Of a stretch of DNA of 64,000 bases, positions 1 through 64,000 are shown piece by piece (the first letter of the stretch is position 1; each line of letters opens with the position of its first letter). The position numbers were made by a program, and so were the translations under genes. The stretch is taken from IMG/VR virus record IMGVR_UViG_3300046665_000548, positions 372,001 through 436,000 of that record; one strand, written 5' to 3'. The stretch is from a virus. The notes below the pieces were generated by a model, which saw only the letters and a list, made by a program, of their open reading frames with translations, searched no databases and was not told the DNA's origin.

Positions 1-257
1 ACGAGCGACACGCCAGTATAAGTGACGCCTTCGCCTTGTTGCCTTAGCCAGCCATATTCCCCGAATTGCTTAAAGCCGTCCGACAGGCAATTTTGCAGCG
101 CCGGATAATCAATCCAGCCTCCGTCAAATTCGATGATGTCTGGATACTTGCGGCCCGGAACGCACGAATCCATGCGTTCAACGAAATCAGTATTGGCTTT
201 GAGATAGTCTGCTACGGTGTACTTGTCTGGAATGTCTTTGGTGTAGACCTTGAACAT
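1..257 (-). CDS. Hypothetical protein, C-terminus beyond window edge
   Basis: The reading frame opens at an ATG ending at 257 and stays open to position 1, giving about 85 N-terminal residues that begin MFKVYTKDIPDKYTV. The stop lies outside the window. A good ribosome site (AAGGA) sits 7 bases before the ATG. The gene follows the portal and a small prohead-type gene on the same strand, where T4 carries head core genes, so a role in the virion or head assembly is possible from context. I do not recognise the family. Confidence 0.75.
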   Translation of the reverse strand, partial: MFKVYTKDIPDKYTVADYLKANTDFVERMDSCVPGRKYPDIIEFDGGWIDYPALQNCLSDGFKQFGEYGWLRQQGEGVTYTGVSL

Positions 258-266
258 TATGGTTCC

Positions 267-515
267 TTAGAAGGGCATGCCGCCAGGAGGAGCCCCGCCC
301 TCGCCCTCAGGGGCACCGTACATAACGGCAAGTAAATCCTGCCGCTTTAGGTTCTCAAGCGTATCGAGCGCTCGCATCTTTTTAAGACGATTCACTTTGC
401 GCAGCGTAAGTTTTGGCTTACGGGTGTCGCCAAGCGTGCGAGAGGAGATACGATCCCTGGAGGGATCGTAATAAGCGGTGACGAGATCGTCTTGTGCTAG
501 CTCGAAGAGTTTCAT
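267..515 (-). CDS. Small conserved protein, possible prohead core component
   Basis: This 82-residue protein is basic in the middle (KLTLRKVNRLKKMRALD) and ends in a Gly/Pro-rich tail (GAPEGEGGAPPGG). It lies directly downstream of the portal gene, where T4 has the prohead core genes 67 and 68, and the basic amphipathic segment resembles small portal-linked proteins of marine T4-like phages as I remember them. Function is inferred from position only. The start codon has no clear Shine-Dalgarno sequence. Instead an AATAAATA late-promoter-like element ends 7 bases before the ATG, so its late transcript may be almost leaderless. Confidence 0.7.
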   Translation of the reverse strand: MKLFELAQDDLVTAYYDPSRDRISSRTLGDTRKPKLTLRKVNRLKKMRALDTLENLKRQDLLAVMYGAPEGEGGAPPGGMPF

Positions 516-522
516 GATGAAC

Positions 523-530
523 TATTTATT
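523..530 (-). promoter_or_regulatory. Late promoter -10 element (AATAAATA)
   Basis: This octamer differs at one position from the T4 late promoter TATAAATA recognised by gp55. It overlaps the stop codon of the portal gene and lies 7 bases before the ATG of the 82-residue gene at 267-515. By T4 spacing, transcription would begin within a few bases of that ATG. Confidence 0.5.
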
Positions 531-2334
531 AGCCCATCGCCGGTCCGCCGCCCGGTGGGGGCGGAGGAGCGGGAGCGCCGCCCGGAGCAGGAGGAGGAGC
601 ACCACCGGCAGCGGCAGGATCGCCACCCGGATCAGGCATTGCGGTTTCATCCGGCATTCCGAAATCATCCATTCCGCCGCCAGAGCGCATACCAATGGCA
701 CCCAGATCGGCTGCATTGTCGCTCTCGGCCGGGGTTGTGCCGGACACCTTCTTAAGCTTGGATGCGTTTTCTTCCTTCCATAGCGTTTCGTTCTCAAGCA
801 ATTCTTCCTCAGTGAGGTTCAAGAAACGCTTGAGTTTGAAGCGCTCGGCCAGCTTCTTGTTCTCCGCGACCATCTGATAAACCGAAGCCTGAGCGGCATC
901 GAGTTCGATCTGACGATACTTGGTGAAGTTCTGAGGAGGATTGAACTGAAGCTCGTACAGGTTGGAATCAACACTCACGCCGTTTTCACGTACGAAGCGT
1001 TTGAATTCCGCGTCGAATACTGGAGCCAACAGGGACTGCATTCGCATGCAATACTTGTTGAAACGGAACTCCTGGATCAGCGCAGCGCCGAGCTTGCCGT
1101 CGCTATATGCAACGTTGTTGCCGTCATCCTCACCGAGGGACAGATAGCTGGACGGAATACGAAGGCCGCGAGCCATCTTCTTAGTGAAGAAACTCAGATC
1201 GCCAATCTCTCCCAGATTGTCACCGCCAGCAAGCGTCTCAACCTTGGAGCCGCGACCTTCGGCTGATTGCGCGAAGAAATAGTCTTCCATGATGCTGAGC
1301 GGATTGTAGGCCGCGTCGAGAATGGAAGAACCACCACCGGTACGGTTTGGAATGCGGCGCTGATGAATTTCGTTCTTGATCGCCTGGATGTGAGCCTTGG
1401 CGCGAACGGGAGGCATATTTCCGACATCGATGTAGAAAATTCGGCGTTCAGGAGCGCGCTGAACTCGGTAGATGATAATAGCGTCTTCGAGCAATTCTTT
1501 CTGCTTGTACGTCTTGAAGATAGGCTCAAGGATCGAGGCACCGAATGGCCAGTTGATGTCCATGCCGACTGAAAGAGACAAATGCACCATGTGGTCGGCA
1601 TTCACGATCTGAACATCATCGACGCTCTGAGTTTGTCCAGGACGGTTTTGACGCTGATCGATGTGGGCTCCAGCCATCTGGAAGGAACCGCCCGTCACGC
1701 CCGCGCCGGAACGTGAGCCATAGGCATTGCTGCTACCAAGCGGAGTGAGACCGAACTGTGATGTATCGACCTTGTTCGTTGCGAACTTTGCTTGACGGTT
1801 CAGATCGAGACCACGAAGTAGATATTCGTCAGCTACCTTGCCGCGCTCTTCGTCTACTTTCACCATGAGAACAGAGTAGTGATCCACCCATAGCCATTCA
1901 AATGTCTCGGGGTCACGTAAGAAGAAGGCATCTCCGTTCTTGATGCAGGACCTGAACATGTACCAGAGACGTGACTTGAAATCGTTCAAGCGAACCCACT
2001 TTTCCATACAGGTCTTCAGCAACTTGACCTCAGTCTCGTTGGCTGTTTCGTCATAGTTGATCTGGAACGGGTTTTCGTTCTGCTCCTCCGACTGGGTGCA
2101 GAAGTCAGCGATAGTATCGAGCGCTGCGTTGATATCGGAGTCTCTATCCATATCGTCGTACTGATAGTAGCGCTGAATACGATTCGGATGACCAGCGTAT
2201 ACCTCGGGAAGATAGCTTGAATACTTGGAAGCAGTTCCTGCTCCGCCACCTTCGTCATTACCTTGGGACGAAACAGACGGTCCCTGGGATGACGATTGGT
2301 TGGGAACTACTCGAAAATGCTTCTTCCAAGACAT
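529..2334 (-). CDS. gp20: Portal vertex protein, gp20-like
   Basis: This 601-residue protein forms the dodecameric portal through which DNA is packaged and to which the neck attaches. Recognition comes from the N-terminal block (YYQYDDMDRDSDINAALDTIADFC) near residues 55-80 and the conserved later segments on late-stage gp20 sequences, such as the RRIFYIDVGNMPP stretch and the SLGEDDGNNVAY-type segment. Its length is close to T4 gp20 (524 residues) plus an unusual C-terminal tail of about 45 residues made almost only of Gly, Pro and Ala. The start is supported by AGGAG 8 bases upstream. It is followed by the small prohead-type gene and preceded by the tape measure gene. Confidence 0.95.
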   Translation of the reverse strand: MSWKKHFRVVPNQSSSQGPSVSSQGNDEGGGAGTASKYSSYLPEVYAGHPNRIQRYYQYDDMDRDSDINAALDTIADFCTQSEEQNENPFQINYDETANETEVKLLKTCMEKWVRLNDFKSRLWYMFRSCIKNGDAFFLRDPETFEWLWVDHYSVLMVKVDEERGKVADEYLLRGLDLNRQAKFATNKVDTSQFGLTPLGSSNAYGSRSGAGVTGGSFQMAGAHIDQRQNRPGQTQSVDDVQIVNADHMVHLSLSVGMDINWPFGASILEPIFKTYKQKELLEDAIIIYRVQRAPERRIFYIDVGNMPPVRAKAHIQAIKNEIHQRRIPNRTGGGSSILDAAYNPLSIMEDYFFAQSAEGRGSKVETLAGGDNLGEIGDLSFFTKKMARGLRIPSSYLSLGEDDGNNVAYSDGKLGAALIQEFRFNKYCMRMQSLLAPVFDAEFKRFVRENGVSVDSNLYELQFNPPQNFTKYRQIELDAAQASVYQMVAENKKLAERFKLKRFLNLTEEELLENETLWKEENASKLKKVSGTTPAESDNAADLGAIGMRSGGGMDDFGMPDETAMPDPGGDPAAAGGAPPPAPGGAPAPPPPPGGGPAMG

Positions 2335-2348
2335 ACAATACTCCTAAA

Positions 2349-2369
2349 ATACTCAACTTTTTCGAGTAT
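2349..2369 (-). terminator. Weak terminator-like hairpin before the portal gene
   Basis: On the minus strand ATACTC and GAGTAT form a 6-bp stem around a 9-base loop, followed by TTTT. It lies between the tape measure stop and the portal ribosome site (AGGAG). It could reduce read-through from the tape measure gene or shape the portal leader. The stem is short and AT-rich, so the call is weak. Confidence 0.35.
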
Positions 2370-2429
2370 ACTTACAATACATTAGTAAAAACGAGACAAG
2401 ACTTCAATTTAAGTATGCCGAAGATAGTA

Positions 2430-5255
2430 TTACTCGCCACCAGACTGCGCTGTTCGCACTCCAGCGTCTCTGACTTCTTTTTTGAGACCAATGATAGCCG
2501 CCATCTGACCGTCGAATTGACTACGTGCGTCGCTGCGGCGGTTTTCCATCGATTGTGCTAATGATCCAATATTCTGGGCAAGCACACTCCTCGTGGCATT
2601 GATTTCGTCTGCTACTCCGTCGATCCGGCTTCCAACGTCGCCAACAGCTTGAGTCACTGGAGTAGCAGCACTGACGCGTTCCACCGCTCCGGCTACTTGC
2701 TGCCCAATGTCGCCGCCAATAGCGTTCGTGCGGCTTTCCTGCTGTGTTGCCGAGGTGTTACGTTCAACCGCGCCGCCTAGATAACGAAGTACGTTGCTGA
2801 CGCTCTCCATTTCTCTCGTGAGAGCGGGATCAACGGGCGCTCCGCCGCCCGCGTCACGTCTCTTTGTGAGATTAACAAGCTCTTTTTGCAGGATGAACAC
2901 CTGTTCTTCGGTCGATAATCCTCGAAGCACTCCGCCCATCACTGTATTCAACGCAGCAAGTTGATTACCCAACATTTGGTTCGAACCAACGATGGCAGAT
3001 GCCCCGGTATCACGGGGCAATCCGGCCTCATATGATTCTACCTGTCTAATTGTTCGTTGCTGTTGTGCTCGGCCCATTGCCTCATTGGTTGCTTGCTGTG
3101 CAGCATCGGCTCGCTTGTTGGCAATATCCAATGCATCGTTCACGTTTCTCAGAGCGTTTTTCTGCGCGTCGATGGCGTTTTGATTGCGGAGATTTTCACT
3201 CACACTTTCGAGACGAACGATGTCCTGTTGAATACTCTGGCGCTGACTGGCGAGACTAGCCGCCTGTTTGTCGGCCAAAATCTTTTCCAGATAAGCGTTT
3301 TCGGCTGCTCTCTCTTGCTTGAGTGCTTCGATTCTGCCTTGAAGTTCGTTGATCTTGCTCTGGTTGCCTGCTCCCTGCGCTCGGGACAATTCGCCTTCAA
3401 GCATGTTCATTTGCTGGCGAATTTGATCTAGCTTTGCGCGATGTGGGCCTTCGTCTTCATTGAGCCCGCTTCTTGCCACAAGCGTCATTGCACCAATGCC
3501 AGCCGCGATAGCCGCAAGTGCTGGTGCTCCTAAGATTCCGACAAGACTGCTGAGCGCGGATGCAAGTATCCCGAAGACGCCCGAACCTCCGCCGATCAGT
3601 CCAAGTGCTCCGAAGGCTAGCTTTAGTCCCATAAGGCCGCCGACAACGGCTAGAATGGTCCCGCCGTGTGACTCCAGCTTGTCCGCAAGCCATCCGATAC
3701 CATTGGCGGCTTTTGTTATTCCCTTGAGTAAAGATTCGGTCGCTGTAGCAACGTCCTGTGCAAAGTTTCCGGAGAATGTTGCGCCGAAAAGTTTGAAAAT
3801 AGACGAAGCCGCTCCACTGAGAGCCTGCTCAAGTTTCTGAAGACCGCCGCTACCTCTGAAGCTCTCGAAGCCTTTCATGACTGCGGTCATACCGCTTTCC
3901 ATCATGCCGTACATCTTCAGACGAATATCACCGGTCGCCCTGAGCCAAAGGTCTTCGAAACTTGCCGCCGCCGCAGTGAGCTTGGCCCGCGAATCTGCCA
4001 TCAGCGCGATATTCCTGGCATCTTCCTGCTGCTTGGCCGTGATCACCCTCTCCATTGCGGGTCCCATAGAGGCCAATTGTTGCCCAGTAGAATCCATTAG
4101 TCGCAACGCGGGTGCAAGCTGGGACATGGTATTGCCGAGAAGAACTCGATAATCCGCGAGGGCTTTTTTGTTCGATTCCGTGGGTGACTTCATGGCTTGT
4201 TCCATCAAATCGCGAAGATGGAAAACCATGTCAGTCATACCGTGATCCATCATGTCCTTGGCCGGACCCGATTGGATCATGCCCGGATTGTCCATGTGCC
4301 CGGCTACCTGAGTAGTCAACTTGGTGAGGAATTGTCCTGCCTCTCCTCCCAGGGCCGCAAACTGTGGAGTAACGTAGTTCATCATTTCATCGAACTTACG
4401 TTTCATATCGTCCGATAGAGTTTCCCTATACGAAACAACTCCAGCATCTCGCTGAGAAGCAGCCGTTTGCTTTAGAATCTCTTCACGGCTAGTGCCAAAC
4501 GCTTGTGACAGGATTGATGCGTTAGTGGCCAGCTTAGAAATCTGCTCAGCCGCCGCTACGCGGCTCGTCATTTCGAGTCGGCCCTGCACCCGCATGGTTT
4601 CAGTATAGTCACCGATATAGTCATTGATTTGCGAGACGGTCATGCCGAGCATATTGAAATCTTGCAAATTTCTTCGTACGCCCGTGGCAAGACCGAGGAA
4701 ACCGCTAGGACCTCCAAGTTGCGACATTGCGGCCGAATTTTTCTGAGTAACGCGTACCAGTTCTCCCATGGTAACGCCGCCAGCCGCTGCTGCTTTGCCC
4801 ATGTCCTGCATGCCGCCAACGAAACCTTGACCGGCGTCGTTCATCTTTCGATAGTTGTCCAGCATCGACGTGCCGTAATCAACTAATTGGCCAACGATAG
4901 AACCGAGGAACGATCCCTTAGCGAGACCCTTTAAGGCGTTAAGAGCGCCGTCTGATCCTTCGCCAAGCAGCTTCAACTTTCCAGAAACGGTATCAACGCT
5001 TCGGTTGAAACCCGAACGGGCGTCATCCAACATACTGTTGACAGTACGACGTTGCTGATTTGCCGCCATGTCTTGTTTGTCGTTGTATTCCTTCAGCCCC
5101 TTCATGAAGCTGTCGAAGCTGCCGCCGCCTAGGCCACCTCCGCCGCCTCCATTAGCGATAGAGCGCGCGACGCCGCCCCATATCTGGTTGCCGCGCTGCA
5201 TTTCGGCTAGGAGCCGAGACCATTGATGTTCCGAAGGTGTGTTGTCGTCAGACAT
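2430..5255 (-). CDS. Probable tail tape measure protein
   Basis: This 941-residue protein has the features of a tail tape measure: long helical and Gly/Ala-rich stretches, a hydrophobic segment at about residues 530-595 that could cross a membrane two or three times, and a coiled-coil-like Gln/Glu-rich region at about 610-740. It begins MSDDNTPSEHQWSRLLAEMQ, with a poly-Gly stretch near residues 36-45. At roughly 1.5 angstroms per residue it would set a tail of about 140 nm. It is divergent from a gp26-like gene with a candidate frameshift, the same pairing of tape measure and tail chaperone seen in many tailed phages. T4 gp29 is shorter (590 residues) and I cannot confirm direct homology. 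Confidence 0.75.
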   Translation of the reverse strand: MSDDNTPSEHQWSRLLAEMQRGNQIWGGVARSIANGGGGGGLGGGSFDSFMKGLKEYNDKQDMAANQQRRTVNSMLDDARSGFNRSVDTVSGKLKLLGEGSDGALNALKGLAKGSFLGSIVGQLVDYGTSMLDNYRKMNDAGQGFVGGMQDMGKAAAAGGVTMGELVRVTQKNSAAMSQLGGPSGFLGLATGVRRNLQDFNMLGMTVSQINDYIGDYTETMRVQGRLEMTSRVAAAEQISKLATNASILSQAFGTSREEILKQTAASQRDAGVVSYRETLSDDMKRKFDEMMNYVTPQFAALGGEAGQFLTKLTTQVAGHMDNPGMIQSGPAKDMMDHGMTDMVFHLRDLMEQAMKSPTESNKKALADYRVLLGNTMSQLAPALRLMDSTGQQLASMGPAMERVITAKQQEDARNIALMADSRAKLTAAAASFEDLWLRATGDIRLKMYGMMESGMTAVMKGFESFRGSGGLQKLEQALSGAASSIFKLFGATFSGNFAQDVATATESLLKGITKAANGIGWLADKLESHGGTILAVVGGLMGLKLAFGALGLIGGGSGVFGILASALSSLVGILGAPALAAIAAGIGAMTLVARSGLNEDEGPHRAKLDQIRQQMNMLEGELSRAQGAGNQSKINELQGRIEALKQERAAENAYLEKILADKQAASLASQRQSIQQDIVRLESVSENLRNQNAIDAQKNALRNVNDALDIANKRADAAQQATNEAMGRAQQQRTIRQVESYEAGLPRDTGASAIVGSNQMLGNQLAALNTVMGGVLRGLSTEEQVFILQKELVNLTKRRDAGGGAPVDPALTREMESVSNVLRYLGGAVERNTSATQQESRTNAIGGDIGQQVAGAVERVSAATPVTQAVGDVGSRIDGVADEINATRSVLAQNIGSLAQSMENRRSDARSQFDGQMAAIIGLKKEVRDAGVRTAQSGGE

Positions 5256-5275
5256 TATTTTCTCTTGTTTCGGAA

Positions 5276-5283
5276 TATTTATG
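5276..5283 (-). promoter_or_regulatory. Late promoter -10 element (CATAAATA)
   Basis: This octamer is one mismatch from TATAAATA and lies 20 bases before the tape measure ATG at 5255, leaving room for a short leader containing AAGAGAAAA. It is back to back with an AATAAATA on the other strand, forming a divergent late promoter pair. Confidence 0.5.
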
Positions 5284-5311
5284 CCTCCGATAAGATGGGC
5301 GTTTATTCGAC

Positions 5312-5319
5312 AATAAATA
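5312..5319 (+). promoter_or_regulatory. Late promoter -10 element (AATAAATA)
   Basis: This octamer is one mismatch from the T4 late consensus and lies 32 bases before the gp26-like ATG at 5352. The leader contains AAAGGG as a possible ribosome site. It forms a divergent pair with the element at 5276-5283. Confidence 0.5.
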
Positions 5320-5351
5320 ACCGACTATTACTCACCACCAAAGGGTGCCGA

Positions 5352-6284
5352 ATGACTAAGAGAGTTGATGATCTCGAAGACGAATTTTCAGAAGACGAGC
5401 TTTTTACGCCACAGCCGCCACGTCGTGCTGCTGCTCCGCAGGGAGGCGGAAATCCACTCGCCAAGTATTTCAGAATGCCTGGAGTACATATTGCGCTGCC
5501 GACAAAGGGAGCGTTCTATCCGCCGGGGATGATTGAGTTCACCGACTCGCACGAACTGCCCGTGCTACCAATGCGCGCCGCTGACGAAATTCTAATGAAA
5601 TCCCCTGATGCTCTTATGAGCGGATACGCGTTGGAAAAGCTTATCGAAAGCTGTGTTCCGTCGATCAAGAACCCAAAGCTGGTATCTACCCCAGACCTTG
5701 ACGTTCTGCTGCTCGCGATCCGAGTTGCTTCTTACGGCAACAAGATGGGCGTGGAAACTACTTGCCCAAAATGCAAGACCGAGAATTCTTTCGATTGCGA
5801 TCTTCCTAGCATCATTGCTTCTATGACCGATGTGCCTAGCGAAATTTCAGTCCGTCTCACGTCTGAAATCGTCGCTTACCTACGTCCGTTCAATCTGAAA
5901 AATGCTACGAAGATGTCTCTTATAGCTTTCGAGCAGACTAGGAAGCTTCAATCACTCGACCTTGGAGCAGAAGAAGCCACGCGTATTCGCTCCATCAATG
6001 AAAGCTACGACACTTTGACCAAAGAGAATGTCGCGGCTGCGGCTGATTGTGTGATCAAGGTCGTAGTTCCAGAAGGCGCAGTTACTGATAAGAAATCCAT
6101 TTCAGAGTTCATTATGGGAGCGCCATCAGATTTCATTAACAAGATCGATGATAAGCTGAGGGAGATCAACGCACTCGGTATCGATAGACGCATCAAGGTT
6201 AAGTGCCCGAACGAGGAATGTGGACACGATTGGGAAAGCGAAATTCAGTTCGATCCGACAACTTTTTTCGCTCGCGGCTCCTGA
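5352..6284 (+). CDS. gp26: gp26-like baseplate hub / tail chaperone protein
   Basis: This 310-residue protein matches the T4 gp26 (T4 baseplate) family as found in marine T4-like phages. It has the PTKGAFYPPG segment near residue 50, LPVLPMRAADEILMKSPDAL near 75, and two CxxC pairs (CPKC near 138 and CPNEEC near 287) that can bind zinc. I chose the ATG at 5352 because the longer frame from 5223 overlaps the divergent tape measure gene and its upstream part looks non-coding. The gene ends TTTTTTC-GCTCGCGGCTCC-TGA, a slippery site with a downstream stem-loop, so part of the product is probably extended by a -1 frameshift to 383 residues. The family's role in tail assembly is known only in outline. 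Confidence 0.85.
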   Translation: MTKRVDDLEDEFSEDELFTPQPPRRAAAPQGGGNPLAKYFRMPGVHIALPTKGAFYPPGMIEFTDSHELPVLPMRAADEILMKSPDALMSGYALEKLIESCVPSIKNPKLVSTPDLDVLLLAIRVASYGNKMGVETTCPKCKTENSFDCDLPSIIASMTDVPSEISVRLTSEIVAYLRPFNLKNATKMSLIAFEQTRKLQSLDLGAEEATRIRSINESYDTLTKENVAAAADCVIKVVVPEGAVTDKKSISEFIMGAPSDFINKIDDKLREINALGIDRRIKVKCPNEECGHDWESEIQFDPTTFFARGS

Positions 6285-6314
6285 GGTGTGAAACACCAGA
6301 AGCCGTTCAGGAGC
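6263..6314 (+). promoter_or_regulatory. Candidate -1 programmed frameshift signal
   Basis: Positions 6263-6269 read T TTT TTC in the gp26 frame, a canonical X-XXY-YYZ slippery heptamer. After a 7-base spacer, GCTCCTGA (6277-6284) pairs perfectly with TCAGGAGC (6307-6314), and inside it GGTGT (6285-6289) pairs with ACACC (6293-6297). The zero-frame stop TGA lies within the outer stem. A slip of one base back continues into an open frame that reaches 6502. All three parts of a frameshift cassette are present at standard spacing. Confidence 0.75.
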
Positions 6315-6502
6315 TTCTACACGACTATCGGTACGAATCTAGGGAACTAACCAAGCACATCACGCAACTGATGTGGTATATGCGGGGAAGCTTGACCCGC
6401 GAGGAGGCTTGGACTCTGAGCGTTGAAGAACGTAAAGAGATTATGAAATTGGTAGATGAACGAATCAAGCTCGTTGAAAAAACCGGTTTACCTTTACTTT
6501 AA
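6269..6502 (+). CDS. Frameshift extension of gp26-like protein
   Basis: This is the -1 frame region read after slippage at 6263-6269. It adds 77 residues (from RSRLLRCETPEAVQELLHDY to VEKTGLPLL) to the first 306 residues of the gp26-like protein. It holds a conserved-looking helical segment, LMWYMRGSLTREEAW. The only possible independent ATG at 6203 lies deep within gp26 and has no convincing ribosome site, so I favour synthesis as a fusion. In lambda and many other tailed phages a shorter and a frameshifted longer tail chaperone, encoded beside the tape measure gene, guide tail assembly. The layout here is the same. Confidence 0.65.
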   Translation, partial: RSRLLRCETPEAVQELLHDYRYESRELTKHITQLMWYMRGSLTREEAWTLSVEERKEIMKLVDERIKLVEKTGLPLL

Positions 6503-6506
6503 CAAA

Positions 6507-6530
6507 AAACGGAGCCGAAAGGCTCCGTTT
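6507..6530. terminator. Bidirectional intrinsic terminator
   Basis: AAACGGAGCC and GGCTCCGTTT form a perfect 10-bp stem around a GAAA tetraloop, with A and T runs on both sides. It separates the convergent gp26 extension (+) and zinc protein (-) genes and can end transcription from both. Confidence 0.85.
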
Positions 6531-6533
6531 ATG

Positions 6534-6755
6534 TTAGAACTTACTGTCGCGGGTCTGTCCGCATCCGCCGAGACAACACCACTTTCCGTTGTTCATCCCG
6601 TAGTGTTCTTCTAGCAGCCACGACCCCTGATCGTGTTTACAACAGAGATCGCAAATCGTTGCGTGATTTTCATCGTAAAAATAGATGCCATCTCCCTTGC
6701 ACTTGGGACAATCTGCTTTTGCGTTCTCTTTAGCGTGGTCTAACTGATTACTCAC
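6534..6755 (-). CDS. Small zinc-binding protein
   Basis: This 73-residue protein carries three cysteine pairs: CPKC near residue 16, CDLCC near 35, and CCLGGC near 62. A treble-clef or rubredoxin-like zinc fold is likely. I chose the GTG at 6755 because it overlaps the stop of the upstream membrane microprotein by 8 bases, which suggests translational coupling. The longer ATG start at 6821 would overlap that gene much further. The function is unknown; such proteins are common accessory genes in large phages. Confidence 0.7.
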   Translation of the reverse strand: MSNQLDHAKENAKADCPKCKGDGIYFYDENHATICDLCCKHDQGSWLLEEHYGMNNGKWCCLGGCGQTRDSKF

Positions 6756-6912
6756 TATTTTTGAAATATCCGAGAGCTTGGACCGCGACAACGTTAATCG
6801 TCGCGAGACAAGCGAAGGCAATGATAAAAACCCATGACCCCGTAATCACAAAACCCGTGAGAATAGCGACCAGCAGGGTAATCCAAGCGGCTGAAAAGTT
6901 TGTCAAACGCAT
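6748..6912 (-). CDS. Membrane microprotein, 54 residues
   Basis: The frame encodes a very hydrophobic 54-residue protein with two probable membrane helices, at about residues 9-27 and 29-48. Its ATG overlaps the stop of the upstream 267-residue gene by one base (TAATG), and its stop overlaps the start of the zinc protein gene, so it sits in a tight three-gene unit. Function unknown. It could be an inner-membrane modulator such as a superinfection or lysis accessory protein, but nothing in the sequence fixes this. Confidence 0.65.
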   Translation of the reverse strand: MRLTNFSAAWITLLVAILTGFVITGSWVFIIAFACLATINVVAVQALGYFKNSE

Positions 6913-7715
6913 TATTTCACTCGGTAAGTACGATTGTCGGTTCCTGCGCGAGCCATTTTCGTATCAGTGCCGATACGCTTCTTTGGCTTACGATGGCTGC
7001 TATCAATCTTTCGAAGCAGATACATTGATGTTTCCTGGCTCAGTTCGATTGTCCACTGACCTGGGTTGGTGCCGTCATCGTCATCCCGCAACGTAACGTA
7101 ATTCCAACTGGTTGTTGGAGCCGAAATGTGAAGAGGGGTTCGAATGTAAGGCAGTCCAATCGCCATCCGCCCATCCTTAGTAGCTGTAACCAGAGCAGAC
7201 TTTGGAAGCTGGAGATGGCGCTTGTTTCGCGGCTCAAGCTGCGTGACCGTCTCCAAGGCAAACTTGTAGACCTGATCTTCTCGGTTTTGAGGATTTGCGA
7301 TATGAGCCGACTGCTCGCGCGCGTGACGTAGCATTTCAACTGCTAGTCCACGCCGTACCGATGGATCGATGCTCGATACCGAACGAGCGATATCGAATAG
7401 AAGCATCGTTCTCGTATCGATGGCAGACTTGCCGTCCTTGAAAAGAAGATCGGCATAAGGCTTGAACCGAGCAGGAAGATCGTCTTCCTTCAATGAACGC
7501 ACATCCGCGTAACTCTGCGCGACCTCACCAAACAGGCTTTCAAGCCGGTTGGTCATGGCGGCAAAGGTTTCAGGCATGGTTCTCATCGGTCCACCGAACC
7601 CGGCAACCAAAGCATTAAAGTAATGCATCTCCTGGGAGATGTATTGACGGAGACGAAGCGTGTCGGCGGCGGGCAATGTGACGCGCGCTGTCCAACTAGA
7701 AGATCGAAGGGACAT
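6912..7715 (-). CDS. Hypothetical protein, 267 residues
   Basis: The protein begins MSLRSSSWTARVTLPAADTL and appears soluble. An N-terminal half rich in helices is followed from about residue 165 by a more beta-like part and a very basic C-terminus (HRKPKKRIG). The start is supported by GAGGAA 8 bases upstream. It leads a three-gene unit with the membrane microprotein and the zinc protein. I do not recognise the family. The N-terminal segment slightly recalls the start of TnpB-type transposon proteins, but no RuvC motifs are visible, so I reject that reading. Confidence 0.7.
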   Translation of the reverse strand: MSLRSSSWTARVTLPAADTLRLRQYISQEMHYFNALVAGFGGPMRTMPETFAAMTNRLESLFGEVAQSYADVRSLKEDDLPARFKPYADLLFKDGKSAIDTRTMLLFDIARSVSSIDPSVRRGLAVEMLRHAREQSAHIANPQNREDQVYKFALETVTQLEPRNKRHLQLPKSALVTATKDGRMAIGLPYIRTPLHISAPTTSWNYVTLRDDDDGTNPGQWTIELSQETSMYLLRKIDSSHRKPKKRIGTDTKMARAGTDNRTYRVK

Positions 7716-7755
7716 AAAGTATTCCTCGAAATAAAAAAGGTGTTAATTCCGCCAA

Positions 7756-7763
7756 TATAAATA
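7756..7763 (+). promoter_or_regulatory. Late promoter -10 element (exact TATAAATA)
   Basis: This is a perfect match to the T4 late promoter consensus. It ends 5 bases before the ATG of the GIY-YIG gene at 7769, and there is no ribosome site, so the predicted transcript would start at or next to the start codon. Confidence 0.6.
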
Positions 7764-7768
7764 GAAAC

Positions 7769-8500
7769 ATGTACTACGTCTACATATTACGCGATCCACG
7801 CGACGGAAGCCCTTTCTATGTTGGTAAAGGAAAAGGTCACCGATATTCAAACCATTGGCGATGGAACTCTTCTCGTGGCGGAAACGAGTTCAAAGATCGG
7901 GTGATCGCAAAAATTTTGGAAGCCGGTCTAGAGCCAGTATGCGAACTGCATGTGAATGAGATCACGTCTGAGGAAGAAGCGTATCGCATCGAAGAAGAAC
8001 TCATCAAGAGTATCGGACGGCGCGGAAAAGAGCCAGAAGGTTGTCTTACAAACATCTGTTTAGAAACGGGCAAACCGCCTTCTCGATTTGGCTCGGAAAA
8101 CGGCTTTTTCGGCCACCATCATTCCGAGGATAACAAAAAGCTGTTTTCGTCCAATGCGAAGAAGCAGTTTCTAGGCAAACGACAAACTCCTGAGCACATT
8201 GCCAAGAGAGTGGCGAACTTCGACAGAGAAGCAGCCCGCCAACGTCGCGTCAGGTTCAATCAAAGCGAGAAAATGAGGGCGGTGACCGCGAAGACAAATG
8301 TACAAAAGGGTCGAGCGAAAACGCTGAGAAATGTCATGCGTAAATTGGAAGATCACAAGGCTGTACTACACAGCAAAGAAGTTGGGTTCTCTGTAAGCGA
8401 AACCAGAAAACAGCTAAACTTGCCTTACATGTTTGTATGGCAGATTTTTCAGCGACCTGACTACTATTTTGAACTCATCAAGGAGGCAGATGCCAAGTAA
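7769..8500 (+). CDS. GIY-YIG homing endonuclease
   Basis: This 243-residue protein starts with the GIY-YIG nuclease signature in the form YVYILRDPRDG...FYVGKG, in which the usual GIY and YIG are YVY and YVG. It has a conserved Arg (HRY) near residue 26 and a catalytic Glu candidate in the YRIEEELI helix. From about residue 105 it carries NUMOD3-like DNA-binding repeats (NGFFGHHHSEDNKK and KRQTPEHIAKR) and a basic helix-turn-helix-like C-terminus. Such freestanding SegA-type genes make site-specific breaks that spread themselves between phages. It overlaps the next gene by 11 bases. No interrupted target gene is visible beside it. Confidence 0.9.
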   Translation: MYYVYILRDPRDGSPFYVGKGKGHRYSNHWRWNSSRGGNEFKDRVIAKILEAGLEPVCELHVNEITSEEEAYRIEEELIKSIGRRGKEPEGCLTNICLETGKPPSRFGSENGFFGHHHSEDNKKLFSSNAKKQFLGKRQTPEHIAKRVANFDREAARQRRVRFNQSEKMRAVTAKTNVQKGRAKTLRNVMRKLEDHKAVLHSKEVGFSVSETRKQLNLPYMFVWQIFQRPDYYFELIKEADAK

Positions 8501-9005
8501 AAGTAAAAGTAAAGGTAATGGAGCAGAACGAGAGTTATGTAAGTATCTTGGTGAAGTATTCGATGGGTCGTTCACCCGAGTGCCCAACTCAGGGAGTTTT
8601 GTTGGAGGAAAGAACGCGTTTCGTAGCGGATTTCTGAGCACCACCCAGTCGAAAATATACAAAGGGGATATCATCGCGCCAGACCACATGCCGAAACTCG
8701 TGCTTGAATCCAAGTTCTATAAAGATTTCAGGTTTCATCAATTTCTTCAGCCCGGCCCGGTACCGCAGCTAGAAGAATGGATTAAGCAGTGCCTTGACGC
8801 AGGAGAGGACGGTGATCTCTGGTTGATCTGTTTCAAAATCAACCTACGCGGCTGGTTCGTTGTTGTCCCTGAGGAACAAGCGAATGATTTCGTCTTCACG
8901 AACTATTCAGTCTATGTTGGTGGCCAGTACGGAAAATATCGGATCACCGATCTGAAAGAGTTCTGTTCAAACAACAAGGATGCTGTCCTTCGACTGTCAG
9001 CATGA
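8490..9005 (+). CDS. Putative PD-(D/E)XK nuclease
   Basis: This 171-residue protein has the arrangement of a Holliday-junction-resolvase-like or VRR-type nuclease fold: a basic start, NGAERELCKYL (Glu in helix 1), then RVPNSGSF, GDIIAPDH (catalytic Asp near residue 57), and VLESKFYK (Glu-x-Lys near residue 70). The ATG at 8490 is preceded by AGGAGG with rather short spacing and lies inside the 3' end of the homing endonuclease gene. The likely role is cleavage of branched or damaged DNA. The assignment rests on motif order, not on a confirmed match. Confidence 0.65.
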   Translation: MPSKSKSKGNGAERELCKYLGEVFDGSFTRVPNSGSFVGGKNAFRSGFLSTTQSKIYKGDIIAPDHMPKLVLESKFYKDFRFHQFLQPGPVPQLEEWIKQCLDAGEDGDLWLICFKINLRGWFVVVPEEQANDFVFTNYSVYVGGQYGKYRITDLKEFCSNNKDAVLRLSA

Positions 9006-9011
9006 AGTCTA

Positions 9012-9341
9012 ATGGGTTTCCAAACCAGGAACATCGGTTGGTCTAGAAGAGTGCGCGCGAAGGTTTCTCCGCGCGCCGCCGAGGGCTATAAGTTCGAGGT
9101 ACGATTTAGAACCACCTATAAGTGGCGAAAGAATAAGACCGAGGTGATGCAGGAAATTCTGGATATAGTCCGATCCAGTTTCGGCAAATACAAAATCACC
9201 AAAAATGGCAAGAAAGTGCATCGTACACATTACACCGTGTACCTCGGGTCAGAGTCCGACCTGTTGATGCTGCGCATGGCTGATCGAGAAAACCTCGTTT
9301 TCCGGGTTTATAGCCTTTCTGAAAAACGCTTGACGGATTGA
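9012..9341 (+). CDS. Hypothetical basic protein, 109 residues
   Basis: This small basic protein has an Arg/Lys-rich first half and ends with a segment (SESDLLMLRMADRENLVFRV) that loosely resembles the C-terminal motif of the small proteins scattered through this window (acidic residue, hydrophobic pair, aromatic, basic, hydrophobic). It follows the nuclease gene by 6 bases and is probably cotranscribed with it. Function unknown. Confidence 0.6.
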   Translation: MGFQTRNIGWSRRVRAKVSPRAAEGYKFEVRFRTTYKWRKNKTEVMQEILDIVRSSFGKYKITKNGKKVHRTHYTVYLGSESDLLMLRMADRENLVFRVYSLSEKRLTD

Positions 9342-9360
9342 TAATCTCTGGTAGGATACT
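9330..9360 (+). promoter_or_regulatory. Possible sigma70-type promoter
   Basis: TTGACG at 9330-9335 and GATACT at 9355-9360 resemble -35 and -10 boxes with 19-base spacing, slightly long. A ribosome site (ACAGGAG) and the ATG at 9379 follow. It could start early transcription of the 9379-10643 gene group. Confidence 0.3.
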
Positions 9361-9378
9361 TCTTAACAGGAGTGATCT

Positions 9379-9912
9379 ATGTCGGAGACTGACAAGCTAA
9401 TTCGGGCCATCGAGACCGGGGCGGTCATCACCTTGGGGTGGATGTCCATCAAGGTTATCGTCAGTTGGGTATTCCAGAACTGGATTCTTCTCGCTGTTCT
9501 TTTCGCTCTCGTCTGGGTTCATGACGCCGGGACCGGTCGCCGCTCTCGCGTGGAAAAGATCAACAATTTCCCGACCTCCAGCGTTACCGTTAGCGACGTG
9601 GCTTATCAGAAGCCATCGGGGGTTCCGGATTATTTTACCGCAACTGTGAAGAACGATGGTCCGGCCCGTATCTACGACTTGACCATCTCCTGCAATATGC
9701 AGTACCGGACTACCGCTTCCGCCGACGATAGCAGTTCCAAGGTGAAGACCACGGTGAACCTGGGTTACATCAATCCGGGAGAGACCGCCCGGCTGCGGTT
9801 AAACGCTGATGGTTCGGGCCTGCGTCTGATGGAAAACATCCGCCTAGGGGACTGTTCCCCGAACTTTACCCCCGAAATCAACGATATGCTTAAGCTTGGA
9901 AAGGTACAGTGA
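9379..9912 (+). CDS. Membrane-anchored protein with beta-sandwich-like domain
   Basis: This 177-residue protein has a short cytoplasmic start, one or two membrane helices at about residues 17-45 (VFQNWILLAVLFALVWV) and a soluble beta-rich domain. That domain resembles FxLYD-type folds (ATVKNDGPARIYDLTISC, then a GYINPGETARLRL segment). The same pattern appears in the next gene, overlapping by one base, so they look like a paralogous pair acting at the inner membrane. AGGAG lies 5 bases before the ATG. The DNA here is more GC-rich than the structural genes, which suggests recent uptake from the host. Function unknown. Confidence 0.65.
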   Translation: MSETDKLIRAIETGAVITLGWMSIKVIVSWVFQNWILLAVLFALVWVHDAGTGRRSRVEKINNFPTSSVTVSDVAYQKPSGVPDYFTATVKNDGPARIYDLTISCNMQYRTTASADDSSSKVKTTVNLGYINPGETARLRLNADGSGLRLMENIRLGDCSPNFTPEINDMLKLGKVQ

Positions 9913-10400
9913 TGTTGGCGATTGCTTCGATCTTCGGTCTGTTCGTCCTCTATCAGGATCAGATCAAGAAGGCTGCCACCTTCGGTATGATCGGATACGG
10001 CATCTATATCGCATACCTGACCGTTCTGCTGCCCTTCGCGGGCTTCCAGGCGAAGCCTGAGATCGATGAATACGTTCTCAACGAACGCGTCTCGGGGCAG
10101 GTTACGAGCGTTGCCATTTCCGGCACGAGCTACGGTAAGATCAAGATCACCGGAACGGTAGAGAACCGCACCGATTGGACGCTTGGATCGTACGTGGTAA
10201 CCTGCCGCGTTCAGGAGACGTTTGATGGCAATACCGCGATCATGGTGACGACTGGCTTCGCGAATATCGCGCCGAATTCAAAGGGGACCTTTGAGGCCGT
10301 GGTTGATGGCGTGAAGCAGGACAATCCGCGCGGCTTGCTCGGTGGAGACCGGACCATGCTGAACCACTTTTGCCGGTTCGATCACGCTGACCGGGCCTAA
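9912..10400 (+). CDS. Membrane-anchored protein, paralogue of upstream gene
   Basis: This 162-residue protein has two N-terminal membrane helices (residues about 2-16 and 24-46) and a soluble domain with the FxLYD-like pattern ITGTVENRTDWTLGSYVVTC followed by IAPNSKGTFEAVV. The ATG at 9912 shares a base with the upstream stop (TGATG); a GTG at 9909 is an in-frame alternative. Its similarity in plan to the upstream product suggests duplication and possibly a hetero-complex. Function unknown. Confidence 0.65.
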   Translation: MLAIASIFGLFVLYQDQIKKAATFGMIGYGIYIAYLTVLLPFAGFQAKPEIDEYVLNERVSGQVTSVAISGTSYGKIKITGTVENRTDWTLGSYVVTCRVQETFDGNTAIMVTTGFANIAPNSKGTFEAVVDGVKQDNPRGLLGGDRTMLNHFCRFDHADRA

Positions 10401-10403
10401 CAC

Positions 10404-10643
10404 ATGATCGACTACGCAGAAGTTGCCCGAAAGGCCGCTCACCGGATCGCAGGAACCTGTGATTCTTTGGATGGCGTGTTGGAGAACATGGGCCATGATG
10501 GGGCGGATAACCTGATGGAGTTCTGCAAGGAATTCGACCGGCTGGTGTTCTGCTGTACCTCCTGTGATTGGTGGCACGAGCAGAGCCAGAACGCCGATAG
10601 GGAAGGCAATTGGATTTGCCGGGAATGTGCTGCTGAAAAGTAA
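10404..10643 (+). CDS. Small zinc-ribbon protein
   Basis: This 79-residue protein has a helical N-terminal half and a C-terminal zinc ribbon of the form CCTSCDWW...WICRECA. It follows the membrane pair by 3 bases and probably belongs to the same transcript. Small C4 ribbons like this are common in alphaproteobacterial phages. No specific role can be assigned. Confidence 0.7.
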   Translation: MIDYAEVARKAAHRIAGTCDSLDGVLENMGHDGADNLMEFCKEFDRLVFCCTSCDWWHEQSQNADREGNWICRECAAEK

Positions 10644-10665
10644 TGGGGTCTAGTCGGCCCCATTA
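10641..10665. terminator. Terminator-like hairpin between convergent genes
   Basis: TAATGGGG and CCCCATTA form an 8-bp stem with a 9-base loop, spanning the ends of the convergent genes at 10643 (+) and 10650 (-). On the minus strand a CTTTT stretch follows. It is probably a shared transcript end. Confidence 0.55.
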
Positions 10666-11264
10666 GTCGAAACAGTGTCGGGAGCGCTCTCGTCCGGGTG
10701 TAGGTTGACCCATTCTTGTGGGTTATTCTGTCCTTCTTGGCGTAGGTAAACGTAAGTGGTTTCCTCCCAAGAGAGAACTTTATGTGTCAGGTTATCGAGA
10801 ATAAAGTCCCCGCGATCCGTCTTGATCATAAGAACGGCATGGCCCCGCTGCTCGCTGTCGAGGACGACTGTGATCCTCATAGCCCGGCGAGGAATACCCA
10901 AGTCAGCGAGCAGACTACGCTTTAGAAGCTGATGATCTTCGCAGTCGCCGTATCCGTCCTCGGCCAAGTCCCAACGATCTTCCACACCCCAATGAAGCGG
11001 GTCTGTTATCGAGGTTGTGGTGTCGTTGACGTTCGAGTTGATGACCGCGATTGCCGACCATATCTCCTCAGTCAGGACGATGCGCTTGGGCTCGTCCTGA
11101 CCGAATGTGCATTCTTTTTTGTACTTGTCGGCCTTGCAGAATTCAACCCACGCGTCTAGCGGAATACCCGCACCATTCGCGATGATCGGTCGATGCTTGG
11201 TTGGTAGAGCCAAGCATTGTGTTGTGAAAAGACACGCAAAAAATAAAGTAAGAACGTATTTCAC
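10650..11264 (-). CDS. Transglutaminase-like cysteine protease, secreted
   Basis: This 204-residue protein begins with a signal peptide (MKYVLTLFFACLFTTQCLA). The mature part matches the bacterial transglutaminase-like cysteine proteinase family typical of alphaproteobacteria: catalytic Cys in GYGDCEDHQLLKR near residue 108, His in RGHAVLMI near 147, and Asp in FILDNL near 158. The start is GTG. Its ribosome site GGAGG lies in the 3' arm of a perfect 7-bp hairpin, so translation may be held back by RNA folding. The product should act in the periplasm or at the cell surface. Its host-like sequence suggests capture from a host, and its role for the phage is unknown. Confidence 0.8.
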   Translation of the reverse strand: MKYVLTLFFACLFTTQCLALPTKHRPIIANGAGIPLDAWVEFCKADKYKKECTFGQDEPKRIVLTEEIWSAIAVINSNVNDTTTSITDPLHWGVEDRWDLAEDGYGDCEDHQLLKRSLLADLGIPRRAMRITVVLDSEQRGHAVLMIKTDRGDFILDNLTHKVLSWEETTYVYLRQEGQNNPQEWVNLHPDESAPDTVSTNGAD

Positions 11265-11267
11265 TAT

Positions 11268-11285
11268 AGCCTCCTAAAGGAGGCT
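11268..11285 (-). promoter_or_regulatory. Hairpin sequestering a ribosome binding site
   Basis: AGCCTCC and GGAGGCT form a perfect 7-bp stem with a 4-base loop immediately before the GTG at 11264. The GGAGG of the 3' arm is the ribosome site for the protease gene. Folding of a long transcript would hide it, as known for some T4 late genes that are silent on early transcripts. Confidence 0.55.
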
Positions 11286-11365
11286 CACGGACCAAACTCA
11301 GGGTTGCCGATTGAGGCCGTAAACCATCTGGCTATTTACTGATTAGCAATGGGTGAAAGTATTGA

Positions 11366-11575
11366 TTAAGCGCGCGCAATGCTCTCGATATTTTCCGAGA
11401 AACGCAGCTTAAGCTTAAGAGCTTCGTTCATGCAGGTGGAGATAATCTGCCTGCCAACCAGGGTAGAGCCGGGAAGACTCTTGAGTTCTTCGTCAAGAAG
11501 TTCTTTGACGGCTCCGGCTTCGTAATCCGGATCGGCGTCGTAGTTGAGTTCCACAATCCAATAGGTCTTAGCCAT
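11366..11575 (-). CDS. Hypothetical small protein, 69 residues
   Basis: The protein begins MAKTYWIVELNYDADPDYEA. I chose the ATG at 11575 because GGAGAGAT lies just before it; the longer frame from 11686 overlaps the upstream phosphatase gene and reads as non-coding. The composition suggests a small alpha-beta protein. It may be the last gene of the 13.4-11.4 kb unit. Function unknown. Confidence 0.6.
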   Translation of the reverse strand: MAKTYWIVELNYDADPDYEAGAVKELLDEELKSLPGSTLVGRQIISTCMNEALKLKLRFSENIESIARA

Positions 11576-11663
11576 TTTATCTCTCCGCAATGAGTTGGTA
11601 GTAAACAATAAGCCGAACGTAACGTCTGAATTTCTAACAGTCAAAAGGTCTTTTTGGTCAACT

Positions 11664-12215
11664 TCATACGTCGGATTCCAACCCATAAAAAATGAAATGG
11701 TAACGACGGTTTAGAGTTCGACGCCTCTGATTGGCGTCGATCCCATTATCCCAATCCGTGAGTGCGGATAGAAGCTTTCCTTCACGGCCAAGGAGACGAT
11801 CTGCGATCTCCGTGACGTGTAGGTTAGGAACGGCCTCTGGACGCTGCTCCAAGAGGCTCTTAAGGGCTTCCTGTTCACGTCCTGGCCCGAGATGCTGAGC
11901 CCACAATGCGAGCCCTATAGCGCCTGAGCGCCCGACACCAGCCTGACAATGGACAAGGATATTCGTTTTGTCCCTTCCGAAGTCGAGGGCTCGTTGAACT
12001 TGATCTTCGGTAGCCTGTTTGAAGACTGGCCAATCCGTATAGGGCGACGGCGCTGGCCTGTCGAGGTCAACGAACGGGAGAACAAGATGCTGCGGATGAG
12101 GCTTCTTAGTGAACCGTAGACGATTTTTCGCGTCCGGGTCTTCAAGCGAGATGACTGCTTCGAAGTCTCGCTTGTGGCGCTTTGCCCAACCAAATGCTGA
12201 AACTGTGATTTGCAT
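11664..12215 (-). CDS. Tyrosine/dual-specificity protein phosphatase
   Basis: This 183-residue protein has the phosphatase P-loop HCQAGVGRSG (CX5R, catalytic Cys near residue 89 and Arg near 95). It is of the compact alphaproteobacterial tyrosine phosphatase type, with a possible general-acid Asp in the PSPYTDWPV loop about 28 residues earlier. It starts 2 bases after the upstream gene. In the host such enzymes remove phosphate from proteins. Here it might alter host regulation or exopolysaccharide control, but no substrate can be named. Confidence 0.8.
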   Translation of the reverse strand: MQITVSAFGWAKRHKRDFEAVISLEDPDAKNRLRFTKKPHPQHLVLPFVDLDRPAPSPYTDWPVFKQATEDQVQRALDFGRDKTNILVHCQAGVGRSGAIGLALWAQHLGPGREQEALKSLLEQRPEAVPNLHVTEIADRLLGREGKLLSALTDWDNGIDANQRRRTLNRRYHFIFYGLESDV

Positions 12216-12217
12216 CT

Positions 12218-13012
12218 TCAGCTTCTCTGCTTGGCAATCCGTTTGGCCATCCGCTTTTCCAGGCCGTCGTCTTTTGGTTTGGCCGAACGAGGTTGATCCT
12301 CGACTAGCTCGTGCTCGGCCTCAGTTGTTGAGGTCTTCTTGTATTTGTCCTTGTTGGCCTTTGTCGGGGGCTTTTTCTTAGGAGCTTTCGTCGGGCGCTC
12401 TTCTGGTTCTGGGAACGCCATAACCGGGAGTTCAAAGTTGTACCAAGCTGAGATCGCCGCGACCGTCTTGGTGTGATACTCGGCGCTCGTGCTCCATGAG
12501 GCAGCGCCATCCGAGTAGAATTTGTCGAGCACATCCGCGTAAGCCGGATCATCAAGCTTCCATCGCCGTAGGAAAAAGAAGTAACGGATCGTACCAAGCA
12601 CGAACCATCCGGCCGATGTATCGCCCGGCTCAATGTCCATCATAGCTTCGAGAGCGGGCTCCAGGGATACTTCGTCGGGCGTTCCCATATGCGCGAGGAC
12701 GGTCTTCCTGATAGCATCCAAGTTACGGAAACCATCCAGTAGGTTTCCCATTGGGTCATCGGGCAGTTCTTGTGCCATGAAGGCGTGAGCCCAGCCTTGA
12801 GTGTATCCGCAACCCGGCACCGGGCAGCGCCAACCGTCGTTGCCAGCTACAAGCAGACCGGTATCGTGCTCGTTGTGCTCTTCAGCGTATCTCTTGTGAG
12901 CTTCGTCGCTACGGTCGTTTCCGCACGTGAAAGGATGAAACGTGCCTTTGCGCTGAAATGCATTCAGATTCTTGACTTGATCATCCGACCAAGGTGTTTC
13001 AATTTTTTCCAA
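12218..13012 (-). CDS. Hypothetical zinc-finger protein, 264 residues
   Basis: The N-terminal part (PWSDDQVKNLNAFQRKGTFHP, then FTCGND and later CPVPGCGYTQGW) has a Cys set with a distant CxxxxC that can bind zinc and is a recurrent phage domain. The middle is helical, and from about residue 205 the protein is Lys/Pro-rich and disordered-looking. The start is TTG at 13012, supported by GAGGAT upstream. A nucleic-acid-binding role is possible, but I do not recognise a defined function. Confidence 0.7.
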   Translation of the reverse strand: MEKIETPWSDDQVKNLNAFQRKGTFHPFTCGNDRSDEAHKRYAEEHNEHDTGLLVAGNDGWRCPVPGCGYTQGWAHAFMAQELPDDPMGNLLDGFRNLDAIRKTVLAHMGTPDEVSLEPALEAMMDIEPGDTSAGWFVLGTIRYFFFLRRWKLDDPAYADVLDKFYSDGAASWSTSAEYHTKTVAAISAWYNFELPVMAFPEPEERPTKAPKKKPPTKANKDKYKKTSTTEAEHELVEDQPRSAKPKDDGLEKRMAKRIAKQRS

Positions 13013-13019
13013 ATTATCC

Positions 13020-13238
13020 TCACACGAAAACGATTTTGAATTCTACAGCTAAACGATGATCGGCAAAGAAGAAAGAAGTATATCCAAGCCGTCCTCCGTG
13101 CATGTCAATACTCCAATCTTTATCGTTCACCAGCTTTCGATCATTGAGCCATGCTAGTGCGGCGTACGTAGGAGCAAGGTAAATGTCGGTGTCAACAACG
13201 CGAACCTCGTTAGTGAGATTCCGAAGCTTCCGTGTCAT
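13020..13238 (-). CDS. Small motif protein, 72 residues
   Basis: This protein ends FFFADHRLAVEFKIVFV, matching the C-terminal signature shared by several small proteins here: aromatic-rich strand, acidic turn, hydrophobic pair, aromatic, Lys, hydrophobic. Its ATG overlaps the upstream stop by four bases (ATGA), so the two genes are coupled. See the paralogues at 13676, 27455, 38196, 39915, 41617 and 41805. Function unknown. The family looks like a compact beta-hairpin domain. Confidence 0.65.
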   Translation of the reverse strand: MTRKLRNLTNEVRVVDTDIYLAPTYAALAWLNDRKLVNDKDWSIDMHGGRLGYTSFFFADHRLAVEFKIVFV

Positions 13239-13459
13239 TTCATCCGCTCCAGGAGTTGATGAGCATACACGCCGGGCACCTCTTGATCACTCCACTGGCC
13301 CTGGGTGGCGTCGGCCCATGCCAATATAATTACCCAGTAGCGGATTCGATATGGAATACGCCGTACGCAAGCAATAAGCACATTTGAAAAGACTCGTCGG
13401 GATTTTCCGCTGATCCGATCAAAAGAACTGATAATTTTATTTTGAAGATAATCTGTCAT
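13235..13459 (-). CDS. Hypothetical small protein, 74 residues
   Basis: This small basic protein begins MTDYLQNKIISSFDRI and has a hydrophobic middle (RYWVIILAWADAT) that might touch the membrane. It is coupled by an ATGA overlap to the motif protein gene downstream. Upstream lies a 216-base stretch with no convincing gene. I do not recognise it. Confidence 0.5.
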   Translation of the reverse strand: MTDYLQNKIISSFDRISGKSRRVFSNVLIACVRRIPYRIRYWVIILAWADATQGQWSDQEVPGVYAHQLLERMK

Positions 13460-13675
13460 TTTTCAACATGGGTGCGATTGACATTGGCTACCGAGTCCGT
13501 CCCGTTCGGCCTACTTGCAGTCCAACCCCGGCTCAGTACCGGGTGACTCGTTCGGCATCCCCACGCGTGACCGCGTGTTGGATTTCTACTTGCGTTCTAC
13601 CCGCTGGACGAACAATCGCAATTACTCCTGTGCCTACTCCAGGCCCATGGTTCGCCCACTATACCATCAGCATCG
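13460..13675. other. Gap without a convincing gene
   Basis: This 216-base stretch between two minus-strand genes has only a 29-codon minus frame that overlaps the upstream stop, and plus-strand frames of odd composition. One plus frame near 13515-13700 reads somewhat protein-like (DSFGIPTRDRVLDFYL) but lacks a good start and ribosome site. It may be the remnant of a lost gene. Confidence 0.4.
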
Positions 13676-13987
13676 TTATTCGCCATCATCTTTTGCGCCG
13701 TCCCAATTCAGTTTGAACCAAATTGCATGCTTTTCGTCACGAAAGAACAAAGTAGGTAGACCAGTACCTCTCAGCATCCATCGCGCGTAATCGGCATCCT
13801 TGCGTAATTCATAGAGAATTGAATTGTCTGACGCGTAGGTGAACCTTTCAACCAAGCTCACCCAAGTGGTTTCTTTATCGATCCATTCGGATGCATTGAT
13901 ATAGAGGGGGAAGCCAAAGTCAAACCGGAACGGAAAATTTTCCAGGATGTACTGACTTACTTCGCTCCCTGTTTTATACAACAGCAT
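13676..13987 (-). CDS. Small motif protein, 103 residues
   Basis: This protein ends PTLFFRDEKHAIWFKLNW plus a short acidic tail, a clear match to the shared C-terminal signature of the small proteins in this window. It starts inside the 3' end of gp46 (14-base overlap) and is therefore probably translated with it. Why one copy travels with the recombination gene while others pair with radical SAM genes is unclear. Function unknown. Confidence 0.7.
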   Translation of the reverse strand: MLLYKTGSEVSQYILENFPFRFDFGFPLYINASEWIDKETTWVSLVERFTYASDNSILYELRKDADYARWMLRGTGLPTLFFRDEKHAIWFKLNWDGAKDDGE

Positions 13988-16040
13988 CGTCCTCGAACTT
14001 GGTGAACGAGTCTTCTTTGTGGACCATCAGAATACGGGACACACGGCTTCTCAAGTTGTCTTTATGACTAATCAGGAACACGTTCTTTCCGCGATCTCGC
14101 GCCAATCCCTTCAGAATCTCAAGGGCCGCTTCTGCGCCCTGATCGTCCAACCCATTATCGATCAATTCGTCTACCCAAAGCAAGTTGACCGAATTATTCA
14201 GACTTTCCCAAACATCGCGGAACGACAGTGAGGTGGCCATGATGACGCGGTTCATCTCGCCGCGCGATAGCTGCTCGAAATCGAAATCGCGTCCGAGCAG
14301 TGTGATTTCTACTGACAGGTCAGATACGAAGCGAACTTCGTGCGGCAGTCCGAGCTTATCCAAATACTGGTTCAGGCGAGAATTCAAGTAGGCGAGATTT
14401 TGATCGATGATCCGCTTGCGAATAAACGAGTCTTTGGACGTGAGCAGCTTGAGCAGGAAGTCTTGATGCTTCATCAGGACGGTGAGATCATTGAGAGGAG
14501 CCATGTCGATCTTCTGGAGAGTTTCCTTTAGACTATCGATCTGCTGCGTGTACGGGTTCACCTTCTCGTTCTCTTTTTCAAGATCGCGAACAAGCATCTC
14601 GTACAACTGTTTGGCCTTGTAGACCTCATCACGACTTTTAAAGGTAGTGACTGGTCGTGCGCCAAGAGCCTTGATCGCATCCTTCGCGGCTTTCCACCTA
14701 CTATCTTGTTCAGTTACGTCGGCTTGCACCTCGGTGCACCGAACCTGTTGCTCTTCTGCACGCGCAATCAGTTCAGTAACGCGTTGTTCAGAGTCGCTAC
14801 GGACTTTGTTCATCTCGACCTTGAGGACGTTTTCGATCTCGTTGGTCAAACTATCGAGGCTTGCAAGTTCACGGGTGATCTTGGCTTCTAGAGTTTCCTT
14901 CTGCTTCTCCAGGTTCGCCTGTACCGTCTTCAGGTGATCTGTTCCTGAAAGGCCCTGGCCGCAGGTCCTGCACGAGTGCTCATCGGAGTGCTCAATCTCA
15001 TGCATTATTACGGTGAGTTCTTCTGTCAAGCGCGCGGCCTGAGAAGAATGACGTTCGGCGTCTTTCTCTTTCCGAGAAATCTCTGTCCTTAGTCGTGCAA
15101 TCTGCACCTCAGGATCAAGAGCGGTTGCTTCTTTGCGATAGCGATCAGCCTGCGAACAAACGCTATCAACCTCACGCTGAAGACGCGCGGCCTCACGCGA
15201 CTCCGCATCCTCGACTACTCGAAGCTCGCGCAGCTTAGTATCGAACGCATCCAACGCATCGAATGCTACAATCTCAGCCTCAAAGTTTATGTCCTGGACG
15301 GCCTGTATTTCCGCTTCGAGTTCAGCAACGGCATGAACATGATGCTTCAGCCAGTTCGAAGAATTCGTCTCGGCTTGCTTGATGGTAACCTCGATGCGGC
15401 TGTTCGCTTCGGTGGTTGCCTTCAGGTCCGCTTCGAGATCGCGAATCTGATCTTTGGTTCCATCAGGACCGTTCATGATCCTCTTCAATTCGTCGGCACG
15501 CTGAGAGATTTGGGTAACACCAAGAAGCTCTTCGATTACTGCTCGCTGTTCGCTTACAGTCATCTTCAGGAAAGGTTCGGTGAAAGTATTGAGTGCCAAC
15601 ACATGCTTGAACATAGTGTGGCTCATACCGATCAGACGCTCGATCTCTTCTTGCGTGTGGCGGTTCTCGCCCTGCGCCTGATCATCGCTGCTCGTTTCAG
15701 TATTGTTCACGTAGAAGCGCATCGTTACAGGCTTCTGTCCGCGCTCAATCCTATAGGATTTACCATCACGCTCGAACTCAATGGTTACGAGCATGGCCTT
15801 GTTGTTGATGTTGTTGACGAGATTTGGAATCTTGATCTTCGTCAGCGGCTTCCCGTATAGGGCATAGCTGATCGCTTGAAGAATAGATGTCTTGCCAGCG
15901 CCATTACGCGTGACTCCTCCGGTGCCATCGGTGTTCTCACCAAGGACGAGGGTCAATCCAGCACTATCAAGATTGATCGCTTGGGTAACGTTGCCAACAG
16001 ATAGGAAGTTCTTGAGTGTAAGCTTTGTAATACGGATCAT
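13974..16040 (-). CDS. gp46: Recombination endonuclease subunit, gp46/SbcC-like ATPase
   Basis: This 688-residue protein is the Rad50/SbcC-type ATPase that works with gp47 to resect DNA ends for recombination-dependent replication and host DNA breakdown. It has Walker A NGAGKTS near residues 46-52 and two long coiled coils. The zinc-hook motif CRTCG lies near the middle. The ABC signature LSRGEMNR is near 590, and Walker B NLLWVDELID follows. I chose the ATG at 16040 (MIRITKLTLKNF) because the family begins here. T4 gp46 is 560 residues, so the coiled coil is longer. gp47 lies upstream, separated by the MucR-like gene. Confidence 0.95.
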   Translation of the reverse strand: MIRITKLTLKNFLSVGNVTQAINLDSAGLTLVLGENTDGTGGVTRNGAGKTSILQAISYALYGKPLTKIKIPNLVNNINNKAMLVTIEFERDGKSYRIERGQKPVTMRFYVNNTETSSDDQAQGENRHTQEEIERLIGMSHTMFKHVLALNTFTEPFLKMTVSEQRAVIEELLGVTQISQRADELKRIMNGPDGTKDQIRDLEADLKATTEANSRIEVTIKQAETNSSNWLKHHVHAVAELEAEIQAVQDINFEAEIVAFDALDAFDTKLRELRVVEDAESREAARLQREVDSVCSQADRYRKEATALDPEVQIARLRTEISRKEKDAERHSSQAARLTEELTVIMHEIEHSDEHSCRTCGQGLSGTDHLKTVQANLEKQKETLEAKITRELASLDSLTNEIENVLKVEMNKVRSDSEQRVTELIARAEEQQVRCTEVQADVTEQDSRWKAAKDAIKALGARPVTTFKSRDEVYKAKQLYEMLVRDLEKENEKVNPYTQQIDSLKETLQKIDMAPLNDLTVLMKHQDFLLKLLTSKDSFIRKRIIDQNLAYLNSRLNQYLDKLGLPHEVRFVSDLSVEITLLGRDFDFEQLSRGEMNRVIMATSLSFRDVWESLNNSVNLLWVDELIDNGLDDQGAEAALEILKGLARDRGKNVFLISHKDNLRSRVSRILMVHKEDSFTKFEDDAVV

Positions 16041-16095
16041 GATCAACTCTAAATATAAGCTGATCATAGGCCACGGGTCGGAAGGTTAGCAATAA

Positions 16096-16443
16096 ATGCG
16101 ATTTACAGAGGTGTTTGATAATTTCACTGATGGCGACGTTGAGCAACGTCGTACCTCTGGTCGTGGCGCATCTCTTAAAGATAAGGGATACCCGCTGAGC
16201 CGTTGTACTATTTTTCGTGCAATGCTTCCCGGCCAACCGCTACGGCAGATGGACTACGTGACACGATCAGAGAAGTTCGCTCGCGAGCATGCCGATCATA
16301 TGGCGGCAGTTGAAGGCGAAACCTACATCGTGAACCGCTACCGTGCCAGTACGGAGCATGTCTTTGAAGCATTCAATCCCGGAGAGTATTTCTACGACGG
16401 TCCGGCCATTGAAGGGCAGACCATCTATAAAGCAGACTACTGA
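16096..16443 (+). CDS. Hypothetical protein, possible ADP-ribosyltransferase fold
   Basis: This 115-residue plus-strand gene lies between minus-strand gp46 and the MucR-like gene. The order TIFRAML (Arg), MDYVTRSEKFAREHA (Thr/Ser with following helix) and FNPGEYFYDGP (Glu) resembles the R-S-E core of small ADP-ribosyltransferases, where a sequence like RA...DWVT.s..YA.eH is typical. Phages such as T4 use such enzymes on host RNA polymerase. The resemblance is by eye, and the protein is short for a complete enzyme. It could also be an unrelated phage protein. Confidence 0.55.
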   Translation: MRFTEVFDNFTDGDVEQRRTSGRGASLKDKGYPLSRCTIFRAMLPGQPLRQMDYVTRSEKFAREHADHMAAVEGETYIVNRYRASTEHVFEAFNPGEYFYDGPAIEGQTIYKADY

Positions 16444-16449
16444 CAAGAT

Positions 16450-16480
16450 AAGGGCTGCCGTCCGTAGAACGACAGCCCTT
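16450..16480. terminator. Terminator-like hairpin between convergent genes
   Basis: AAGGGCTG and CAGCCCTT form an 8-bp stem extended, after one mismatch, by CGT/ACG. It lies between the convergent ends of the 16443 (+) and 16514 (-) genes and probably ends both transcripts. Confidence 0.6.
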
Positions 16481-16513
16481 CGCAGATATCAGCTATAGGT
16501 TGCGGCCCGTGCT

Positions 16514-17023
16514 TCAATCTGCTTTCTTGCGGCCTCGGCCGGTGGTTTTCTTGGCGGTCTTCTTCGCCGCGCCCTGGCGCTTCTGTCCGAGGCCCATCTG
16601 CTTGGCGAGGTCCGACCGAGCCTTCGCGTAGTTCGGAGCTACCATGGGATAGTTCGGCGGGAGACCCCATTTGGCGCGATACTGCTCTGGGGTCAGATCG
16701 CGGCCGGACAGATGTCGCTTCAGCGACTTGTAGGGCTTACCATCTTCGAGCGAGATCAGGTAGTCGGCAGTAATAGATTTCTTGATCGATACAGGGGGCT
16801 CGCCGCGCTGCGGAGAAGCACTCTGCTGCATTTCACGACTGCCACTGCCGCCGCCAGATGAGACGGTAAGCAGAGCGGTGTGAACCGTGTTGATGAGACT
16901 GGCCACGTCGTCCGGACGAACGTTGTTGTGAGTGTTGGCCAGATACGCTGACACGATGTCGCTCGTCATATTGAGGAGACTTGTGTCGTTTCCGGGCTGC
17001 CCGGTCGATTTGTTGCCTTCCAT
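16514..17023 (-). CDS. MucR/Ros-family transcriptional regulator lacking zinc ligands
   Basis: This 169-residue protein has the two parts of a MucR/Ros regulator: an N-terminal oligomerisation region (DIVSAYLANTHNNV...LINTVHTALL) and the DNA-binding core from about residue 88, SLEDGKPYKSLKRHL...LTPEQYRAKWGLPPNYPMVAP. In Ros the finger is C-x2-C-x9-H with a second His. Here the first Cys is Ser, the second position is Asp and the second His is missing, so metal binding is probably lost, as in some Mesorhizobium Ml proteins. A Lys-rich tail may add DNA binding. The host protein silences genes for surface polysaccharide and virulence. A phage copy could take over that network or act as a xenogeneic silencer. 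Confidence 0.85.
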   Translation of the reverse strand: MEGNKSTGQPGNDTSLLNMTSDIVSAYLANTHNNVRPDDVASLINTVHTALLTVSSGGGSGSREMQQSASPQRGEPPVSIKKSITADYLISLEDGKPYKSLKRHLSGRDLTPEQYRAKWGLPPNYPMVAPNYAKARSDLAKQMGLGQKRQGAAKKTAKKTTGRGRKKAD

Positions 17024-17121
17024 CTAATGATCCTTCGTTAGAGGTAGCCCCCAAGGTTGGGCGCTACAGTTCACTATAGATAGATGACTTTCGCTTATCT
17101 TGCAAGAGGGCGGCTATTTGG

Positions 17122-18144
17122 TTAGCTATTCAGACCTTTGTAGATGTGAACAAGCGTCTCTGGTTGCATACCAATACTCTGTACTGAAAGCAAACCGTCT
17201 ATCACGATTTGGTCTACAGATTGGAACACAACATCCCCGATAAACTCTTGATCCGCCTCACTTTTTGCCGCGTGGATCAGTTCTACTTTGCGCAACCCAT
17301 ATTGTGCCGCGAATGTATCTTTAACGACTTGAGCTTCCTCGTAAGAGATGTCCTTGTCGATGGTTACTCGGGCGGTAAGTTTTGGACGTAGCAATCTACC
17401 AGGATCGTCAAGCATCTCCGAAAGCTTCATGCTTCTAAACAGAGGCTGATCTGGCCAAGAGGCGAATTCGGGGTCTTTACCCCACTCCAAAAACATAGCG
17501 CCGCGCTCGCTGTCCCAGTTGTCTGAAAAGTCGAACGGCATAACATTTCCAAGATAACAGATGTTACCTTTGGTCTGTCTCTTATGGAAATGCCCAGTAA
17601 ACACGAACTCCTGCTTTGGGAAGGAGTCCGCCTGCACCGCGTGTGGCGAATCCGGCATTTCAACCATCGCGTTCATAAGAAATCCAGGCACCTCAAGATG
17701 AGCAATGACGTACCTGCTGTCCAAGTTCTTCAGTTTCTTGTGTTCGTCACCAATTAACCAAGGCAGGAACGTCACGCCTCCGATAGTCTCGGGGTTGCGT
17801 AGAATTTTGATGTTCGGCAAATAGCGAACGAACTCGATGCTGCTCACATCGCGCTTATCGCGATAGAACAGGTCGTGGTTGCCCGGAATCCAGTAGGTGC
17901 GCTCGAACGCATCATTGATCATCTGGATGCCCTCTAGAGAGGCAGCCATGGTTGAAATATGCAAAGCATGACGGTTGTCGTGCCAATCACCGGCAAAGAG
18001 ACAGGTCTCGCAGCCGCGCGTCTTTGCCTCTTCGATGAACCATCGAAGATAATCCATACTGTCCTGAATCGCGATTGGGTTGTTACCTGAGCGTCCGAAA
18101 TGAATGTCGGTGAAGACCGCAGCCTTCTTAAATAAATTTGTCAA
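17122..18144 (-). CDS. gp47: Recombination endonuclease subunit, gp47/SbcD-like
   Basis: This is the Mre11/SbcD-type metallophosphoesterase partner of gp46. The metal-binding motifs are in order: FTDIHFG near residue 12, AGDWHDNRH near 48, GNHD near 80 and TGHFHKR near 185. The family start corresponds to a TTG at 18144 (LTNLFKKAAVFTDIH), overlapping the upstream gene by 17 bases and giving 340 residues, the same size as T4 gp47 (339). An ATG at 18177 is an alternative. It follows gp55 and a putative nuclease and precedes the MucR-like gene. Confidence 0.9.
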   Translation of the reverse strand: MTNLFKKAAVFTDIHFGRSGNNPIAIQDSMDYLRWFIEEAKTRGCETCLFAGDWHDNRHALHISTMAASLEGIQMINDAFERTYWIPGNHDLFYRDKRDVSSIEFVRYLPNIKILRNPETIGGVTFLPWLIGDEHKKLKNLDSRYVIAHLEVPGFLMNAMVEMPDSPHAVQADSFPKQEFVFTGHFHKRQTKGNICYLGNVMPFDFSDNWDSERGAMFLEWGKDPEFASWPDQPLFRSMKLSEMLDDPGRLLRPKLTARVTIDKDISYEEAQVVKDTFAAQYGLRKVELIHAAKSEADQEFIGDVVFQSVDQIVIDGLLSVQSIGMQPETLVHIYKGLNS

Positions 18145-18754
18145 TTTTGCTGTCCACAAAGACGAATATGTCGTCATGCATATCGCCATCTTCTTTAGAT
18201 GGTTCAGTATTGTCTATTGGAAATTGCTGGATAAGCTCTTTTAGTCTTTCCGGATGGTTCTCAGTAATTTCGATGCTATTGGCTTCGATATACTTTGCCG
18301 GAATATTCGGATCGTTGAGAAGAGCCCCATCCTTCATAAGCTTGGCTGCTCTCTCGATAATAGCTTCATCTACGTTGGCGGCCTGGAGTACCGAAACCAC
18401 ACGATTTGCTACTTCTTTGTCGGCGTCTAACTTGCCGCGTATTTTATCGAACCATCCCTTTAGATGCTGCGGAGCCATAAACCGGAATGACTGCCAAACG
18501 TGGCCTGAATCGTGATTGATGAATCGACCTAGGACCCAGTAACGCTTCGACATACGATCCAGATACGCATATCCGAGGTCGCGAGCAGTGGACACGCTTG
18601 GCTTGGAGTGCGACTTGAACTCTAACTCAATGCCCTCATCGGTATGCGAATCAGCCGCTTCGCGATGCGCATTCCAGTGCGTTCCGAAGATGCGCGCCAT
18701 ATCTTCTTCGCGCTTGTCGTCTTGTACGATCCGAGTGTTTCCGTGACGAGCCAT
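18128..18754 (-). CDS. Hypothetical protein, possible restriction-like nuclease
   Basis: This 208-residue protein contains IELEFKSHSKPSVSTARDLG (residues about 43-62) and YWVLGRF (72-78), similar in arrangement to the E-x-K strand and following helix of restriction-endonuclease-like folds. A catalytic Asp could be DEGIEL just before. The C-terminal half is helical and acidic. It lies between gp55 and gp47 in a DNA-metabolism block, which fits a nuclease role, but the match is by eye. T4 has no equivalent here that I recognise. Confidence 0.6.
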   Translation of the reverse strand: MARHGNTRIVQDDKREEDMARIFGTHWNAHREAADSHTDEGIELEFKSHSKPSVSTARDLGYAYLDRMSKRYWVLGRFINHDSGHVWQSFRFMAPQHLKGWFDKIRGKLDADKEVANRVVSVLQAANVDEAIIERAAKLMKDGALLNDPNIPAKYIEANSIEITENHPERLKELIQQFPIDNTEPSKEDGDMHDDIFVFVDSKIDKFI

Positions 18755-18797
18755 TATAGTGACCCATCCTTAGCAAACGTCAGTAGTCTAAAAGTAA

Positions 18798-18845
18798 AAG
18801 CCATGTAACCAATAGATCAATGAATGATCAGACGTTACATGGCTT
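18798..18845 (-). terminator. Terminator after the late sigma gene
   Basis: AAGCCATGTAAC (18798-18809) pairs perfectly over 12 bp with GTTACATGGCTT (18834-18845). The loop region contains a second small inverted repeat (GATCA/TGATC). On the minus strand a T-rich tract (TTTTACTTTTAG) follows, as expected for an intrinsic terminator of gp55. Confidence 0.7.
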
Positions 18846-18862
18846 AGTATCTGAAAGCGAAA

Positions 18863-19693
18863 TTAATCTGGCGTAACAGGAGCAGGCTTTCGCTTTGGTG
18901 GGGGACCGCGACGACGCTTTACGGGCGGTGCCGAAGCATCTGTGCCCATGCGGTACTCCATCTCGTTCTCTATCTGACGAGTGTAGGAAGGCGTGACGCC
19001 TGCCATGATCAAGATATCATCGCGGATGTTCTGATTACGGCGTTCTACGTTCAAAACTCGCGTGAAGCAGTTCTGAATGGTCGTGGTGTAGAACGCGAAA
19101 GGATTGTCTCCCTTGGATTCGTCAAATTGAAGACCAACCTGGGAAAGTTGAAGAAGCGCATGTGAACGCATTTCATCAACATACGTGTAACCTCGCCAGT
19201 TACCGCGACGAGAGTAACGGTCCACCAGCATCATGAACATCATAGCGAGAGCCGAAGAGATCGCGCCCTTGTCGAGACAGAATGCGCCTTCTTCGGTTAT
19301 GCCCTTCCAATGTGATCGTCCAACCTCGATCAGCTTGTCATCGCGAATGATGAAATGCTTGAAGGGAGGAAAATTTGTCCGGGCGTACGACACGTCGGTA
19401 TTGCGCGCTTTGCGCTTTCGATCCGGGTCGAGGGGAATGTGTTCGTGAGTCATCAACCGAATCACCAGATCATCCTTGGTGTAGTCGGTCCTAACAACTT
19501 CGCCTGCTTTCACCTTCGGATTGCACTTCTTGGTGAGGGCTCTTTCGATAAGCTCGGGTGTAATCGCGTCACGTGTGATGGCAATTACGTCAAAGTTCGC
19601 ATACTCGGGCTTTTCGAAATAGCAAAAGGTCGTCTTGCTTTTATGAATTTCACGAAGCAGGTCTTTGTTGGTAATATACTTTGGTTTTTGCAT
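18863..19693 (-). CDS. gp55: Late transcription sigma factor, gp55-like
   Basis: This 276-residue protein is a divergent sigma factor that directs host RNA polymerase to TATAAATA-type late promoters. Recognition rests on the sigma-region-2-like core SSALAMMFMMLVDRYS...RGYTYVDEMRSHALLQL and the following DNPFAFYTTTIQNCFTRVLN near residues 190-215, typical of T4-superfamily gp55. The C-terminus is Pro/Arg/Lys-rich. T4 gp55 is 185 residues, so this one carries an extra N-terminal domain of about 90 residues. Several late-promoter matches in this window are its expected targets. Confidence 0.9.
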   Translation of the reverse strand: MQKPKYITNKDLLREIHKSKTTFCYFEKPEYANFDVIAITRDAITPELIERALTKKCNPKVKAGEVVRTDYTKDDLVIRLMTHEHIPLDPDRKRKARNTDVSYARTNFPPFKHFIIRDDKLIEVGRSHWKGITEEGAFCLDKGAISSALAMMFMMLVDRYSRRGNWRGYTYVDEMRSHALLQLSQVGLQFDESKGDNPFAFYTTTIQNCFTRVLNVERRNQNIRDDILIMAGVTPSYTRQIENEMEYRMGTDASAPPVKRRRGPPPKRKPAPVTPD

Positions 19694-19718
19694 GACCTCA
19701 GGGGGTTCGAGATTCCTA

Positions 19719-19748
19719 GTTATAATCTGGAAGTAGTTGTATTCGCAA
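19719..19748 (-). promoter_or_regulatory. Probable sigma70-type promoter of gp55
   Basis: On the minus strand TTGCGA (19743-19748) and TATAAC (19719-19724) are separated by 18 bases and lie 25 bases before the gp55 ATG. A host-type promoter is expected for the late sigma factor, which must be made before late transcription. Confidence 0.5.
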
Positions 19749-19814
19749 ATTTATTTTTTGGTTTGACTATTTCGTCTAAAGTAATGCCAAGTAAACACCC
19801 AAGTTTAAGGACGG

Positions 19815-19821
19815 CTAAATA
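19815..19821 (+). promoter_or_regulatory. Late promoter-like element (CTAAATA)
   Basis: The CTAAATA resembles the late -10 element and ends 3 bases before the ATG at 19825. No ribosome site is present between them, so the transcript would be leaderless or nearly so. It heads the plus-strand baseplate hub cluster. Confidence 0.45.
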
Positions 19822-19824
19822 TTT

Positions 19825-20358
19825 ATGAGCAAGGAAACCAAACGAGTTGTGTTTGCATGCGGGAGGTTTAACCCTCCTACGGCGGGCCACCGGAAACTCT
19901 TAGAAGAGATGAGGGCGGTTGCTGGAGACGCGGAGATAAGACTCTTCGCTACCCAGACCCACGATCCAGAGAGGAATCCATTGTCTCCTGAGACGAAGCT
20001 CGGTTTTTTACGCCGAGCCTTTCCAGGAACCGACATCCAGCTTGCGACGAATGCGTTCGATGCCGCGAAGATGTTGTCCAAGGAAGGTTTCGCTGAGGCC
20101 ACATTGATTGTGGGTGAAGACCGAGAAGCTTTGGCTCGTAACGTAGTCCGCTATGCGGCTGACCTTGGCTTAGAGAGCGTGCAATTTCACGTAGTCTCAA
20201 GACAAGACGGCGACGCCAGCGCTACTGCGATGCGCCAAGCAGCCGCTTCTGGAGACATCAAGGCATTTGCAGAACTGTGTCCTAGTGAGGATTCTGTTCT
20301 GAAGGACGACATGTACCGGGCCGTTCGGCTTGGGATGGGAGATAGATGGCAGAGCTAA
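19825..20358 (+). CDS. Cytidylyltransferase-like nucleotidyltransferase
   Basis: This 177-residue protein has the nucleotidyltransferase motif GRFNPPTAGH near residues 13-22 (the HxGH-like site) and a C-terminal SRQDGDASATAMRQAA near 133-148, equivalent to the ISST-x-x-R motif of NMN adenylyltransferase relatives. Related genes are frequent in T4-like phages. The substrate cannot be told from the sequence; NAD synthesis is one possibility. It is the first gene of the plus-strand tail cluster and overlaps the next by 13 bases. Confidence 0.75.
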   Translation: MSKETKRVVFACGRFNPPTAGHRKLLEEMRAVAGDAEIRLFATQTHDPERNPLSPETKLGFLRRAFPGTDIQLATNAFDAAKMLSKEGFAEATLIVGEDREALARNVVRYAADLGLESVQFHVVSRQDGDASATAMRQAAASGDIKAFAELCPSEDSVLKDDMYRAVRLGMGDRWQS

Positions 20359-21098
20359 TCGGGCCGAATACATTTCAGGACACATTTGGCGTTGAAGGGC
20401 AAGGCTATGGCTACGTAGGTTACCAGGATAATGGGACTCAGACGGATGTGGGAGCCCAAGCTAGAACTTATGCTAGCCAGCAGGACACCGCCAAGGAAGA
20501 CTTCCGAGTCAGGCTCGCAGCCCAGACTCGAACTCAATATAATGGCGAGCTTCTGTCCCCGTTGCTAAACACGGGTGGGCTTCTCTTCCCGTATACGCCG
20601 ACGATTACAGTTTCGCAGGAAGTTGATTATGCGAACATGCAAATGGTCCACAGCAACATGGACTATTATTCATACTCGCGTACCCCGAACACGACGATTT
20701 CGCTGGCCGGAAAATTCACAGTTCAGAACCAGAAGGAAGGGCTCTACGCACTCGCCGCGATCCACTTCTTGAAAACAATGTCAAAGATGTACTTTGGTGA
20801 GAAAGATGCAGGCAATAATCTTGCCGGTCTCCCGCCGCCGATCCTTCTACTGAAGGGTTACGGCAAGTACATGTTCAATAACATTCGAGTCATCCTGAAA
20901 TCCCACAACTACACATTTGAAGAGAGCGCGCAGACCGTCGCCGTCAATACGATAAGCGGCGGCATAGTTCGTCTGCCCGCACTGTTTACGCTATCCTGCT
21001 CTCTCGTGTCCCAGCCTACTACAAAGATGATGCGTAAGGATTTTTCGCTCGATAGCTTTCGTTCGGGTGAACTCCTCAAGACCGGAGGTTACATCTAA
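20346..21098 (+). CDS. Tail-tube junction/initiator protein, gp48/gp54-like
   Basis: This 250-residue protein is of the type that joins the baseplate hub to the tail tube. The segment PYTPTITVSQEVDYANMQMV followed by HSNMDYYSYSRTP and the later AIHFLKTMSKMYFG are characteristic of the gp48/gp54 (tube-fold) group in T4-like phages. Only one such gene is seen here while T4 has two, so it may serve both roles. GGGAG lies before its ATG, inside the upstream gene, and its stop overlaps the gp53 start. Confidence 0.8.
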   Translation: MAELIGPNTFQDTFGVEGQGYGYVGYQDNGTQTDVGAQARTYASQQDTAKEDFRVRLAAQTRTQYNGELLSPLLNTGGLLFPYTPTITVSQEVDYANMQMVHSNMDYYSYSRTPNTTISLAGKFTVQNQKEGLYALAAIHFLKTMSKMYFGEKDAGNNLAGLPPPILLLKGYGKYMFNNIRVILKSHNYTFEESAQTVAVNTISGGIVRLPALFTLSCSLVSQPTTKMMRKDFSLDSFRSGELLKTGGYI

Positions 21099-21403
21099 TG
21101 CAGGTTAAGTACGCTTCTGCGTCCCCGTATGCTGACACTCCACAGTCGCCATGGAGGATCAAGAATTACGTTCACAGAGCAATCCCTGACAGCGCTTCGG
21201 ATAGGCTCATCACGGTCAAAACGAAGCACGAGTATCGCCCCGATCTGCTAAGTTTTGAACTCTACAACACTCCGGAATATTGGTGGGTTTTCATGGTGCG
21301 CAACATGGACATCATTCGTGATCCCATCTGGGACCTCAAGGCTGGAATCACAATCACTGCGCCGTCATTGACGGCAATTCAGGCAGCCAAAGGACAGCCA
21401 TAA
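21098..21403 (+). CDS. gp53: Baseplate wedge protein, gp53-like
   Basis: This 101-residue protein has the gp53 core: DRLITVKTKHEYRPDLLSFE followed by LYNTPEYWWVFMVRN and a C-terminal LKAGITITAP that resembles a LysM-like end. gp53 is a baseplate component contacting the wedge and hub. T4 gp53 is about twice as long; this is a compact version. Its ATG overlaps the upstream stop by one base, and its stop overlaps the next ATG the same way. Confidence 0.8.
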   Translation: MQVKYASASPYADTPQSPWRIKNYVHRAIPDSASDRLITVKTKHEYRPDLLSFELYNTPEYWWVFMVRNMDIIRDPIWDLKAGITITAPSLTAIQAAKGQP

Positions 21404-23487
21404 TGGCAGAAACAGATATCGTCATTGCCAATAATGGGCCAGCGGACATCCCATACAGCAAGTCAACGACTGGCTCCCAATACAATTTCATTGAAAATCC
21501 ACTAAGTCCGTTTGCCCAGGTGGCCTATCACATAACCCTATACGCGATAGGAGATACGGCGACCTATAGCAGTGAGGATGACGGAAAGATCATCATCGCT
21601 GAGAGCGGCGTGACGGGCTATAATATCAAAGATTTGATCATTGACGGGCTTGTTACACCGAACGAGAAATCGCGCGGTACTGTATCCACGAAGATTACGA
21701 TGACCATAACTGAACCGGCCGGGACGAGTTTTCTCGACTCGATGTATGATGCGGTGCTTGCTGTCGGCGGTAGCAACTGGCAAAAGTCCGTTTATCGTCT
21801 TGAGGTCCGATTCAAAGCGTATGACGAGCAGGGAAACATTATCCATTGGCTCGATTCTTCCAATGGCATGCCGAAGGACGGCAAGTGGACGTGGAAGATC
21901 ATGATTGGCGATGTCGAGACGAACCTCGATGCCAGCGGAGCCACGTACAGAATCACTGCCCGACCAATTGAAGAAACGGTGCCGTGGGATGCACCTTCCT
22001 CGACAACTCTTAAGGCTACTACGATTGGCGAATTCTTTACTGCGCTAAAAGACCACTTGAATGGCGCAGATCAGAAGAAGACCAACACCTCTCCGTTGGA
22101 TGAACCGACCATCATCTACGATATCAACGTGCATTCTTTGGCAGATGGTACTGACCCGAAAAGCTGGAGTGTCCTTGGTAAATGGCAAAATCCTGACTTT
22201 CATCCGATTTTCCACAAGGGATTCAAGACTGATGATCGAGACAAAGGAGTGTTCAACCTGACCCGAGGTGAAAAACTTCCTGATATCGTTGATGCCATCT
22301 TTGCCGTTTCTGAAGAAGCTCAGGCGCGCATCAAGAACTCTCAGAAGCCAATCGTTGACCCTAACGACCATGGGGACGGTAATTACCGAGACGCGCTCGT
22401 GTTCCGTATCTATGCGGAAACAGAGATTACCGGATATGACTACGTGAACCAGAATTTGAAGATGAAGGTCACTTATCATATCAAGCCGTTCCAGGCTCAA
22501 AACAATTGGCTTCTCTCTAATGAGACTACCAAACCGGGCAACGGGCAGGCTGCGCTCAATATCGTCAATGGCTACGAGGGTCTGAAGAAACGGTACGAAT
22601 ACCTCTACACGGGCTTGAACACGGAGGTCATCCACCTCGACCTAAAGTTCAATTTCCAGTTTAGCGCTTCAATGCCGCGAGGCAATGGCGACAACTACTA
22701 CAGTGATAACGTTGTGTGGCATGCTCGCATGCCGTCTGATCCCAAGGCAGAAGCCGACAAGCGGAAACAAAAACAAGACGACGAGAACGCCCAAAAGGAC
22801 AGAGACAATCGCGAAAATCTCATCAGGATCAAAAACGGCCTGGAAATGCCGGACCTTACTGCGGAAGAAACGCAGGCTTTGACGAACGAATATCGAACTA
22901 TCGCTACTGCACTACAAGCCGAGTACGAGAACGAAGCCAGAGCCAGACGTGCCCAGTATGCCGGAATCCGTTACGCCGAAGATATCACTGACCGCGCCAC
23001 AAATACGGCCATCGTCAGCACGGGTCAAAGCTCTGGAGAAGGTGCTCGACAGGCGAACCTAAAAGGTCATACAGGCCAGCGGCATCGGGCTAAGTCGGTA
23101 TATGGGGCGTTGCTGGATCAGCTTTACGCGCCAACCAAGGAACTGACGCTGAAGATCAAAGGTGATCCGTTCTGGCTCGGAGACTATCAAACAGTAATGG
23201 TCAACGGAAACCAAGATAAACAACTTGTCGATTGGTCACGTGGGCATGTAGGATTTGTTCTTTACTTTAGATATCCGAAGGGCATGACCGATGAGGGTGT
23301 TCCGATCATTTGGGAAGACAGCCAGGTATTCAATACAGTATATCTACCTTGGTACGTTCAACATTCCTTTGCTAACGGAGCCTTTACTCAAACGTTGAGA
23401 GCACGCCGACTGAGAGCCGTCACAAGAGAAGACGTTGCTCCATTGGCGAGCGTTCAGCCTACTGATAGCCCATTTCCAGGATACTGA
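21403..23487 (+). CDS. Baseplate hub protein, probable gp27/gpD type
   Basis: This 694-residue protein lies between gp53 and the OB-fold spike, where a hub ring protein is expected. Its beta-rich N-terminal half (to about 215), a segment LKFNFQFSASMP near 415 and a charged helical insertion at about 450-520 (KRKQKQDDENAQKDRDN) are visible. The C-terminal part (LTLKIKGDPFWLGDYQTVMV) resembles the final domain of phage hub proteins. It is much longer than T4 gp27 (391 residues). The assignment relies mainly on position and fold-like pattern. Confidence 0.65.
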   Translation: MAETDIVIANNGPADIPYSKSTTGSQYNFIENPLSPFAQVAYHITLYAIGDTATYSSEDDGKIIIAESGVTGYNIKDLIIDGLVTPNEKSRGTVSTKITMTITEPAGTSFLDSMYDAVLAVGGSNWQKSVYRLEVRFKAYDEQGNIIHWLDSSNGMPKDGKWTWKIMIGDVETNLDASGATYRITARPIEETVPWDAPSSTTLKATTIGEFFTALKDHLNGADQKKTNTSPLDEPTIIYDINVHSLADGTDPKSWSVLGKWQNPDFHPIFHKGFKTDDRDKGVFNLTRGEKLPDIVDAIFAVSEEAQARIKNSQKPIVDPNDHGDGNYRDALVFRIYAETEITGYDYVNQNLKMKVTYHIKPFQAQNNWLLSNETTKPGNGQAALNIVNGYEGLKKRYEYLYTGLNTEVIHLDLKFNFQFSASMPRGNGDNYYSDNVVWHARMPSDPKAEADKRKQKQDDENAQKDRDNRENLIRIKNGLEMPDLTAEETQALTNEYRTIATALQAEYENEARARRAQYAGIRYAEDITDRATNTAIVSTGQSSGEGARQANLKGHTGQRHRAKSVYGALLDQLYAPTKELTLKIKGDPFWLGDYQTVMVNGNQDKQLVDWSRGHVGFVLYFRYPKGMTDEGVPIIWEDSQVFNTVYLPWYVQHSFANGAFTQTLRARRLRAVTREDVAPLASVQPTDSPFPGY

Positions 23488-23499
23488 TAAAAGGACGAT

Positions 23500-24579
23500 A
23501 TGCCCGAAATTAATACACAAAATCCCGATTTCGTCACAGAAACATCAGATGGTAGGCCCCGCGAGACTGCCATCTACGTTGGTATTGTTACTGACAACGA
23601 AGATGAACAGCGGATGGGGCGTCTAAAAGTCTACATTCCCGAGCTTGGCGGAAGCCACGGTAACGAGAATACGCATTACATCGTTTCTTATGCTTCTCCG
23701 TTTGCTGGCGCGACTCCGGCAGGTGCCACAAAGAAGCATGAGGACGGCGGTGACGAGATGTCCGGCTCACAGAAGAGCTATGGCTTTTGGATGGTCCCCC
23801 CGGACAAAGACAACGAGGTGCTTGTCTGTTTCGCCAACGGTGACACGCGCCGTGGTTTCTGGTTCGCTTGTCTTTACCAGCAATTCATGAACCACATGGT
23901 GCCGGGTCTCGCGCTCAATAAGGTAACCAATCCGGAGGTCAATCATCTCGCCCCTGTGGTGGAATACAACAAAAAAGATGACGTGCATGCGGCCGACCCA
24001 TGGGACCCGAAGCGTCCTATTTTTGAGCCTTTGCACAACGGCCTTCGTAAGCAGGGCCTCTACACCGATCCGGAACGCGGTCCGTCCACAACGTCTGCCC
24101 GCCGCGAGGCACCATCAAAGGTGTTCGGCTTTATCACGCCGCGCGGTAATACTATGCACATTGATGATAACCCCGAGAACGAATTCGTTCGTTTCCGCAC
24201 CAGGAGCGGTGTGCAGCTTTTGATCCACGAAACCGGTGGCTACATCTACATGATTTCCAAAAACGGAAATTCTTGGCTTCAGGTTTCCGATGAGGGAATC
24301 GATATGTACTCGAAGAAGGGCGTCAACATTCGAGGTGAAGGCGGTCTCAATGTGCACTCTGACAAGAACGTCAATCAGCATTCAGTAGCGGGTCGCCATC
24401 GTCGTTCAGGTAAGGCAACGACCGAGCACAGTGATGGTCAGAAGAGGACGACGGCTGACAAGAAGATCAAAGTCGATTCGGCAGTTAAAAAGGAAGACCA
24501 GAGCAACCCAGCAGGAGGCGGTGGCGGTCAAGATGCTGGCACCCCGGCGAGCGGCGGCTTCGGAAGCAACATCGGCTAA
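23500..24579 (+). CDS. Baseplate spike protein, gp5-like OB-fold without lysozyme domain
   Basis: This 359-residue protein starts like gp5/VgrG OB-fold hub proteins: IYVGIVTDNEDEQRMGRLKVYIPE near residues 27-50, and PPDKDNEVLVCFANGD near 99-114. It continues with GFITPRGNTMHIDDNP near 208 and a beta-rich part (GVQLLIHETGGYIYMISKNG) like the base of the central spike. No lysozyme domain is visible, in contrast to T4 gp5. The lytic activity appears to be supplied by the M23 domain of the next gene. The C-terminal 70 residues are low-complexity and Gly-rich. Confidence 0.85.
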   Translation: MPEINTQNPDFVTETSDGRPRETAIYVGIVTDNEDEQRMGRLKVYIPELGGSHGNENTHYIVSYASPFAGATPAGATKKHEDGGDEMSGSQKSYGFWMVPPDKDNEVLVCFANGDTRRGFWFACLYQQFMNHMVPGLALNKVTNPEVNHLAPVVEYNKKDDVHAADPWDPKRPIFEPLHNGLRKQGLYTDPERGPSTTSARREAPSKVFGFITPRGNTMHIDDNPENEFVRFRTRSGVQLLIHETGGYIYMISKNGNSWLQVSDEGIDMYSKKGVNIRGEGGLNVHSDKNVNQHSVAGRHRRSGKATTEHSDGQKRTTADKKIKVDSAVKKEDQSNPAGGGGGQDAGTPASGGFGSNIG

Positions 24580-24582
24580 GCC

Positions 24583-24589
24583 CTAAATA
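24583..24589 (+). promoter_or_regulatory. Late promoter-like element (CTAAATA)
   Basis: CTAAATA ends 4 bases before the ATG at 24594. The 12-mer CCTAAATAGTCG that contains it is repeated exactly just before the microprotein start at 36783. No ribosome site is present. Confidence 0.45.
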
Positions 24590-24593
24590 GTCG

Positions 24594-27149
24594 ATGCAGT
24601 ACATTGTCGTCACAGCAAAGGGTGCTGATCAACAGCATGTCCTTGACCTCTTCGCCGCGAATTCAGCGATCATCCTGAATGATTACACTGACTTGTTCCC
24701 GGATCACTGGCACGTGTCAGTGGACGACACAGCGGCTATTGAAGCGGACGCGGATGTGCTTTCTGTTGTGCGTGACGATACTCGGATCACGCTTGCTGCA
24801 AGGCAGTCAATGGTGGGTGCGCTAAATGCTGCCTTTTTCGGAGTCAGTCCCAGTCTGACGATGCATTTCACCCGAGGCAATTGGGGATTGGCGCGCATCT
24901 CGGCTGAGACCAACGCGCTCACCGCATCGCAATACGGGCAAGTCGATCTTAGCTATTCGTACACGCGGGACGGCACAGGAGTAGACATATATGTGATCGA
25001 CGGTGAGACAATGTACCCGTCGTCTCTCGGTGCCAACACGACCGAGGGTGGCCCGGCGTCCCGTATCACGGTCATTTTTGACGATGCCGCAAGTATTAGT
25101 GGCATCAATTACGGCGATGAGTCTCCGCAAGTTCTACACGCGGATACGTGCGCGGGCTTTGCGGCTGGTTACGTTCAAGGTCCAGCAAAAGGGGCCAAGC
25201 TCTACTATTCTCGCGCGTTCCACAACAATAGCGCCAGTGTAAATTCCGTTCTTGCCGCGATGGCAGCGTGTTTGGCTCACCACAATCGTAAGAAGGAACT
25301 TGGGGTGAATCGCCCATCGCTTGTGAACATGAGCTTTGGAGCGCTTAGCGATATGTCTTGGTACATGTCGGCGCTCGATGCGCTTACACAAGCCGGAATG
25401 GTCATGTTCATCGCTGCTGGTAACGAGGGAGCGAACCTGGACATAGTTGACTATGCCCCGGCAGAATACGAACCAGCCATCACAGTTGGTGCGTGCCAGA
25501 TCAACGATTCTATATGGCCGTCATCCAACTATGGATCGATCATCGATGTATTCGCTCCTGGAAATGCACTGGGAACGTTCTACGGCCTAGAGTCGTCAAT
25601 GGGCGGCGTCTCCTCTTCTGGTTCCGGCACGAGCTACGCCACTCCTTTCGTGCTCGGAGTGAGCGCCTTGTACCTTCAGGGTAAGGACATCGGGCGCGGA
25701 CCAGAGCAGCAGCAGGAAGTGCGAGATTTTATCGTAAACAATGCATTCATCGATAAGCTAACGCTCGGCTCGGCGGCTGCCACATCTCCAAATCGGTTGT
25801 TGAACAGTTTCTATACTGCGCCAACGAATGCAAAAATAACCTGGGTTGGTCCGGACATCGATTCGTCTGCCGTCAATGACCTTACGGTTATAACATCGCT
25901 TGCTTCGCCCCTTCAGGCCACATCTAGTGATGGCCGTCCGGTGCGGTTCACCCTTGTTGGCGGTCGCCTTCCGTGGGGCTACAGCATCAATGAAACGACG
26001 GGAAGCTTCGTTGGCAATCCGAATACGTTCTGGGGATCATGGAGCGGTTCGTTTACAGTGCGAGCTTGGGTGCAAACAGATTCCGGAGAGCCGGTCATCG
26101 AACAATACCGGGTCATCCGGTATGACAACATAGCGGGAACGCGAGGCGGGTCTATCACCGGAAATACCGCGCTGTTTCGTTGGCACGTTCCGACGACGAT
26201 GCCGAGCATAATGTTCGGCATTCCTTCGCGACAGCGTTTCTTGACACAGGACAACAGCGGAGGCGAACGGTTTGCTACGTTCGTAAGCGGAACCATTCCT
26301 CCCGGTATGTCATACAACAATTCCACTGGTGTTCTTTCAGGTACTCCGACGAGTTCTGGAATGTATCAGTTTACTCTTGGCGTCGTATATACGACAGGTT
26401 CACCACAGGACACCAGGACATACACGCTGCAAGTCCTCGGCTATCCAAGCATCACGGCCTCACAGACGATCTCTGCCTTTCAGTCCGTTGGTGCTGTTAA
26501 TGAGCTAACAATGGCGACTGGACAGTCAACAATGGCCGCCTATACCCAGGCCGCCAATGCTGTACGGATGATTACCTCACTTGCAACTGGGCAATCAATG
26601 GTGGGTGCATTCACTCAATCTGCGAATGCTGTCAAATCGATCAAATGGGCACTGCCAACAACACGCGGGAAAGTAACTGATGTGCCGGGCTCCCACCGTC
26701 TTGGCGGGCGCACTCACACGGGCTACGATATAGCCGTTGATTCAGGAACATTCGTTTATGCTGCGGGAAACGGTGTAGTTACGCACGCCGTAACAAAGAT
26801 CGACCGTAATCCGGCCGGACGACGTGTCTACATAAAGCACGAAGATGGCTCAACGACTCGATATTTGCATTTGAGCAAAGTAGACACGTTCGCCGGAGTT
26901 GAGGTGAAGGCCGGAGACTATCTAGGTCTCTCTGGTAGCAGCGGTCCGTTTGATGACGGAGACTACGCTCCGCATTTGCACTTTGAACGAAGGGACGCCA
27001 TCACTGACGAGCTACTACCGGCCTTCGGTGATTCGCGGTGGGCTGATAAATTCAAGGTCGGCTTCACGTGGGATATCGGTCTCAACGATGACGAGGCAGA
27101 AGCAATAGCCCAGGCAAAAGCTGACGCTCAAACCAACGACGAATATTAA
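24594..27149 (+). CDS. Subtilase-Ig-M23 peptidase fusion, tail-associated
   Basis: This 851-residue protein joins two hydrolases. Residues about 125-370 form an S8 subtilisin-like protease with catalytic Asp136 (YVIDGE), His182 (LHADTCAG), oxyanion Asn277 (AAGNEG) and Ser347 (GTSYATP). Residues about 430-620 hold two putative Ig-like domains (RLPWGYSINETTGSFVGNP and TIPPGMSYNNSTGVLSGTP). From about 685 a LytM/M23 zinc endopeptidase follows, with HTGYD near 706 and HLHFE near 793. It follows the lysozyme-less spike gene, so it probably sits at the tail tip and opens the cell envelope: M23 cuts peptidoglycan peptides, and the subtilase might cut surface protein or process the fusion itself. Confidence 0.85.
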   Translation: MQYIVVTAKGADQQHVLDLFAANSAIILNDYTDLFPDHWHVSVDDTAAIEADADVLSVVRDDTRITLAARQSMVGALNAAFFGVSPSLTMHFTRGNWGLARISAETNALTASQYGQVDLSYSYTRDGTGVDIYVIDGETMYPSSLGANTTEGGPASRITVIFDDAASISGINYGDESPQVLHADTCAGFAAGYVQGPAKGAKLYYSRAFHNNSASVNSVLAAMAACLAHHNRKKELGVNRPSLVNMSFGALSDMSWYMSALDALTQAGMVMFIAAGNEGANLDIVDYAPAEYEPAITVGACQINDSIWPSSNYGSIIDVFAPGNALGTFYGLESSMGGVSSSGSGTSYATPFVLGVSALYLQGKDIGRGPEQQQEVRDFIVNNAFIDKLTLGSAAATSPNRLLNSFYTAPTNAKITWVGPDIDSSAVNDLTVITSLASPLQATSSDGRPVRFTLVGGRLPWGYSINETTGSFVGNPNTFWGSWSGSFTVRAWVQTDSGEPVIEQYRVIRYDNIAGTRGGSITGNTALFRWHVPTTMPSIMFGIPSRQRFLTQDNSGGERFATFVSGTIPPGMSYNNSTGVLSGTPTSSGMYQFTLGVVYTTGSPQDTRTYTLQVLGYPSITASQTISAFQSVGAVNELTMATGQSTMAAYTQAANAVRMITSLATGQSMVGAFTQSANAVKSIKWALPTTRGKVTDVPGSHRLGGRTHTGYDIAVDSGTFVYAAGNGVVTHAVTKIDRNPAGRRVYIKHEDGSTTRYLHLSKVDTFAGVEVKAGDYLGLSGSSGPFDDGDYAPHLHFERRDAITDELLPAFGDSRWADKFKVGFTWDIGLNDDEAEAIAQAKADAQTNDEY

Positions 27150-27160
27150 GGACATTCATC

Positions 27161-27454
27161 ATGGCAGGTAAAAACAAGGTAGAGCCGGACGAAAGCGATC
27201 CGGTCGAGTACACTGGTGCCGAGGCTCAATCCGGTAAGGAAGATGGGCGCAAGGAAGCGGAAGAGCCGCCGAAGCCGGAAGAGCACGCTAACACGGAAGG
27301 CGAGCCCGGTAAATGGAAGCAGAAAAAGAAAAAGTCAATCGTGACGCGATTGCCATGCCATGAACCATTCGCTGGTCATCCCAAGACGAAACTCAAGAAC
27401 CCTCGTGATGGCGGTAATGGTCGCGGCGATGAAGGTCGTAATCAAAAGAAGTAA
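27161..27454 (+). CDS. Small charged protein ending the hub cluster
   Basis: This 97-residue protein has an acidic first half, then Lys-rich stretches, and a segment TRLPCHEPFAGHP near residues 64-76. That segment resembles the HEPW..H motif found at the ends of hub or lysozyme proteins in T4-like phages. It follows the protease fusion by 11 bases and may be a detached tail piece of the spike or an assembly factor. The composition suggests disorder. Confidence 0.6.
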   Translation: MAGKNKVEPDESDPVEYTGAEAQSGKEDGRKEAEEPPKPEEHANTEGEPGKWKQKKKKSIVTRLPCHEPFAGHPKTKLKNPRDGGNGRGDEGRNQKK

Positions 27455-27802
27455 TCAATCCGTTCCGTAAAAACGGATGCGAAACATGAGAAGATCGTGT
27501 TCTCGCTTGAAGCTGATCCAGAACGGAACGCTTTCGGCATTAGGATTTCCAGTAAGTATGCGATGCGCGTCAACTTGTTGGATAGGCGGGTACTGCACTC
27601 GGTATTGATCGTCCTCGTCCTGTAGGCCGTCGAGCCATTCGCGGAGTTGCAGGATAGGTTCGAGATTGATCTTCGAAAATGCTCTGCGACTTTCGCCCTC
27701 CCGATACAAGAACAAAAATGGCGGTACGCGAATCGCGAACCGTTCTTTTCGGATGCACCAATCCCAGGCGTTGCAATCTAGTGGTGATTTTTTGAGAGGC
27801 AT
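27455..27802 (-). CDS. Small motif protein, 115 residues
   Basis: This protein ends SFKREHDLLMFRIRFYGTD, a variant of the C-terminal signature shared by the small proteins of this window. The N-terminal part contains CNAWDWCIRKERFAI. It is the last gene of the modification island, 11 bases after the carbamoyltransferase, with GGGAGG before its ATG. It is convergent with the hub cluster. Function unknown. Confidence 0.65.
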   Translation of the reverse strand: MPLKKSPLDCNAWDWCIRKERFAIRVPPFLFLYREGESRRAFSKINLEPILQLREWLDGLQDEDDQYRVQYPPIQQVDAHRILTGNPNAESVPFWISFKREHDLLMFRIRFYGTD

Positions 27803-27813
27803 TGCCTCCCATA

Positions 27814-29271
27814 TCAGAACATTCTTACGCCGTGAAGAGCTTGGAACCGTAGAGCATCATCCCAAGTATTCACCAATGGCTCGCCCTTGATGTTCAAGCT
27901 AGTATTCAACAGCATTGGGCATCCGGTAGCTTTATACCAATCCATCAGAAGGCCATAAAACATTGGGTTCTGATCCTCAGTGAGGGTCTGGACGCGGGCC
28001 GTGTTGTCGTAGTGTGATATGGCGGGAAACAGATCGGGTCTCCTCACGGGGGCTACGAACTGCATGTAAGGGCTCGTCGCGACGGGCATCTCAAAATAAT
28101 CGTTGGCGAACTGCTCTAGGATAATCGGAGCGAACGGCCGGAACGGTTCGCGCTTCTTGATCCGATTCACGCGATCTTTCGTCGCCGGGCCGCGAGGGTC
28201 GGTGAGGAGAGAACGATTCCCTAGCGCCCGAGGGCCGAATTCGGCCCGGCCATTGGCCACGCCTACGACCTCTCCCGCCAAAAGAGCCTCCAGGCAGCCC
28301 TGGCGGTCGAATGGGCGGGCTATGTCGTGGCCCAGGTACGCAGAGCGCCAGTTCAATTGCTGGCGCTGGTAGGCCGCCACAGCGCCAATGCTGGAGCCAG
28401 CGTCGCCAGGGTTTGGCATGATCCAGATATTCTGGAATGCTCCTCCGGTCGCGATGCGAGAATTCGCAACACAATTTAGCGCCACGCCGCCTGCCAGCAC
28501 GAGATTAGGCGAACCGGTTTGCAAGGAAGCCCAGTCGATGAGGCTGATGAGATATTCTTCGGTGACTTCCTGGATAGAGGCGGCGATGTTCGCGTTGTCG
28601 GTGATCTCTGGACGCCAATCCCGTATTCCGCGATGAACGTTTTGCTTCAGACGAAATTCCGGCAGCCGTGCCTTCTGAACGAAATCCTGGCGGATGATGT
28701 CCGCGTAGATGGGTTTGCCAAGTGCGGCCATACCCATCAGAATGTATTCTTCCTCGTTCGGTTTGAAGCCGATCCGTTGAGTAAAGGCGCTGTACAGAAG
28801 ACCGAGACTGTGGGGATAATTCTGAGACCAAAGCTCGGTTAGATCATCGCCCTCGCCGTGCCACATGCTGATGGTGTTCCATTCGCCAATCGCATCAATG
28901 ACGAGAACAATCGCGTCAGAAAATCCACTTGTGAAATAACCAGCCGCAGCATGGCTTTCGTGGTGGCCGACATATTTGACCGGCGCGGTAAGACCATGTT
29001 GCTTGAGATAGCTCGCGCCGTCCGTGCGCATCACGCTGTCATATTGACCCGCGTATAGCTTCCGAGTGCGCTTCAGAAACGGCCTCTCATACCAAACGAT
29101 GAGATCGGGTTCGCCATGGACGCGAGCAGCGCTGATCAGGTCTGGGTGAAGATGGGCATCGTTCTTGACACGACTGTATCGTTCAGAATGGGAAGCGAAC
29201 AGAATTTCCTGATCTTTGATAACGGCTAGGCTTGCGTCGTGCTCGTTAGCGCTTATGCCGTAGATGACCAT
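27814..29271 (-). CDS. Carbamoyltransferase, NodU/CmcH/TobZ family
   Basis: This 485-residue enzyme transfers a carbamoyl group from carbamoyl phosphate through carbamoyl-adenylate to a hydroxyl group. It starts YGISANEHDASLAVI, with the metal-binding HHESHA at about 103-108 and ...VLVIDAIGEW near 131, and has the C-terminal YrdC-like part GRAEFGPRALGNRSLL typical of the family. NodU carbamoylates Nod factor in rhizobia and TobZ acts on tobramycin. The substrate here is unknown; a sugar made by the glycosyltransferases of this island or a virion glycan is plausible. It overlaps the SGNH gene by 19 bases and is slightly shorter than NodU. Confidence 0.9.
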   Translation of the reverse strand: MVIYGISANEHDASLAVIKDQEILFASHSERYSRVKNDAHLHPDLISAARVHGEPDLIVWYERPFLKRTRKLYAGQYDSVMRTDGASYLKQHGLTAPVKYVGHHESHAAAGYFTSGFSDAIVLVIDAIGEWNTISMWHGEGDDLTELWSQNYPHSLGLLYSAFTQRIGFKPNEEEYILMGMAALGKPIYADIIRQDFVQKARLPEFRLKQNVHRGIRDWRPEITDNANIAASIQEVTEEYLISLIDWASLQTGSPNLVLAGGVALNCVANSRIATGGAFQNIWIMPNPGDAGSSIGAVAAYQRQQLNWRSAYLGHDIARPFDRQGCLEALLAGEVVGVANGRAEFGPRALGNRSLLTDPRGPATKDRVNRIKKREPFRPFAPIILEQFANDYFEMPVATSPYMQFVAPVRRPDLFPAISHYDNTARVQTLTEDQNPMFYGLLMDWYKATGCPMLLNTSLNIKGEPLVNTWDDALRFQALHGVRMF

Positions 29272-30122
29272 TTCTTCTCCAGTGCATCCTTCGCCATATC
29301 GAACACAAACTTGGCGTAAGCCGCATGTGCTCTTGGGCCAGGATGCATCATATCTCTCCCATAATCTCCCTGGGCAATGAATGACGGAAAGCGGTCAACG
29401 ACCATGTTATCAGTCCTAACGTAATCATAGAGAAACGGTTCTATCTCGTTAATGGGCTGAAAATCTCCCCAAATCCACGGGATGCCTGCTCCTCGGAGAA
29501 CCAATTCGATGAATTGCCAGTTCATCACCCAATTGTAGAAATCATTAGCATCTGTCTGAAGAGTAATGAGTGCCTTCTGCTCGTTGACAAAGAAATTAGT
29601 TCGAAGGACGTTGGGGATTAAAGCAATTCGATGATGGTAGTTGTTATAGTATTGGCGGCGCTGCATGCCTGGGAACAATACCACGACGAGTTCGGGTTTG
29701 ATAATATCAACGGTTTGATAGACAACCTGTGCCATTGCATCGCTACCATAGCCGGGCAAACCCAAATTGTGTTGTTCAAATTCTACGTTAAAGTGCTTAG
29801 ACAACATATCGGTCACGATAGACGTGTACACGGACTCGTACGGAACACCAATTCCGGTCGTGAACGAACACCCAACAAACATAAGTTTTGGTTTAGAAGA
29901 TTTCGGATCGAATTCCATGGATCGGTAGCCTCGGCTATTCACAGTATAGCCGAAATCGGTTGGCTTATATAAGTTGCCTTTGGCCTTATAGGTCTCTTTG
30001 GCGTCGCTCGGCCACCATGTAATTGTCCTGCCATAATCGCGAACGTTACCGGCCATCGCCTCTGGTATCTGGTCTTTAATCCAGAAGCGGGTCATATTCT
30101 TGTTTACCGCAAGGTGATGCAT
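29253..30122 (-). CDS. SGNH-hydrolase-like protein
   Basis: This 289-residue protein has the SGNH block I as FVGCSFTTG (nucleophile Ser near residue 86) and a block V Asp/His pair in RDMMHPGPRAH near 256-266, with an Asn/Gly-containing middle (HNLGLPGYGSD). Such enzymes are esterases or acyltransferases on sugars. It is the first gene after a late-promoter-like element and overlaps the carbamoyltransferase gene, so the two likely act on the same molecule, for example removing or adding an O-acyl group. A secretion signal is not visible, so it acts in the cytoplasm. Confidence 0.75.
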   Translation of the reverse strand: MHHLAVNKNMTRFWIKDQIPEAMAGNVRDYGRTITWWPSDAKETYKAKGNLYKPTDFGYTVNSRGYRSMEFDPKSSKPKLMFVGCSFTTGIGVPYESVYTSIVTDMLSKHFNVEFEQHNLGLPGYGSDAMAQVVYQTVDIIKPELVVVLFPGMQRRQYYNNYHHRIALIPNVLRTNFFVNEQKALITLQTDANDFYNWVMNWQFIELVLRGAGIPWIWGDFQPINEIEPFLYDYVRTDNMVVDRFPSFIAQGDYGRDMMHPGPRAHAAYAKFVFDMAKDALEKKWSSTA

Positions 30123-30145
30123 GAGACTTCCGGTTAAGGGCCTAC

Positions 30146-31378
30146 TTATTTATTGCTGTCCAGTATGGCCCAAAATTCAGGAAACACAGCGGCGTAACTT
30201 TCCTTTCGGTATTTGTCATGCCGATCTACGGTCTGGAGAAACGAGTCTAGGAGATTTTTTCCTGGGGCGCGCAGCAGGCTAATAATGCCGTCAAGCGGCT
30301 CGAACAAAATCGAACACTCGTCCACGCTCATTCCAGAAAGCTTTACGGCAATCGCTTCTTTGACTGGTTGTGGTAGGTTCATGGCGGTCATGTTGTCTGG
30401 ATTGTAGAGCATGTTTACCCAAACCCGCACGTTGAGATCACGAAAATACTGGACGTACTCAGGCAGGTAAAAAATGTTCAAGCTCGATACGGTGAGACAC
30501 ACATGGACATCCTTCGGCCCCATGGTTTCCAGGAAACGCTTCATGTTTTGCTCAACTAGCGGCCACTTAGCCGGATATCTCTGGTATTCGAACTGTTCTC
30601 CTGTGCCATCGATAGAGAGCATGATGTCTACGCGCTTGAAATGCGGGAATAGGTTTTCGATGGCGTCTTCCGGATAGATCGTTCCGTTCGTGTTGTAGTG
30701 AACGGTCTGGTTCTTCGACCATCCGTTATCAACCGCGTGTCGTAGAAGCTCAAAATGACGTTGAATGAGAAACGGCTCTCCGCCGTAAATCTCAAAGTGC
30801 TCAATATGCGGAAGCCATTCTTCAAGATCAGTCCAAAATCGCGGATTGTGCTCGTGCCAATTCATGAGCATCTTGCGTTCAAGCGGGAAACTAGCCGTGG
30901 ACAAGTTCTTCGCCGCATTGGTGATCACGTCGCTGCCATAGATGTCGATGGTCTCTTTGATCCATTTCGAGGAAGAGCCAACCGAACAGATACGGCACTT
31001 GAGGTTGCAGAGATTTCCAAGCTTCAGGTCCAGGAAGATCGGCTGAAGCTCGTCCTCTGGGACACTCAGTACGGCTTCCACTTTATTCCACCAACGCTTG
31101 TTCTCTCGAATGCGCTTGGATGTCTTACCAGCGGCTTCTTCGCGCCAGCATGACGAACATGCGGGGTGCTTAGTTCCTGCTACGAGCGCGCCTCGGAGAT
31201 CACGAACTGACTTGGACTTCCATACGTCCGTCATGCTGTCGCGTGCCAGAGTGAACTTGGTGCCGTCTTCCTTCTCGAAGAAATGCGTGCTCATACAGCA
31301 GGGAGCCACAAACCCGTCAGCGCGAGCTTCCAGATGGATGAAAGGCAGGATGCAAAAGGTATCGCTTATAGTAGACAT
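30146..31378 (-). CDS. Radical SAM protein, twitch/SPASM type (copy A)
   Basis: This 410-residue enzyme belongs to class I of the eight in this island. The [4Fe-4S] motif is CNLKCRIC (Cys 124, 128, 131), and GGEP for SAM binding is in HFEIYGGEPFLI. Before it lie Cys9, Cys27-Cys28 and Cys74/Cys77 (CSSCW), a set that may hold an auxiliary cluster. The end has the family motif AAVFPEFWAIL. It is the last of five tandem class I genes and overlaps copy B by 13 bases. Radical SAM enzymes use an organic radical to cut C-H bonds; the reaction and substrate are unknown. Confidence 0.9.
   Translation of the reverse strand: MSTISDTFCILPFIHLEARADGFVAPCCMSTHFFEKEDGTKFTLARDSMTDVWKSKSVRDLRGALVAGTKHPACSSCWREEAAGKTSKRIRENKRWWNKVEAVLSVPEDELQPIFLDLKLGNLCNLKCRICSVGSSSKWIKETIDIYGSDVITNAAKNLSTASFPLERKMLMNWHEHNPRFWTDLEEWLPHIEHFEIYGGEPFLIQRHFELLRHAVDNGWSKNQTVHYNTNGTIYPEDAIENLFPHFKRVDIMLSIDGTGEQFEYQRYPAKWPLVEQNMKRFLETMGPKDVHVCLTVSSLNIFYLPEYVQYFRDLNVRVWVNMLYNPDNMTAMNLPQPVKEAIAVKLSGMSVDECSILFEPLDGIISLLRAPGKNLLDSFLQTVDRHDKYRKESYAAVFPEFWAILDSNK
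30147..30154 (-). promoter_or_regulatory. Late promoter -10 element (AATAAATA)
   Basis: This octamer is one mismatch from the late consensus and is built into the last codons and stop of radical SAM copy A (AAT AAA TAA). It lies 24 bases before the SGNH hydrolase ATG and could give that gene and the carbamoyltransferase separate late transcription. Confidence 0.5.
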
Positions 31379-32571
31379 GCAAGCTCCGGGAAGGTCGTGG
31401 CAAAATCTTCTCCACGAAGATCGTCCATTTGCTTAAGTTTGTACCGAAGACGACCCAGCCATTGCGGCTCATGGGGCTGGCGAAGGCTAGTGATCGCGCC
31501 CTCCCAGCGACTGAGGGCCATTTGGTTTCCACCAACACTCTTCAGCCAATCCATGTGATCTTCGTATAGCTCGATAGCCTTTTCGCGAAGATTGTCGGGA
31601 GCCACGGATGGACGGAAATATTCAGGATATGTTAGAGGATTGATGTTCCATTCACTCGGCTCTACTAGTCCTTCCTCTACCCACGTGCGGTGGAAGGCTG
31701 GCATGTCGAGAAAATTCAGCACGCTCAAAGTAAAGTTAACGTAGAAATTAACGTTCGGGCATACGCGCATCATCTCTTTGCGATTGGCAACGATCTGATC
31801 CCACTTCATACCTTTGCGAATGTATTCGCCCTTTTCGCCCATGCCGTCCAGTGATGCCCCGACAACCACATACTTGAACTGATTCCAAAGTTCGAACACC
31901 TTGAGGTCTTTGAAGGCGGTCTGCGACATATTAGTATTGTAGCTGAGGTGCACGTCGAAGCGACCTTGCGCGGCGAGCATTTTTAAAATGCGGTAGTGCT
32001 CTTCCATCATCAATGGTTCGCCCCCCGCAAAGTAAATTTTCTCCACGGTCGGCAGAAAGCTTTCAATTTCTCCCCAAAGTTTTTCCGGATCATCCGGCCG
32101 CAGGATACGCTTGCTCGGCTTGCGACCTGACGCCTTTGCGTCATCGAACCAATTAGAGGAAAGCTCTGGTCCGCAGGTGCGGCATCGAAAATTACAGATA
32201 TTACTGAAACGGATATCCAAGTACGGCATGTTGATGCGATCAACGGTGCCATCCTCTTTCGTTTCGGAAACGATCTCCAGGTGATGCTTGAACGATTCGT
32301 TGTGGTCAATGCGCAGAGAACGGAAACCAGATTGCTCCATCTCGTAGCAGCGCGAGCATTCATCGGACGCCTTGTCCGCCAGCATGTTCAAACGAATCTG
32401 CTTCAGCTTCGGACTGTTCCAAACGTCTGCGAGCCCAGTTTCTTTGCCGATCTTTGCTATCGGCTTCTGTGAGTCCTGAACGCAACACAAATACGTGTTG
32501 CCGTTTGGCCAAGCATGCAGATGAGTCCATGGGACGAGACAGAAATGTTTGTTAGATAGTATATCAGTCAT
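31366..32571 (-). CDS. Radical SAM protein, twitch/SPASM type (copy B)
   Basis: This 401-residue class I enzyme has the cluster motif CNFRCRTC (Cys 126, 130, 133), the GGEPLM SAM-binding motif (KIYFAGGEPLMM) and the N-terminal set Cys11, Cys29-30, Cys72/Cys75. It ends ATTFPELACLL. The N-terminal pattern CLVPWTHLHAWPNG is shared with copies A, C and D. It overlaps copy C by 8 bases. Family knowledge suggests peptide or protein modification for SPASM/twitch members, but no precursor peptide of the classical kind is seen beside it. Confidence 0.9.
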   Translation of the reverse strand: MTDILSNKHFCLVPWTHLHAWPNGNTYLCCVQDSQKPIAKIGKETGLADVWNSPKLKQIRLNMLADKASDECSRCYEMEQSGFRSLRIDHNESFKHHLEIVSETKEDGTVDRINMPYLDIRFSNICNFRCRTCGPELSSNWFDDAKASGRKPSKRILRPDDPEKLWGEIESFLPTVEKIYFAGGEPLMMEEHYRILKMLAAQGRFDVHLSYNTNMSQTAFKDLKVFELWNQFKYVVVGASLDGMGEKGEYIRKGMKWDQIVANRKEMMRVCPNVNFYVNFTLSVLNFLDMPAFHRTWVEEGLVEPSEWNINPLTYPEYFRPSVAPDNLREKAIELYEDHMDWLKSVGGNQMALSRWEGAITSLRQPHEPQWLGRLRYKLKQMDDLRGEDFATTFPELACLL

Positions 32572-33781
32572 TTAGACCCTTCAGAAGAGCATACAATTCT
32601 GGGAAAACATCTTCTGATTTCTCGCTGCGATTGGCATCGAGAGCGCCGTTGTATGTGATGCCACGGCGTAGAAGGTCGGGATTACTGGGGTTATTTAGTA
32701 GCTGGCTTTTGATGCTATTGAAATCATAATCCGCCAGCACTGGCTCCATCTTGGCCAACGCAGCCATTTTGATGCGCTCGGGTAAAATCCATGGAGCCAA
32801 ATATTCTGGATCGTAGATATAGTTGAAATGCACGTGGAGGCCACGACCATGCTTCATATACTGGTAATACTCGGGGACTGTGAGTAGGTTTTGCCATCCA
32901 ATGGTCTGATTGACCGACGTGTTGATCCACGTTTCTTTCTGAAGTCGATCTAGGTTGCGTTCAACGTCCGCCCATTTCGTGCCATATCTGAGAAGCGCGT
33001 TTCGTTCTCCGAGATCGTCAATCGAGCAGGAGATACGAACTTCCTTGAACGAACGCCACACCTCGAAGGCGCTCTCCGGAAGGTTGGTCATGTTGATGTT
33101 GTACCAGAGCACGACATCCTTGGCCTTGCCGGAGGCGCGCAGCCGCTCCAGGAACTCCCAGTGTTTCTTGATCAGCGTCGGCTCGCCACCGTTGATGTAG
33201 ATCAGTTCCAGGTGGGTGGAGTTCTCAAACAGATCATCCCAGAACAGGTCTTTCTCCGGCCAATCGAAACCGGTCAAGCCTTGGTATGATCGAACGAAAT
33301 CAAACTTTTGTTCGAGTTGCGCGTACTCGACCACCCACTTAGACGAAGAGGCGGGATTGCAGGAGCGACATTTGACGTTGCAGATATTACCAAGTCGTAA
33401 TTCCACAAAACGCAGTTTGGGTGCAATCCGTCCGTCGTTGTCCGTCTCTAGCGCAGCAACCTCGCGAGTTAGGTCCGCAAAATTTTCATTCTCGGCAAGC
33501 CTTTTAGATTTCACGCCATTCTCTTCCTCACGGAAGCAACGCATGCAAGCGAGCGGCTTTCGGCCGTCAAGCATCTGCTTTCGAACCTGCCGAAAGTAGT
33601 CGCTATTCATGATCTCATCTGTAGAGTTTTGGTTCAGGTTTAACCACTCAGTGCTTCCATCTTCACGAAAATTGCGAGATCGGTTGACGCCTTTGTCGTG
33701 ATTGCTCACGCAGCACAACGTGACGCCGCCGTGGGGATGACTGGCTAGATGCAACCATGGGAGAACGCAAAACGTGCTCAT
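32564..33781 (-). CDS. Radical SAM protein, twitch/SPASM type (copy C)
   Basis: The open frame starts further upstream at 33961, but the family start MSTFCVLPWLHLASHPHGG is at 33781 and overlaps the copy D stop by four bases (ATGA), so I use it (405 residues). The cluster motif is CNVKCRSC (Cys 134, 138, 141). The SAM motif is YINGGEPTLI, and the N-terminal cysteines are Cys5, Cys23-24, Cys79/Cys82. It ends EDVFPELYALL. It is the third of five tandem class I genes. Confidence 0.9.
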   Translation of the reverse strand: MSTFCVLPWLHLASHPHGGVTLCCVSNHDKGVNRSRNFREDGSTEWLNLNQNSTDEIMNSDYFRQVRKQMLDGRKPLACMRCFREEENGVKSKRLAENENFADLTREVAALETDNDGRIAPKLRFVELRLGNICNVKCRSCNPASSSKWVVEYAQLEQKFDFVRSYQGLTGFDWPEKDLFWDDLFENSTHLELIYINGGEPTLIKKHWEFLERLRASGKAKDVVLWYNINMTNLPESAFEVWRSFKEVRISCSIDDLGERNALLRYGTKWADVERNLDRLQKETWINTSVNQTIGWQNLLTVPEYYQYMKHGRGLHVHFNYIYDPEYLAPWILPERIKMAALAKMEPVLADYDFNSIKSQLLNNPSNPDLLRRGITYNGALDANRSEKSEDVFPELYALLKGLND

Positions 33782-34977
33782 ACCCAATGATCTTCTATTA
33801 GTTTGTACATCTCCGGAAATGTAGCCGCAAAATCCTCTTTGCGATACGCATCGCCCTCTTTGATCTCTTTTACGGCTCGCTTCATGAGATATTCGTCGTA
33901 CTCGGAATTCTCCATATGGTTCATCAGGGGCGTGACCGCAGCTAGCGTTTGCTCTCTCCAAACCTTTGACCGGAGATGATTACAGATCACATCCTTTGCT
34001 GCTCTCGGTAGAATACTCACTTGATACCACGGCGGAAAGTAAACAAGATTGTGCCATACGGTGTCTTCGATACCGAGTGTATCAAGATACTCATGCAGTT
34101 CGTGGATATAGTAAATGTTGTGCAGCGACACGGTATGCGTGATGCCGAAGTCGAACTTCATGCGGTCGTCTAATGAGTTTCGGAGGTTCGTAAAATACTC
34201 CAAATTGGATGCAGCAAGGGACCAGTTGCCTGGATGTCGAAGGTACTCAAACCGCTTGCCGACACCATCAACGCTTAGGCCAATCGCCATCCCTGCGAAA
34301 TTATCGATAATGCGCTCGATCAGCTTTTCGGGGCGTTGAGTGCAATTTGAAGACATCCGGATGCGAACGTTCTTCGCGTATCCCTTGTCGATGAACTCAT
34401 CTAGTACAGTGGCGAACTCCTTCATGAAGAAGGGCTCGCCTCCCATGAACTCCAAAGATCGTACATGCGGCATCCACTCGTCGCGGGTGTTCCAGAAGGC
34501 GCTATCATTCGAGATTATCTTCTGGCTACCGATTGGATCGAAACTGATATTGCGATCAATTGCTTCTTTAATCCACTTAGACGATGCGTGTGGATGGCAT
34601 GTTCGGCACTTTAGATTGCAAGTATTATTCAGTATTAGCTGCCAGTCATCCGGAAGCCCAGGCTCGGCGTCATAGTCGATTACTCGTCCATGATCGTCAG
34701 CCATTTTATTGTAGATCATGCGCTTGGAAGTTTTACCGTTTGCTTCATCCGACCAGCAAATGTTGCACGTCTGTGGCTTCTCACCGTCGCGAAACTGTTT
34801 TCGAAGCTTCTTCATGTATGGGCCATGAAAGATTTCGTTCACAGAACTGGTCTGGAGTTTCAACGGAACGCCGTCATCTCCGGTAATTTTCTCAGACGCG
34901 ATACAGCAAGCCCGCAATATGCCATTCGCTTCATTAGCCAAATGCGTCCAAGGCAGAGAACAATAAGTTTTAGTCAT
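33778..34977 (-). CDS. Radical SAM protein, twitch/SPASM type (copy D)
   Basis: This is a 399-residue class I enzyme starting MTKTYCSLPWTHLANEANG. I chose the ATG at 34977 because it shares one base with the copy E stop (TGATG) and aligns with the other copies; an ATG five codons upstream is possible. The cluster motif is CNLKCRTC (Cys 120, 124, 127), the SAM motif LEFMGGEPFFM, and the N-terminal set Cys6, Cys24-25, Cys71/Cys74 (CNICW). It ends FAATFPEMYKLI. Of the five it is closest to copy A in plan. Confidence 0.9.
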   Translation of the reverse strand: MTKTYCSLPWTHLANEANGILRACCIASEKITGDDGVPLKLQTSSVNEIFHGPYMKKLRKQFRDGEKPQTCNICWSDEANGKTSKRMIYNKMADDHGRVIDYDAEPGLPDDWQLILNNTCNLKCRTCHPHASSKWIKEAIDRNISFDPIGSQKIISNDSAFWNTRDEWMPHVRSLEFMGGEPFFMKEFATVLDEFIDKGYAKNVRIRMSSNCTQRPEKLIERIIDNFAGMAIGLSVDGVGKRFEYLRHPGNWSLAASNLEYFTNLRNSLDDRMKFDFGITHTVSLHNIYYIHELHEYLDTLGIEDTVWHNLVYFPPWYQVSILPRAAKDVICNHLRSKVWREQTLAAVTPLMNHMENSEYDEYLMKRAVKEIKEGDAYRKEDFAATFPEMYKLIEDHWV

Positions 34978-36359
34978 CAGTTTTTCATCCACCAGCGGAG
35001 CACATCCGGATAGGGTTCAAATATTTGTTCGATTGTAATGCGACCGTTCTGGCCATCGCCGCGATGCCGGGCGAGACGTTGCAGAAACTCGCGCCCCTTG
35101 TAAAACGCTTCTTCGTATCGATCTGGGAACTGTTCTTCGAACGTTGGGCGAGTGCGCATGTCTTGTAGTGTCGTCACCAAGGTCTGAGTACGGTGGTTGA
35201 CCTTTGGCTCCATGTAACAGAGCAGATCATCAAGAACGTCATCCAGCACTTTACGTGGTAGCGCGAAAGGCGAAACTAGCTTCTCCGGATCGAACGCGTA
35301 AACGATCTTCGTCAAGATATCGACATCTAGTTCGTTGGCTAGATCGAAGAACTCTTTCATGTGGAGGAGGCCCGGAAGGGTCAGCGTCAGATCAAGCTTC
35401 ATGCGATCACGCAACTCTGGGACCTCAAGTCCGGCCTTAAAGTTGACGAGCCATTCGTCCCAGTTCAACCCAGTGCGGATGTACTCACCGACGCGGCCCG
35501 TCGCGTCAATCGAGCAGCACATTAGGTAATTCTTATAGTGCGGAAGGATGTCCTTAAACAGGTTCACGCCCTTCCAATCGATCCTGGACAGGTTCGTGTT
35601 GTAGCGCGCGTAGACGTTCTTGGAGTGGCCGCTTTCTACCATGTGGTGCATAAGCTCCCAGTGCTTTTCCCACATCAGCGGTTCGCCCCCGACCCAGTAA
35701 AGCTCTTCCACGATCCCCTGCTTGCACGCATCCGCGAGTTCCACCTCGACCGTTCCGGTCTGGAACTCTTCAATCTGAGCCTTCATCTCCGGCACCATCC
35801 AGGGGTCATAGATCGGAGACCACTCGTCATGCTTGCGCTTCTCGGCTTCCCAAGAAGACGATAGTTGATGACCGCACATACGGCACTTAAAGTTACAGAG
35901 ATTGTTGATCCGATAGTCGAAGCTGATGACCGGCAAGCTGAGATGTCCGGTGTCATCTGTGGCCGCAAACACCTCATCTACCTTTTCGTGAAACAGGTGA
36001 TTAAACCAGTTACGGTAGACATCAATGTTCAGTATTCGGTCGTTGCAGACCATACACTCAGGAATAACCTCGCCCGCCATATGAGCAAGTCGAACCTTCT
36101 TCAAGGCATCGCTATTCCAATGTTCTTCAAGCGTCTTCGGAGCATACCCGGTTGATGTGTTTTCGCCAGACCCGCTGTCGATATACTGTCGGATGTAGCT
36201 TGCTTCTTCTCTCGACGCACAGCAAAGCCGCCGTTCGCTCTGAGGCGAGATATAAGTGTGGGTAAACGGAGCCATGCAGAACGTTTTGTTCGGAGAATCC
36301 TCCTTGAAACGACCACTGGTTTCAAAGAGGGGTCGGACGCGCTTCGGCTGATGAATCAT
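34977..36359 (-). CDS. Radical SAM protein, twitch/SPASM type (copy E)
   Basis: This 460-residue protein is the longest class I copy and the first of the tandem five. An extra N-terminal stretch of about 20 residues precedes KTFCMAPFTHTYISP. The cluster motif is CNFKCRMC (Cys 155, 159, 162), and the SAM motif is YWVGGEPLMW. The N-terminal cysteines are Cys28, Cys46-47 and Cys102/Cys105. A C-terminal extension follows EQFPDRYEEAF. No late-promoter element was found directly upstream, so its transcription start is uncertain. Confidence 0.9.
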   Translation of the reverse strand: MIHQPKRVRPLFETSGRFKEDSPNKTFCMAPFTHTYISPQSERRLCCASREEASYIRQYIDSGSGENTSTGYAPKTLEEHWNSDALKKVRLAHMAGEVIPECMVCNDRILNIDVYRNWFNHLFHEKVDEVFAATDDTGHLSLPVISFDYRINNLCNFKCRMCGHQLSSSWEAEKRKHDEWSPIYDPWMVPEMKAQIEEFQTGTVEVELADACKQGIVEELYWVGGEPLMWEKHWELMHHMVESGHSKNVYARYNTNLSRIDWKGVNLFKDILPHYKNYLMCCSIDATGRVGEYIRTGLNWDEWLVNFKAGLEVPELRDRMKLDLTLTLPGLLHMKEFFDLANELDVDILTKIVYAFDPEKLVSPFALPRKVLDDVLDDLLCYMEPKVNHRTQTLVTTLQDMRTRPTFEEQFPDRYEEAFYKGREFLQRLARHRGDGQNGRITIEQIFEPYPDVLRWWMKN

Positions 36360-36445
36360 GAACTAGAGTTTACGGAAATCCCTTGACGAAAACCATTTGT
36401 TTGGTAACGATCAGGTATAGCGAATCACCTACGAAAAGCGACGCA

Positions 36446-36700
36446 ATGCCCGGTGAACCCCACAATACTAATGCACCGGAACAAGATTGGCAGCGCCCAC
36501 GTAACTGTCATTGCCTAACCACACAGCAACGCGCTTGCTGTTACGAGCAATGCGACCCTGAAGACGTGGGTCGCATCATGCGGAAGGGCGAAGGATTGAT
36601 GGTCTTCGGATATTCGCTCGTGGCTGTAGTCGCCATCACTATCGTGATGTTCGCAGTTAAATGTACGTTTGGATCAGGGTGCTTTGGGCAGTATCAATAG
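36446..36700 (+). CDS. Cys-rich single-pass membrane protein
   Basis: This 84-residue plus-strand gene lies between two minus-strand radical SAM groups. It has a Cys-rich N-terminal part (CHCLTTQQRACCYEQC) and a membrane helix near residues 55-73 (YSLVAVVAITIVMFAVKC), with two more cysteines at the end. I chose the ATG at 36446; an upstream TTG at 36383 overlaps a possible promoter (TTGACG). It is opposite in strand to everything around it, so it may be an independent early gene. Function unknown. Confidence 0.5.
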   Translation: MPGEPHNTNAPEQDWQRPRNCHCLTTQQRACCYEQCDPEDVGRIMRKGEGLMVFGYSLVAVVAITIVMFAVKCTFGSGCFGQYQ

Positions 36701-36783
36701 ATGAACGGATCGCGCTTGCGTAGTTTACGCAACTTGTTCTTCAATTTGATCCAGTCGATGAAGCGTTGAAAGAGTGTAATCAT
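36694..36783 (-). CDS. Basic microprotein ending DPFIY, 29 residues
   Basis: This 29-residue product (MITLFQRFIDWIKLKNKLRK, then LRKRDPFIY) is an amphipathic basic helix. The same layout, ending in DPFIY, recurs in T4-like phages as I remember them. The ATG at 36783 follows a CTAAATA late-promoter-like element by 5 bases with no ribosome site. It overlaps the plus-strand membrane gene by 7 bases at the 3' ends and lies 15 bases after radical SAM copy F. Function unknown. Confidence 0.6.
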   Translation of the reverse strand: MITLFQRFIDWIKLKNKLRKLRKRDPFIY

Positions 36784-36788
36784 ACGAC

Positions 36789-36795
36789 TATTTAG
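36789..36795 (-). promoter_or_regulatory. Late promoter-like element (CTAAATA)
   Basis: The element ends 5 bases before the ATG at 36783. It lies inside the 12-mer CCTAAATAGTCG that is repeated exactly before the subtilase fusion gene at 24594. The spacing predicts a leaderless transcript. Confidence 0.45.
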
Positions 36796-36798
36796 GCG

Positions 36799-38199
36799 TT
36801 AGATTACAGACCCGCTGATCAATTCCTGGCGAAAACCTAGATTGGTCGTCGGGATAGTATTGAGCCAATCCCTCATGGAAGGGAACACGTCGATACTCTT
36901 ACCTCGTCGTACGTCATACTGTGCGTGGAAGCTCTTAAAATCCTGTTGGAGCTTGCCCATTTCGTCCGCACCTGGATGAGGTGTCTTAACCGCGTCGAGA
37001 TAGTCTGCCAGCCGCTGGATATTCTCGATCTCGAAAGACGATACGAGAGGATTGTCCTTAAGCTGGGCGCAGAGCGTCACTAAAGTGTCACGACGTTCCG
37101 CCAGTACGGCTGGCGGAAGGACGAGCGGGCTCATGAAACTCGGAAAACGCACGATATTGGCGCTCCACCGTACGCGTTCGCTGCCAAACTGCCGCTTCCA
37201 CTCAATCATAACGTCCAGGAACTCAGGCAAACTGAACAGGGAGAGATTGTTGATGGTCATCATCATGGTTAGCTGCTTCACGTTGCCATGGGTCATGACC
37301 TTTTCGACGTTGGCCTTCCAGGTGTCGAAAATCATCCCGTCTCGGATGTACTCTGCTTGAGCGCCCATGGCTTCGTTGGACGAGAAGATTTGCAGGTCCG
37401 GGACGGCATGCGATTTTTCAATCAGCCGGTCGATCAGTTCTGGCTTCCCGCCCAGGTTGGTATTGATCGCAAATTGAACCCCATTGGTGCCGTTTTCCTC
37501 AAAGAAATCGAACAGCTTCCAAACGTCCACCGACATCAAAGGCTCACCGCCAGTGATGCGAAGCTGCTTCAGTGTTTTGGATAGTTCTGGCCACCACTTC
37601 CAGAATGCAGCGATATACGGGTTTCCTTCATTGCGTTTTCCGTACGGCTCGGCCCATGCTCCGTTGTGCTGGAACGCACCAGCGCCGTCACTAACGAGGT
37701 TCTGGTACGCGCCATGCGTGTTGATATCCTTGGCCCATGTAGTGGAGAACCCAGCGTTACAATACGAACATGCGAAGTTGCAGGTACGATTGAATGCGAT
37801 CTCAAGCGTCTCCAGATGCACGTCCGCATCCCATGGCATTTTGGCGATTTGGTCGATTGATGTTTGATCGTATCGGGAAGATTTGAAAGCTCGATCAGAA
37901 ACGTTGTTCCGATTAATCCCCTCAATTCGCCAGCAGTAGTCGCACTCAGAAGGCTGATGCCCGTCGAGCATCAGCTTGCGCATCTTTTTCTTGTGCACGG
38001 TGTTGTGAAGCGCTGACGGATTGACGGCGATCTCGTCTAGCTGAATCTTGTGTGCAGGCGGTAGGTGGCATGACGCGGTTGCGCCATGGCCGAGCCAGAT
38101 GGTTGAGTCGAGCCATTTTGTTGCACAGAACGACGGCGATACCGGATCGAGCACGCGAGCCTGATAGTCCTGCCAGGATTCGTCAGCCTTCTTTGTCAT
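36799..38199 (-). CDS. Radical SAM protein, class II (copy F)
   Basis: This 466-residue enzyme belongs to the second class in this island. Its start is set by an ATGA overlap with the small gene upstream (38199). The cluster motif is CNFACSYC (Cys 140, 144, 147) and the SAM motif is LRITGGEPLMS. The N-terminal set differs from class I: Cys25 (FCATKW), Cys44 with His45 (SCHLPPAH), then Cys86/Cys89 (CDYCW). The segment HNTVHKKKMRKLMLDG is nearly identical in copies G and H. It ends IDVFPSMRDWL. The small motif protein gene directly upstream is a possible partner or substrate. Confidence 0.9.
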   Translation of the reverse strand: MTKKADESWQDYQARVLDPVSPSFCATKWLDSTIWLGHGATASCHLPPAHKIQLDEIAVNPSALHNTVHKKKMRKLMLDGHQPSECDYCWRIEGINRNNVSDRAFKSSRYDQTSIDQIAKMPWDADVHLETLEIAFNRTCNFACSYCNAGFSTTWAKDINTHGAYQNLVSDGAGAFQHNGAWAEPYGKRNEGNPYIAAFWKWWPELSKTLKQLRITGGEPLMSVDVWKLFDFFEENGTNGVQFAINTNLGGKPELIDRLIEKSHAVPDLQIFSSNEAMGAQAEYIRDGMIFDTWKANVEKVMTHGNVKQLTMMMTINNLSLFSLPEFLDVMIEWKRQFGSERVRWSANIVRFPSFMSPLVLPPAVLAERRDTLVTLCAQLKDNPLVSSFEIENIQRLADYLDAVKTPHPGADEMGKLQQDFKSFHAQYDVRRGKSIDVFPSMRDWLNTIPTTNLGFRQELISGSVI

Positions 38200-38480
38200 T
38201 GCTGAGCACCATGCCATCTCAGCTTAAACAGTATCGCGTGCTTCGGATTGTCGAACATATACATCACGTTTTCCGGTAGTCCCCCGATATACCCCTCATT
38301 CCAATACGTCCAATTGTCAGTATACATTGAACCGACGTGATCCATACACCAAAAGAGCCGCGCTTCGGCGGTTGGGCCTGTCGGGAGAGTGATGATATGC
38401 GGAAACCGCATCATCTCTGCGCGAACCTCTTCCAGCCTCTTTTGGGCTTGTTCCTCTGGCGTAAGATCGTCAATCATCAT
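38196..38480 (-). CDS. Small motif protein paired with radical SAM copy F
   Basis: This 94-residue protein ends VMYMFDNPKHAILFKLRW plus HGAQQ, the clearest form of the shared C-terminal signature. It starts within the last codons of copy G (38480 or 38477) and its stop overlaps the ATG of copy F, so it is translationally locked to both. The first 35 residues are helical and charged, followed by an aromatic-rich part. It is one of three small genes placed immediately upstream of each class II radical SAM gene, which suggests a functional pair. Confidence 0.8.
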   Translation of the reverse strand: MMIDDLTPEEQAQKRLEEVRAEMMRFPHIITLPTGPTAEARLFWCMDHVGSMYTDNWTYWNEGYIGGLPENVMYMFDNPKHAILFKLRWHGAQQ

Positions 38481-39915
38481 TACCCATGACTGAGTCGAAC
38501 CAACCGTCAATGTCCTCTTGGGGTTCGGCTTCCGCAGACTCGCCACGCAGCCACGAACCAAGCTCGGGTGGGAACGTCGCGTAGATGTCCTTTCCACGTC
38601 GCTTGTCATACTGCTCGTAGAAGTTCTTAAAATCTGCAACCAGCCGTTCCATCGGAGCCGGGTCGGCATGTGGCTCATCCGCGTTGCGCAGATAGTTGAT
38701 CAAGCGCTCGGTGTGTTCCTTCTCGTGGTCCTGAAACAGCGGTCGGTTTGTTTTGCTGCACAGTTCACCGGCCGCCAACGTCTTGCGCAGCCAAGCCTCA
38801 AGCTTGTCAGCGATGGATTGCCGGATAGCAAGCGGCAGCACGAGAGGGCTTTGGAACGTCGGCCAACGCAGGATATTCATGGTGATGGCTGGAAAGTTAT
38901 GGTGATAACTGCGCTTCATTTCCATCACGTCATCCAAGAACTCAGTGATCGAGAACAGGCACAGGCTATTGATCGTCATCATACAGTGCAGGCTCTTAAC
39001 GTTGCCATGCGTTGCGAGATGATGAATATTCGCCTTCCATTGCTTGTAGTCCATTCCGTCACGGATGTACTCGGCTTGTGCACCGAATGCTTCGCACGAC
39101 GTGTAGATGTCGAGGTTATCCACGGCATGGCTCTTCGTAACCAGTCGATCAATGAACTCTTGTTTCGCGCCCAAATTTGAATTGATCGCGAAATGCATTT
39201 TCGTGCCTGGGTTCTTCTCGAACCAGTCAAATAGCCGCCAAACATCGACGCTCATCAACGGCTCGCCGCCAGTGATGCGAATCTGCTGGAGCGTCTGAGT
39301 CAATTCAGGCCACCACTTCCAGAACGCCTCGATATACGGATTTGGCTGAGCGCGCCCGAAAGGCGCTGCGCTAGGATGGGTGTGCGTGTAGTGCTGGCGC
39401 TTATCGGATGATAGCCCGGTGTACGGCCCGTCCGTCTTGATGTCTTTCACCCACGTGGTGGAAAATGACGGATTGCAGTACGAACAAGCAAAGTTGCACG
39501 TCCTGTCGAAAGCAATTTCGAGGGTCTTTAGCGATGCATCATCATCTGGGTCAGCCGCTGCCATGGCTGCGATCTCTTTGTCTGTAGAGATAAGAGTCTT
39601 CCAAACACGGTCCGACACCACCTCAGGACCAAGGTCTTCAAACTTCCAGCAATATTCGCACTCGCTAGGACGCTCGCCTTCGAGCATCAGCTTACGCATC
39701 TTCTTCTTGTGCCGCGTGTTATGAATGGCACTTGGATTGTGCTGGATTTCTTCGACCTCGATCTGATGCGATGGCGGGTGATGACACGAAGCAGTTTGGC
39801 CACCGGCAAGCCAAATAGTGGCGTTGTTCCACTTAGCGGCGCAGAACGACTTAGATACGGGATCGATTACCCGAGCCTTGTAGTCGAGATAGCTTTCGAT
39901 GTTATTCTTAGGCAT
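38470..39915 (-). CDS. Radical SAM protein, class II (copy G)
   Basis: This 481-residue enzyme is closely related to copy F. The cluster motif is CNFACSYC (Cys 140, 144, 147), the SAM motif IRITGGEPLMS, the N-terminal set Cys25, Cys44-His45 (SCHHPPSH) and Cys86/Cys89 (CEYCW). The shared segment is HNTRHKKKMRKLMLEG, and the end motif is YATFPPELGSWL, followed by an acidic tail of about 25 residues. Its ATG shares one base with the stop of the small gene upstream (TAATG), and a second small gene begins within its 3' end. Confidence 0.9.
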   Translation of the reverse strand: MPKNNIESYLDYKARVIDPVSKSFCAAKWNNATIWLAGGQTASCHHPPSHQIEVEEIQHNPSAIHNTRHKKKMRKLMLEGERPSECEYCWKFEDLGPEVVSDRVWKTLISTDKEIAAMAAADPDDDASLKTLEIAFDRTCNFACSYCNPSFSTTWVKDIKTDGPYTGLSSDKRQHYTHTHPSAAPFGRAQPNPYIEAFWKWWPELTQTLQQIRITGGEPLMSVDVWRLFDWFEKNPGTKMHFAINSNLGAKQEFIDRLVTKSHAVDNLDIYTSCEAFGAQAEYIRDGMDYKQWKANIHHLATHGNVKSLHCMMTINSLCLFSITEFLDDVMEMKRSYHHNFPAITMNILRWPTFQSPLVLPLAIRQSIADKLEAWLRKTLAAGELCSKTNRPLFQDHEKEHTERLINYLRNADEPHADPAPMERLVADFKNFYEQYDKRRGKDIYATFPPELGSWLRGESAEAEPQEDIDGWFDSVMGNDD

Positions 39916-40127
39916 TAAATTTGGTCACTCCAGAACATCTTGTATAGCACGCGGTCTTTCGGATCGGCAAAATGAACGTAATAGTTCCCTACCCCATGTC
40001 CGAAACTAAACGCGCCGTTCGTCTGCTCAAATACCCATTCTGCCGCATCGAGAAAGTGCGTGTTCCATGTACCGTGCCGCCAAGGGTGAGGCATCAGTTC
40101 GCATTCGTACGAAAATATCTTCATCAT
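39915..40127 (-). CDS. Small motif protein paired with radical SAM copy G
   Basis: This 70-residue protein starts MMKIFSYECELMPHP and ends YYVHFADPKDRVLYKMFW plus SDQI, matching the shared signature. I chose the ATG at 40127; an in-frame ATG near 40202 would add a Cys-rich piece (MKCTPCMEKIV), which cannot be excluded. Its stop shares a base with the start of copy G. Function unknown. Confidence 0.7.
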   Translation of the reverse strand: MMKIFSYECELMPHPWRHGTWNTHFLDAAEWVFEQTNGAFSFGHGVGNYYVHFADPKDRVLYKMFWSDQI

Positions 40128-40216
40128 TGTTCGGCAGTGACATTTTGCCGTAGCTGAAGTTATGCTCCGTACGATTTTCTCCATACATGGAGTGCACTTC
40201 ATGTCGAGAGGAAAAC

Positions 40217-41620
40217 CTATTGGGCTGCTGTTCGACATAGTTCCCAAAAGTCTTCCATCTCTGGGAAGCTCTCCAAGAATTTCGTACCTCGACGGCGATC
40301 ATGTTCAGTAAAGAAGCGAAAGAAATCGGCGCGATCACGCTTCAGCTTCTCTGGCGGAAGCTGATCACCTGCCCGCATCCATTCGAGATCGCGTTCAAGC
40401 TTGCTGATCTCGTAATCCTTCACACCTCGCAAGAACGTGTCGGACGTTTCGATCTTCGTTTTGAGGTATTCGATATCATCGGCCAGGATGTCTCGATAGC
40501 GCTGCGGAAGAATCTGGATTGACTGCCACGCAGGCGTACTCAACAGGGGAGGATCGAACCAGATCAATTGGCGATCATCATTGAACTCCTGCCGCATCTG
40601 AATGATCTGATCCAACAATGGTCGCAGCGAAGTGATCGACATAACGTTCATCGTGATGATGTACGAGATAGATCGACGCGCCGGTTTTTCGAGATACTTG
40701 CGTGAGTTCTCCAGCATGTAGTCGAAGTTCATGCCGTGACGAATGTACTCGGCCTTCTTGCCGTACGCGTCTACGCTCACGAACGTCATCAAATGCTCAA
40801 CTGCGCACTGATCCGTTATCGTGTTGGCCTGTTCGATAAACTTAGCGAACAGGCGAGGATCGGGACAAAAATTTGAGGTGAGACCAAGCTGAAGGTCCGG
40901 CTTTGGATTCTTGATGATGTAATCGAACACCTTGTAGGTGTTCTTGTCCATCAACGGCTCCCCTCCGGTCATGCGGAAATGCTTCAGGCCCTTGTACATT
41001 TCAGGCCACCATTTCCAGAAAGCGTCCACATAAGGATTGGCATCCTTGTGGGGGATCGGCATAAGCCCTTTCTGCCTTAAGTGCTCGATGCTATTGTGAG
41101 GCAAGGTGGTAGGGTACGGACCAAAGCGCTCAACCTCCTCGCGCCACGTGGTAGACAGATGGGGGCTGCAATAGCTGCATTTGAAATTGCAGGCAGAGTT
41201 GAAATTGACCTCGACATATCGCGGCGACACATCCCAATCCCAAGGATGCTCCATGATCTCATCGAACGTTTCCATGGCCCATTGTTCGCCAGACCGATAG
41301 TGGCGGTCGCTGAGATGGTCTCCAGGCTGATCTTCGATATTCCAGCAATACTGACACTCGGACGGCCGGTCGCCCTCCAGCATCATCTTGCGCATGCGCT
41401 TCTTATGCTGCGTGTTATGGAGCGCGGTCGGGTTAACGGCGAGTTCATCAAGCGGCACCTTGTGCACGCGAGGATGATAACAGCTTTGCGTCAGGCCCGC
41501 AGTGAGATTTATCGATACCTGATGCCACTTTGCGATGCACATACCCGGCCCGACTGAATCCAGCTTGGGCTTCACCTGTTCTGCGTTCGTCAGGTAGACG
41601 CTTTTGATCTTATCGTTCAT
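40217..41620 (-). CDS. Radical SAM protein, class II (copy H)
   Basis: This 467-residue enzyme is the most divergent class II copy and the first to be transcribed. The cluster motif is CNFKCSYC (Cys 144, 148, 151), the SAM motif FRMTGGEPLMD, the N-terminal set Cys28 (CIAKW), Cys47 (SCYHPRVH) and Cys89/Cys92 (CQYCW). The segment HNTQHKKRMRKMMLEG is shared with F and G, and the end has FLESFPEMEDFW. Its ATG overlaps the upstream small motif gene by four bases. Confidence 0.9.
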   Translation of the reverse strand: MNDKIKSVYLTNAEQVKPKLDSVGPGMCIAKWHQVSINLTAGLTQSCYHPRVHKVPLDELAVNPTALHNTQHKKRMRKMMLEGDRPSECQYCWNIEDQPGDHLSDRHYRSGEQWAMETFDEIMEHPWDWDVSPRYVEVNFNSACNFKCSYCSPHLSTTWREEVERFGPYPTTLPHNSIEHLRQKGLMPIPHKDANPYVDAFWKWWPEMYKGLKHFRMTGGEPLMDKNTYKVFDYIIKNPKPDLQLGLTSNFCPDPRLFAKFIEQANTITDQCAVEHLMTFVSVDAYGKKAEYIRHGMNFDYMLENSRKYLEKPARRSISYIITMNVMSITSLRPLLDQIIQMRQEFNDDRQLIWFDPPLLSTPAWQSIQILPQRYRDILADDIEYLKTKIETSDTFLRGVKDYEISKLERDLEWMRAGDQLPPEKLKRDRADFFRFFTEHDRRRGTKFLESFPEMEDFWELCRTAAQ

Positions 41621-41808
41621 GCGAATCTCAGCTTAAAAATCACAGCGTCTCTTTCAGACGAAAACCAATACGTCCACGTGGCAGTGCCATCGTGATGATA
41701 GTGCGCGAAATCATAGGTGACGTTGTTTGATCGATAATCGCGAACCCACCCACTCATCCTATTGATTCGATCAAAAGTCACTTTATTGCGGAACGAAACC
41801 TTAATCAT
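41617..41808 (-). CDS. Small motif protein (tandem copy 2), paired with copy H
   Basis: This 63-residue protein ends YWFSSERDAVIFKLRFA. It is a close paralogue of the next gene, with the same length and identical last eleven residues (ERDAVIFKLRF A). It overlaps copy H and its own paralogue by ATGA on both sides. The conserved part is an aspartate-rich turn, a hydrophobic strand and a basic end, consistent with a single compact beta domain. Confidence 0.75.
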   Translation of the reverse strand: MIKVSFRNKVTFDRINRMSGWVRDYRSNNVTYDFAHYHHDGTATWTYWFSSERDAVIFKLRFA

Positions 41809-41996
41809 GCGAATCTCAGCTTGAAGATAACGGCGTCGCGTTCGGAATGAAAATAATACGAGAAAGTGCGCGTACCGTCATCATTCAGGTTTCTAAAACG
41901 GGGTTCTACTTTATCTGTTCGGTAGAATTCTATCCAATTGAGCATCGTATAGATATCCAACCCTGTCATCTTTTTCCTGATCTTAACCTCAGTCAT
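41805..41996 (-). CDS. Small motif protein (tandem copy 1)
   Basis: This 63-residue protein starts MTEVKIRKKMTGLDI and ends YYFHSERDAVIFKLRFA. I chose the ATG at 41996, which overlaps the glycosyltransferase stop by 8 bases; the longer frame adds non-coding-looking residues. It forms a recent tandem pair with the 41617 gene, while the N-terminal halves have diverged. Confidence 0.75.
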   Translation of the reverse strand: MTEVKIRKKMTGLDIYTMLNWIEFYRTDKVEPRFRNLNDDGTRTFSYYFHSERDAVIFKLRFA

Positions 41997-42912
41997 TTCG
42001 CAAGTGAAAGCTCTCACGGAAGAACTCCGACTCATCGGCGCTCAGGATCGGGAGGGCTATCTTTGTCTGTTTGGACACCTCTGCCCCGTACTGGGCCAAC
42101 AGTTCACCCATACGGCCCTGCGGAGGCCCCTGGCGGCTTCCTTCCTTAATGGCGGACTCGCCGCCCAGCATGTCCACAACGCCTCCCCAGAGGCTCTGGA
42201 ACCAGTCGTAATCACGGATCGGGGTGTAATCCCAGTCTAGGTCACACATGTGCGCCCAACCCATACGAGTTCCGAGCATGGCAAACATGCCATTATCGAA
42301 GTCTGCACCGACGCACGCCCAAATACGGACGTTGCGCAGGTTCACCGGGTGAAGCTGCTTCTTCATCCGCTCAGGATCGACGCGCCCTCCCCGATCTAGG
42401 GTCAGCTTGACCGCCTCGCGATAACCGACGCGGAAAGCCTGATAGGCAGAACCGTTGACCCAAACCTCGGAGAACGTCTTGTGGACCTGCTTGTAATCGT
42501 CTTCCCAACAGAAATCGACAGCCTTGCGGGGGTCATCGGCATTTTCGTGTGAATTCATGTTTAGCACGAAGTTTTTTGACCAAAGCTTTAGGCCGCCGTT
42601 GCCGTACATAAGACCATTGATCATGTTTACCCCATTCCAAGAGAAACACCTATTCGGGGTCGCTTTGGGATCGAACTCTACCATTTCATCGAAGAATTCG
42701 GGGCGGACAATATTGTCTGCGTCAACAGTTACGAACCAATCGGTCTCGGACTGCTCGGCACAGGCCCTATGGGCGGCATCAAAGCCTTTAACGCCATGCA
42801 CGCGCTTGGCCCAAGGAGCCTTTTCGCATAGATCGGCGTAATGCTTGTCCGCGTTGGGCTCATCGTAGCTTAAAAAGAAGCTGTCGAATTCAGATACATG
42901 AAAGGATGGCAT
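41989..42912 (-). CDS. Glycosyltransferase-like protein (GT-A)
   Basis: This 307-residue protein has a GT-A-type start: SFFLSYDEPNADKHYADLCE, RVHGVKGFDAAHRACAE, then the DxD motif in FVTVDADN (residues 64-66), which binds a metal and nucleotide sugar. A Trp-rich C-terminal part follows. The type is common in large T4-like phages. It is the first gene of the radical SAM class II unit and overlaps the small motif gene, so sugar transfer and radical chemistry may act on one target. The acceptor is unknown. Confidence 0.8.
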   Translation of the reverse strand: MPSFHVSEFDSFFLSYDEPNADKHYADLCEKAPWAKRVHGVKGFDAAHRACAEQSETDWFVTVDADNIVRPEFFDEMVEFDPKATPNRCFSWNGVNMINGLMYGNGGLKLWSKNFVLNMNSHENADDPRKAVDFCWEDDYKQVHKTFSEVWVNGSAYQAFRVGYREAVKLTLDRGGRVDPERMKKQLHPVNLRNVRIWACVGADFDNGMFAMLGTRMGWAHMCDLDWDYTPIRDYDWFQSLWGGVVDMLGGESAIKEGSRQGPPQGRMGELLAQYGAEVSKQTKIALPILSADESEFFRESFHLRND

Positions 42913-42947
42913 TGCTATTGGTAACTCGTTCTAAACTGAAAGTCGAT

Positions 42948-44408
42948 TTAACGCACTAACCTGCAAGATTTGAATATTCGTTTTGTCCAAAGACCGAAAT
43001 CTAACTTCACATCGGTGCGAACCTGCACCGCTACCCGGCCATCTCGCATTAGCGGTTCAACTGGGACTTGGAAGCGTTCGTAAAACTCGCTGAGATCGCC
43101 GCGTCTGGCCATTACGAATGGTAGATATTCGAAGCCAAAGATTATACCCTCTTGGGCTTCGTGCTCATATTCCACCTCAAACACGATCTCATTTGTGTCT
43201 TCCTTTGGCGTGGCGGTCAATCCGACGCGATCAGGCACCTCAAACGTCAGAGGCACCTCATACCAATTTTCGTCAATAATTTCTTTACCGACGACGAAGC
43301 GATCTTTCATTACCATGTTTTCGAAGACCAACGGCAACATGATGTCGAATCGATCCATGATCAGATGATCCGGAATATCGATGTCAAGATATCCAGTCTG
43401 TACTAGATGGTAGAACGATATACGGGCGGTGTGCAGCAAGTAACCTGGATTGTCGCGGATCGTAAACAATACGGGCATATCGTTCAGGTCTCGGTCGTAT
43501 ACTGCTCCATCTTTCTTGTCGAATTCGAATTGGATTTTGCGCTCATCCCTATAGACGGCAACGACCAGACCCGGCGCGTATTCGGTCTCCCAAGGAACAC
43601 GCACAACGTCGCAAAAATGACCTTCAGGAAGAGGAAGCAGGTTCGAGACAAAGAAGCTCGATTGACGTTGCACGCCATCGAAAATATCCGGAATGTACAC
43701 GTCATACGGTTGAGACGGATCAAGACCCAACGGAAAGATCAAGTCTCCATTCCGAAGGTCGGACATCTTGACCTTCGCGCCCTGATAGATCGTCGCCATG
43801 TCCTCAGGTGCGGTGAATAGTATCGTGAACTCTTCGACCTCAGACGCTAGTTCGACGCCTGGGCTGAGTAACAATCGAAGCATGAATTTGCGCTCATCGA
43901 CGCCGATGCGCAGCAATAGAATTGCCGAACCCTGCGGGCGCTCGTCTGTTATCCTTGCCCAGCCATCGCGTTGAATGAGTTTAACGAGACGATTTTTTGA
44001 ATTACGCGGAAGCAATTTCGGATTCACGCGATCCGTCGTCGTGTAACCAATGATCCAATCGTCTGTTGGAAGCTCGCCAGAACTAAGCTGTTCAGCAATA
44101 TCTCGCGGGATGGTGGCGCAATCGTACTGACGTGCTAATTCGTCAGAGGGATGGAAACAAACCGCTCGAATAGTACCTACTCTGTCGTAATAGACTAAGC
44201 CATTCAACTCTTGCTTTGCTTCTGGAGTGTCGTTCCAGATACTTCGCGTGTATAGACCTTCGTACTCTGGGAGCACGCGCGGCGAAATTGCAATGACGCC
44301 GCCGTCTTCGTCCTCATAAATGTAGACGAAAGTCTGCTCCTCAGCGGCGGAGGCAGCAATGTCAGCTTCGATTTCGTCAAACCATGAATCAAGCTCTTTT
44401 TCTGCCAT
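42948..44408 (-). CDS. Hypothetical protein, 486 residues
   Basis: This beta-rich acidic protein begins MAEKELDSWFDEIEADIAAS. It contains repeated segments of the type VFENMVMKDRFVVGKEIIDENWYEV that look like stacked beta domains. It has no signal or membrane segment. It lies between glycosyltransferase genes, with its ATG sharing one base with the upstream stop (TGATG). A structural protein carrying the modification, or a scaffold for the enzymes, are both possible. I do not recognise the family. Confidence 0.7.
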   Translation of the reverse strand: MAEKELDSWFDEIEADIAASAAEEQTFVYIYEDEDGGVIAISPRVLPEYEGLYTRSIWNDTPEAKQELNGLVYYDRVGTIRAVCFHPSDELARQYDCATIPRDIAEQLSSGELPTDDWIIGYTTTDRVNPKLLPRNSKNRLVKLIQRDGWARITDERPQGSAILLLRIGVDERKFMLRLLLSPGVELASEVEEFTILFTAPEDMATIYQGAKVKMSDLRNGDLIFPLGLDPSQPYDVYIPDIFDGVQRQSSFFVSNLLPLPEGHFCDVVRVPWETEYAPGLVVAVYRDERKIQFEFDKKDGAVYDRDLNDMPVLFTIRDNPGYLLHTARISFYHLVQTGYLDIDIPDHLIMDRFDIMLPLVFENMVMKDRFVVGKEIIDENWYEVPLTFEVPDRVGLTATPKEDTNEIVFEVEYEHEAQEGIIFGFEYLPFVMARRGDLSEFYERFQVPVEPLMRDGRVAVQVRTDVKLDFGLWTKRIFKSCRLVR

Positions 44409-45280
44409 CAGATGCCAAGCGCCTTCTCGAAGGTAGTGATCATTTCGTTAGTCAAGAAACTCTTCCAGTGATAATGCACGGGTAAGTGCTGGCGATAAAG
44501 CCCTAGCTTGAGTTGAAGATCGCTTGTGAGTGAAGGGCGCACATGTTTGATCCACTCTTCTGAAGCGATCCCTTCAGGCCAGTTTTGAACTTGTGAACGC
44601 ATGTGCACGAAGCGAGGTGCTGGTAGAGTAGAGGTGCATTCTCCGGTAATATCAAGGAGCTTCATGGCGAGACCAAACACTACGTCGGTCGAGACAATTT
44701 TTGGACGCGTATCCGGCTCCAGATACTCGTGAAAGAACGTCTGCCAATTGTGAAATATGATCTCGCTTAGATTGAAGAACTCTTCTGCCATCTCGCTGTA
44801 GCGGAAGAATGTGAACGCGCTGTACACGTTAGGCAGGTTGTTTGCCGTAAACGTCTTTCGATAATAATCGCTCGTTACGAGTTCTCCGCGATAGGTTTCG
44901 ACCTGCGTGCAAGCAAAAATATCGTTCTCGAACAAAGACCACCAGTTCGACACGTCGCTGAGAAACAACATGTCGGCATCCAGCTTCACCGTCTCCTTAT
45001 ACGGAGTTACGTGATACGCCTTCCATTCATTCTCAAGCTTCCAGGTGCTATCGCGTGCTTCGTCCACCCAAGGAATATCGATAACGTGGTCAAACACGGC
45101 TCGGTACTTGTCAGGCACAGTCATTCCCGGCGTAATCGCAACTGAGAGATGTGACGCTTCTTCTGGCTGGGTAGCCTTGAGGCTTAGAGCCAAGGCGTAA
45201 GCCATGCGCAAGTAATCCATTTCGCCGCCATTCTGGGCAAACGTGAGATATCCGCGTTCTCGCTTGAAATCTCGGGTCAC
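44408..45280 (-). CDS. Glycosyltransferase-like protein (tandem copy 2)
   Basis: This 290-residue protein starts with GTG at 45280, overlapping the upstream stop by four bases (GTGA), because the related upstream gene begins the same way (RGYLTFAQNG against RGFLMFAHNN). It has the pattern DYLRMAYALALSLK, then TPYKETVKLDADMLFLSD with DxD at residues 101-103, as in GT-A glycosyltransferases of the GT8-like kind. It forms a tandem paralogous pair with the next gene. The sugar and acceptor are unknown. Confidence 0.8.
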   Translation of the reverse strand: MTRDFKRERGYLTFAQNGGEMDYLRMAYALALSLKATQPEEASHLSVAITPGMTVPDKYRAVFDHVIDIPWVDEARDSTWKLENEWKAYHVTPYKETVKLDADMLFLSDVSNWWSLFENDIFACTQVETYRGELVTSDYYRKTFTANNLPNVYSAFTFFRYSEMAEEFFNLSEIIFHNWQTFFHEYLEPDTRPKIVSTDVVFGLAMKLLDITGECTSTLPAPRFVHMRSQVQNWPEGIASEEWIKHVRPSLTSDLQLKLGLYRQHLPVHYHWKSFLTNEMITTFEKALGI

Positions 45281-46167
45281 TGATACACCTCTAATAGCTT
45301 GTCCGCGTGGCGAATAATTGAAAACTTGTTCATGCAATGCACGTTGATGTTTTTGACCTTCGTGAGCCTGAACATCCAACGTTCTTTGGGATCATTTACG
45401 AAGAACAGCAATTCGTTCTTACCCAAAACGCCATACAGTTCGTCACAGTCGAAGCTGGAGAATATAGCGGGCGTTGGAAGCGCGGGTATTCCGTCGCGCT
45501 CGATGAAACCGTTCATCATGTGAATGGCAATAGAGAACGCGTAGTCATTTCTGAACATGCGGCCCTTGAAGCCATACACGAGTTGATAGAATTCGTAATT
45601 CTCTCTCACGGCGGTCACCAGATCGAAGAGAAGTTCCGCTGTTTCTGACTTGCGGAAATAAACGCAGGTTGCCCAATACATCGGAATCGTGAATGGGTCG
45701 AGAAAGCGTTCTTCCGTGCTTGGAAGCTGATGATCAAGCGTCCTTGCTTCTTTGTTGATCATGATAGGGTTGTTCGATCCCCATACGAGATCGAGCGTGG
45801 AATCCAGGACCAGATAGTCGCAATCGATCAACACGGTTTCTTCGTACGGAGTCAACTCATACGCGCTACGGCGACCGCCGTTATGCCATGGCACTGTATG
45901 TGTCGTGCTGAGAGTGTCATGGAAACGTCGCTCGGAAGTACCCTCATGGGCGTCCTTCCAAGACCTGACTACGATATGATCGAATGCCTTGTTGATTACT
46001 TCTTCGGTATGCGCCGCGTTAAGGTAATCAATCGTACCCTGGTCGGTAACCAGCGTAATATTGTTCTCTTTCAGATTGGCCTTGATCATTCGCGCGTTCA
46101 CGAGAGCGATCAGACCGTAATCGATCTTTTCGTTATTGTGCGCGAACATTAGAAAACCGCGTGACAT
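45277..46167 (-). CDS. Glycosyltransferase-like protein (tandem copy 1)
   Basis: This 296-residue protein has LTPYEETVLIDCDYLVLDS (DxD-type DCD at 115-117), matching its downstream paralogue. The first 20 residues (RGFLMFAHNNEKIDYGLIAL) are the shared nucleotide-binding start. Near residues 253-268 it carries LLFFVNDPKERWMFRL, which resembles the C-terminal signature of the small motif proteins, as if one had been fused here. Its ATG overlaps the upstream conserved gene by one base. Confidence 0.8.
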   Translation of the reverse strand: MSRGFLMFAHNNEKIDYGLIALVNARMIKANLKENNITLVTDQGTIDYLNAAHTEEVINKAFDHIVVRSWKDAHEGTSERRFHDTLSTTHTVPWHNGGRRSAYELTPYEETVLIDCDYLVLDSTLDLVWGSNNPIMINKEARTLDHQLPSTEERFLDPFTIPMYWATCVYFRKSETAELLFDLVTAVRENYEFYQLVYGFKGRMFRNDYAFSIAIHMMNGFIERDGIPALPTPAIFSSFDCDELYGVLGKNELLFFVNDPKERWMFRLTKVKNINVHCMNKFSIIRHADKLLEVYQ

Positions 46168-46514
46168 CAGACCCCCAGCAGTGACTTGACTGTCCGTGCC
46201 TTGCGAATAGTTTCGTAGTCGTGATGAAACTCGTTGGTCGCCTCTGCATATTTGGCGAGCATTTCGTCCATGACTTCTTCGAGATTTTCAATCATGACGG
46301 GATTGCCGTTGTTGTCGATGATAATCGTCCCGGTATCGCCTCGCTTAACGAGTAGATCGACAAAGGCAATTAGTTGCGGGGTGACAGTAAAAATTCCGCC
46401 ATTTTTCGCGTACAGGCAATTATTGCTGAAACGCAGCTTGGCGTTCTCTTTTTGCTGAACAATACCTAGCTTGTAGTTGGCGTGGCTCAGGGCTTTTTGA
46501 AGCCGATCATCCAT
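46167..46514 (-). CDS. Conserved T4-like phage protein, 115 residues
   Basis: This protein starts MDDRLQKALSHANYKLGIVQ and contains YAKNGGIFTVTPQLIAFVDL (about 35-54). It ends with a helical part (NEFHHDYETIRKARTVKSLL). The pattern is widely conserved in T4-superfamily phages as I remember it, without a known function. The ATG at 46514 is preceded by GAGGAGG, which forms part of a hairpin. It is the first gene of the modification island transcript. Confidence 0.75.
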   Translation of the reverse strand: MDDRLQKALSHANYKLGIVQQKENAKLRFSNNCLYAKNGGIFTVTPQLIAFVDLLVKRGDTGTIIIDNNGNPVMIENLEEVMDEMLAKYAEATNEFHHDYETIRKARTVKSLLGV

Positions 46515-46560
46515 AAAAAAACCTCCTCTAACGTATGGGTTAGCATACATCGAGGAGGTT
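46515..46560 (-). terminator. Terminator hairpin containing the next gene's ribosome site
   Basis: On the minus strand AACCTCCTC and GAGGAGGTT form a perfect 9-bp stem (46520-46528 with 46552-46560). Its loop holds a second 5-bp stem (GTATG/CATAC), and a run of T follows directly. This is a good intrinsic terminator for the fibre genes upstream. The 3' arm is also the ribosome site of the gene starting at 46514, so read-through transcripts would be poorly translated. Confidence 0.7.
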
Positions 46561-46585
46561 CAAGAGTCGAAATATTTTGACCGTC

Positions 46586-47476
46586 TTAGTAGACAGTCCA
46601 AGCCTGATTCACCGCGAAAGTGGGTGCGGCAATTCCGGTTAGCGTCGATGTGCAGCGATACACGTCAAACAGAGCGCTTGTGCCGGTACCAACCGTGTCC
46701 GCTCCGCCCGTGTGCTGATCCTGCAAGTTGATCTGAATACGGAAGCCTGAGCCGTTGCCGCCATTCGTTCCAACGTAGTTCAAGCGGTTCACGTAGACCA
46801 GCATGTCGTTCGTTGCGTAAGCGCCGGTACCGACATCTGTGCCATTGACCATGATCGACTGTGCGGAAGGCATCTGGTAATAACCGTACGAGGTCAGAGT
46901 ACCCGCTGTTCCGCTTCTAGAAGAAGTATTGGCACCGATTGTGATCGTTCCAACGCTCGAAAAGATAGTTGACCATACAGTGTCCTGTCCGGTACCGGCA
47001 GGCTGTGACATGCGGATACGAATCTGACCACCAGAGTTGAAGAAGAACCGGGCCGAATCTTCATTCGTCCAGGTCACGTCAACGACGGTCGAAATATTCG
47101 TGCCCCAAGAACCACTGCGAACAGACGATCCCGCGCTAGATGCGAGGGTCATGTCCGAAGTAGCAGCGGTCAGACGGTTGGTATCAATGGCCGTAATATT
47201 CGAAGCCAAGCTAGAAAGAATAGATGCGCGGCCTGTGGTGGCTGGAGCCGTATACGTTGAGCCCGAACCCTGGTGGGTGGCACATGCGTTGTACATGTTA
47301 GTCAATGCTGCCCAATGAGCAGCATTGATTGTTCCACCAGCAGATACTGCGGCCTGTGAATATGTCGTCTGTCCATAGCCACGGTCTCCGGTACCGGTGC
47401 CATAGATCGTGCGGACAGTCGAAAGATAGTTGTTTAGGTCTGCCGCAGTAATAAGAGAACCGGTAGCGTAAGTCAT
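46586..47476 (-). CDS. Tail fibre or collar structural protein
   Basis: This 296-residue protein is rich in Gly, Ser, Thr and Asn, and has the structural pattern DRGYGQTTYSQAAVSAGGTI near residues 31-50, followed by HWAALTNMYNACATHQ. The composition and these segments match fibre-like virion proteins of alphaproteobacterial and marine phages. It lies directly after the other fibre gene (adjacent stop and start) and before a strong terminator. It probably contacts the host surface or decorates the neck. Confidence 0.7.
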   Translation of the reverse strand: MTYATGSLITAADLNNYLSTVRTIYGTGTGDRGYGQTTYSQAAVSAGGTINAAHWAALTNMYNACATHQGSGSTYTAPATTGRASILSSLASNITAIDTNRLTAATSDMTLASSAGSSVRSGSWGTNISTVVDVTWTNEDSARFFFNSGGQIRIRMSQPAGTGQDTVWSTIFSSVGTITIGANTSSRSGTAGTLTSYGYYQMPSAQSIMVNGTDVGTGAYATNDMLVYVNRLNYVGTNGGNGSGFRIQINLQDQHTGGADTVGTGTSALFDVYRCTSTLTGIAAPTFAVNQAWTVY

Positions 47477-48427
47477 TTAGCGCACTCCACTCAGTACGAT
47501 TTCCACGAGTCCAACTTCTTCGCTCGTCTTGTCAGCGAGCGCGCGCCCGAGAACCATGTGAGCATTGAAGCCAGGGCGGATCGTGTCGCGAACAACCATC
47601 GCAACGCCTGGGACAGAAGAGCTTACGAGACGGTCGCCCTTCTTTACTGGGCCGATAACCTTACAAGGGACGCGGCCGAGCAGAGCGATATAGGGATGGG
47701 TTTCATCCGTACCGGCCTTGGCATTCAGCTTGAAGGCAGGCTTGGTCGAAACGACGCCGAAGATAGCTCCGGAGAATTCGCCACGGGTAAGCTGAATTTC
47801 CTTGTCGCCGCCGATTTCAACAACGTCGCCCGCAACCATGGGCTCAGAAGCAGCATAACGCTCAGCAACGTCGGCGTATTCGGCGGATGTTGCGCGGCCA
47901 GCCATTTCGTAATCGTTCGGGTCGGTAGCCATGGTCATACCGGTGTCGATACCGCTGGGGAATCGAGCAGCCAGGACGTAGGAAACGCCTTCAACTGTAA
48001 TGTTGGCGGGGAGCTTGTTGTAAGCAATGGCGGAGTGAGACCAGATCGTGATGATGCGGCCTTCCGACAGCATACCAGCGATAGTCCAAGTTTCCGAACC
48101 GTTATTGATGACTACGCCGAAAGCACCGGAAGCGCGAGTGCCGCCAATGTTAACGAGGCCCGATCCGAAGGTGTGCCAAGCAGCACCATCGTAAAACTTC
48201 ATGGTACCGGTAGAGGTGTCGTACCAGATTTGGCCCGGTGTTGGCAGTGCTGGCGCGGAAGCGTTCGCAAAGTTCTCAAGCAGGTAAACAAAGTTCTGGG
48301 CAAAGGCTAGACCGTAGTTGACGGCACCACGACCAACGAGCGACACCGAGGTGGCTGACGTATCGATGGTTTGGTCAGCAACTGTGACCAGTGTAGTTCC
48401 GTTCGACTTTTTAACGGTATAGGACAT
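47477..48427 (-). CDS. Tail fibre protein with C-terminal processing-like domain
   Basis: This 316-residue protein has the short module TPGQIWYDTSTGTMKFYDGA (about 63-83), common in phage fibres. Its C-terminal domain, from about residue 200 (GDVVEIGGDKEIQLTRG, then LGRVPCKVIGPVKKGDRLVS), resembles the G2-type domain used for fibre trimerisation. An exact TATAAATA late promoter and AGGAG precede the ATG. It is probably a trimeric fibre. Confidence 0.75.
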   Translation of the reverse strand: MSYTVKKSNGTTLVTVADQTIDTSATSVSLVGRGAVNYGLAFAQNFVYLLENFANASAPALPTPGQIWYDTSTGTMKFYDGAAWHTFGSGLVNIGGTRASGAFGVVINNGSETWTIAGMLSEGRIITIWSHSAIAYNKLPANITVEGVSYVLAARFPSGIDTGMTMATDPNDYEMAGRATSAEYADVAERYAASEPMVAGDVVEIGGDKEIQLTRGEFSGAIFGVVSTKPAFKLNAKAGTDETHPYIALLGRVPCKVIGPVKKGDRLVSSSVPGVAMVVRDTIRPGFNAHMVLGRALADKTSEEVGLVEIVLSGVR

Positions 48428-48473
48428 ATGAAAAGTCTCCTATAGCAATAGAGTCGCGTGGCGACGTTTGGTG

Positions 48474-48481
48474 TATTTATA
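48474..48481 (-). promoter_or_regulatory. Late promoter -10 element (exact TATAAATA)
   Basis: This is a perfect match to the T4 late promoter, 46 bases before the fibre ATG at 48427. The leader contains a normal AGGAG ribosome site. It is the best late promoter in the window. Confidence 0.65.
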
Positions 48482-48511
48482 TAACCGGCTTTAGACCAGT
48501 TTTTGCGATGA

Positions 48512-49099
48512 TTAGGTCAAGTATATCCGAAGAGTATACACAACTTCAATTGAGCGATTCAGCGATTTCTGCACGGGATGAAAGATCACGTGCGTTAAAA
48601 GCTTTCCTGCGCCCGCAGTAGTGTTAAATGCCTTTAGACCAAGCTCGTCAAAGACGAAATCACTCTCAGTAGAACTTGCGTCGTCAAATAATTCTTGACC
48701 AGATGGCTCGTTGTAATCAAGCAAGCACGTTATGATAACATCGCTATACACGTTGTTTTCAGAGTGTTGCACACGGATAAAGTTGTGCGATCTGTCGTTA
48801 TTAAGGGGACTTTGATCGTTGATGATCTTTGAATACGTCTGGTTATACAGTCGTGCGTCCGACCCTACCACGTTGGGAGGGAAGTACGTGATTGCGCCAA
48901 TACCGGAAACGGTAGATGCGCCATTTCCGAATACCATTTCATGAAGATTGCCAGATGAGCGATTGGCAAGACTGAGCGCCAGAGCCTCGGACATGTTCTC
49001 GAAATGAATAGCATTCTTCTTGTCTACCAGCACCTCATGAGTGTTGGCGTCACGGATTAAGACGTGACCTTCTATCGAGTTATTCACCTTTGTCAGCAT
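48512..49099 (-). CDS. Virion structural protein, 195 residues
   Basis: This protein starts MLTKVNNSIEGHVLIRDANT (the ATG at 49099 is preferred to one five codons upstream) and contains DKKNAIHFENMSEALALSLA and HEMVFGNGAS. This is a conserved arrangement in T4-like phages where the gene lies among tail fibre genes. The N-terminal GHVLIRDANTHEVLVDKKN is echoed by the 55-residue gene upstream, which overlaps it by 20 bases. Confidence 0.7.
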   Translation of the reverse strand: MLTKVNNSIEGHVLIRDANTHEVLVDKKNAIHFENMSEALALSLANRSSGNLHEMVFGNGASTVSGIGAITYFPPNVVGSDARLYNQTYSKIINDQSPLNNDRSHNFIRVQHSENNVYSDVIITCLLDYNEPSGQELFDDASSTESDFVFDELGLKAFNTTAGAGKLLTHVIFHPVQKSLNRSIEVVYTLRIYLT

Positions 49100-49247
49100 G
49101 GCTCGATTCTTCAAGTTGGACCTGTTGAGCCACAGTGCCGCGCTGATTGACTAGTATTTTCCCAGTATCTACATCGCGAATGAGAAGATGGCCAACTACT
49201 GTTGGCCTCGTCTCTTCAAATTCTTCCGGATTAAAGACGTTGTTCAT
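49080..49247 (-). CDS. Small protein related to its neighbour's N-terminus
   Basis: This 55-residue product starts MNNVFNPEEFEETRPTVV and has GHLLIRDVDTGKILVNQRG, parallel to GHVLIRDANTHEVLVDKKN of the next gene. It looks like a single short beta module, duplicated from or giving rise to the start of that protein. Two late-promoter-like elements lie just upstream. It is too short to appear as a long frame but has a clear gene context. Confidence 0.65.
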   Translation of the reverse strand: MNNVFNPEEFEETRPTVVGHLLIRDVDTGKILVNQRGTVAQQVQLEESSHADKGE

Positions 49248-49259
49248 GTGACCCAATGA

Positions 49260-49276
49260 TATTTAGAGTATTTATT
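49260..49276 (-). promoter_or_regulatory. Tandem late promoter-like elements
   Basis: AATAAATA (49269-49276) and CTAAATA (49260-49266) lie in a row before the ATG at 49247. Either could serve as the late -10 element for the 55- and 195-residue genes, after the end of the giant gene. Confidence 0.5.
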
Positions 49277-49286
49277 ATAAGCGATT

Positions 49287-52200
49287 TTAATCGACCACCT
49301 CTGACCAGAAACCGCCCTCTTCCTTGATCATGAAGGGAGATCGTTCGTAGGCGGACGGAACTGCATGGCGCACTACGGAACCGGCCAAGTGAACGGTGGC
49401 AGGTGCAGATTGTGCCAGCAGGATTTTCGATCCAGCTTCGGGAGCTTCATTCAGGGTAATCAAGAGGTCAGAACCGTTCCGCGAGGCGGAGAAGTGTAGA
49501 CCAAAGTTGAGAGCAGTCGTAGTTCCAGATACATCTACTACTGATACCTCAATGTTGCCATTGATGTCAGCATTTTGTAGCGGATATTCTGTGGTTGTGC
49601 CGTTGGAAGAGTAAACAGAAAGGTTTCGCTGCTCTTCGCCAACACGAGTTGCTAGGGTACCACGGCGCAAGTCTGTCAGCGTCGCAGTATTGTTGTTTTG
49701 GTCGATGTTGTAATACTCGATGCGCTCGCCGTTGATCCAGATTACGCCGGGAGAACCGTCATAAGGCTGAGGCAACGCCTGAGGAGGCATCAGGAAGTTC
49801 GATACCTTGTAGGGGTTCAAATGGACGGTGATCGTGTCCGAATCATCGGTCAGATCGTCCACGAGGGTGCCCGTGCGCTGGTAAGACAACTCGATCACAT
49901 CCCAAGTTCCGTTCATCTTATAAACGCTGCGCATGCCAAACTCGGTCTTTTCGACGGCAGGAACCGTCGATTCGAGCCTGAAGGTGTCGATAGGCGCAAC
50001 GTCCCAGTCTGCCGAGAACGCAAGGTCGCCCATGAGGCCAAGGCCAGACTGCTTCGTCATGGCAACCCATTCGTTAGGCAGGCGAGCCGGATTACCGGTA
50101 AAGGCCATAACAACGATCTTGTCCGAGGCGATCTGGGTGCCTGGGATGTAGACCAGGGTTCCGCCAGAATCCGTGAACATGAACGAGTCATGATCGTACG
50201 AATCCCAACCGCCTGAATCGAAATCGTAGTTCGACAGAATACGGTCATCAATTGGGCTAGCAGAGAATTCTAATCCTGGTGTCAAGAACTTGCCGTTCTT
50301 AGTAACCAGCAGATAGTCGATGCTTGGTACCTTGAATGGGATAAAGTATTCGCTGATGCCAGAACCACGGAAGCTATGGGTCTGGATGCCCATCAGGGCA
50401 GGATTTTCGAAGGTTGTCGAAACAATACGGGTGTTGTCATCTGGTGGGATGACGATATCATACTGATAGGTGTCCCAACCGCTCTGTTTCACATCGTAAT
50501 CTGACTTGGCATACTGCTTCGTAACTGTGAGTACGCCGCCGCTTACGACATAATCGTGATCTTCGAAGATACACACGACTACGCGATTGCTATTGACGGA
50601 CGGACTTGTCTGGACGAGCTTGTCCTGAACAATAACAATTGGAGCAAGATTGTTATTCTGTAGAGCATCGGCAACAGACGTACCGCGAGCGATAGCACCC
50701 GTGTACAATTGGTCATCAATCCAAATCTGAAGGTTGCTGAGATCAGCGACTGGTTTAATGAGCAATTGGCGATGGTTGTTTTCGAAATCGAAACGTCCAT
50801 ATCGGGTAAATGGCGGAGTTAAGCGCACGCCGTTTCCTTCAACAATCGTTCCGATGTGCTCCAATGAGGCTCCTGCTCCGAGAAGAAGTGTACGGTTGGC
50901 GAGGTTCCAGGATTGACCGACGTTGTATGCCAATTCTTCCTGATGAGTACGGGTCATCACAGTAACTTCATTGTCTGACGGCGGACCGTAGACGTTGATG
51001 GTGACCTGCTGACCGACATCCGGAACGGAATCGAGAACGATCTGTGGTCCATTGATGGTGTAGGCATCATCGTCCATAACCACGCCATCGAGAAGAACCT
51101 CGACCGGGCCGACAGGAGCGTCGAAGAGTTCGAACGACGAACCGCCTACACAGTCGAAATAACGCTGTTCGACAATCGCAGAGGTGCCAGCGGACCCAAT
51201 GATGTGAGCCGTGATGACCTTCGGACGAGGAGCGCTCATCTGAACTGTGATTGTGCGAGCAAAGTGGTCGATGGTGTAATCATCGGTCATCTTAAGACGG
51301 ATGCCGTCGCGATAGACAAACACCGACTCTAGGCTCTGGGCTACGTTCTGGTAGCTCAGTTCGATGGTTGCCGAACGGATGTGGGCCGTGCGAACGTACG
51401 CGGTATACTGGTTCGGAGCGCCCTTTACCCACTCAGACTTGACGCGGATCGCTACGTGATCGTTTCCATGTACTGGGACGAACTCTTCCGGGTGCTTGCG
51501 GTCATGGTACGGATCGACCAAGCCGAAGGCCGTGCGGTGGATCGCATACGGGTTATACTGAGTTTCCTCAGCAAGACCGCCGCTGATATCCACATCGCGA
51601 TCAGTGATGATCTCGGTCTCAAGCGGCAGAGTGTCGTACGGTCTGATATCCCAGTCGCGAAGATCGGGTAGATGCGGAACGTAAAGTTCTCCGCCCTCAA
51701 CATCCAAGCCCTTGAAGTTCGTATTGAACAGCGTTTCGACATCCTTCTCGCGCATACCCAGGCGAGGCTCATAGAAAGCGAGCATTCGCGATAGAGCGGA
51801 CGGAGTTTGGAAGCCGCTTACGTTCCAGAGCGTATCGAACGGAATAACGTCCATCGGTGGGTAATCCCAGCCGTAGCCCTGTTCAAGTGGTGTTAGACCC
51901 GGATCAATTCGGTCGAACAGCAGCGAAATGTTAAGGCGACGAACAGGATTGTAGTTCGAATCAGCAGGATCGAAGCTAGCATTGAGATAGTTGTCGTACC
52001 AATTTTTCCACGGCTGCTGATTTTGAAGAACCAGTGCGTCAGCGGCGTTAGAAATCTGAAGCGTGCGATATTCCTGCGTGTCTGGATCGAAGTACAGAGG
52101 CTTGTCAAAATCGGTCACGTGCACCGCTGCAACATCGATATCAGGCGTCAAGATGCGTGAGAAATCACGCGTCTTCAAATGATACGGCTTGACCTCTTCG

Positions 52201-55200
52201 ATGTACGAAAGCAGATTTCCAGTAGGATCGTAGGTCTGAATTGGAGGCTGACCCAGACGCTCGTTGAAATCTCGAACGACGAGGAAGCTGGTCTTGAACG
52301 CCCAATCAACCTGATCCTGCACACTGTGTAGGAAATGGATCATCGAGAAGAACAGTTCATTGATCTCAGCATTCGTCAGAATGAATTGACGAAGAGCATG
52401 AATGATCTGACGCAGTTCCCAGCTTCCATCTCGGTTCACGACATCGGGGAGGTTGATAAATGTCGAACGAGCGAATGGGACACGAGCCGTGTTATTGAAC
52501 TCGTCCGAAAGCCTGATTGTGCCCTTTTCCCGCGCGACTACGACCCAATGATCGCCATCAAAAGCAGTCCACGCCCATCCAGCGCCATCGTTGGCAATGC
52601 GGACGAACACGTTTCTCGGATCGGTGCCTTCGGTGTTATTGCGATCTACCATGGTCGGGTAGGACACAACTGGCGGCTTCGAAGCCGAGTATCCGGTTGC
52701 ATACCAATCGGTGATCGTCCAGAAATCCTGAACGTTGTACGTCTGGGTGTTCTGAATAACGAGGCCCTGAACATCAGAAAGATTGCTAGATGGGCGATAG
52801 AACCATGTAGTCCAGAAGCCACCGGCTGTGGAGTCGTTCTCAATTAGAATTCGGGTACCTTCGGCTGGCGGCTCGAATGTCAAAAGAGTAGCGAGAGCAG
52901 TGCGATCTGCGACCTTGATGTCGAAGTTCGACGCAATTCTCAATAGTTTGTCCGGGTTGAAGCGCTCACCCGGATCAGAGATGGACTGATCAATCTCCCA
53001 AATGCTCCACGTCTTCAACGGCCCGTTGTAGTTTCGCAGAAGCACGCGAGGGCTACGCTTACTGTAATTGAAACGAAGAGTAGTATCGAAATCGAATGCT
53101 ACAGTATCCCAGGTATATCTGTCCCATGGACGGAAGCCGTTGACATAATCTCCATAGAGTTCGAAGAAGTATTCGTGCAGCCCTTCGACCGAATCCGTAG
53201 CAAAGTCATAGCTATTGACGGGCGGCGGCTCGATCAGATCACTTCCCTGCGGCATCGACCAAACCAGCTTCTCGAAAGTCGGCGTCTTGGCCTTCAGGTA
53301 CGACACCGCGCTTGGTCGGTCGAACATGATGTTCGAACGTCCGAGTAGGATGTTCACCATGCCTGTGAACGAAAGGCGGCCTGCGCCGATAGCTCGGGCA
53401 ACCGAGATGTCGAACATGCTCTGGACCGGGCGCATTTCCAATCCAACTCGGTGGCGGGCCGGAACACTTTGATCAGGCGTGCGAACGCGGAACTCGTTGA
53501 AGCCAACAAGACTATCCTGAAGTTTTTTCCAGATAGGAGCAGGCGGAACGGCAGTCTTGTCAGCACGAAGCATGAGTTGCCATTCGTTATGAATGACACC
53601 ATCGTAATCGTCTTTTGCTACCTCGAACTGGAATACCGTTGTCGCATCATTGAGATACTGTTCCAGACCACCCATCAACAGACCGCTGACGGTGATCGGA
53701 GATACCCAAGGAATGTTTTGGCCAATCGGGTCGGTTAGAAGCTGCGAGACCTGACGGGCACTGATCTTGCGGCCAGTAACACCGACTGGCGTTGTAGCGA
53801 CATTGCGCTGCCAGAAATAGTACGCAGTAACCATCTGGTTCGTACGGTTGTCGTACTCCAGCTTCTCCACGTACTGGGCTCCTGGAGCCATGTCTGGGTT
53901 GTCTTCGGCCGGGGCCTCTGTGGTTCGGGTCCACTCATAGATGTCAACCGACGTGTTTGGAGCAAGTTTTGTCCAGTTAGCGACGCGGTAATCAATTTCT
54001 ACCTTGTTGCGAACGATGTCGGTGGAATCCGTGATATCTGTCTGGCATTCGAGATAACGAACTGCCGAGAGGTCCCACCAGAGCATACCAACTTCATTCG
54101 ATCCCCACTGATCGTTCAGACCAATGCTGTAGCGAGCCGGATCATATTCAAGCTTGAAGGTAAGTTCCTTTTCCGCTGCACCAGATATCAAACCAGCAGT
54201 AGGATCAAGTATAGTGATCTTGTCCATCTGCATTGGTTCGGCGGTAAGCGCCATATCGGTTTGCTTCGTAATCAGATCGAAGATCAACGCCGACGACATG
54301 CGGTGAGTTTCAATCTTCCTCGGTTCAGCACGATATACTGCCCAGATATTGCCGTTAAACTTATACGCACCCCAACGCTTCTGTAGTCCGGAGTTGTTCG
54401 GAGTAGCATCGTCCACGTAGACGATCTGGTTAAGCATCGGCGTGAAGCGCGTGAAGAACTGCGTCATCTGGCTAACGGTTGTGAAACGCAGAGAACGGAA
54501 GATAGCCAAAGTCGGCACGGTAACCGAGCCTGGGCTTTCCTCGTAGCTGATACCCTTCTTGCCAGTGCCGTTGATGATGATGCTCGCGGCCGAATCGATC
54601 TCGGCAAGTTCGCAAAATCCTTCAAAGTTAGGCGTCGTGTGGGTATCGCCGCTGATGAGAATGTTCAGACCGAGATCGGCATCCGTGAGATTATGCGGCT
54701 CGGTGAATGTCACACGGAACGTATTCAGCAGAACTGCATCTTCTCGAACGGTATCGATAAAGCGCACTGCGTTGTTCGAAGAGCCGATGGTATAACCCTG
54801 GAGAACGTCCCACGACTTGTCACCACGTCGTTCATACATCCACAGGCGAGAACCGGTGGTGATATCCTTGTTGCCCATGTATAGGGCCGTGAGGTCGGAC
54901 GGACGGAATACGCTGTAATCAACCTCGTCGCGACGAACGTAACCGGCTGTCGGGAGGAATTTCTCAGCGGCCATCGTTGCCGCAGAAACCTTCGGCGTAC
55001 CGTAGGTCGGGAATACCTGCCTTGTGTTAGGAGCCATCTCGACCCAACGAGTGTCAGCCGATCCAAAACCGATAATTCCGTCGTTGCTGTGGGACGAGCC
55101 GAAATCTACATATTGAGGATTGTTGCGGATGTCTGCCGTGATGAGACGGAAGCTAACAAGCGTCTTCTTGTCAATTGCACCATAGCGCCCGACATGCAGA

Positions 55201-58200
55201 CCCCATTCCTCTAAGAAACGAAGATCGCGGTTTTGGTCGATGAAATCAGAACGCGAAAGCTTATTGAAGACGCCAGGAGCGCCCTTCTGCTGGATCATGC
55301 CCTGATAGAATTCGAACTGCGCCGTCTCTGACAATAGCAGATTGTCCAAGTAAGAGCGGTTCTGGTAGCCGACGACGTGACGAGCGTGTTCGCGGAAATC
55401 GCGGTTATCAGCCTTCTCGATTTCGAACATCTCTCGGATATCAGTCGTGGTTTTCTCGAAGTTCGGAACAAGCTCTGCGCCGTTAACGATGTAACCGGGT
55501 GCGTCGCGGCGTCCCTTCCAATCCGACGAGCGCATGCCAAGGAGACGCAGACGTGGTTGTCTAAGATCGAACAAAGGAACGTAAATTACGTCATTGAAGA
55601 TCGTAAGATTGGAGAAGATAATGACATGCTCGGCTTCGCCTACGCGTGCGCGGGCTGCGAACATATTATCAGTTGTAGTGATGATCTTTGTCGTCTCGTC
55701 CAGACGGGAAACGAACGTGGAACGACGCGCAATCGGGCGTCCAGTACGATCTAGAAGACCGTAGACGCCGTTGTGAACATCTTCCAGGCCATAGACGAGG
55801 CCGTGATCGGAAACGAACGTGAGTGAAGATGCGCCAGGGCTGAGGGCGATAAAATTGCCCGGCTGCCACTTCATCTGCGCCCAACTCATGAACGTCTTAG
55901 TTGCAGTGTTCCAGTCCTGAACCTCTGAGGTATCGTCGTCTACTGCATCAAAGACCCATCCGCATTTCTCAAGCCAACGAGAGTAGGAGCGCAAAAACTC
56001 CGCAACATCCTGGATGCTCTCAAACACGGTATCGTACGGAACCATTTCGAGTGTTCCGGTGCCGACATCGGTGACAAATGCTCTTGGAAAGCGCTTGGTA
56101 ACTCCGGGCTCAGCCTTCCAGAATTCTGGTTCGAACTTGCCGCTGGAGGTATGCGAGATGATAGCCTTGTAAGCGGAATCTTCGTGCTCAACAATTCGAT
56201 CAACCGGATAGTAGACGTTCGATTTCCACTCGTAGATTACAGGGTCCTGGCCGATAGAGATCAGAGACTTGGGTCCGTTCTCCTCGCCCGGCTCGACGCA
56301 GAAGTATTCTTTCGAGCCGTCATAACCGACAACCCGATAACCATTTCCTGTCCACTCGATGATCACACCAGAGTAGATCACCTCTCTCAGGGGAGGCGAC
56401 TCGTGGTATAGAACCTCGATATCTTCGTCTGGAATAATACCAAAGTTATCCGCAAACACACGGAGGTTCTTTGGATTGGTGAAGCCAGCCATCTTGTGCG
56501 CAAGACGCACCTCAAGACCGCGCAGAGCTTCGCCAAGTTCTGACGGGGAGCGAGCGTTTGAAATCAGGTATTCCGAAACCCACTGCTGGATACCCGGCAT
56601 GCTTAGCGGTTCGCCGCTGGCTCCGATCTCGCCATGAACGCGGGAAATGTCCGGATTTCGAATTTCTGTTCTATCATAGTTGCGGCTGATGCCGACGCGT
56701 CGGCCATCGCGGGGTAGAATTTGACCGTTGTCGGATACGTCGATCTTTGACCAGCACAGTTCGGTGAACTCAGCCGGACGAATCAGACCAGCGATCATCG
56801 CTTTTGCGAAAGGCCAAGACGATGAATTCAGCCACAGGTTTTCTACAGGACCGTGATCGCCAACTTTCCATGCACGTTTTGCATCGTCGTACGAAGGCGT
56901 ATGTAGGACAATTCCTGCCGCGATGGGGTCGAGCAACGCTCCATCGTCATCGACCGGAAGGATCGAGAGAAGATTAGAACGGACGAAACGGGGGTCAATC
57001 CCTTCACGAGCACCATTGCGGATGATGCCATTTGCGATGTCGCTCCAAAGTCCAGAGTTTCCACGCGTGTATGGAGCGGGGCCGTATTCGGCTTCCCACC
57101 ATGTCGGCTTCGTACTAAAGCCCAGCATCTCCCATGGAACCTGATGAGGACGATCCGTGTCGAAATACCAGCGATAAATCGCTCTCCAGTGGCCCGGCAT
57201 TGAGTTGCCGAACTTGTCGGATACGCCACGATAATTCCAAGTAAAAGGATCGGCTTCCTGATAGCCATCGTTAACGCGGAAATCGAGACCGTTTACCTGC
57301 GCCCAGCGCATGAAAGTAGGCGTGTAGATGTCAACGATTTCATCTCGTGTAAACCGGCGCTTGGCTGCCGAAAATTCTGGGTTTACTGAGGAGTCGGAAT
57401 CTACGGATGCGTTGTTCGGCGGCAGAGAAGCCGAACATGTGCTGGTCTTCTGACGAAGATCACCTCCGTCAGTCAGTGCGGGACGATACGCTCCGTTGAC
57501 ATAATTCCACCAATCGAAAGCGTACTCGAAAGCATCGTCAACCGATTTAAACACGGCTGCGATGTTGTTATAAATGCGCTTCTCAAGCACAAGAATAATA
57601 TCGTCGCGAAGGTCACCGAACGCGGGTGTTCTGCTTCCGTCATGACCACGGATCATTGTCACGTTTGTCGAGAAGCTTGTATCGACCTGAATTTCCGGCT
57701 CGTAACAAGGCAGCAGTCCCATGAAGGCTGCGGTAGGCGGAATGAATGCGCCGGGAATCATCGCAGACAGCGAGAACGGAAAGTCCGGAGTCTTGGCGAG
57801 CGTCATGCGGCTCAGGATGGTGTCAACCCAAAGATCAGCGCCATCCGATACCAGACGATCACCAGTTCTAAGAAGTTCAGAAATCATGCTAACGAATTTG
57901 TTTCGGAACAGGACGTATTCCTTGTCAACGAATCGGATCGAGTCGAACAGATCGAACCGCTTGTCGCTGGCGAGGAGCATAGCCTTGAGCATTGGCGAAC
58001 GATGCTGAACAAGCGTGCGCCCTAGATTGATATCCTTCTTCGAATCGCGGTAGTTGTTAGACGCGTTCGGTGATCCAACAAAATTCTGTTGATTTTGAAT
58101 GATCGTCGTTGTGTGTTCACGCAACTGTGCGCCAGTGATGTAGCTGATGCAGTCATTATCCGCATTGGCACGAAGCTGAGAGGGCACAGAAAATACGCCA

Positions 58201-60299
58201 TTATGAAGCGTCTGTGTCGTGTAGTGGTTGGCCAGTCCGTATGACGTAAAGAATCTGTCGTACTTAGTCGCATCGCGGTTAGTATCGCCATAGTACGTAT
58301 CAGGATCGCCACCTACGCCATTGTATTTCGGCGGATCAATCGTCTCGCCTTCAATTCTGTCGCCAATGATTCTGAAAAAGTCATACGTCGGCTCGCGAGC
58401 CCAGGTCACGAGAGAATTTTCGAATACCAGTTCACCTTTCGCGTCGTGCTCTACGAAACGCTGAATGATCGGGTCCCACGTCGGTCCATCTGTGAACATG
58501 AAAATGGCGCAACCGCCATAGATCAGTCCGGGGTCCTTGACGCGATGCGGATGCACCATTCGACGCATTTGGCAGCAATTGTAAATGCGGAAATGCGGCA
58601 CCTTGTAGTAAACTTGGTCGCGACGGTCTGCGAGTTTCCAGATTGTGCCATCAAAGAAATATTCGATGATACGGTCGGAGTAATCATAAGGAAACGCATC
58701 GAGACCGTAGACGAAGCGACGAGCGGCTTCTATTGGATCGCGTGCGATTTCTCGATTGTCGTTGTATCTCGGCAATTCATCGTAAGGCACATAACCCTGC
58801 GGGTTCAAAGCTACGATATCGCCCTCTTTCGGAACGGTAGTGACTTCCATAACCAGCGTGTTCGTGTCCCTCAAAAGGACAGCGGTCAGGATGCAATTTT
58901 TTAGCGTTCCGTTTGTGTTTTCCAAAACCAAGATGCGGTCGCCAGGGCCGACTGGGTAGTCGGCATCGACAAACACTGTTCCGGTTTCTTTACCACTGGC
59001 ATCAGCGAGTGGGATACGAGTTAACGTCACGCCAGCAGGCGGGCTAGGATCACGCCCAACACGCACCCCGCGTTCGCGATGGAGAACTACCGAGCAGTAA
59101 TTAGGCTCGCCAGACAGCGTGCAACTTACGTCTGGGAGACGATTGATACCGTAACGGAAAAGCTCGATGTTCGGAATGAATTCGATGATAGGACGAGCAC
59201 CGCGACGATCTGGAAACTTTTGATCGGACCACGCAAAACTATCATGGTGCACCCAGTAGTTCAGGCGGCTCCAGTGGTTTCGGTCACGCGAACGGCGATC
59301 AATGAGTGAGTGGATCGGCAGCATTGCATCTACATGCATCGGCACGACTTCGAACTCGACCAGCATGATTTTGGTGCCGACGCCTTCTACCCAGAACTCG
59401 GGGTATTTCTTGTCAGCATCCCATGGCATTTCTCGAATACCAAGGTCCCAGCCGAAACGTTCGAATGCTGGAAGCGAGAAGCGACCAATGAATTCTTTAC
59501 GAAGCTGCTGGTCAAGGGGGTAATGATCATACGAATGGAAATACCAAAGGGCATCATCAAGGAACACACGCATATTGGACGTGAGTGTGGTTACGCCTTG
59601 GTAGTTGAACGCGCTAACGTCGCAATTCTCCATCCCCTCAAGCATGAATTTGAGGTTGCCGTAGCGATAAACTCGGACCTCCGCACCCTCGGGAGGAATA
59701 ACGGAAGCGTTTGCAAAACCGTTTATCACTTCCGCATCAACAAGCAGACCATCAACGAACAGCATGACCGATTCGCGGTCACTCGCGATACCGTCTACCG
59801 CTTCTGGGATCGGAAAAGCTGCCTGATTGCCGTTAGCGAAAGTCGTGGTGTAGCCCGGCGACAGATTCAGGCGCGGAAGGATGTTTGGATTGTCGCCAAA
59901 CCAGTAATATTGACGGAAGTTGTTCAGCTTGTCGAAATCGATTGGAGGCGCATAGCTGTAGATTTCATCCGAGAACAGGCGATTGTGATCGGACACGTTG
60001 CCCGAATTAGACCGCAGATAGTTGATGAAATCCTCGTAGAAGAGAATTCGCTTTTCGCCTTCCGAAGGATTGCTGTACATGATCGGCTCAAGCTGGTGCT
60101 CGCTTCGAATCACGCTGGGTTCAGGAATATAAAACTCCGTCAGCGGATCGTAGTAACTCGGCTTTTGGCCGATGTACCCGCTCAACTGCTCCGGCTTACC
60201 CGGTTGAAACATATGATCGACCGTTGAGCCAAAGAATTTCTTCAGCGGCTCAGTGCGGTTGATTTCCGGGAGTTGATTTATAAACCTGCGCTTATCCAT
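49287..60299 (-). CDS. Giant baseplate/tail fibre protein, 3,670 residues
   Basis: This 11-kb gene follows gp6 with a one-base overlap (TAATG), the place of gp7 in T4. Its start, MDKRRFINQLPEINRTEPLK...PGKPEQLSGYIGQKPSYYDP, is of a type I remember from giant proteins of T4-like marine and rhizobial phages. Beta modules of one pattern recur: VMLFVDGLLVDAEVINGFAN near residue 175, VEVLLDGVVMDDDAYTING near 3,050, and SIDYLLVTKNGKFLTPGLEF near 3,300, with related segments near the C-terminus. It probably forms part of the baseplate wedge and a long side fibre in one chain. No protease or lytic motif was noticed. T4 gp7 is 1,032 residues, so this is over three times larger. Confidence 0.8.
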   Translation of the reverse strand: MDKRRFINQLPEINRTEPLKKFFGSTVDHMFQPGKPEQLSGYIGQKPSYYDPLTEFYIPEPSVIRSEHQLEPIMYSNPSEGEKRILFYEDFINYLRSNSGNVSDHNRLFSDEIYSYAPPIDFDKLNNFRQYYWFGDNPNILPRLNLSPGYTTTFANGNQAAFPIPEAVDGIASDRESVMLFVDGLLVDAEVINGFANASVIPPEGAEVRVYRYGNLKFMLEGMENCDVSAFNYQGVTTLTSNMRVFLDDALWYFHSYDHYPLDQQLRKEFIGRFSLPAFERFGWDLGIREMPWDADKKYPEFWVEGVGTKIMLVEFEVVPMHVDAMLPIHSLIDRRSRDRNHWSRLNYWVHHDSFAWSDQKFPDRRGARPIIEFIPNIELFRYGINRLPDVSCTLSGEPNYCSVVLHRERGVRVGRDPSPPAGVTLTRIPLADASGKETGTVFVDADYPVGPGDRILVLENTNGTLKNCILTAVLLRDTNTLVMEVTTVPKEGDIVALNPQGYVPYDELPRYNDNREIARDPIEAARRFVYGLDAFPYDYSDRIIEYFFDGTIWKLADRRDQVYYKVPHFRIYNCCQMRRMVHPHRVKDPGLIYGGCAIFMFTDGPTWDPIIQRFVEHDAKGELVFENSLVTWAREPTYDFFRIIGDRIEGETIDPPKYNGVGGDPDTYYGDTNRDATKYDRFFTSYGLANHYTTQTLHNGVFSVPSQLRANADNDCISYITGAQLREHTTTIIQNQQNFVGSPNASNNYRDSKKDINLGRTLVQHRSPMLKAMLLASDKRFDLFDSIRFVDKEYVLFRNKFVSMISELLRTGDRLVSDGADLWVDTILSRMTLAKTPDFPFSLSAMIPGAFIPPTAAFMGLLPCYEPEIQVDTSFSTNVTMIRGHDGSRTPAFGDLRDDIILVLEKRIYNNIAAVFKSVDDAFEYAFDWWNYVNGAYRPALTDGGDLRQKTSTCSASLPPNNASVDSDSSVNPEFSAAKRRFTRDEIVDIYTPTFMRWAQVNGLDFRVNDGYQEADPFTWNYRGVSDKFGNSMPGHWRAIYRWYFDTDRPHQVPWEMLGFSTKPTWWEAEYGPAPYTRGNSGLWSDIANGIIRNGAREGIDPRFVRSNLLSILPVDDDGALLDPIAAGIVLHTPSYDDAKRAWKVGDHGPVENLWLNSSSWPFAKAMIAGLIRPAEFTELCWSKIDVSDNGQILPRDGRRVGISRNYDRTEIRNPDISRVHGEIGASGEPLSMPGIQQWVSEYLISNARSPSELGEALRGLEVRLAHKMAGFTNPKNLRVFADNFGIIPDEDIEVLYHESPPLREVIYSGVIIEWTGNGYRVVGYDGSKEYFCVEPGEENGPKSLISIGQDPVIYEWKSNVYYPVDRIVEHEDSAYKAIISHTSSGKFEPEFWKAEPGVTKRFPRAFVTDVGTGTLEMVPYDTVFESIQDVAEFLRSYSRWLEKCGWVFDAVDDDTSEVQDWNTATKTFMSWAQMKWQPGNFIALSPGASSLTFVSDHGLVYGLEDVHNGVYGLLDRTGRPIARRSTFVSRLDETTKIITTTDNMFAARARVGEAEHVIIFSNLTIFNDVIYVPLFDLRQPRLRLLGMRSSDWKGRRDAPGYIVNGAELVPNFEKTTTDIREMFEIEKADNRDFREHARHVVGYQNRSYLDNLLLSETAQFEFYQGMIQQKGAPGVFNKLSRSDFIDQNRDLRFLEEWGLHVGRYGAIDKKTLVSFRLITADIRNNPQYVDFGSSHSNDGIIGFGSADTRWVEMAPNTRQVFPTYGTPKVSAATMAAEKFLPTAGYVRRDEVDYSVFRPSDLTALYMGNKDITTGSRLWMYERRGDKSWDVLQGYTIGSSNNAVRFIDTVREDAVLLNTFRVTFTEPHNLTDADLGLNILISGDTHTTPNFEGFCELAEIDSAASIIINGTGKKGISYEESPGSVTVPTLAIFRSLRFTTVSQMTQFFTRFTPMLNQIVYVDDATPNNSGLQKRWGAYKFNGNIWAVYRAEPRKIETHRMSSALIFDLITKQTDMALTAEPMQMDKITILDPTAGLISGAAEKELTFKLEYDPARYSIGLNDQWGSNEVGMLWWDLSAVRYLECQTDITDSTDIVRNKVEIDYRVANWTKLAPNTSVDIYEWTRTTEAPAEDNPDMAPGAQYVEKLEYDNRTNQMVTAYYFWQRNVATTPVGVTGRKISARQVSQLLTDPIGQNIPWVSPITVSGLLMGGLEQYLNDATTVFQFEVAKDDYDGVIHNEWQLMLRADKTAVPPAPIWKKLQDSLVGFNEFRVRTPDQSVPARHRVGLEMRPVQSMFDISVARAIGAGRLSFTGMVNILLGRSNIMFDRPSAVSYLKAKTPTFEKLVWSMPQGSDLIEPPPVNSYDFATDSVEGLHEYFFELYGDYVNGFRPWDRYTWDTVAFDFDTTLRFNYSKRSPRVLLRNYNGPLKTWSIWEIDQSISDPGERFNPDKLLRIASNFDIKVADRTALATLLTFEPPAEGTRILIENDSTAGGFWTTWFYRPSSNLSDVQGLVIQNTQTYNVQDFWTITDWYATGYSASKPPVVSYPTMVDRNNTEGTDPRNVFVRIANDGAGWAWTAFDGDHWVVVAREKGTIRLSDEFNNTARVPFARSTFINLPDVVNRDGSWELRQIIHALRQFILTNAEINELFFSMIHFLHSVQDQVDWAFKTSFLVVRDFNERLGQPPIQTYDPTGNLLSYIEEVKPYHLKTRDFSRILTPDIDVAAVHVTDFDKPLYFDPDTQEYRTLQISNAADALVLQNQQPWKNWYDNYLNASFDPADSNYNPVRRLNISLLFDRIDPGLTPLEQGYGWDYPPMDVIPFDTLWNVSGFQTPSALSRMLAFYEPRLGMREKDVETLFNTNFKGLDVEGGELYVPHLPDLRDWDIRPYDTLPLETEIITDRDVDISGGLAEETQYNPYAIHRTAFGLVDPYHDRKHPEEFVPVHGNDHVAIRVKSEWVKGAPNQYTAYVRTAHIRSATIELSYQNVAQSLESVFVYRDGIRLKMTDDYTIDHFARTITVQMSAPRPKVITAHIIGSAGTSAIVEQRYFDCVGGSSFELFDAPVGPVEVLLDGVVMDDDAYTINGPQIVLDSVPDVGQQVTINVYGPPSDNEVTVMTRTHQEELAYNVGQSWNLANRTLLLGAGASLEHIGTIVEGNGVRLTPPFTRYGRFDFENNHRQLLIKPVADLSNLQIWIDDQLYTGAIARGTSVADALQNNNLAPIVIVQDKLVQTSPSVNSNRVVVCIFEDHDYVVSGGVLTVTKQYAKSDYDVKQSGWDTYQYDIVIPPDDNTRIVSTTFENPALMGIQTHSFRGSGISEYFIPFKVPSIDYLLVTKNGKFLTPGLEFSASPIDDRILSNYDFDSGGWDSYDHDSFMFTDSGGTLVYIPGTQIASDKIVVMAFTGNPARLPNEWVAMTKQSGLGLMGDLAFSADWDVAPIDTFRLESTVPAVEKTEFGMRSVYKMNGTWDVIELSYQRTGTLVDDLTDDSDTITVHLNPYKVSNFLMPPQALPQPYDGSPGVIWINGERIEYYNIDQNNNTATLTDLRRGTLATRVGEEQRNLSVYSSNGTTTEYPLQNADINGNIEVSVVDVSGTTTALNFGLHFSASRNGSDLLITLNEAPEAGSKILLAQSAPATVHLAGSVVRHAVPSAYERSPFMIKEEGGFWSEVVD

Positions 60300-63200
60300 T
60301 ATGCCATTCTCAGATTGGTAGGAGTATTAGACTGTATAATAGTTATATCCGTTACTTGAGCGGTAGAAATGAAAAGCTCATCGCTGCGCGATTGTACTTC
60401 AAAACCGTCGCCAAATACTCCGGTATCGGATTCAGGGACAAGGACGAATGACGAGATGGAGATCGCAAGTTGCTGGTGCACATAGGCGGCAAGCTCGGTG
60501 AAATAGAAAGTCTCACCAAAGTCCCATCGCTCGGCCTTGAAGAATTCATCAATGGCCTTGATCACGCGGCTTTTGATTTCGCCATCGCTCATTGAGGAGT
60601 TTGCCAGACGAACGACCTTAAATTTAGCGCGAAGCATCGCGTCAGCGCCGGTTCCGAACAAATACTTGTAGCGGACAGGACGCCAGATGATTTCGTCTGA
60701 AAACATCTTGAAATTTTCGAAGTTTGCAAACGACATACGCAGATCGAGTTCAGTCGGTGCTGTCGGCAGGCTACGCGCCAAAGCTCCGTTTGCAATCCAA
60801 TCCCGCGTGAGGAAATCGTATTCGGATGTCAGGACGAAGATATCAATGATGTTGGTCTTGGCCGGATCGATACGGCGATCAGAAGGAGCAAAATGCTTCC
60901 ACTGGAAATACATTCTAGCGCCAATCGGAACAGGACCAACCGTTCCGCCTTGTTTGATCCATTTCGCTCCGACATTCGGACCATGGCCAACGCCATAGCG
61001 GAAGGCTCTTTGCTGAAATGTCCAGCCAGTATCCGTCTTAAGCCAGAAGCTGAATGGGCGAGCGCCGTTGATTTGGAACGCAACGGTGCCCGTAGCCACC
61101 AAATCATCGACCTGTCGATCTTGATCGCTTTCATAAACGACCATTGAATAGTACGGAGCCCACAGAAGATCGGGCTTGCGATACCAAAACAGATACGAGT
61201 TCTTGGCGTCATCTGGGTTTACGATGTTGTAATAGGTGTTCGGTACATCTGGATAGCCATCCGCGTCTTTGTCGCTGAAACGGATAACGATACGATTCGG
61301 ATCACCGAAACCATCGGCGTAATAGATCATTCGATCCACGGTCAGATCATAGTCTTGGTTCAGCGGCTGACCCGTGTTTGGATCAGGGTTCACCTTCAGC
61401 ACACGGATGTAGTCTTCGTCTTGCTGGCGAAGCAGGGACTCGACCGCTTTTTGACCATCAAAATAGAAGCGGACGTTCTCGATGCTTTCAAATACGTAGC
61501 GAAGACCTTTGGTGCGGAAGCGCCACAATGCGTTACTAACGTAATCCGCACTCATGATTTTGATTGCCGTATCGGAACGATTTGGCAGGTCATCAAGATT
61601 GGCTGGATCGCGCAGGGTCCAGTGGTTCATGCCGTCTGGAGAGTTGTAATCATACCAGAGCGTAAAAGACAGACGATTGACCAGTTTCGCAAGAATCGCC
61701 TGCGTAATTGTGTTCGACAGCGTGGAAGCATAGCGCGGCAGAATTCTTGTTACTATCCAGCCGCTCTCGATGCCCTGGGATAGCATAATAGGGCCTGGGG
61801 AGCCTTCTCCTGGAGGGGAACTAGGCGTACCGGTGCGATCACTTACAGTGACCCACTGCCCATCTCCGCCGCCCGGAGGAGTAATGAAAAGCATCGCTCC
61901 GGGGAGAAGGAGGTCTGAGTTAGCGTTGAACCAGCCCGTGCTGCTGAAACGACCATCGCTTACGCGGTACCAAGTCATCCCACCCGGTACCGGAATCGCT
62001 CCACGGCGCGTGTCCTGAATAAGAAAATCGTGAACGTAGTTGAACGCATCGCTAGATTTTACCGATGGTTGAATGTACGTACCCAGAATGGCATCTGCAC
62101 TGACGTTATCGCTGAGCGGAATTTCAACGAAGGTTGTCTGGGGTTCCTTGTAGAACATACCATCGTCGGAAAACACGTTGGTGTCTTGATAATTTCCGGT
62201 CGGATCGTTCAGATCGATGAAACGCGAATGTCCCGAATAGACTCGATTTACGGCCTTAATCTTGGTCGCAAGGTTGGACTGGAGCGGGAACGCATTGTAG
62301 TCCTCACCAGAGACCATGCGGTTCTGTGTCGAGTATACTTGCGGAGCGCGCAGACGAATCTGTTCTTCTGTCTCTGCCGGAGCAGAGTTCGATACAGGAG
62401 ATTCCAGACCCAAGGTGATGGTTAGCGTGCGCTGAACGCCGCGACGATTGAAGTAAGGAACATCAATCCTGATCTGCGACATTTCGAACGGACGGATTTG
62501 ATACTGCTGGCCATTAGACGAGCGATACCATGCACGAAGACGCCCGACTGGTGCTTCACCGAAACGACCATCACCGAAACGCAGTGTGATCTGATCTTCA
62601 TCACGAGTAGTAACGGAGAAAACCTTGCGAATGTCAGCAGGGATCGAGTTGAACGTGATGTTCTCGTTCAACATCAGGGGGACCTTCTCCCACTGTGCAG
62701 TGACATCACCGTTGTCGTCCAGCGATTGGACCCAAACGTCTGTATCATTGATGTTTGCCACATCGATATCAATCGTCTGGTTTTCGATTGGGTTCAAAAT
62801 GTTATACTGAGCACGCTTCAAGATGCCTTGACGGAAACCCATGAAGAAACCAGTGTCCGCGCTAGCATTGCCGTTTCCGTCAGTGCGATAGAGCATGTGG
62901 AGCGCGGCTTCGGTATTCGGGGTACGCTCGGTGATGCCAAGCGTTTCGTCAAAATCGGTATTGATGACTTCGAAATCCATCGTATCGCCGCCAACCTTTG
63001 CAGCGTAAGAAAGATCGAGGTCGGCAAATCGAGAATTGATGCGGTACTGCTGCGTCTTCACACCAGCCAGTGTTCCATTCTTCAATGGGACGCCGAACGG
63101 GTTGGTGGAAACGAACACGCTGTTCAGAACCAGGACGATACGCTCAAACCAATCCGGATCGTCCGGGTTGTTCCAGTTCAGAATTCGATTCTGTAGATTG

Positions 63201-63604
63201 TTACCAAGAGCATCGTAAACGTCATCGTCTGTTTGGATCGCCTGAACCTTCAGGAGACCGCGAGCAGCTTGATTACGGCGAGGATTGTAGGAGAGAAAGC
63301 GGGCAAGGCGCAAAATGCTCTCGCGAGCCTCTGCCTTCTCAAGAAAGTTTTCACGGGCATTGATGTCGGTCTTGAACGCAAGAATGCCGGAAAGCCACGC
63401 AAGCAGATCGATAATCGCGATGAACTCGGAAGATTCGATCCAGTCGTTGAAATCTTCAGGATAGTTGACGCGGATGTACTCGCGAAGCGCAGCAGAGATC
63501 GTCTGAGGATCGGAAGAGTTGAAATTGATTTGCGTGAAAGCGCGGTATAGAACCTGCCAGTCTTGGGCAGCGAACAACTCGCTCTGGCGTTGAACGGAAG
63601 ACAT
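60299..63604 (-). CDS. gp6: Baseplate wedge protein, gp6-like (baseplate J family)
   Basis: This 1,101-residue protein starts MSSVQRQSELFAAQDWQVLY and has the gp6 core DPQTISAALREYIRVNYPEDFNDW followed by ESSEFIAIIDLLAWLSGILAF near residues 55-80, and NARENFLEKAEARESILRLA, all typical of T4-type gp6. gp6 dimers form the inner ring of the baseplate wedge. T4 gp6 is 660 residues, so this protein carries large insertions, mostly in the second half. GAGGAG lies before the ATG, 13 bases after gp25. Confidence 0.95.
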   Translation of the reverse strand: MSSVQRQSELFAAQDWQVLYRAFTQINFNSSDPQTISAALREYIRVNYPEDFNDWIESSEFIAIIDLLAWLSGILAFKTDINARENFLEKAEARESILRLARFLSYNPRRNQAARGLLKVQAIQTDDDVYDALGNNLQNRILNWNNPDDPDWFERIVLVLNSVFVSTNPFGVPLKNGTLAGVKTQQYRINSRFADLDLSYAAKVGGDTMDFEVINTDFDETLGITERTPNTEAALHMLYRTDGNGNASADTGFFMGFRQGILKRAQYNILNPIENQTIDIDVANINDTDVWVQSLDDNGDVTAQWEKVPLMLNENITFNSIPADIRKVFSVTTRDEDQITLRFGDGRFGEAPVGRLRAWYRSSNGQQYQIRPFEMSQIRIDVPYFNRRGVQRTLTITLGLESPVSNSAPAETEEQIRLRAPQVYSTQNRMVSGEDYNAFPLQSNLATKIKAVNRVYSGHSRFIDLNDPTGNYQDTNVFSDDGMFYKEPQTTFVEIPLSDNVSADAILGTYIQPSVKSSDAFNYVHDFLIQDTRRGAIPVPGGMTWYRVSDGRFSSTGWFNANSDLLLPGAMLFITPPGGGDGQWVTVSDRTGTPSSPPGEGSPGPIMLSQGIESGWIVTRILPRYASTLSNTITQAILAKLVNRLSFTLWYDYNSPDGMNHWTLRDPANLDDLPNRSDTAIKIMSADYVSNALWRFRTKGLRYVFESIENVRFYFDGQKAVESLLRQQDEDYIRVLKVNPDPNTGQPLNQDYDLTVDRMIYYADGFGDPNRIVIRFSDKDADGYPDVPNTYYNIVNPDDAKNSYLFWYRKPDLLWAPYYSMVVYESDQDRQVDDLVATGTVAFQINGARPFSFWLKTDTGWTFQQRAFRYGVGHGPNVGAKWIKQGGTVGPVPIGARMYFQWKHFAPSDRRIDPAKTNIIDIFVLTSEYDFLTRDWIANGALARSLPTAPTELDLRMSFANFENFKMFSDEIIWRPVRYKYLFGTGADAMLRAKFKVVRLANSSMSDGEIKSRVIKAIDEFFKAERWDFGETFYFTELAAYVHQQLAISISSFVLVPESDTGVFGDGFEVQSRSDELFISTAQVTDITIIQSNTPTNLRMA

Positions 63605-63617
63605 ACGTTAAAACTCC

Positions 63618-64000
63618 TCAGTCGCCTGAATATGCAATGGATTGGTTCTTCTGAAACGTAGCAAACATCGTGTCCACAATACCCCATCCAAGAAACTCAA
63701 GGGTATTTTCAACTCGCACACCCTGGTCAAAATCGACAACAACGGTGCGAACAAGTTTCACACGGGGATCGGACTGACAAATGCGCACGGCATCATCAAT
63801 GATCTCTTGTCGAATGACGGATGTTAGTTGCTCGTCCAGCAAGTCCCAAATGCGCGACCCGAAATTAGGGCGCATCACGCGCTCGCCAATTCTCGTCATA
63901 AAATGATTGAGAAGATCGCGCTTGATGAGATCAATATCCGTCAGCACCCAAGACATGGTGCGTTCGGCGTCAATCGTGCTGAATCCTCGGAAAGATTTCT
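63618..64000 (-). CDS. gp25: Baseplate wedge protein, gp25-like, N-terminus beyond window edge
   Basis: The core LIKRDLLNHFMTRIGERVM followed by RPNFGSRIWDLLDE is a clear gp25 match; gp25 is the conserved lysozyme-like-fold wedge component that also occurs in type VI secretion. An internal ATG at 63956 could start a 112-residue protein, but the frame continues upstream to the window edge with KSFRGFSTIDAERT, the typical gp25 N-terminus, so the real start lies outside. The downstream gp6 gene keeps the T4 order. Confidence 0.92.
   Translation of the reverse strand, partial: KSFRGFSTIDAERTMSWVLTDIDLIKRDLLNHFMTRIGERVMRPNFGSRIWDLLDEQLTSVIRQEIIDDAVRICQSDPRVKLVRTVVVDFDQGVRVENTLEFLGWGIVDTMFATFQKNQSIAYSGD

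Follow-up and report, generated by a model that had tools for sequence, protein, structure and literature searches.

Depolymerases and peptidoglycan hydrolases carried by phage virions are well known. To our knowledge, virion proteases targeting host surface proteins have been little studied. Among the described tail-tip enzymes, the Tal proteins of the lactococcal phages Tuc2009 and TP901-1 are wall-degrading lysins; the lysin of Tal2009 belongs to family M23, and a linker separates the lysin from the tail part of the protein (PMC9662197, PMC11409707). In PMC6102473, gp699 of the giant Agrobacterium phage Atu_ph07 is named as a predicted lysozyme, and CDS 284-329 form a cluster of virion proteins defined by mass spectrometry, with gp329 as its last gene; the gp numbers of this source and of RefSeq agree for gp327, gp697, gp699 and gp701.

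The window analysed here is a stretch of 64,000 nucleotides, positions 372001-436000 of a virus record of 607,744 bases (~608 kb), and the relatives of this virus suggest that its host may be rhizobial. One of its genes would encode a tail-fibre-type subtilase zymogen (prodomain, S8 domain and Ig modules) joined via fibre-type repeats to an M23 endopeptidase. This composite gene appears to be flanked on either side by a part of a gp5-like spike gene that has been split, in the position occupied by the wall enzyme of the spike in related giant phages.

Domain architecture and catalytic residues

The gene at 24594-27149 is a single uninterrupted frame (Table 1). Its product was matched by the Pfam families Peptidase_S8 (PF00082, E 2.9e-23) and Peptidase_M23 (PF01551) and, in two stretches, by the Ig-like He_PIG (PF05345, E 1.4e-10). 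All these scores exceed the curated Pfam cut-offs and are therefore far beyond chance. An AlphaFold model of the full 851 residues had a mean pLDDT of 43.8; the Ig-like modules appeared in it as strands, mostly at pLDDT 55-80, and the S8 fold was not read from it. A T4-like late promoter, CTAAATA at 24583, was considered and dropped, as the motif is not above chance (three seen on the strand, 3.4 expected).

Table 1. Coordinates in the window of the composite gene, its parts and the neighbouring baseplate genes
Feature	Position	Strand	Size or residues	Basis
gp53-like baseplate wedge gene	21098..21403	+	101 aa	Phage_gp53 E 1.2e-5; phrog_7145 5.7e-26
Virion structural protein	21403..23487	+	694 aa	phrog_11190 E 4.3e-46; syntenic with Atu_ph07 gp698
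gp5-like spike	23500..24579	+	359 aa	Phage_base_V; phrog_13211 E 5.4e-47
S8-Ig-Ig-repeat-M23 protein	24594..27149	+	851 aa	open frame and Pfam
I9-like prodomain	24594..24791	+	residues 1-66	predicted fold
Disordered junction	24798..24875	+	residues 69-94	pLDDT under 50
Subtilase catalytic domain	24876..25820	+	residues 95-409	PF00082 and structure match
Catalytic Asp136	24999..25001	+		alignment
Catalytic His182	25137..25139	+		alignment
Oxyanion Asn277	25422..25424	+		alignment
Catalytic Ser347	25632..25634	+		alignment
Two Ig-like (He_PIG) modules	25836..26435	+	residues about 415-614	PF05345
Three fibre-type repeats, 21-23 aa	26445..26642	+	residues about 618-683	repeat profile
M23 peptidase domain	26712..26993	+	residues 707-800	PF01551 7.9e-20
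97-aa gene with displaced spike motif TRLPCHEPFAGH	27161..27454	+	97 aa	sequence comparison

The subtilase half was modelled separately, as residues 1-409, with an alignment of 32 sequences (31 of them other viral subtilases), and reached a mean pLDDT of 80. This model matched keratinase 5wsl with Z 34.9 over 271 residues, a score to be read with the fact that subtilases were already part of the alignment from which the model was built, and its residues 1-407 superposed on pro-Tk-subtilisin and pro-subtilisin E at Z about 34. The domain is a proteinase K-like member of peptidase family S8 with the subtilisin fold. Residues 1-60, at pLDDT 91-96, follow the order beta-alpha-beta-beta-alpha-beta, and in the structure alignment of the model the match to pro-Tk-subtilisin and pro-subtilisin E begins at residue 1; the Pfam I9 sequence model gave no match there. 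The disordered junction that follows is the expected region of cleavage between the pro and mature parts in this model, and contains the motif QSMVGA.

In alignments with keratinase 5wsl and aqualysin 4dzt, residues D136, H182, N277 and S347 fall on the catalytic residues of these enzymes, and the tetrad is invariant across the 32 subtilases (the present protein and 31/31 relatives). The surroundings of two of these residues are unusual. The His stands in LHADT in place of the usual GHGTH, whose G, G, T and H are kept in 29-30 of the 31 relatives, and the Asp is followed by G-E, giving DGE where D-S/T-G is usual; this part of the sequence does not line up with that of the relatives. Around the His and Asp of the paralogue encoded by this genome, the sequences are NHGEI and DSG. 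The D-S/T-G and G-H-G-T-H surroundings are a signature of S8 and do not define the triad. Judged from these motifs, the activity of the S8 domain may be weak or lost; the tetrad is nevertheless kept in both copies, which are 40% identical overall, and this argues for retained function.

The M23 domain is complete, with the motifs of family M23 (M23B, LytM-type), and is predicted to be a hydrolase: H708-x3-D712, H759 and H794-x-H796 are all present in the alignment with Pgp3 (6jmx). The linker before it resembles 21-aa repeats found in two large proteins that the same genome encodes. In a search of this genome with a repeat profile, the first unit of the linker scored 9.7 bits, as against a maximum of 5.8 in 300 shuffles; the other two units are like the first by eye and like each other by alignment. 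The two large frames, of 1409 and 1192 aa (L181 and L183), lie at about 314-319 kb of the record, are made of 21-aa repeats and are probably fibre-like structural proteins. QSMVGA recurs exactly once outside the prodomain junction, in the pre-M23 linker (positions 71 and 667). Any repeated 6-mer arose in 49 of 2000 shuffles, and the alignment score of the junction was reached by 37 of 5000 shuffled junctions. The original prediction of a complete Asp-His-Ser triad, two Ig-like modules and a C-terminal M23 domain with HxxxD and HLHFE motifs is thus borne out; the prodomain, the three repeats and the atypical surroundings of the S8 Asp and His were not part of it.

The split spike and its enzyme slot

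On the plus strand, the genes run in the order nucleotidyltransferase-like gene, structural protein, gp53-like protein, structural protein and gp5-like spike; the minus-strand neighbours are recombination nucleases. The gene order of this region is that of the baseplate region of Atu_ph07 and of Sinorhizobium phage Phosso. An OB-fold spike gene lies within a run of baseplate genes, and the wall hydrolase domain (M23) is in the gene that follows. The spike product consists of an OB domain and the short start of a beta-helix, with neither an enzyme domain nor the HEPF motif, so that the spike upstream does lack a lysozyme domain, as had been proposed. It is 53 and 48% identical to the hubs of Atu_ph07 and Phosso, which extend much further. 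The spike motif (HEPF/W) occurs once in the window, in the 97-aa gene downstream, the product of which matched, in single comparisons, the second frame of the spike of L007 (E 1e-9), the spike of L013 (4e-9) and that of Phosso (8e-7). Since the spike is shortened and the motif that should follow the helix is found in the 97-aa gene, the spike module is split and has the S8-M23 gene within it. A frameshift fusion with the spike is not supported; all three genes differ in reading frame and have their own starts, with gaps of 14 bases between the spike and S8-M23 genes and 11 bases between the S8-M23 and 97-aa genes. As M23 and spike are in separate frames, the M23 domain is part of a gp5-like module and not of a gp5-type spike-lysin fusion.

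Among the matches listed, 80 loci with related spikes of uncultivated phages were found, some cut by contig ends, and 39 of these spikes were scanned for domains. Their C-terminal domains were phage lysozyme (7), SLT (4), M23 (3), CHAP (1), a cell-wall hydrolase of the SleB type (1) and a trypsin-like domain (1). Judging from such matches, the part after the beta-helix in related spikes is an exchangeable slot, usually for predicted peptidoglycan hydrolases. The closest relative, L007, has a similarly split spike, with M15 and tail-lysozyme domains in the second gene. The spikes of Atu_ph07 (L003:9959-12556) and Phosso (L004:9980-13114) are each encoded by one long gene for an OB domain, a beta-helix, the motif R-x-P-T-H-E-P-F, a stretch without a Pfam assignment and a trypsin-like C-terminal domain. 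By alignment, Atu_ph07 has kept the full triad of this domain; Phosso has lost it, with Gln in place of the His and Ala in place of the Ser. In the present virus, the M23 domain probably fills the C-terminal enzyme slot of the spike module. The original placement of the protein at the tail tip stands as regards the spike context, given by synteny and by the enzyme slots of the relatives; the tail tip itself is read solely from gene order.

Further downstream, a carbamoyltransferase gene (27814-29271) adjoins, on the minus strand, about seven large frames in a row that resemble one another (401-481 aa; 30146-39915). Three of these were scanned and had Radical_SAM matches, two of them below the Pfam cut-off, and one also matched SPASM; another locus (L100) holds a similar frame.

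Relatives of the two halves and rarity of their pairing

The subtilase half has relatives near fibre genes. A paralogue (L002), at 553 kb of the same record, is 40% identical over residues 1-622, has the S8-Ig arrangement and lies directly after a fibre-like gene. A stand-alone S8 relative (L087) is flanked by two fibre-like genes, and the S8-Ig protein of Atu_ph07, gp329, is encoded near the tail fibre gp327. These three share the S8 domain with the present protein, as does Phosso gp119, and Ig modules occur in three of the four; unlike the present protein, all four lack M23 and none is encoded beside a spike gene. Some cyanophage proteins that carry the name baseplate wedge or tail fibre also contain S8 folds. 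The S8-Ig half is therefore a tail-fibre-type subtilase module that also occurs without M23. S8 was seen in another probable tail protein, a viral frame of ~1014 aa from a tail region (L102:4698-7739) with a subtilase at its N-terminus. In Prochlorococcus phage P-HM2 (NC_015284.1, 96807-102290; L098), a subtilase-like stretch occurs in a 5.5-kb gene adjoining the gp13 neck gene.

None of the 68 viral subtilases among the matches listed, some cut by contig ends, carried M23, and no S8 domain was found near the related spikes in the 80 loci among the matches listed, with flanks of up to 6 kb. In none of the roughly one hundred relatives examined was the joined S8-M23 form found at the spike. Searches of viral contigs and of phage records gave no close homologue of the 851-aa protein over its full length; the best match in phage records had 48% coverage and 28% identity. 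Matches in bacterial genomes (L184-L187) were 26-33% identical, and the three frames read by eye (L184-L186) had no M23. An S8 match labelled as Acinetobacter 'phage' (H1), which sits among bacterial-type genes, was dropped together with its twin H2. No description of a tail subtilase joined to M23 was found in the literature searched. The pairing had been called unusual, and the joining of S8 and M23 is indeed rare in these samples; however, a protease in a spike module is not wholly unique, given the trypsin-like domain of Atu_ph07.

Proposed role and comparison with known tail-tip enzymes

We lean, with moderate confidence, towards a virion enzyme in which the subtilase cuts a host-surface protein and the M23 domain opens peptidoglycan during entry. 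The synteny with Atu_ph07 and Phosso, the exchangeable slot, the displaced motif in the 97-aa gene and the fibre-type paralogue all support such a role. So do the single M23 domain in the record, the fibre-like neighbours of the L087 S8, the position of gp329 at the edge of the virion-protein cluster of Atu_ph07 (PMC6102473), the S8 folds in named tail proteins of other phages and the conserved catalytic tetrad. The subtilase, once folded, would remove its own prodomain and, upon host contact, would cut a proteinaceous barrier at the surface of the cell; the M23 domain would then open the peptide cross-links of peptidoglycan while the tail enters. Virion presence, activity of both domains, their order of action and a surface substrate are what we infer here. 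The subtilase had been suggested to cut a host surface protein, to activate the M23 domain or to aid release of the spike, and we lean to the first of these roles because the S8-Ig half is of fibre type and is found also without M23. Being encoded by a separate gene, the protein is not necessarily attached to the spike.

It is possible but unlikely that the main target of the subtilase is its own polypeptide or other tail proteins next to it, in particle maturation or in a linker cut that releases or activates M23. The prodomain junction and the pre-M23 linker share QSMVGA, and TP901-1 Tal offers a precedent, as its Gly-rich linker is processed and the wall-degrading C-terminal domain removed (PMC11409707). 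However, fibre-type 21-aa repeats account for the linker, so the shared 6-mer may be a coincidence; its statistic is modest and it was noticed after the fact, and neither the paralogue nor the other subtilases associated with fibres carry an M23 domain that could be released. A self-activating two-stage entry enzyme, in which a virion-bound S8 zymogen would fire on host contact, clear a protein layer and simultaneously cut the linker so that M23 could open the wall, is a scheme that we consider distinctly improbable.

An S8 domain no longer catalytic, serving as a folded spacer or binding module, is in our judgement rather unlikely. DGE and LHADT in place of the usual motifs would fit it, and so would the Phosso spike, in which the protease domain of such a module has lost its triad, but Asp, His, Asn, Ser and the prodomain are kept in two copies that have diverged to 40% identity. 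Very improbable is a lysis enzyme for progeny release, with M23 as the endolysin of the phage. In its favour, a search of the 608-kb record that covered M23, phage lysozyme (PF00959) and SLT domains gave the M23 domain of this gene and no other. However, the gene lies within a baseplate run, M23 is fused to the spike in relatives, and a fused subtilase would have no obvious use in an endolysin.

The S8-M23 gene, the paralogue of fibre type and the trypsin-like domain on the Atu_ph07 spike suggest repeated recruitment of proteases to the tails of giant phages of this group. The evolution of tail tips is illustrated concretely by the split spike, whose enzyme slot is exchangeable. If active, the protein would combine two enzymes in one naturally occurring tool and would serve to test how a phage breaks through protein layers ahead of the wall.

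Each half of the protein is of a known kind; what is rare, in the samples examined, is their joined form in the spike position. Tal of Tuc2009/TP901-1 is a wall-degrading lysin of the tail tip with a linker, as is proposed for the present protein, but it has no subtilase, is processed at a Gly-rich motif and belongs to siphophages of a Gram-positive host. Atu_ph07 gp699 and its Phosso homologue share the gene position and the succession of spike and protease fold, but they are single genes with a trypsin-like domain instead of a subtilase, and without M23. The spikes of two uncultivated phages (L016 and L018) have, as here, M23 in the C-terminal slot, after a HEPW/HEPY motif; there the M23 domain is part of the spike polypeptide itself and has no subtilase, whereas here it is encoded by a separate gene and joined to S8.

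Follow-up and report, generated by a model that had tools for sequence, protein, structure and literature searches.

We analysed a window of 64,000 nucleotides from a giant T4-like phage with a genome of 607,744 bp (~608 kb), assigned as T4-like by a Gp23 capsid match (2.5e-93), a T4-type baseplate wedge, and an enrichment of TAAATA late promoters. Positions 30146-41620 of the minus strand hold eight radical SAM genes (rS1-rS8), all of them open reading frames, flanked on one side by tail-fibre and glycosyltransferase genes and on the other by SGNH and carbamoyltransferase genes (Table 1). A gap of 439 bp divides the array into rS8-7-6 and rS5-4-3-2-1, and rS8 is the first to be transcribed. 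Most neighbours overlap by 1-31 bases; for rS3, a start at 33781 is more likely, giving a protein of 405 aa and an ATGA overlap with rS4. Eight genes on one strand, in two tandem groups and mostly joined by overlaps, is also what the original prediction had described.

Table 1. Features of the radical SAM island (positions in the window)
Feature	Position	Strand	Evidence or occurrence
NodU/TobZ-type O-carbamoyltransferase, 485 aa	27814..29271	-	PF16861 1.1e-53, PF02543 6.5e-50
SGNH/GDSL-like hydrolase or acyltransferase, 289 aa	29253..30122	-	weak family match, GDSL_LA_2490 E 7e-4
T4-type late promoter ATAAATA, 30 nt before SGNH/carbamoyltransferase genes	30142..30157	-	
rS1, N_Twi radical SAM, 410 aa, core group 1	30146..31378	-	358.6 bits; clade in 48 viral loci
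rS2, N_Twi radical SAM, 401 aa, core group 2	31366..32571	-	404.9 bits; 51 viral loci
rS3, N_Twi radical SAM, 405 aa from internal ATG, accessory	32564..33781	-	341.6 bits; L060 orthologue
rS4, N_Twi radical SAM, about 399 aa, accessory	33778..34977	-	319.1 bits; 3 other viral loci
rS5, N_Twi radical SAM, 460 aa, core group 5	34977..36359	-	296.3 bits; 47 viral loci
T4-type late promoter CTAAATA, in gap before rS5-rS1	36784..36799	-	
rS6, N_Twi radical SAM, 472 aa, rS7 paralogue	36799..38217	-	288.8 bits; 55% identity to rS7
rS7, N_Twi radical SAM, 481 aa, core group 7	38470..39915	-	321.6 bits; 53 viral loci
rS8, N_Twi radical SAM, 467 aa, core group 8	40217..41620	-	325.9 bits; 55 viral loci
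Small F..DA..FKLR protein, between C3 and rS8	41617..41808	-	genome-wide family member
Small F..DA..FKLR protein, between C3 and rS8	41805..42035	-	genome-wide family member
C3, GT-A glycosyltransferase-like, 307 aa, DxD motif, upstream of rS8	41989..42912	-	78/80 sister loci
486-aa protein, position of C4 in other islands	42948..44408	-	no family match
C2b, GT8-like putative glycosyltransferase	44408..45379	-	77/80 sister loci; LDADMLFL and C-terminal HxxxK pattern
C2a, GT8-like putative glycosyltransferase	45277..46167	-	same family as C2b
C5, small conserved protein, 127 aa	46167..46550	-	73/80 sister loci
C7, Thr/Ser/Gly-rich fibre-like structural protein	46586..47476	-	76/80 sister loci
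C9, tail-fibre/virion structural protein	47477..48427	-	phrog_14394 virion structural protein 6.8e-12; weaker tail fibre match
T4-type late promoter TATATAAATA, upstream of C9-to-rS6 block	48469..48484	-	

All eight proteins are clear, full-length members of the NF033640 (N_Twi_rSAM) family, scoring 289-405 bits against a curated cut-off of 170 bits, and these HMM scores exclude chance as the source of the matches. Each retains CxxxCxxC, GGEP, a near-C-terminal FP, and the N-terminal twitch cysteines. Across a wider set of N_Twi homologues, CxxxCxxC is present in 525 of 525 and GGEP in 520, and the four N-terminal twitch cysteines are at least 99% conserved. FP had been predicted to form the C-terminal end itself; in rS5-rS8 it falls short of the extreme C terminus. 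A SPASM Pfam match lies at the N terminus of rS1-rS5, the match of rS5 being below its cut-off. Decay of the copies, which the original prediction had named as an outcome contrary to it, was not seen: a six-frame search found no internal stop in the eight genes, and the motifs are intact. Elsewhere in the genome are a ninth N_Twi gene (135489-136610), four further radical SAM genes besides these nine, and a gene for an A-type Fe-S carrier.

Five radical SAM enzymes recur in a fixed order

Phylogeny placed rS8, rS7, rS2, rS1, and rS5 in five separate clades, each with about one member per phage. The order 8-7-2-1-5 recurs among 80 loci of uncultured phages, with 57 adjacencies of 8-7, 58 of 7-2, 43 of 2-1, and 40 of 1-5. 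On this basis, the array is not an amplification of a single gene. Separate one-per-virus clades in a fixed order instead favour successive, non-redundant steps. An orthologous seven-gene array lies on a Bacteriovoracaceae chromosome; rS1 has a gene of the bacterial array L060 as its sister (SH-aLRT 100), and rS6 a gene of locus L066 (98). The recurrence of the same ordered enzymes across many uncultured phages, and in some bacteria, makes it probable that they constitute an assembly line for making or altering an unusual chemical group, most likely a sugar coat. The name of NF033640 gives no function; in this phage, the family forms an ordered multi-enzyme set in a late region.

The original prediction had also taken so many copies to be rare, a claim for which we found no support. 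Related uncultured phages carry 0-21 N_Twi copies and several multi-radical-SAM phages are already published, so a count of eight is unexceptional. First, the Campylobacter phages CP220/CPt10 encode 11/12 radical SAM proteins; they too are T4-related, with five of the genes in one exchangeable module, but the text of that paper mentions no glycosyltransferase or carbamoyltransferase (PMC2853527). Second, the environmental T4-like phage TARA_ERS488813_N000010 combines 12 radical SAM genes with a phage A-type Fe-S carrier (PMC5332604), although its genome is 183 kb. Third, Aeromonas phage 332-Vera is described as having the same number, eight, in a structural cluster among baseplate/tail-fibre genes, but belongs to the Chimalliviridae and is not T4-like (PMC12390700). 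Meanwhile, the pelagimyophage host-recognition cluster has radical SAM cassettes and glycosyltransferases in a hypervariable tail-fibre region, whereas the part of that paper on which we draw describes no ordered core or enzymology (PMC7029224).

The array is linked to fibre and glycosyltransferase genes under late-type promoters

In nearly all 80 sister loci, C9-C7-C5-C2-C2-C3 stands ahead of the array. Glycosyltransferase genes (C2 and C3) thus lie beside virion protein genes (C7 and C9), the arrangement that we took as a mark of virion glycosylation. As a profile search of C3 against the PDB gave spurious matches only, structure comparison was needed: the AF2 model (pLDDT 93.7) has as its best Foldseek match the PBCV-1 capsid glycosyltransferase 2p6w (E 6.9e-4), a modest match with a TM of about 0.3. 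C2 has no Pfam match and is a putative glycosyltransferase from its motif only. Neither C3 nor C7 was detectable in cultured phages. C7 is conserved in both the lineages with and those without radical SAM genes, and when we sought a fibre motif specific to the former, its strongest conserved motifs proved common to the latter too. Sixteen related loci keep the fibre and glycosyltransferase genes, lack radical SAM genes, and have a second C3.

On the other flank, the SGNH-like protein is kin to the recurrent SGNH-like genes C6/C17 of other islands, and the carbamoyltransferase is present in 32 of the 80 sister loci. Sister islands also carry nucleotide-sugar or tailoring types of gene (DegT, GDP-mannose dehydratase, UDPG dehydrogenase, NeuB, cytidylyltransferase, and FkbM). 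The small proteins between rS8, rS7, and rS6 belong to a genome-wide family of ~67 and hence are not array-specific precursors, and we rejected a precursor-peptide reading of them.

T4-type late promoter hexamers stand at the starts of the island's transcription units; TAAATA lies upstream of 100 of 755 ORFs versus 7 expected. Together with the distinct orthologues in conserved order and the conserved linkage to glycosyltransferase, SGNH, and carbamoyltransferase genes, these promoters support the dedicated multi-step late pathway that had been proposed for the array.

Outside this phage group, neighbours of bacterial N_Twi genes include SGNH (7/82), GT2, and carbamoyltransferase genes, and no glycosyltransferase or fibre gene directly adjoins the L060 array. 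The cultured Vibrio phage K566 interleaves several N_Twi genes with GT8, GT4-like, and GT8 genes, but identity is only about 24% and no tail-fibre gene is annotated in the N_Twi stretch.

Fold and family comparisons

Among PDB entries, BtrN, an aminocyclitol dehydrogenase, has the nearest twitch sequence; a single-sequence search of the PDB returned no matches. Viperin and MoaA are among the fold and sequence relatives of the array enzymes, and scores rule out membership in either family (for Viperin, at most 29.6 bits in NF038283 versus a cut-off of 180). QueE-type (7-deazaguanine) matches reach ~17-22 bits, far under the cut-off of 260, and QueE membership was rejected on this score. The marks of a RiPP radical SAM/SPASM maturase are lacking: the rS2 model has no evident RRE-like fold, and no array-specific precursor is adjacent.

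Discussion

Intact motifs, orthology, conserved order, linkage, and late-type promoters are established for the array. We tentatively propose, with a probability that we judge to fall just short of even, that it is a late-expressed sequential pathway tailoring a glycan, most likely on the fibres. A short glycan would be added by the glycosyltransferases C2a, C2b, and C3, its most likely carriers being the Thr/Ser-rich proteins C7/C9, which are co-transcribed. This glycan, or its precursors, would then pass from one N-twitch radical SAM enzyme to the next. Each enzyme, bearing a SAM cluster as well as an auxiliary one, would apply 5'-deoxyadenosyl radical chemistry (oxidation, deoxygenation, epimerisation, or C-C bond formation), and the outcome would be an unusual sugar. 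The carbamoyltransferase and the SGNH enzyme might cap or trim that sugar, and the resulting coat may tune receptor binding or shield the virion. Here we infer the glycan substrate, fibre carrier, step order, chemistry, and biological role.

Several observations favour this proposal. First, separate one-per-virus clades in a fixed order follow a C9-to-C3 block. Second, C3 folds like GT-A enzymes with a viral capsid glycosyltransferase as its top match, and BtrN is the closest PDB twitch sequence. Third, K566 interleaves glycosyltransferase with N_Twi genes, sister islands carry nucleotide-sugar genes, and bacterial N_Twi genes neighbour SGNH, GT2, and carbamoyltransferase genes. Fourth, the 16 loci lacking radical SAM genes keep fibre and glycosyltransferase genes with a second C3. 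Lastly, late promoters are enriched and the phage encodes an A-type Fe-S carrier. It is weakened by the L060 array, which adjoins neither glycosyltransferase nor fibre gene, by the missing Pfam match of C2, and by the modest fold match of C3.

Glycan tailoring is also weakened by the rS2 model (AF2, pLDDT 93), the best structural matches of which are the SPASM peptide-modifying enzymes CteB, anSME, and SuiB, and by elusimicrobial relatives fused to TPR repeats, which are often protein-binding. These matches, the protein docking that the fusions suggest, and the C7/C9 fibre genes within the same block favour enzymes that, like SPASM peptide maturases, act directly on the fibre or on some other virion protein (cross-links, epimerisation, or other side-chain changes), the glycosyltransferases acting separately. 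However, the rS2 model shows no evident RRE-like domain, phages without radical SAM genes share the most conserved C7 motifs, and no identified fibre gene stands beside the K566 or L060 arrays; we consider protein modification fairly unlikely.

More unlikely in our judgement is a cassette that remodels surface polysaccharide on the infected cell at a late stage, serving superinfection exclusion or the release of virions, its fibre linkage reflecting shared regulation and host-range coevolution. Such remodelling has been proposed for jumbo cyanophage sugar clusters (PMC7824862) and for pelagimyophage glycosyltransferases (PMC7029224), and it suits bacterial homologues that adjoin SGNH and carbamoyltransferase genes. 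It sits poorly with a late promoter class shared with structural genes, with near-constant adjacency to fibre genes, and with an island in which we noticed no membrane flippase or polymerase.

Production of a diffusible small molecule or a hypermodified nucleotide/DNA base is improbable: the Viperin and MoaA kinship and a bacterial array standing without glycosyltransferase genes are consistent with it, but base-modification partner genes were not found in the island, the promoters are late, and linkage to glycosyltransferase and fibre genes in phages is near constant. It is highly improbable that the copies are mere duplicates, redundant or in decay, and play no part in a pathway, since the 55% identity of rS6 and rS7 and the variable copy number among relatives are outweighed by a cluster motif intact in every homologue and by conserved orthology (distinct clades in fixed order), which largely refutes this reading.

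Returning to glycan tailoring, a possible though rather doubtful extension is that the five enzymes 8-7-2-1-5 are a mobile pathway, present in Bdellovibrionota as well as in many uncultured T4-like phages, for a novel C-H- or C-C-modified sugar that coats tail fibres. Reports of phages rich in radical SAM genes date back to 2010, with no function attached to these genes. The fixed order, one-per-phage orthologues, near-constant linkage to fibre and glycosyltransferase genes, a phage lineage lacking the radical SAM genes, and K566 as a cultured relative make the question testable. If the proposal is true, a big unexplained enzyme investment of environmental T4-like phages would be radical chemistry on the virion surface.

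An Array of Eight Twitch-Domain Radical SAM Genes in a Very Large T4-like Phage

The window covers positions 372001-436000 in a virus record 607,744 bp long. All eight radical SAM (rSAM) open reading frames (ORFs) of the original prediction (rS1-rS8; window 30146-41620, - strand) are present, and a profile search placed each in the N_Twi family of twitch domain-containing radical SAM proteins (NF033640; 289-405 bits, cut-off 170). The CxxxCxxC and GGEP motifs claimed for each protein are intact in 8/8, as are the N-terminal twitch cysteines. Pairwise identity among the copies is 18-36%, except for rS6/rS7 (55%). ORF boundaries throughout are mechanical gene calls; rS3 probably starts at 33781. 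Beyond the array, the virus record holds one more N_Twi gene, the ninth (135489-136610 of the genome), and four other radical SAM genes.

The T4-type capsid protein Gp23 is encoded immediately left of the window (367054-368037 of the record), a 1101-aa baseplate wedge protein is nearest to those of Sinorhizobium phage Phosso and Agrobacterium phage Atu_ph07, then RaK2-like phages, and TAAATA, the T4-type late promoter hexamer, is found upstream of 100/755 ORFs versus ~7 expected. These features identify the virus as a T4-like phage of very large size. Outside the window it encodes an A-type Fe-S carrier (PF01521; G000:C1:441514-441819, G000 being the whole record). Nishimura et al. (PMC5332604) found such a carrier together with 12 radical SAM genes in another T4-like phage.

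In transcription order, the island opens with the fibre-like proteins C9 (47477) and C7 (46586), the small conserved protein C5 (46167), the GT8-like pair C2a and C2b, a 486-aa protein without a family match, and GT-A-like C3. Two small proteins follow, then rS8, rS7, and rS6 with more small ORFs between them and, after a 439-bp gap, rS5-rS4-rS3-rS2-rS1, an SGNH-like protein, and a carbamoyltransferase. Adjacent genes mostly overlap or abut. TAAATA sites in 27401-49300 are on the coding strand in 6/6 cases, and from these promoter motifs we infer that the island is expressed late. By eye, a 29-codon ORF (36694-36783, - strand; MITLFQRFIDWIKLKNKLRKLRKRDPFIY) sits directly behind the late promoter of the rS6-rS5 gap.

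Late promoter hexamers and small-family members in the window
Feature	Position	Strand	Location
Late promoter hexamer	48479	coding	before C9
Late promoter hexamer	36794	coding	in gap before rS5
Late promoter hexamer	32697	coding	inside rS3
Late promoter hexamer	30152	coding	before SGNH gene
Small-family member	41805-42035		
Small-family member	41617-41808		
Small-family member	39915-40247		
Small-family member	38196-38678		
Small-family member	13676-13987		
Small-family member	13020-13238		

Elsewhere in the window, the gene for a 3670-aa giant protein (49287-60299) separates the baseplate wedge gene from the fibre genes, and an 851-aa protein (24594-27149), after the baseplate-region genes, resembles by eye a fusion of a subtilisin-type protease with an M23-like peptidase. 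A family of small proteins with a conserved C-terminal tail like F..E.DALLFKLRWG gave ~67 ORF hits across the record; it is genome-wide, extending beyond the array, and almost no members were found in the sister-phage loci searched.

An Ordered Core of Radical SAM Genes Recurs in Related Phages

Multi-rSAM phages were already known: CP220/CPt10 of Campylobacter (PMC2853527), TARA_ERS488813_N000010 (PMC5332604), Aeromonas phage 332-Vera (PMC12390700) and pelagimyophage host-recognition clusters (PMC7029224). We found no description of an ordered core or function of such arrays in the open-access papers searched, which does not in itself prove novelty.

Scanning with rS2 gave 21 loci, and most of those with enough flank hold similarly ordered sets of 5-7 radical SAM genes. 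A scan with an rS6-8 profile confirmed at least 537 relatives, 80 of which were kept as a sample (flanks of 10 kb at most). In a 380-sequence tree, rS8, rS7, rS5, rS1, and rS2 mark five separate clades, to each of which a viral locus contributes about one gene. A second tree, model-based and built from 72 sequences, recovers these groups with SH-aLRT support of 99-100 for 8, 7/6, 5, and 2 and of 85 for group 1. The exact order 8-7-2-1-5 occurs in 25 loci of the 80-locus sample, and the neighbour pairs 8-7, 7-2, 2-1, and 1-5 occur 57, 58, 43, and 40 times in sister loci. The exceptional copy number suggested by the original prediction was not borne out: 24 records span 0 to 21 N_Twi copies, so nine is middling.

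Most of the 80 loci also carry C3 (78/80), C2 (77/80), C7 (76/80), C9 (75/80), and C5 (73/80), a fibre and glycosyltransferase (GT) linkage that is inflated because the loci were picked by similarity to rS8-type genes; SGNH-like C6 and the carbamoyltransferase occur in 34/80 and 32/80. An independent scan with C3 found radical SAM genes in 36/52 loci having enough downstream sequence. The 16 without them carry a second C3 and look like one related group.

A Glycan Is the Tentatively Favoured Target

We tentatively favour a glycan as the modified target, having weighed several observations against the evidence for a protein. GT genes are linked to the array in phage loci; the predicted C3 model (pLDDT 93.7) matches GT-A enzymes in structure comparison, best a Chlorella virus capsid glycosyltransferase. 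We also counted for a glycan the alternation of N_Twi genes with GT8/GT4-like genes in the cultured Vibrio phage K566, in a stretch with no annotated fibre gene; the nucleotide-sugar and tailoring enzyme genes that sister islands occasionally hold; the second C3 of the rSAM-lacking loci; and BtrN as the closest PDB twitch sequence. Modification of a protein instead seems less likely. In its favour, the predicted rS2 model (pLDDT 93.1) is most like CteB, anSME, and SuiB, but viperin, Tes, and BlsE follow closely, and the model shows no obvious RRE-like domain. The fibre protein C7 has no motif clearly restricted to rSAM-bearing phages.

Related Arrays in Bacteria

Bacterial genomes were scanned with an rS1-4 profile. 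Among the families encoded next to bacterial N_Twi genes are SGNH (7/82), PhyH (4/82), GT2, and carbamoyltransferases, as a raw tally with no background control. An Elusimicrobia MAG (G004, L219-L223) has >50 full-length N_Twi copies arranged in long tandem arrays, most of them fused downstream of TPR repeats.

A Bacteriovoracaceae MAG locus (L060) holds an array (6043-18039) of orthologues of rS7 (twice), rS5, rS3, rS2, rS1, and rS8, and one additional radical SAM gene, a divergent one, beyond these seven. The array is flanked by a ribosomal protein L21 gene (Pfam) on one side and an Lgt-like gene (by eye) on the other. Its rS1, rS2, and rS5 branch as sisters to their counterparts in the window (SH-aLRT 100, 100, and 96), a placement which implies that the array moved as a block between phage and bacterium, in one direction or the other. 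These relationships suggest gene exchange between the phage and Bdellovibrionota, which are possibly its host group.
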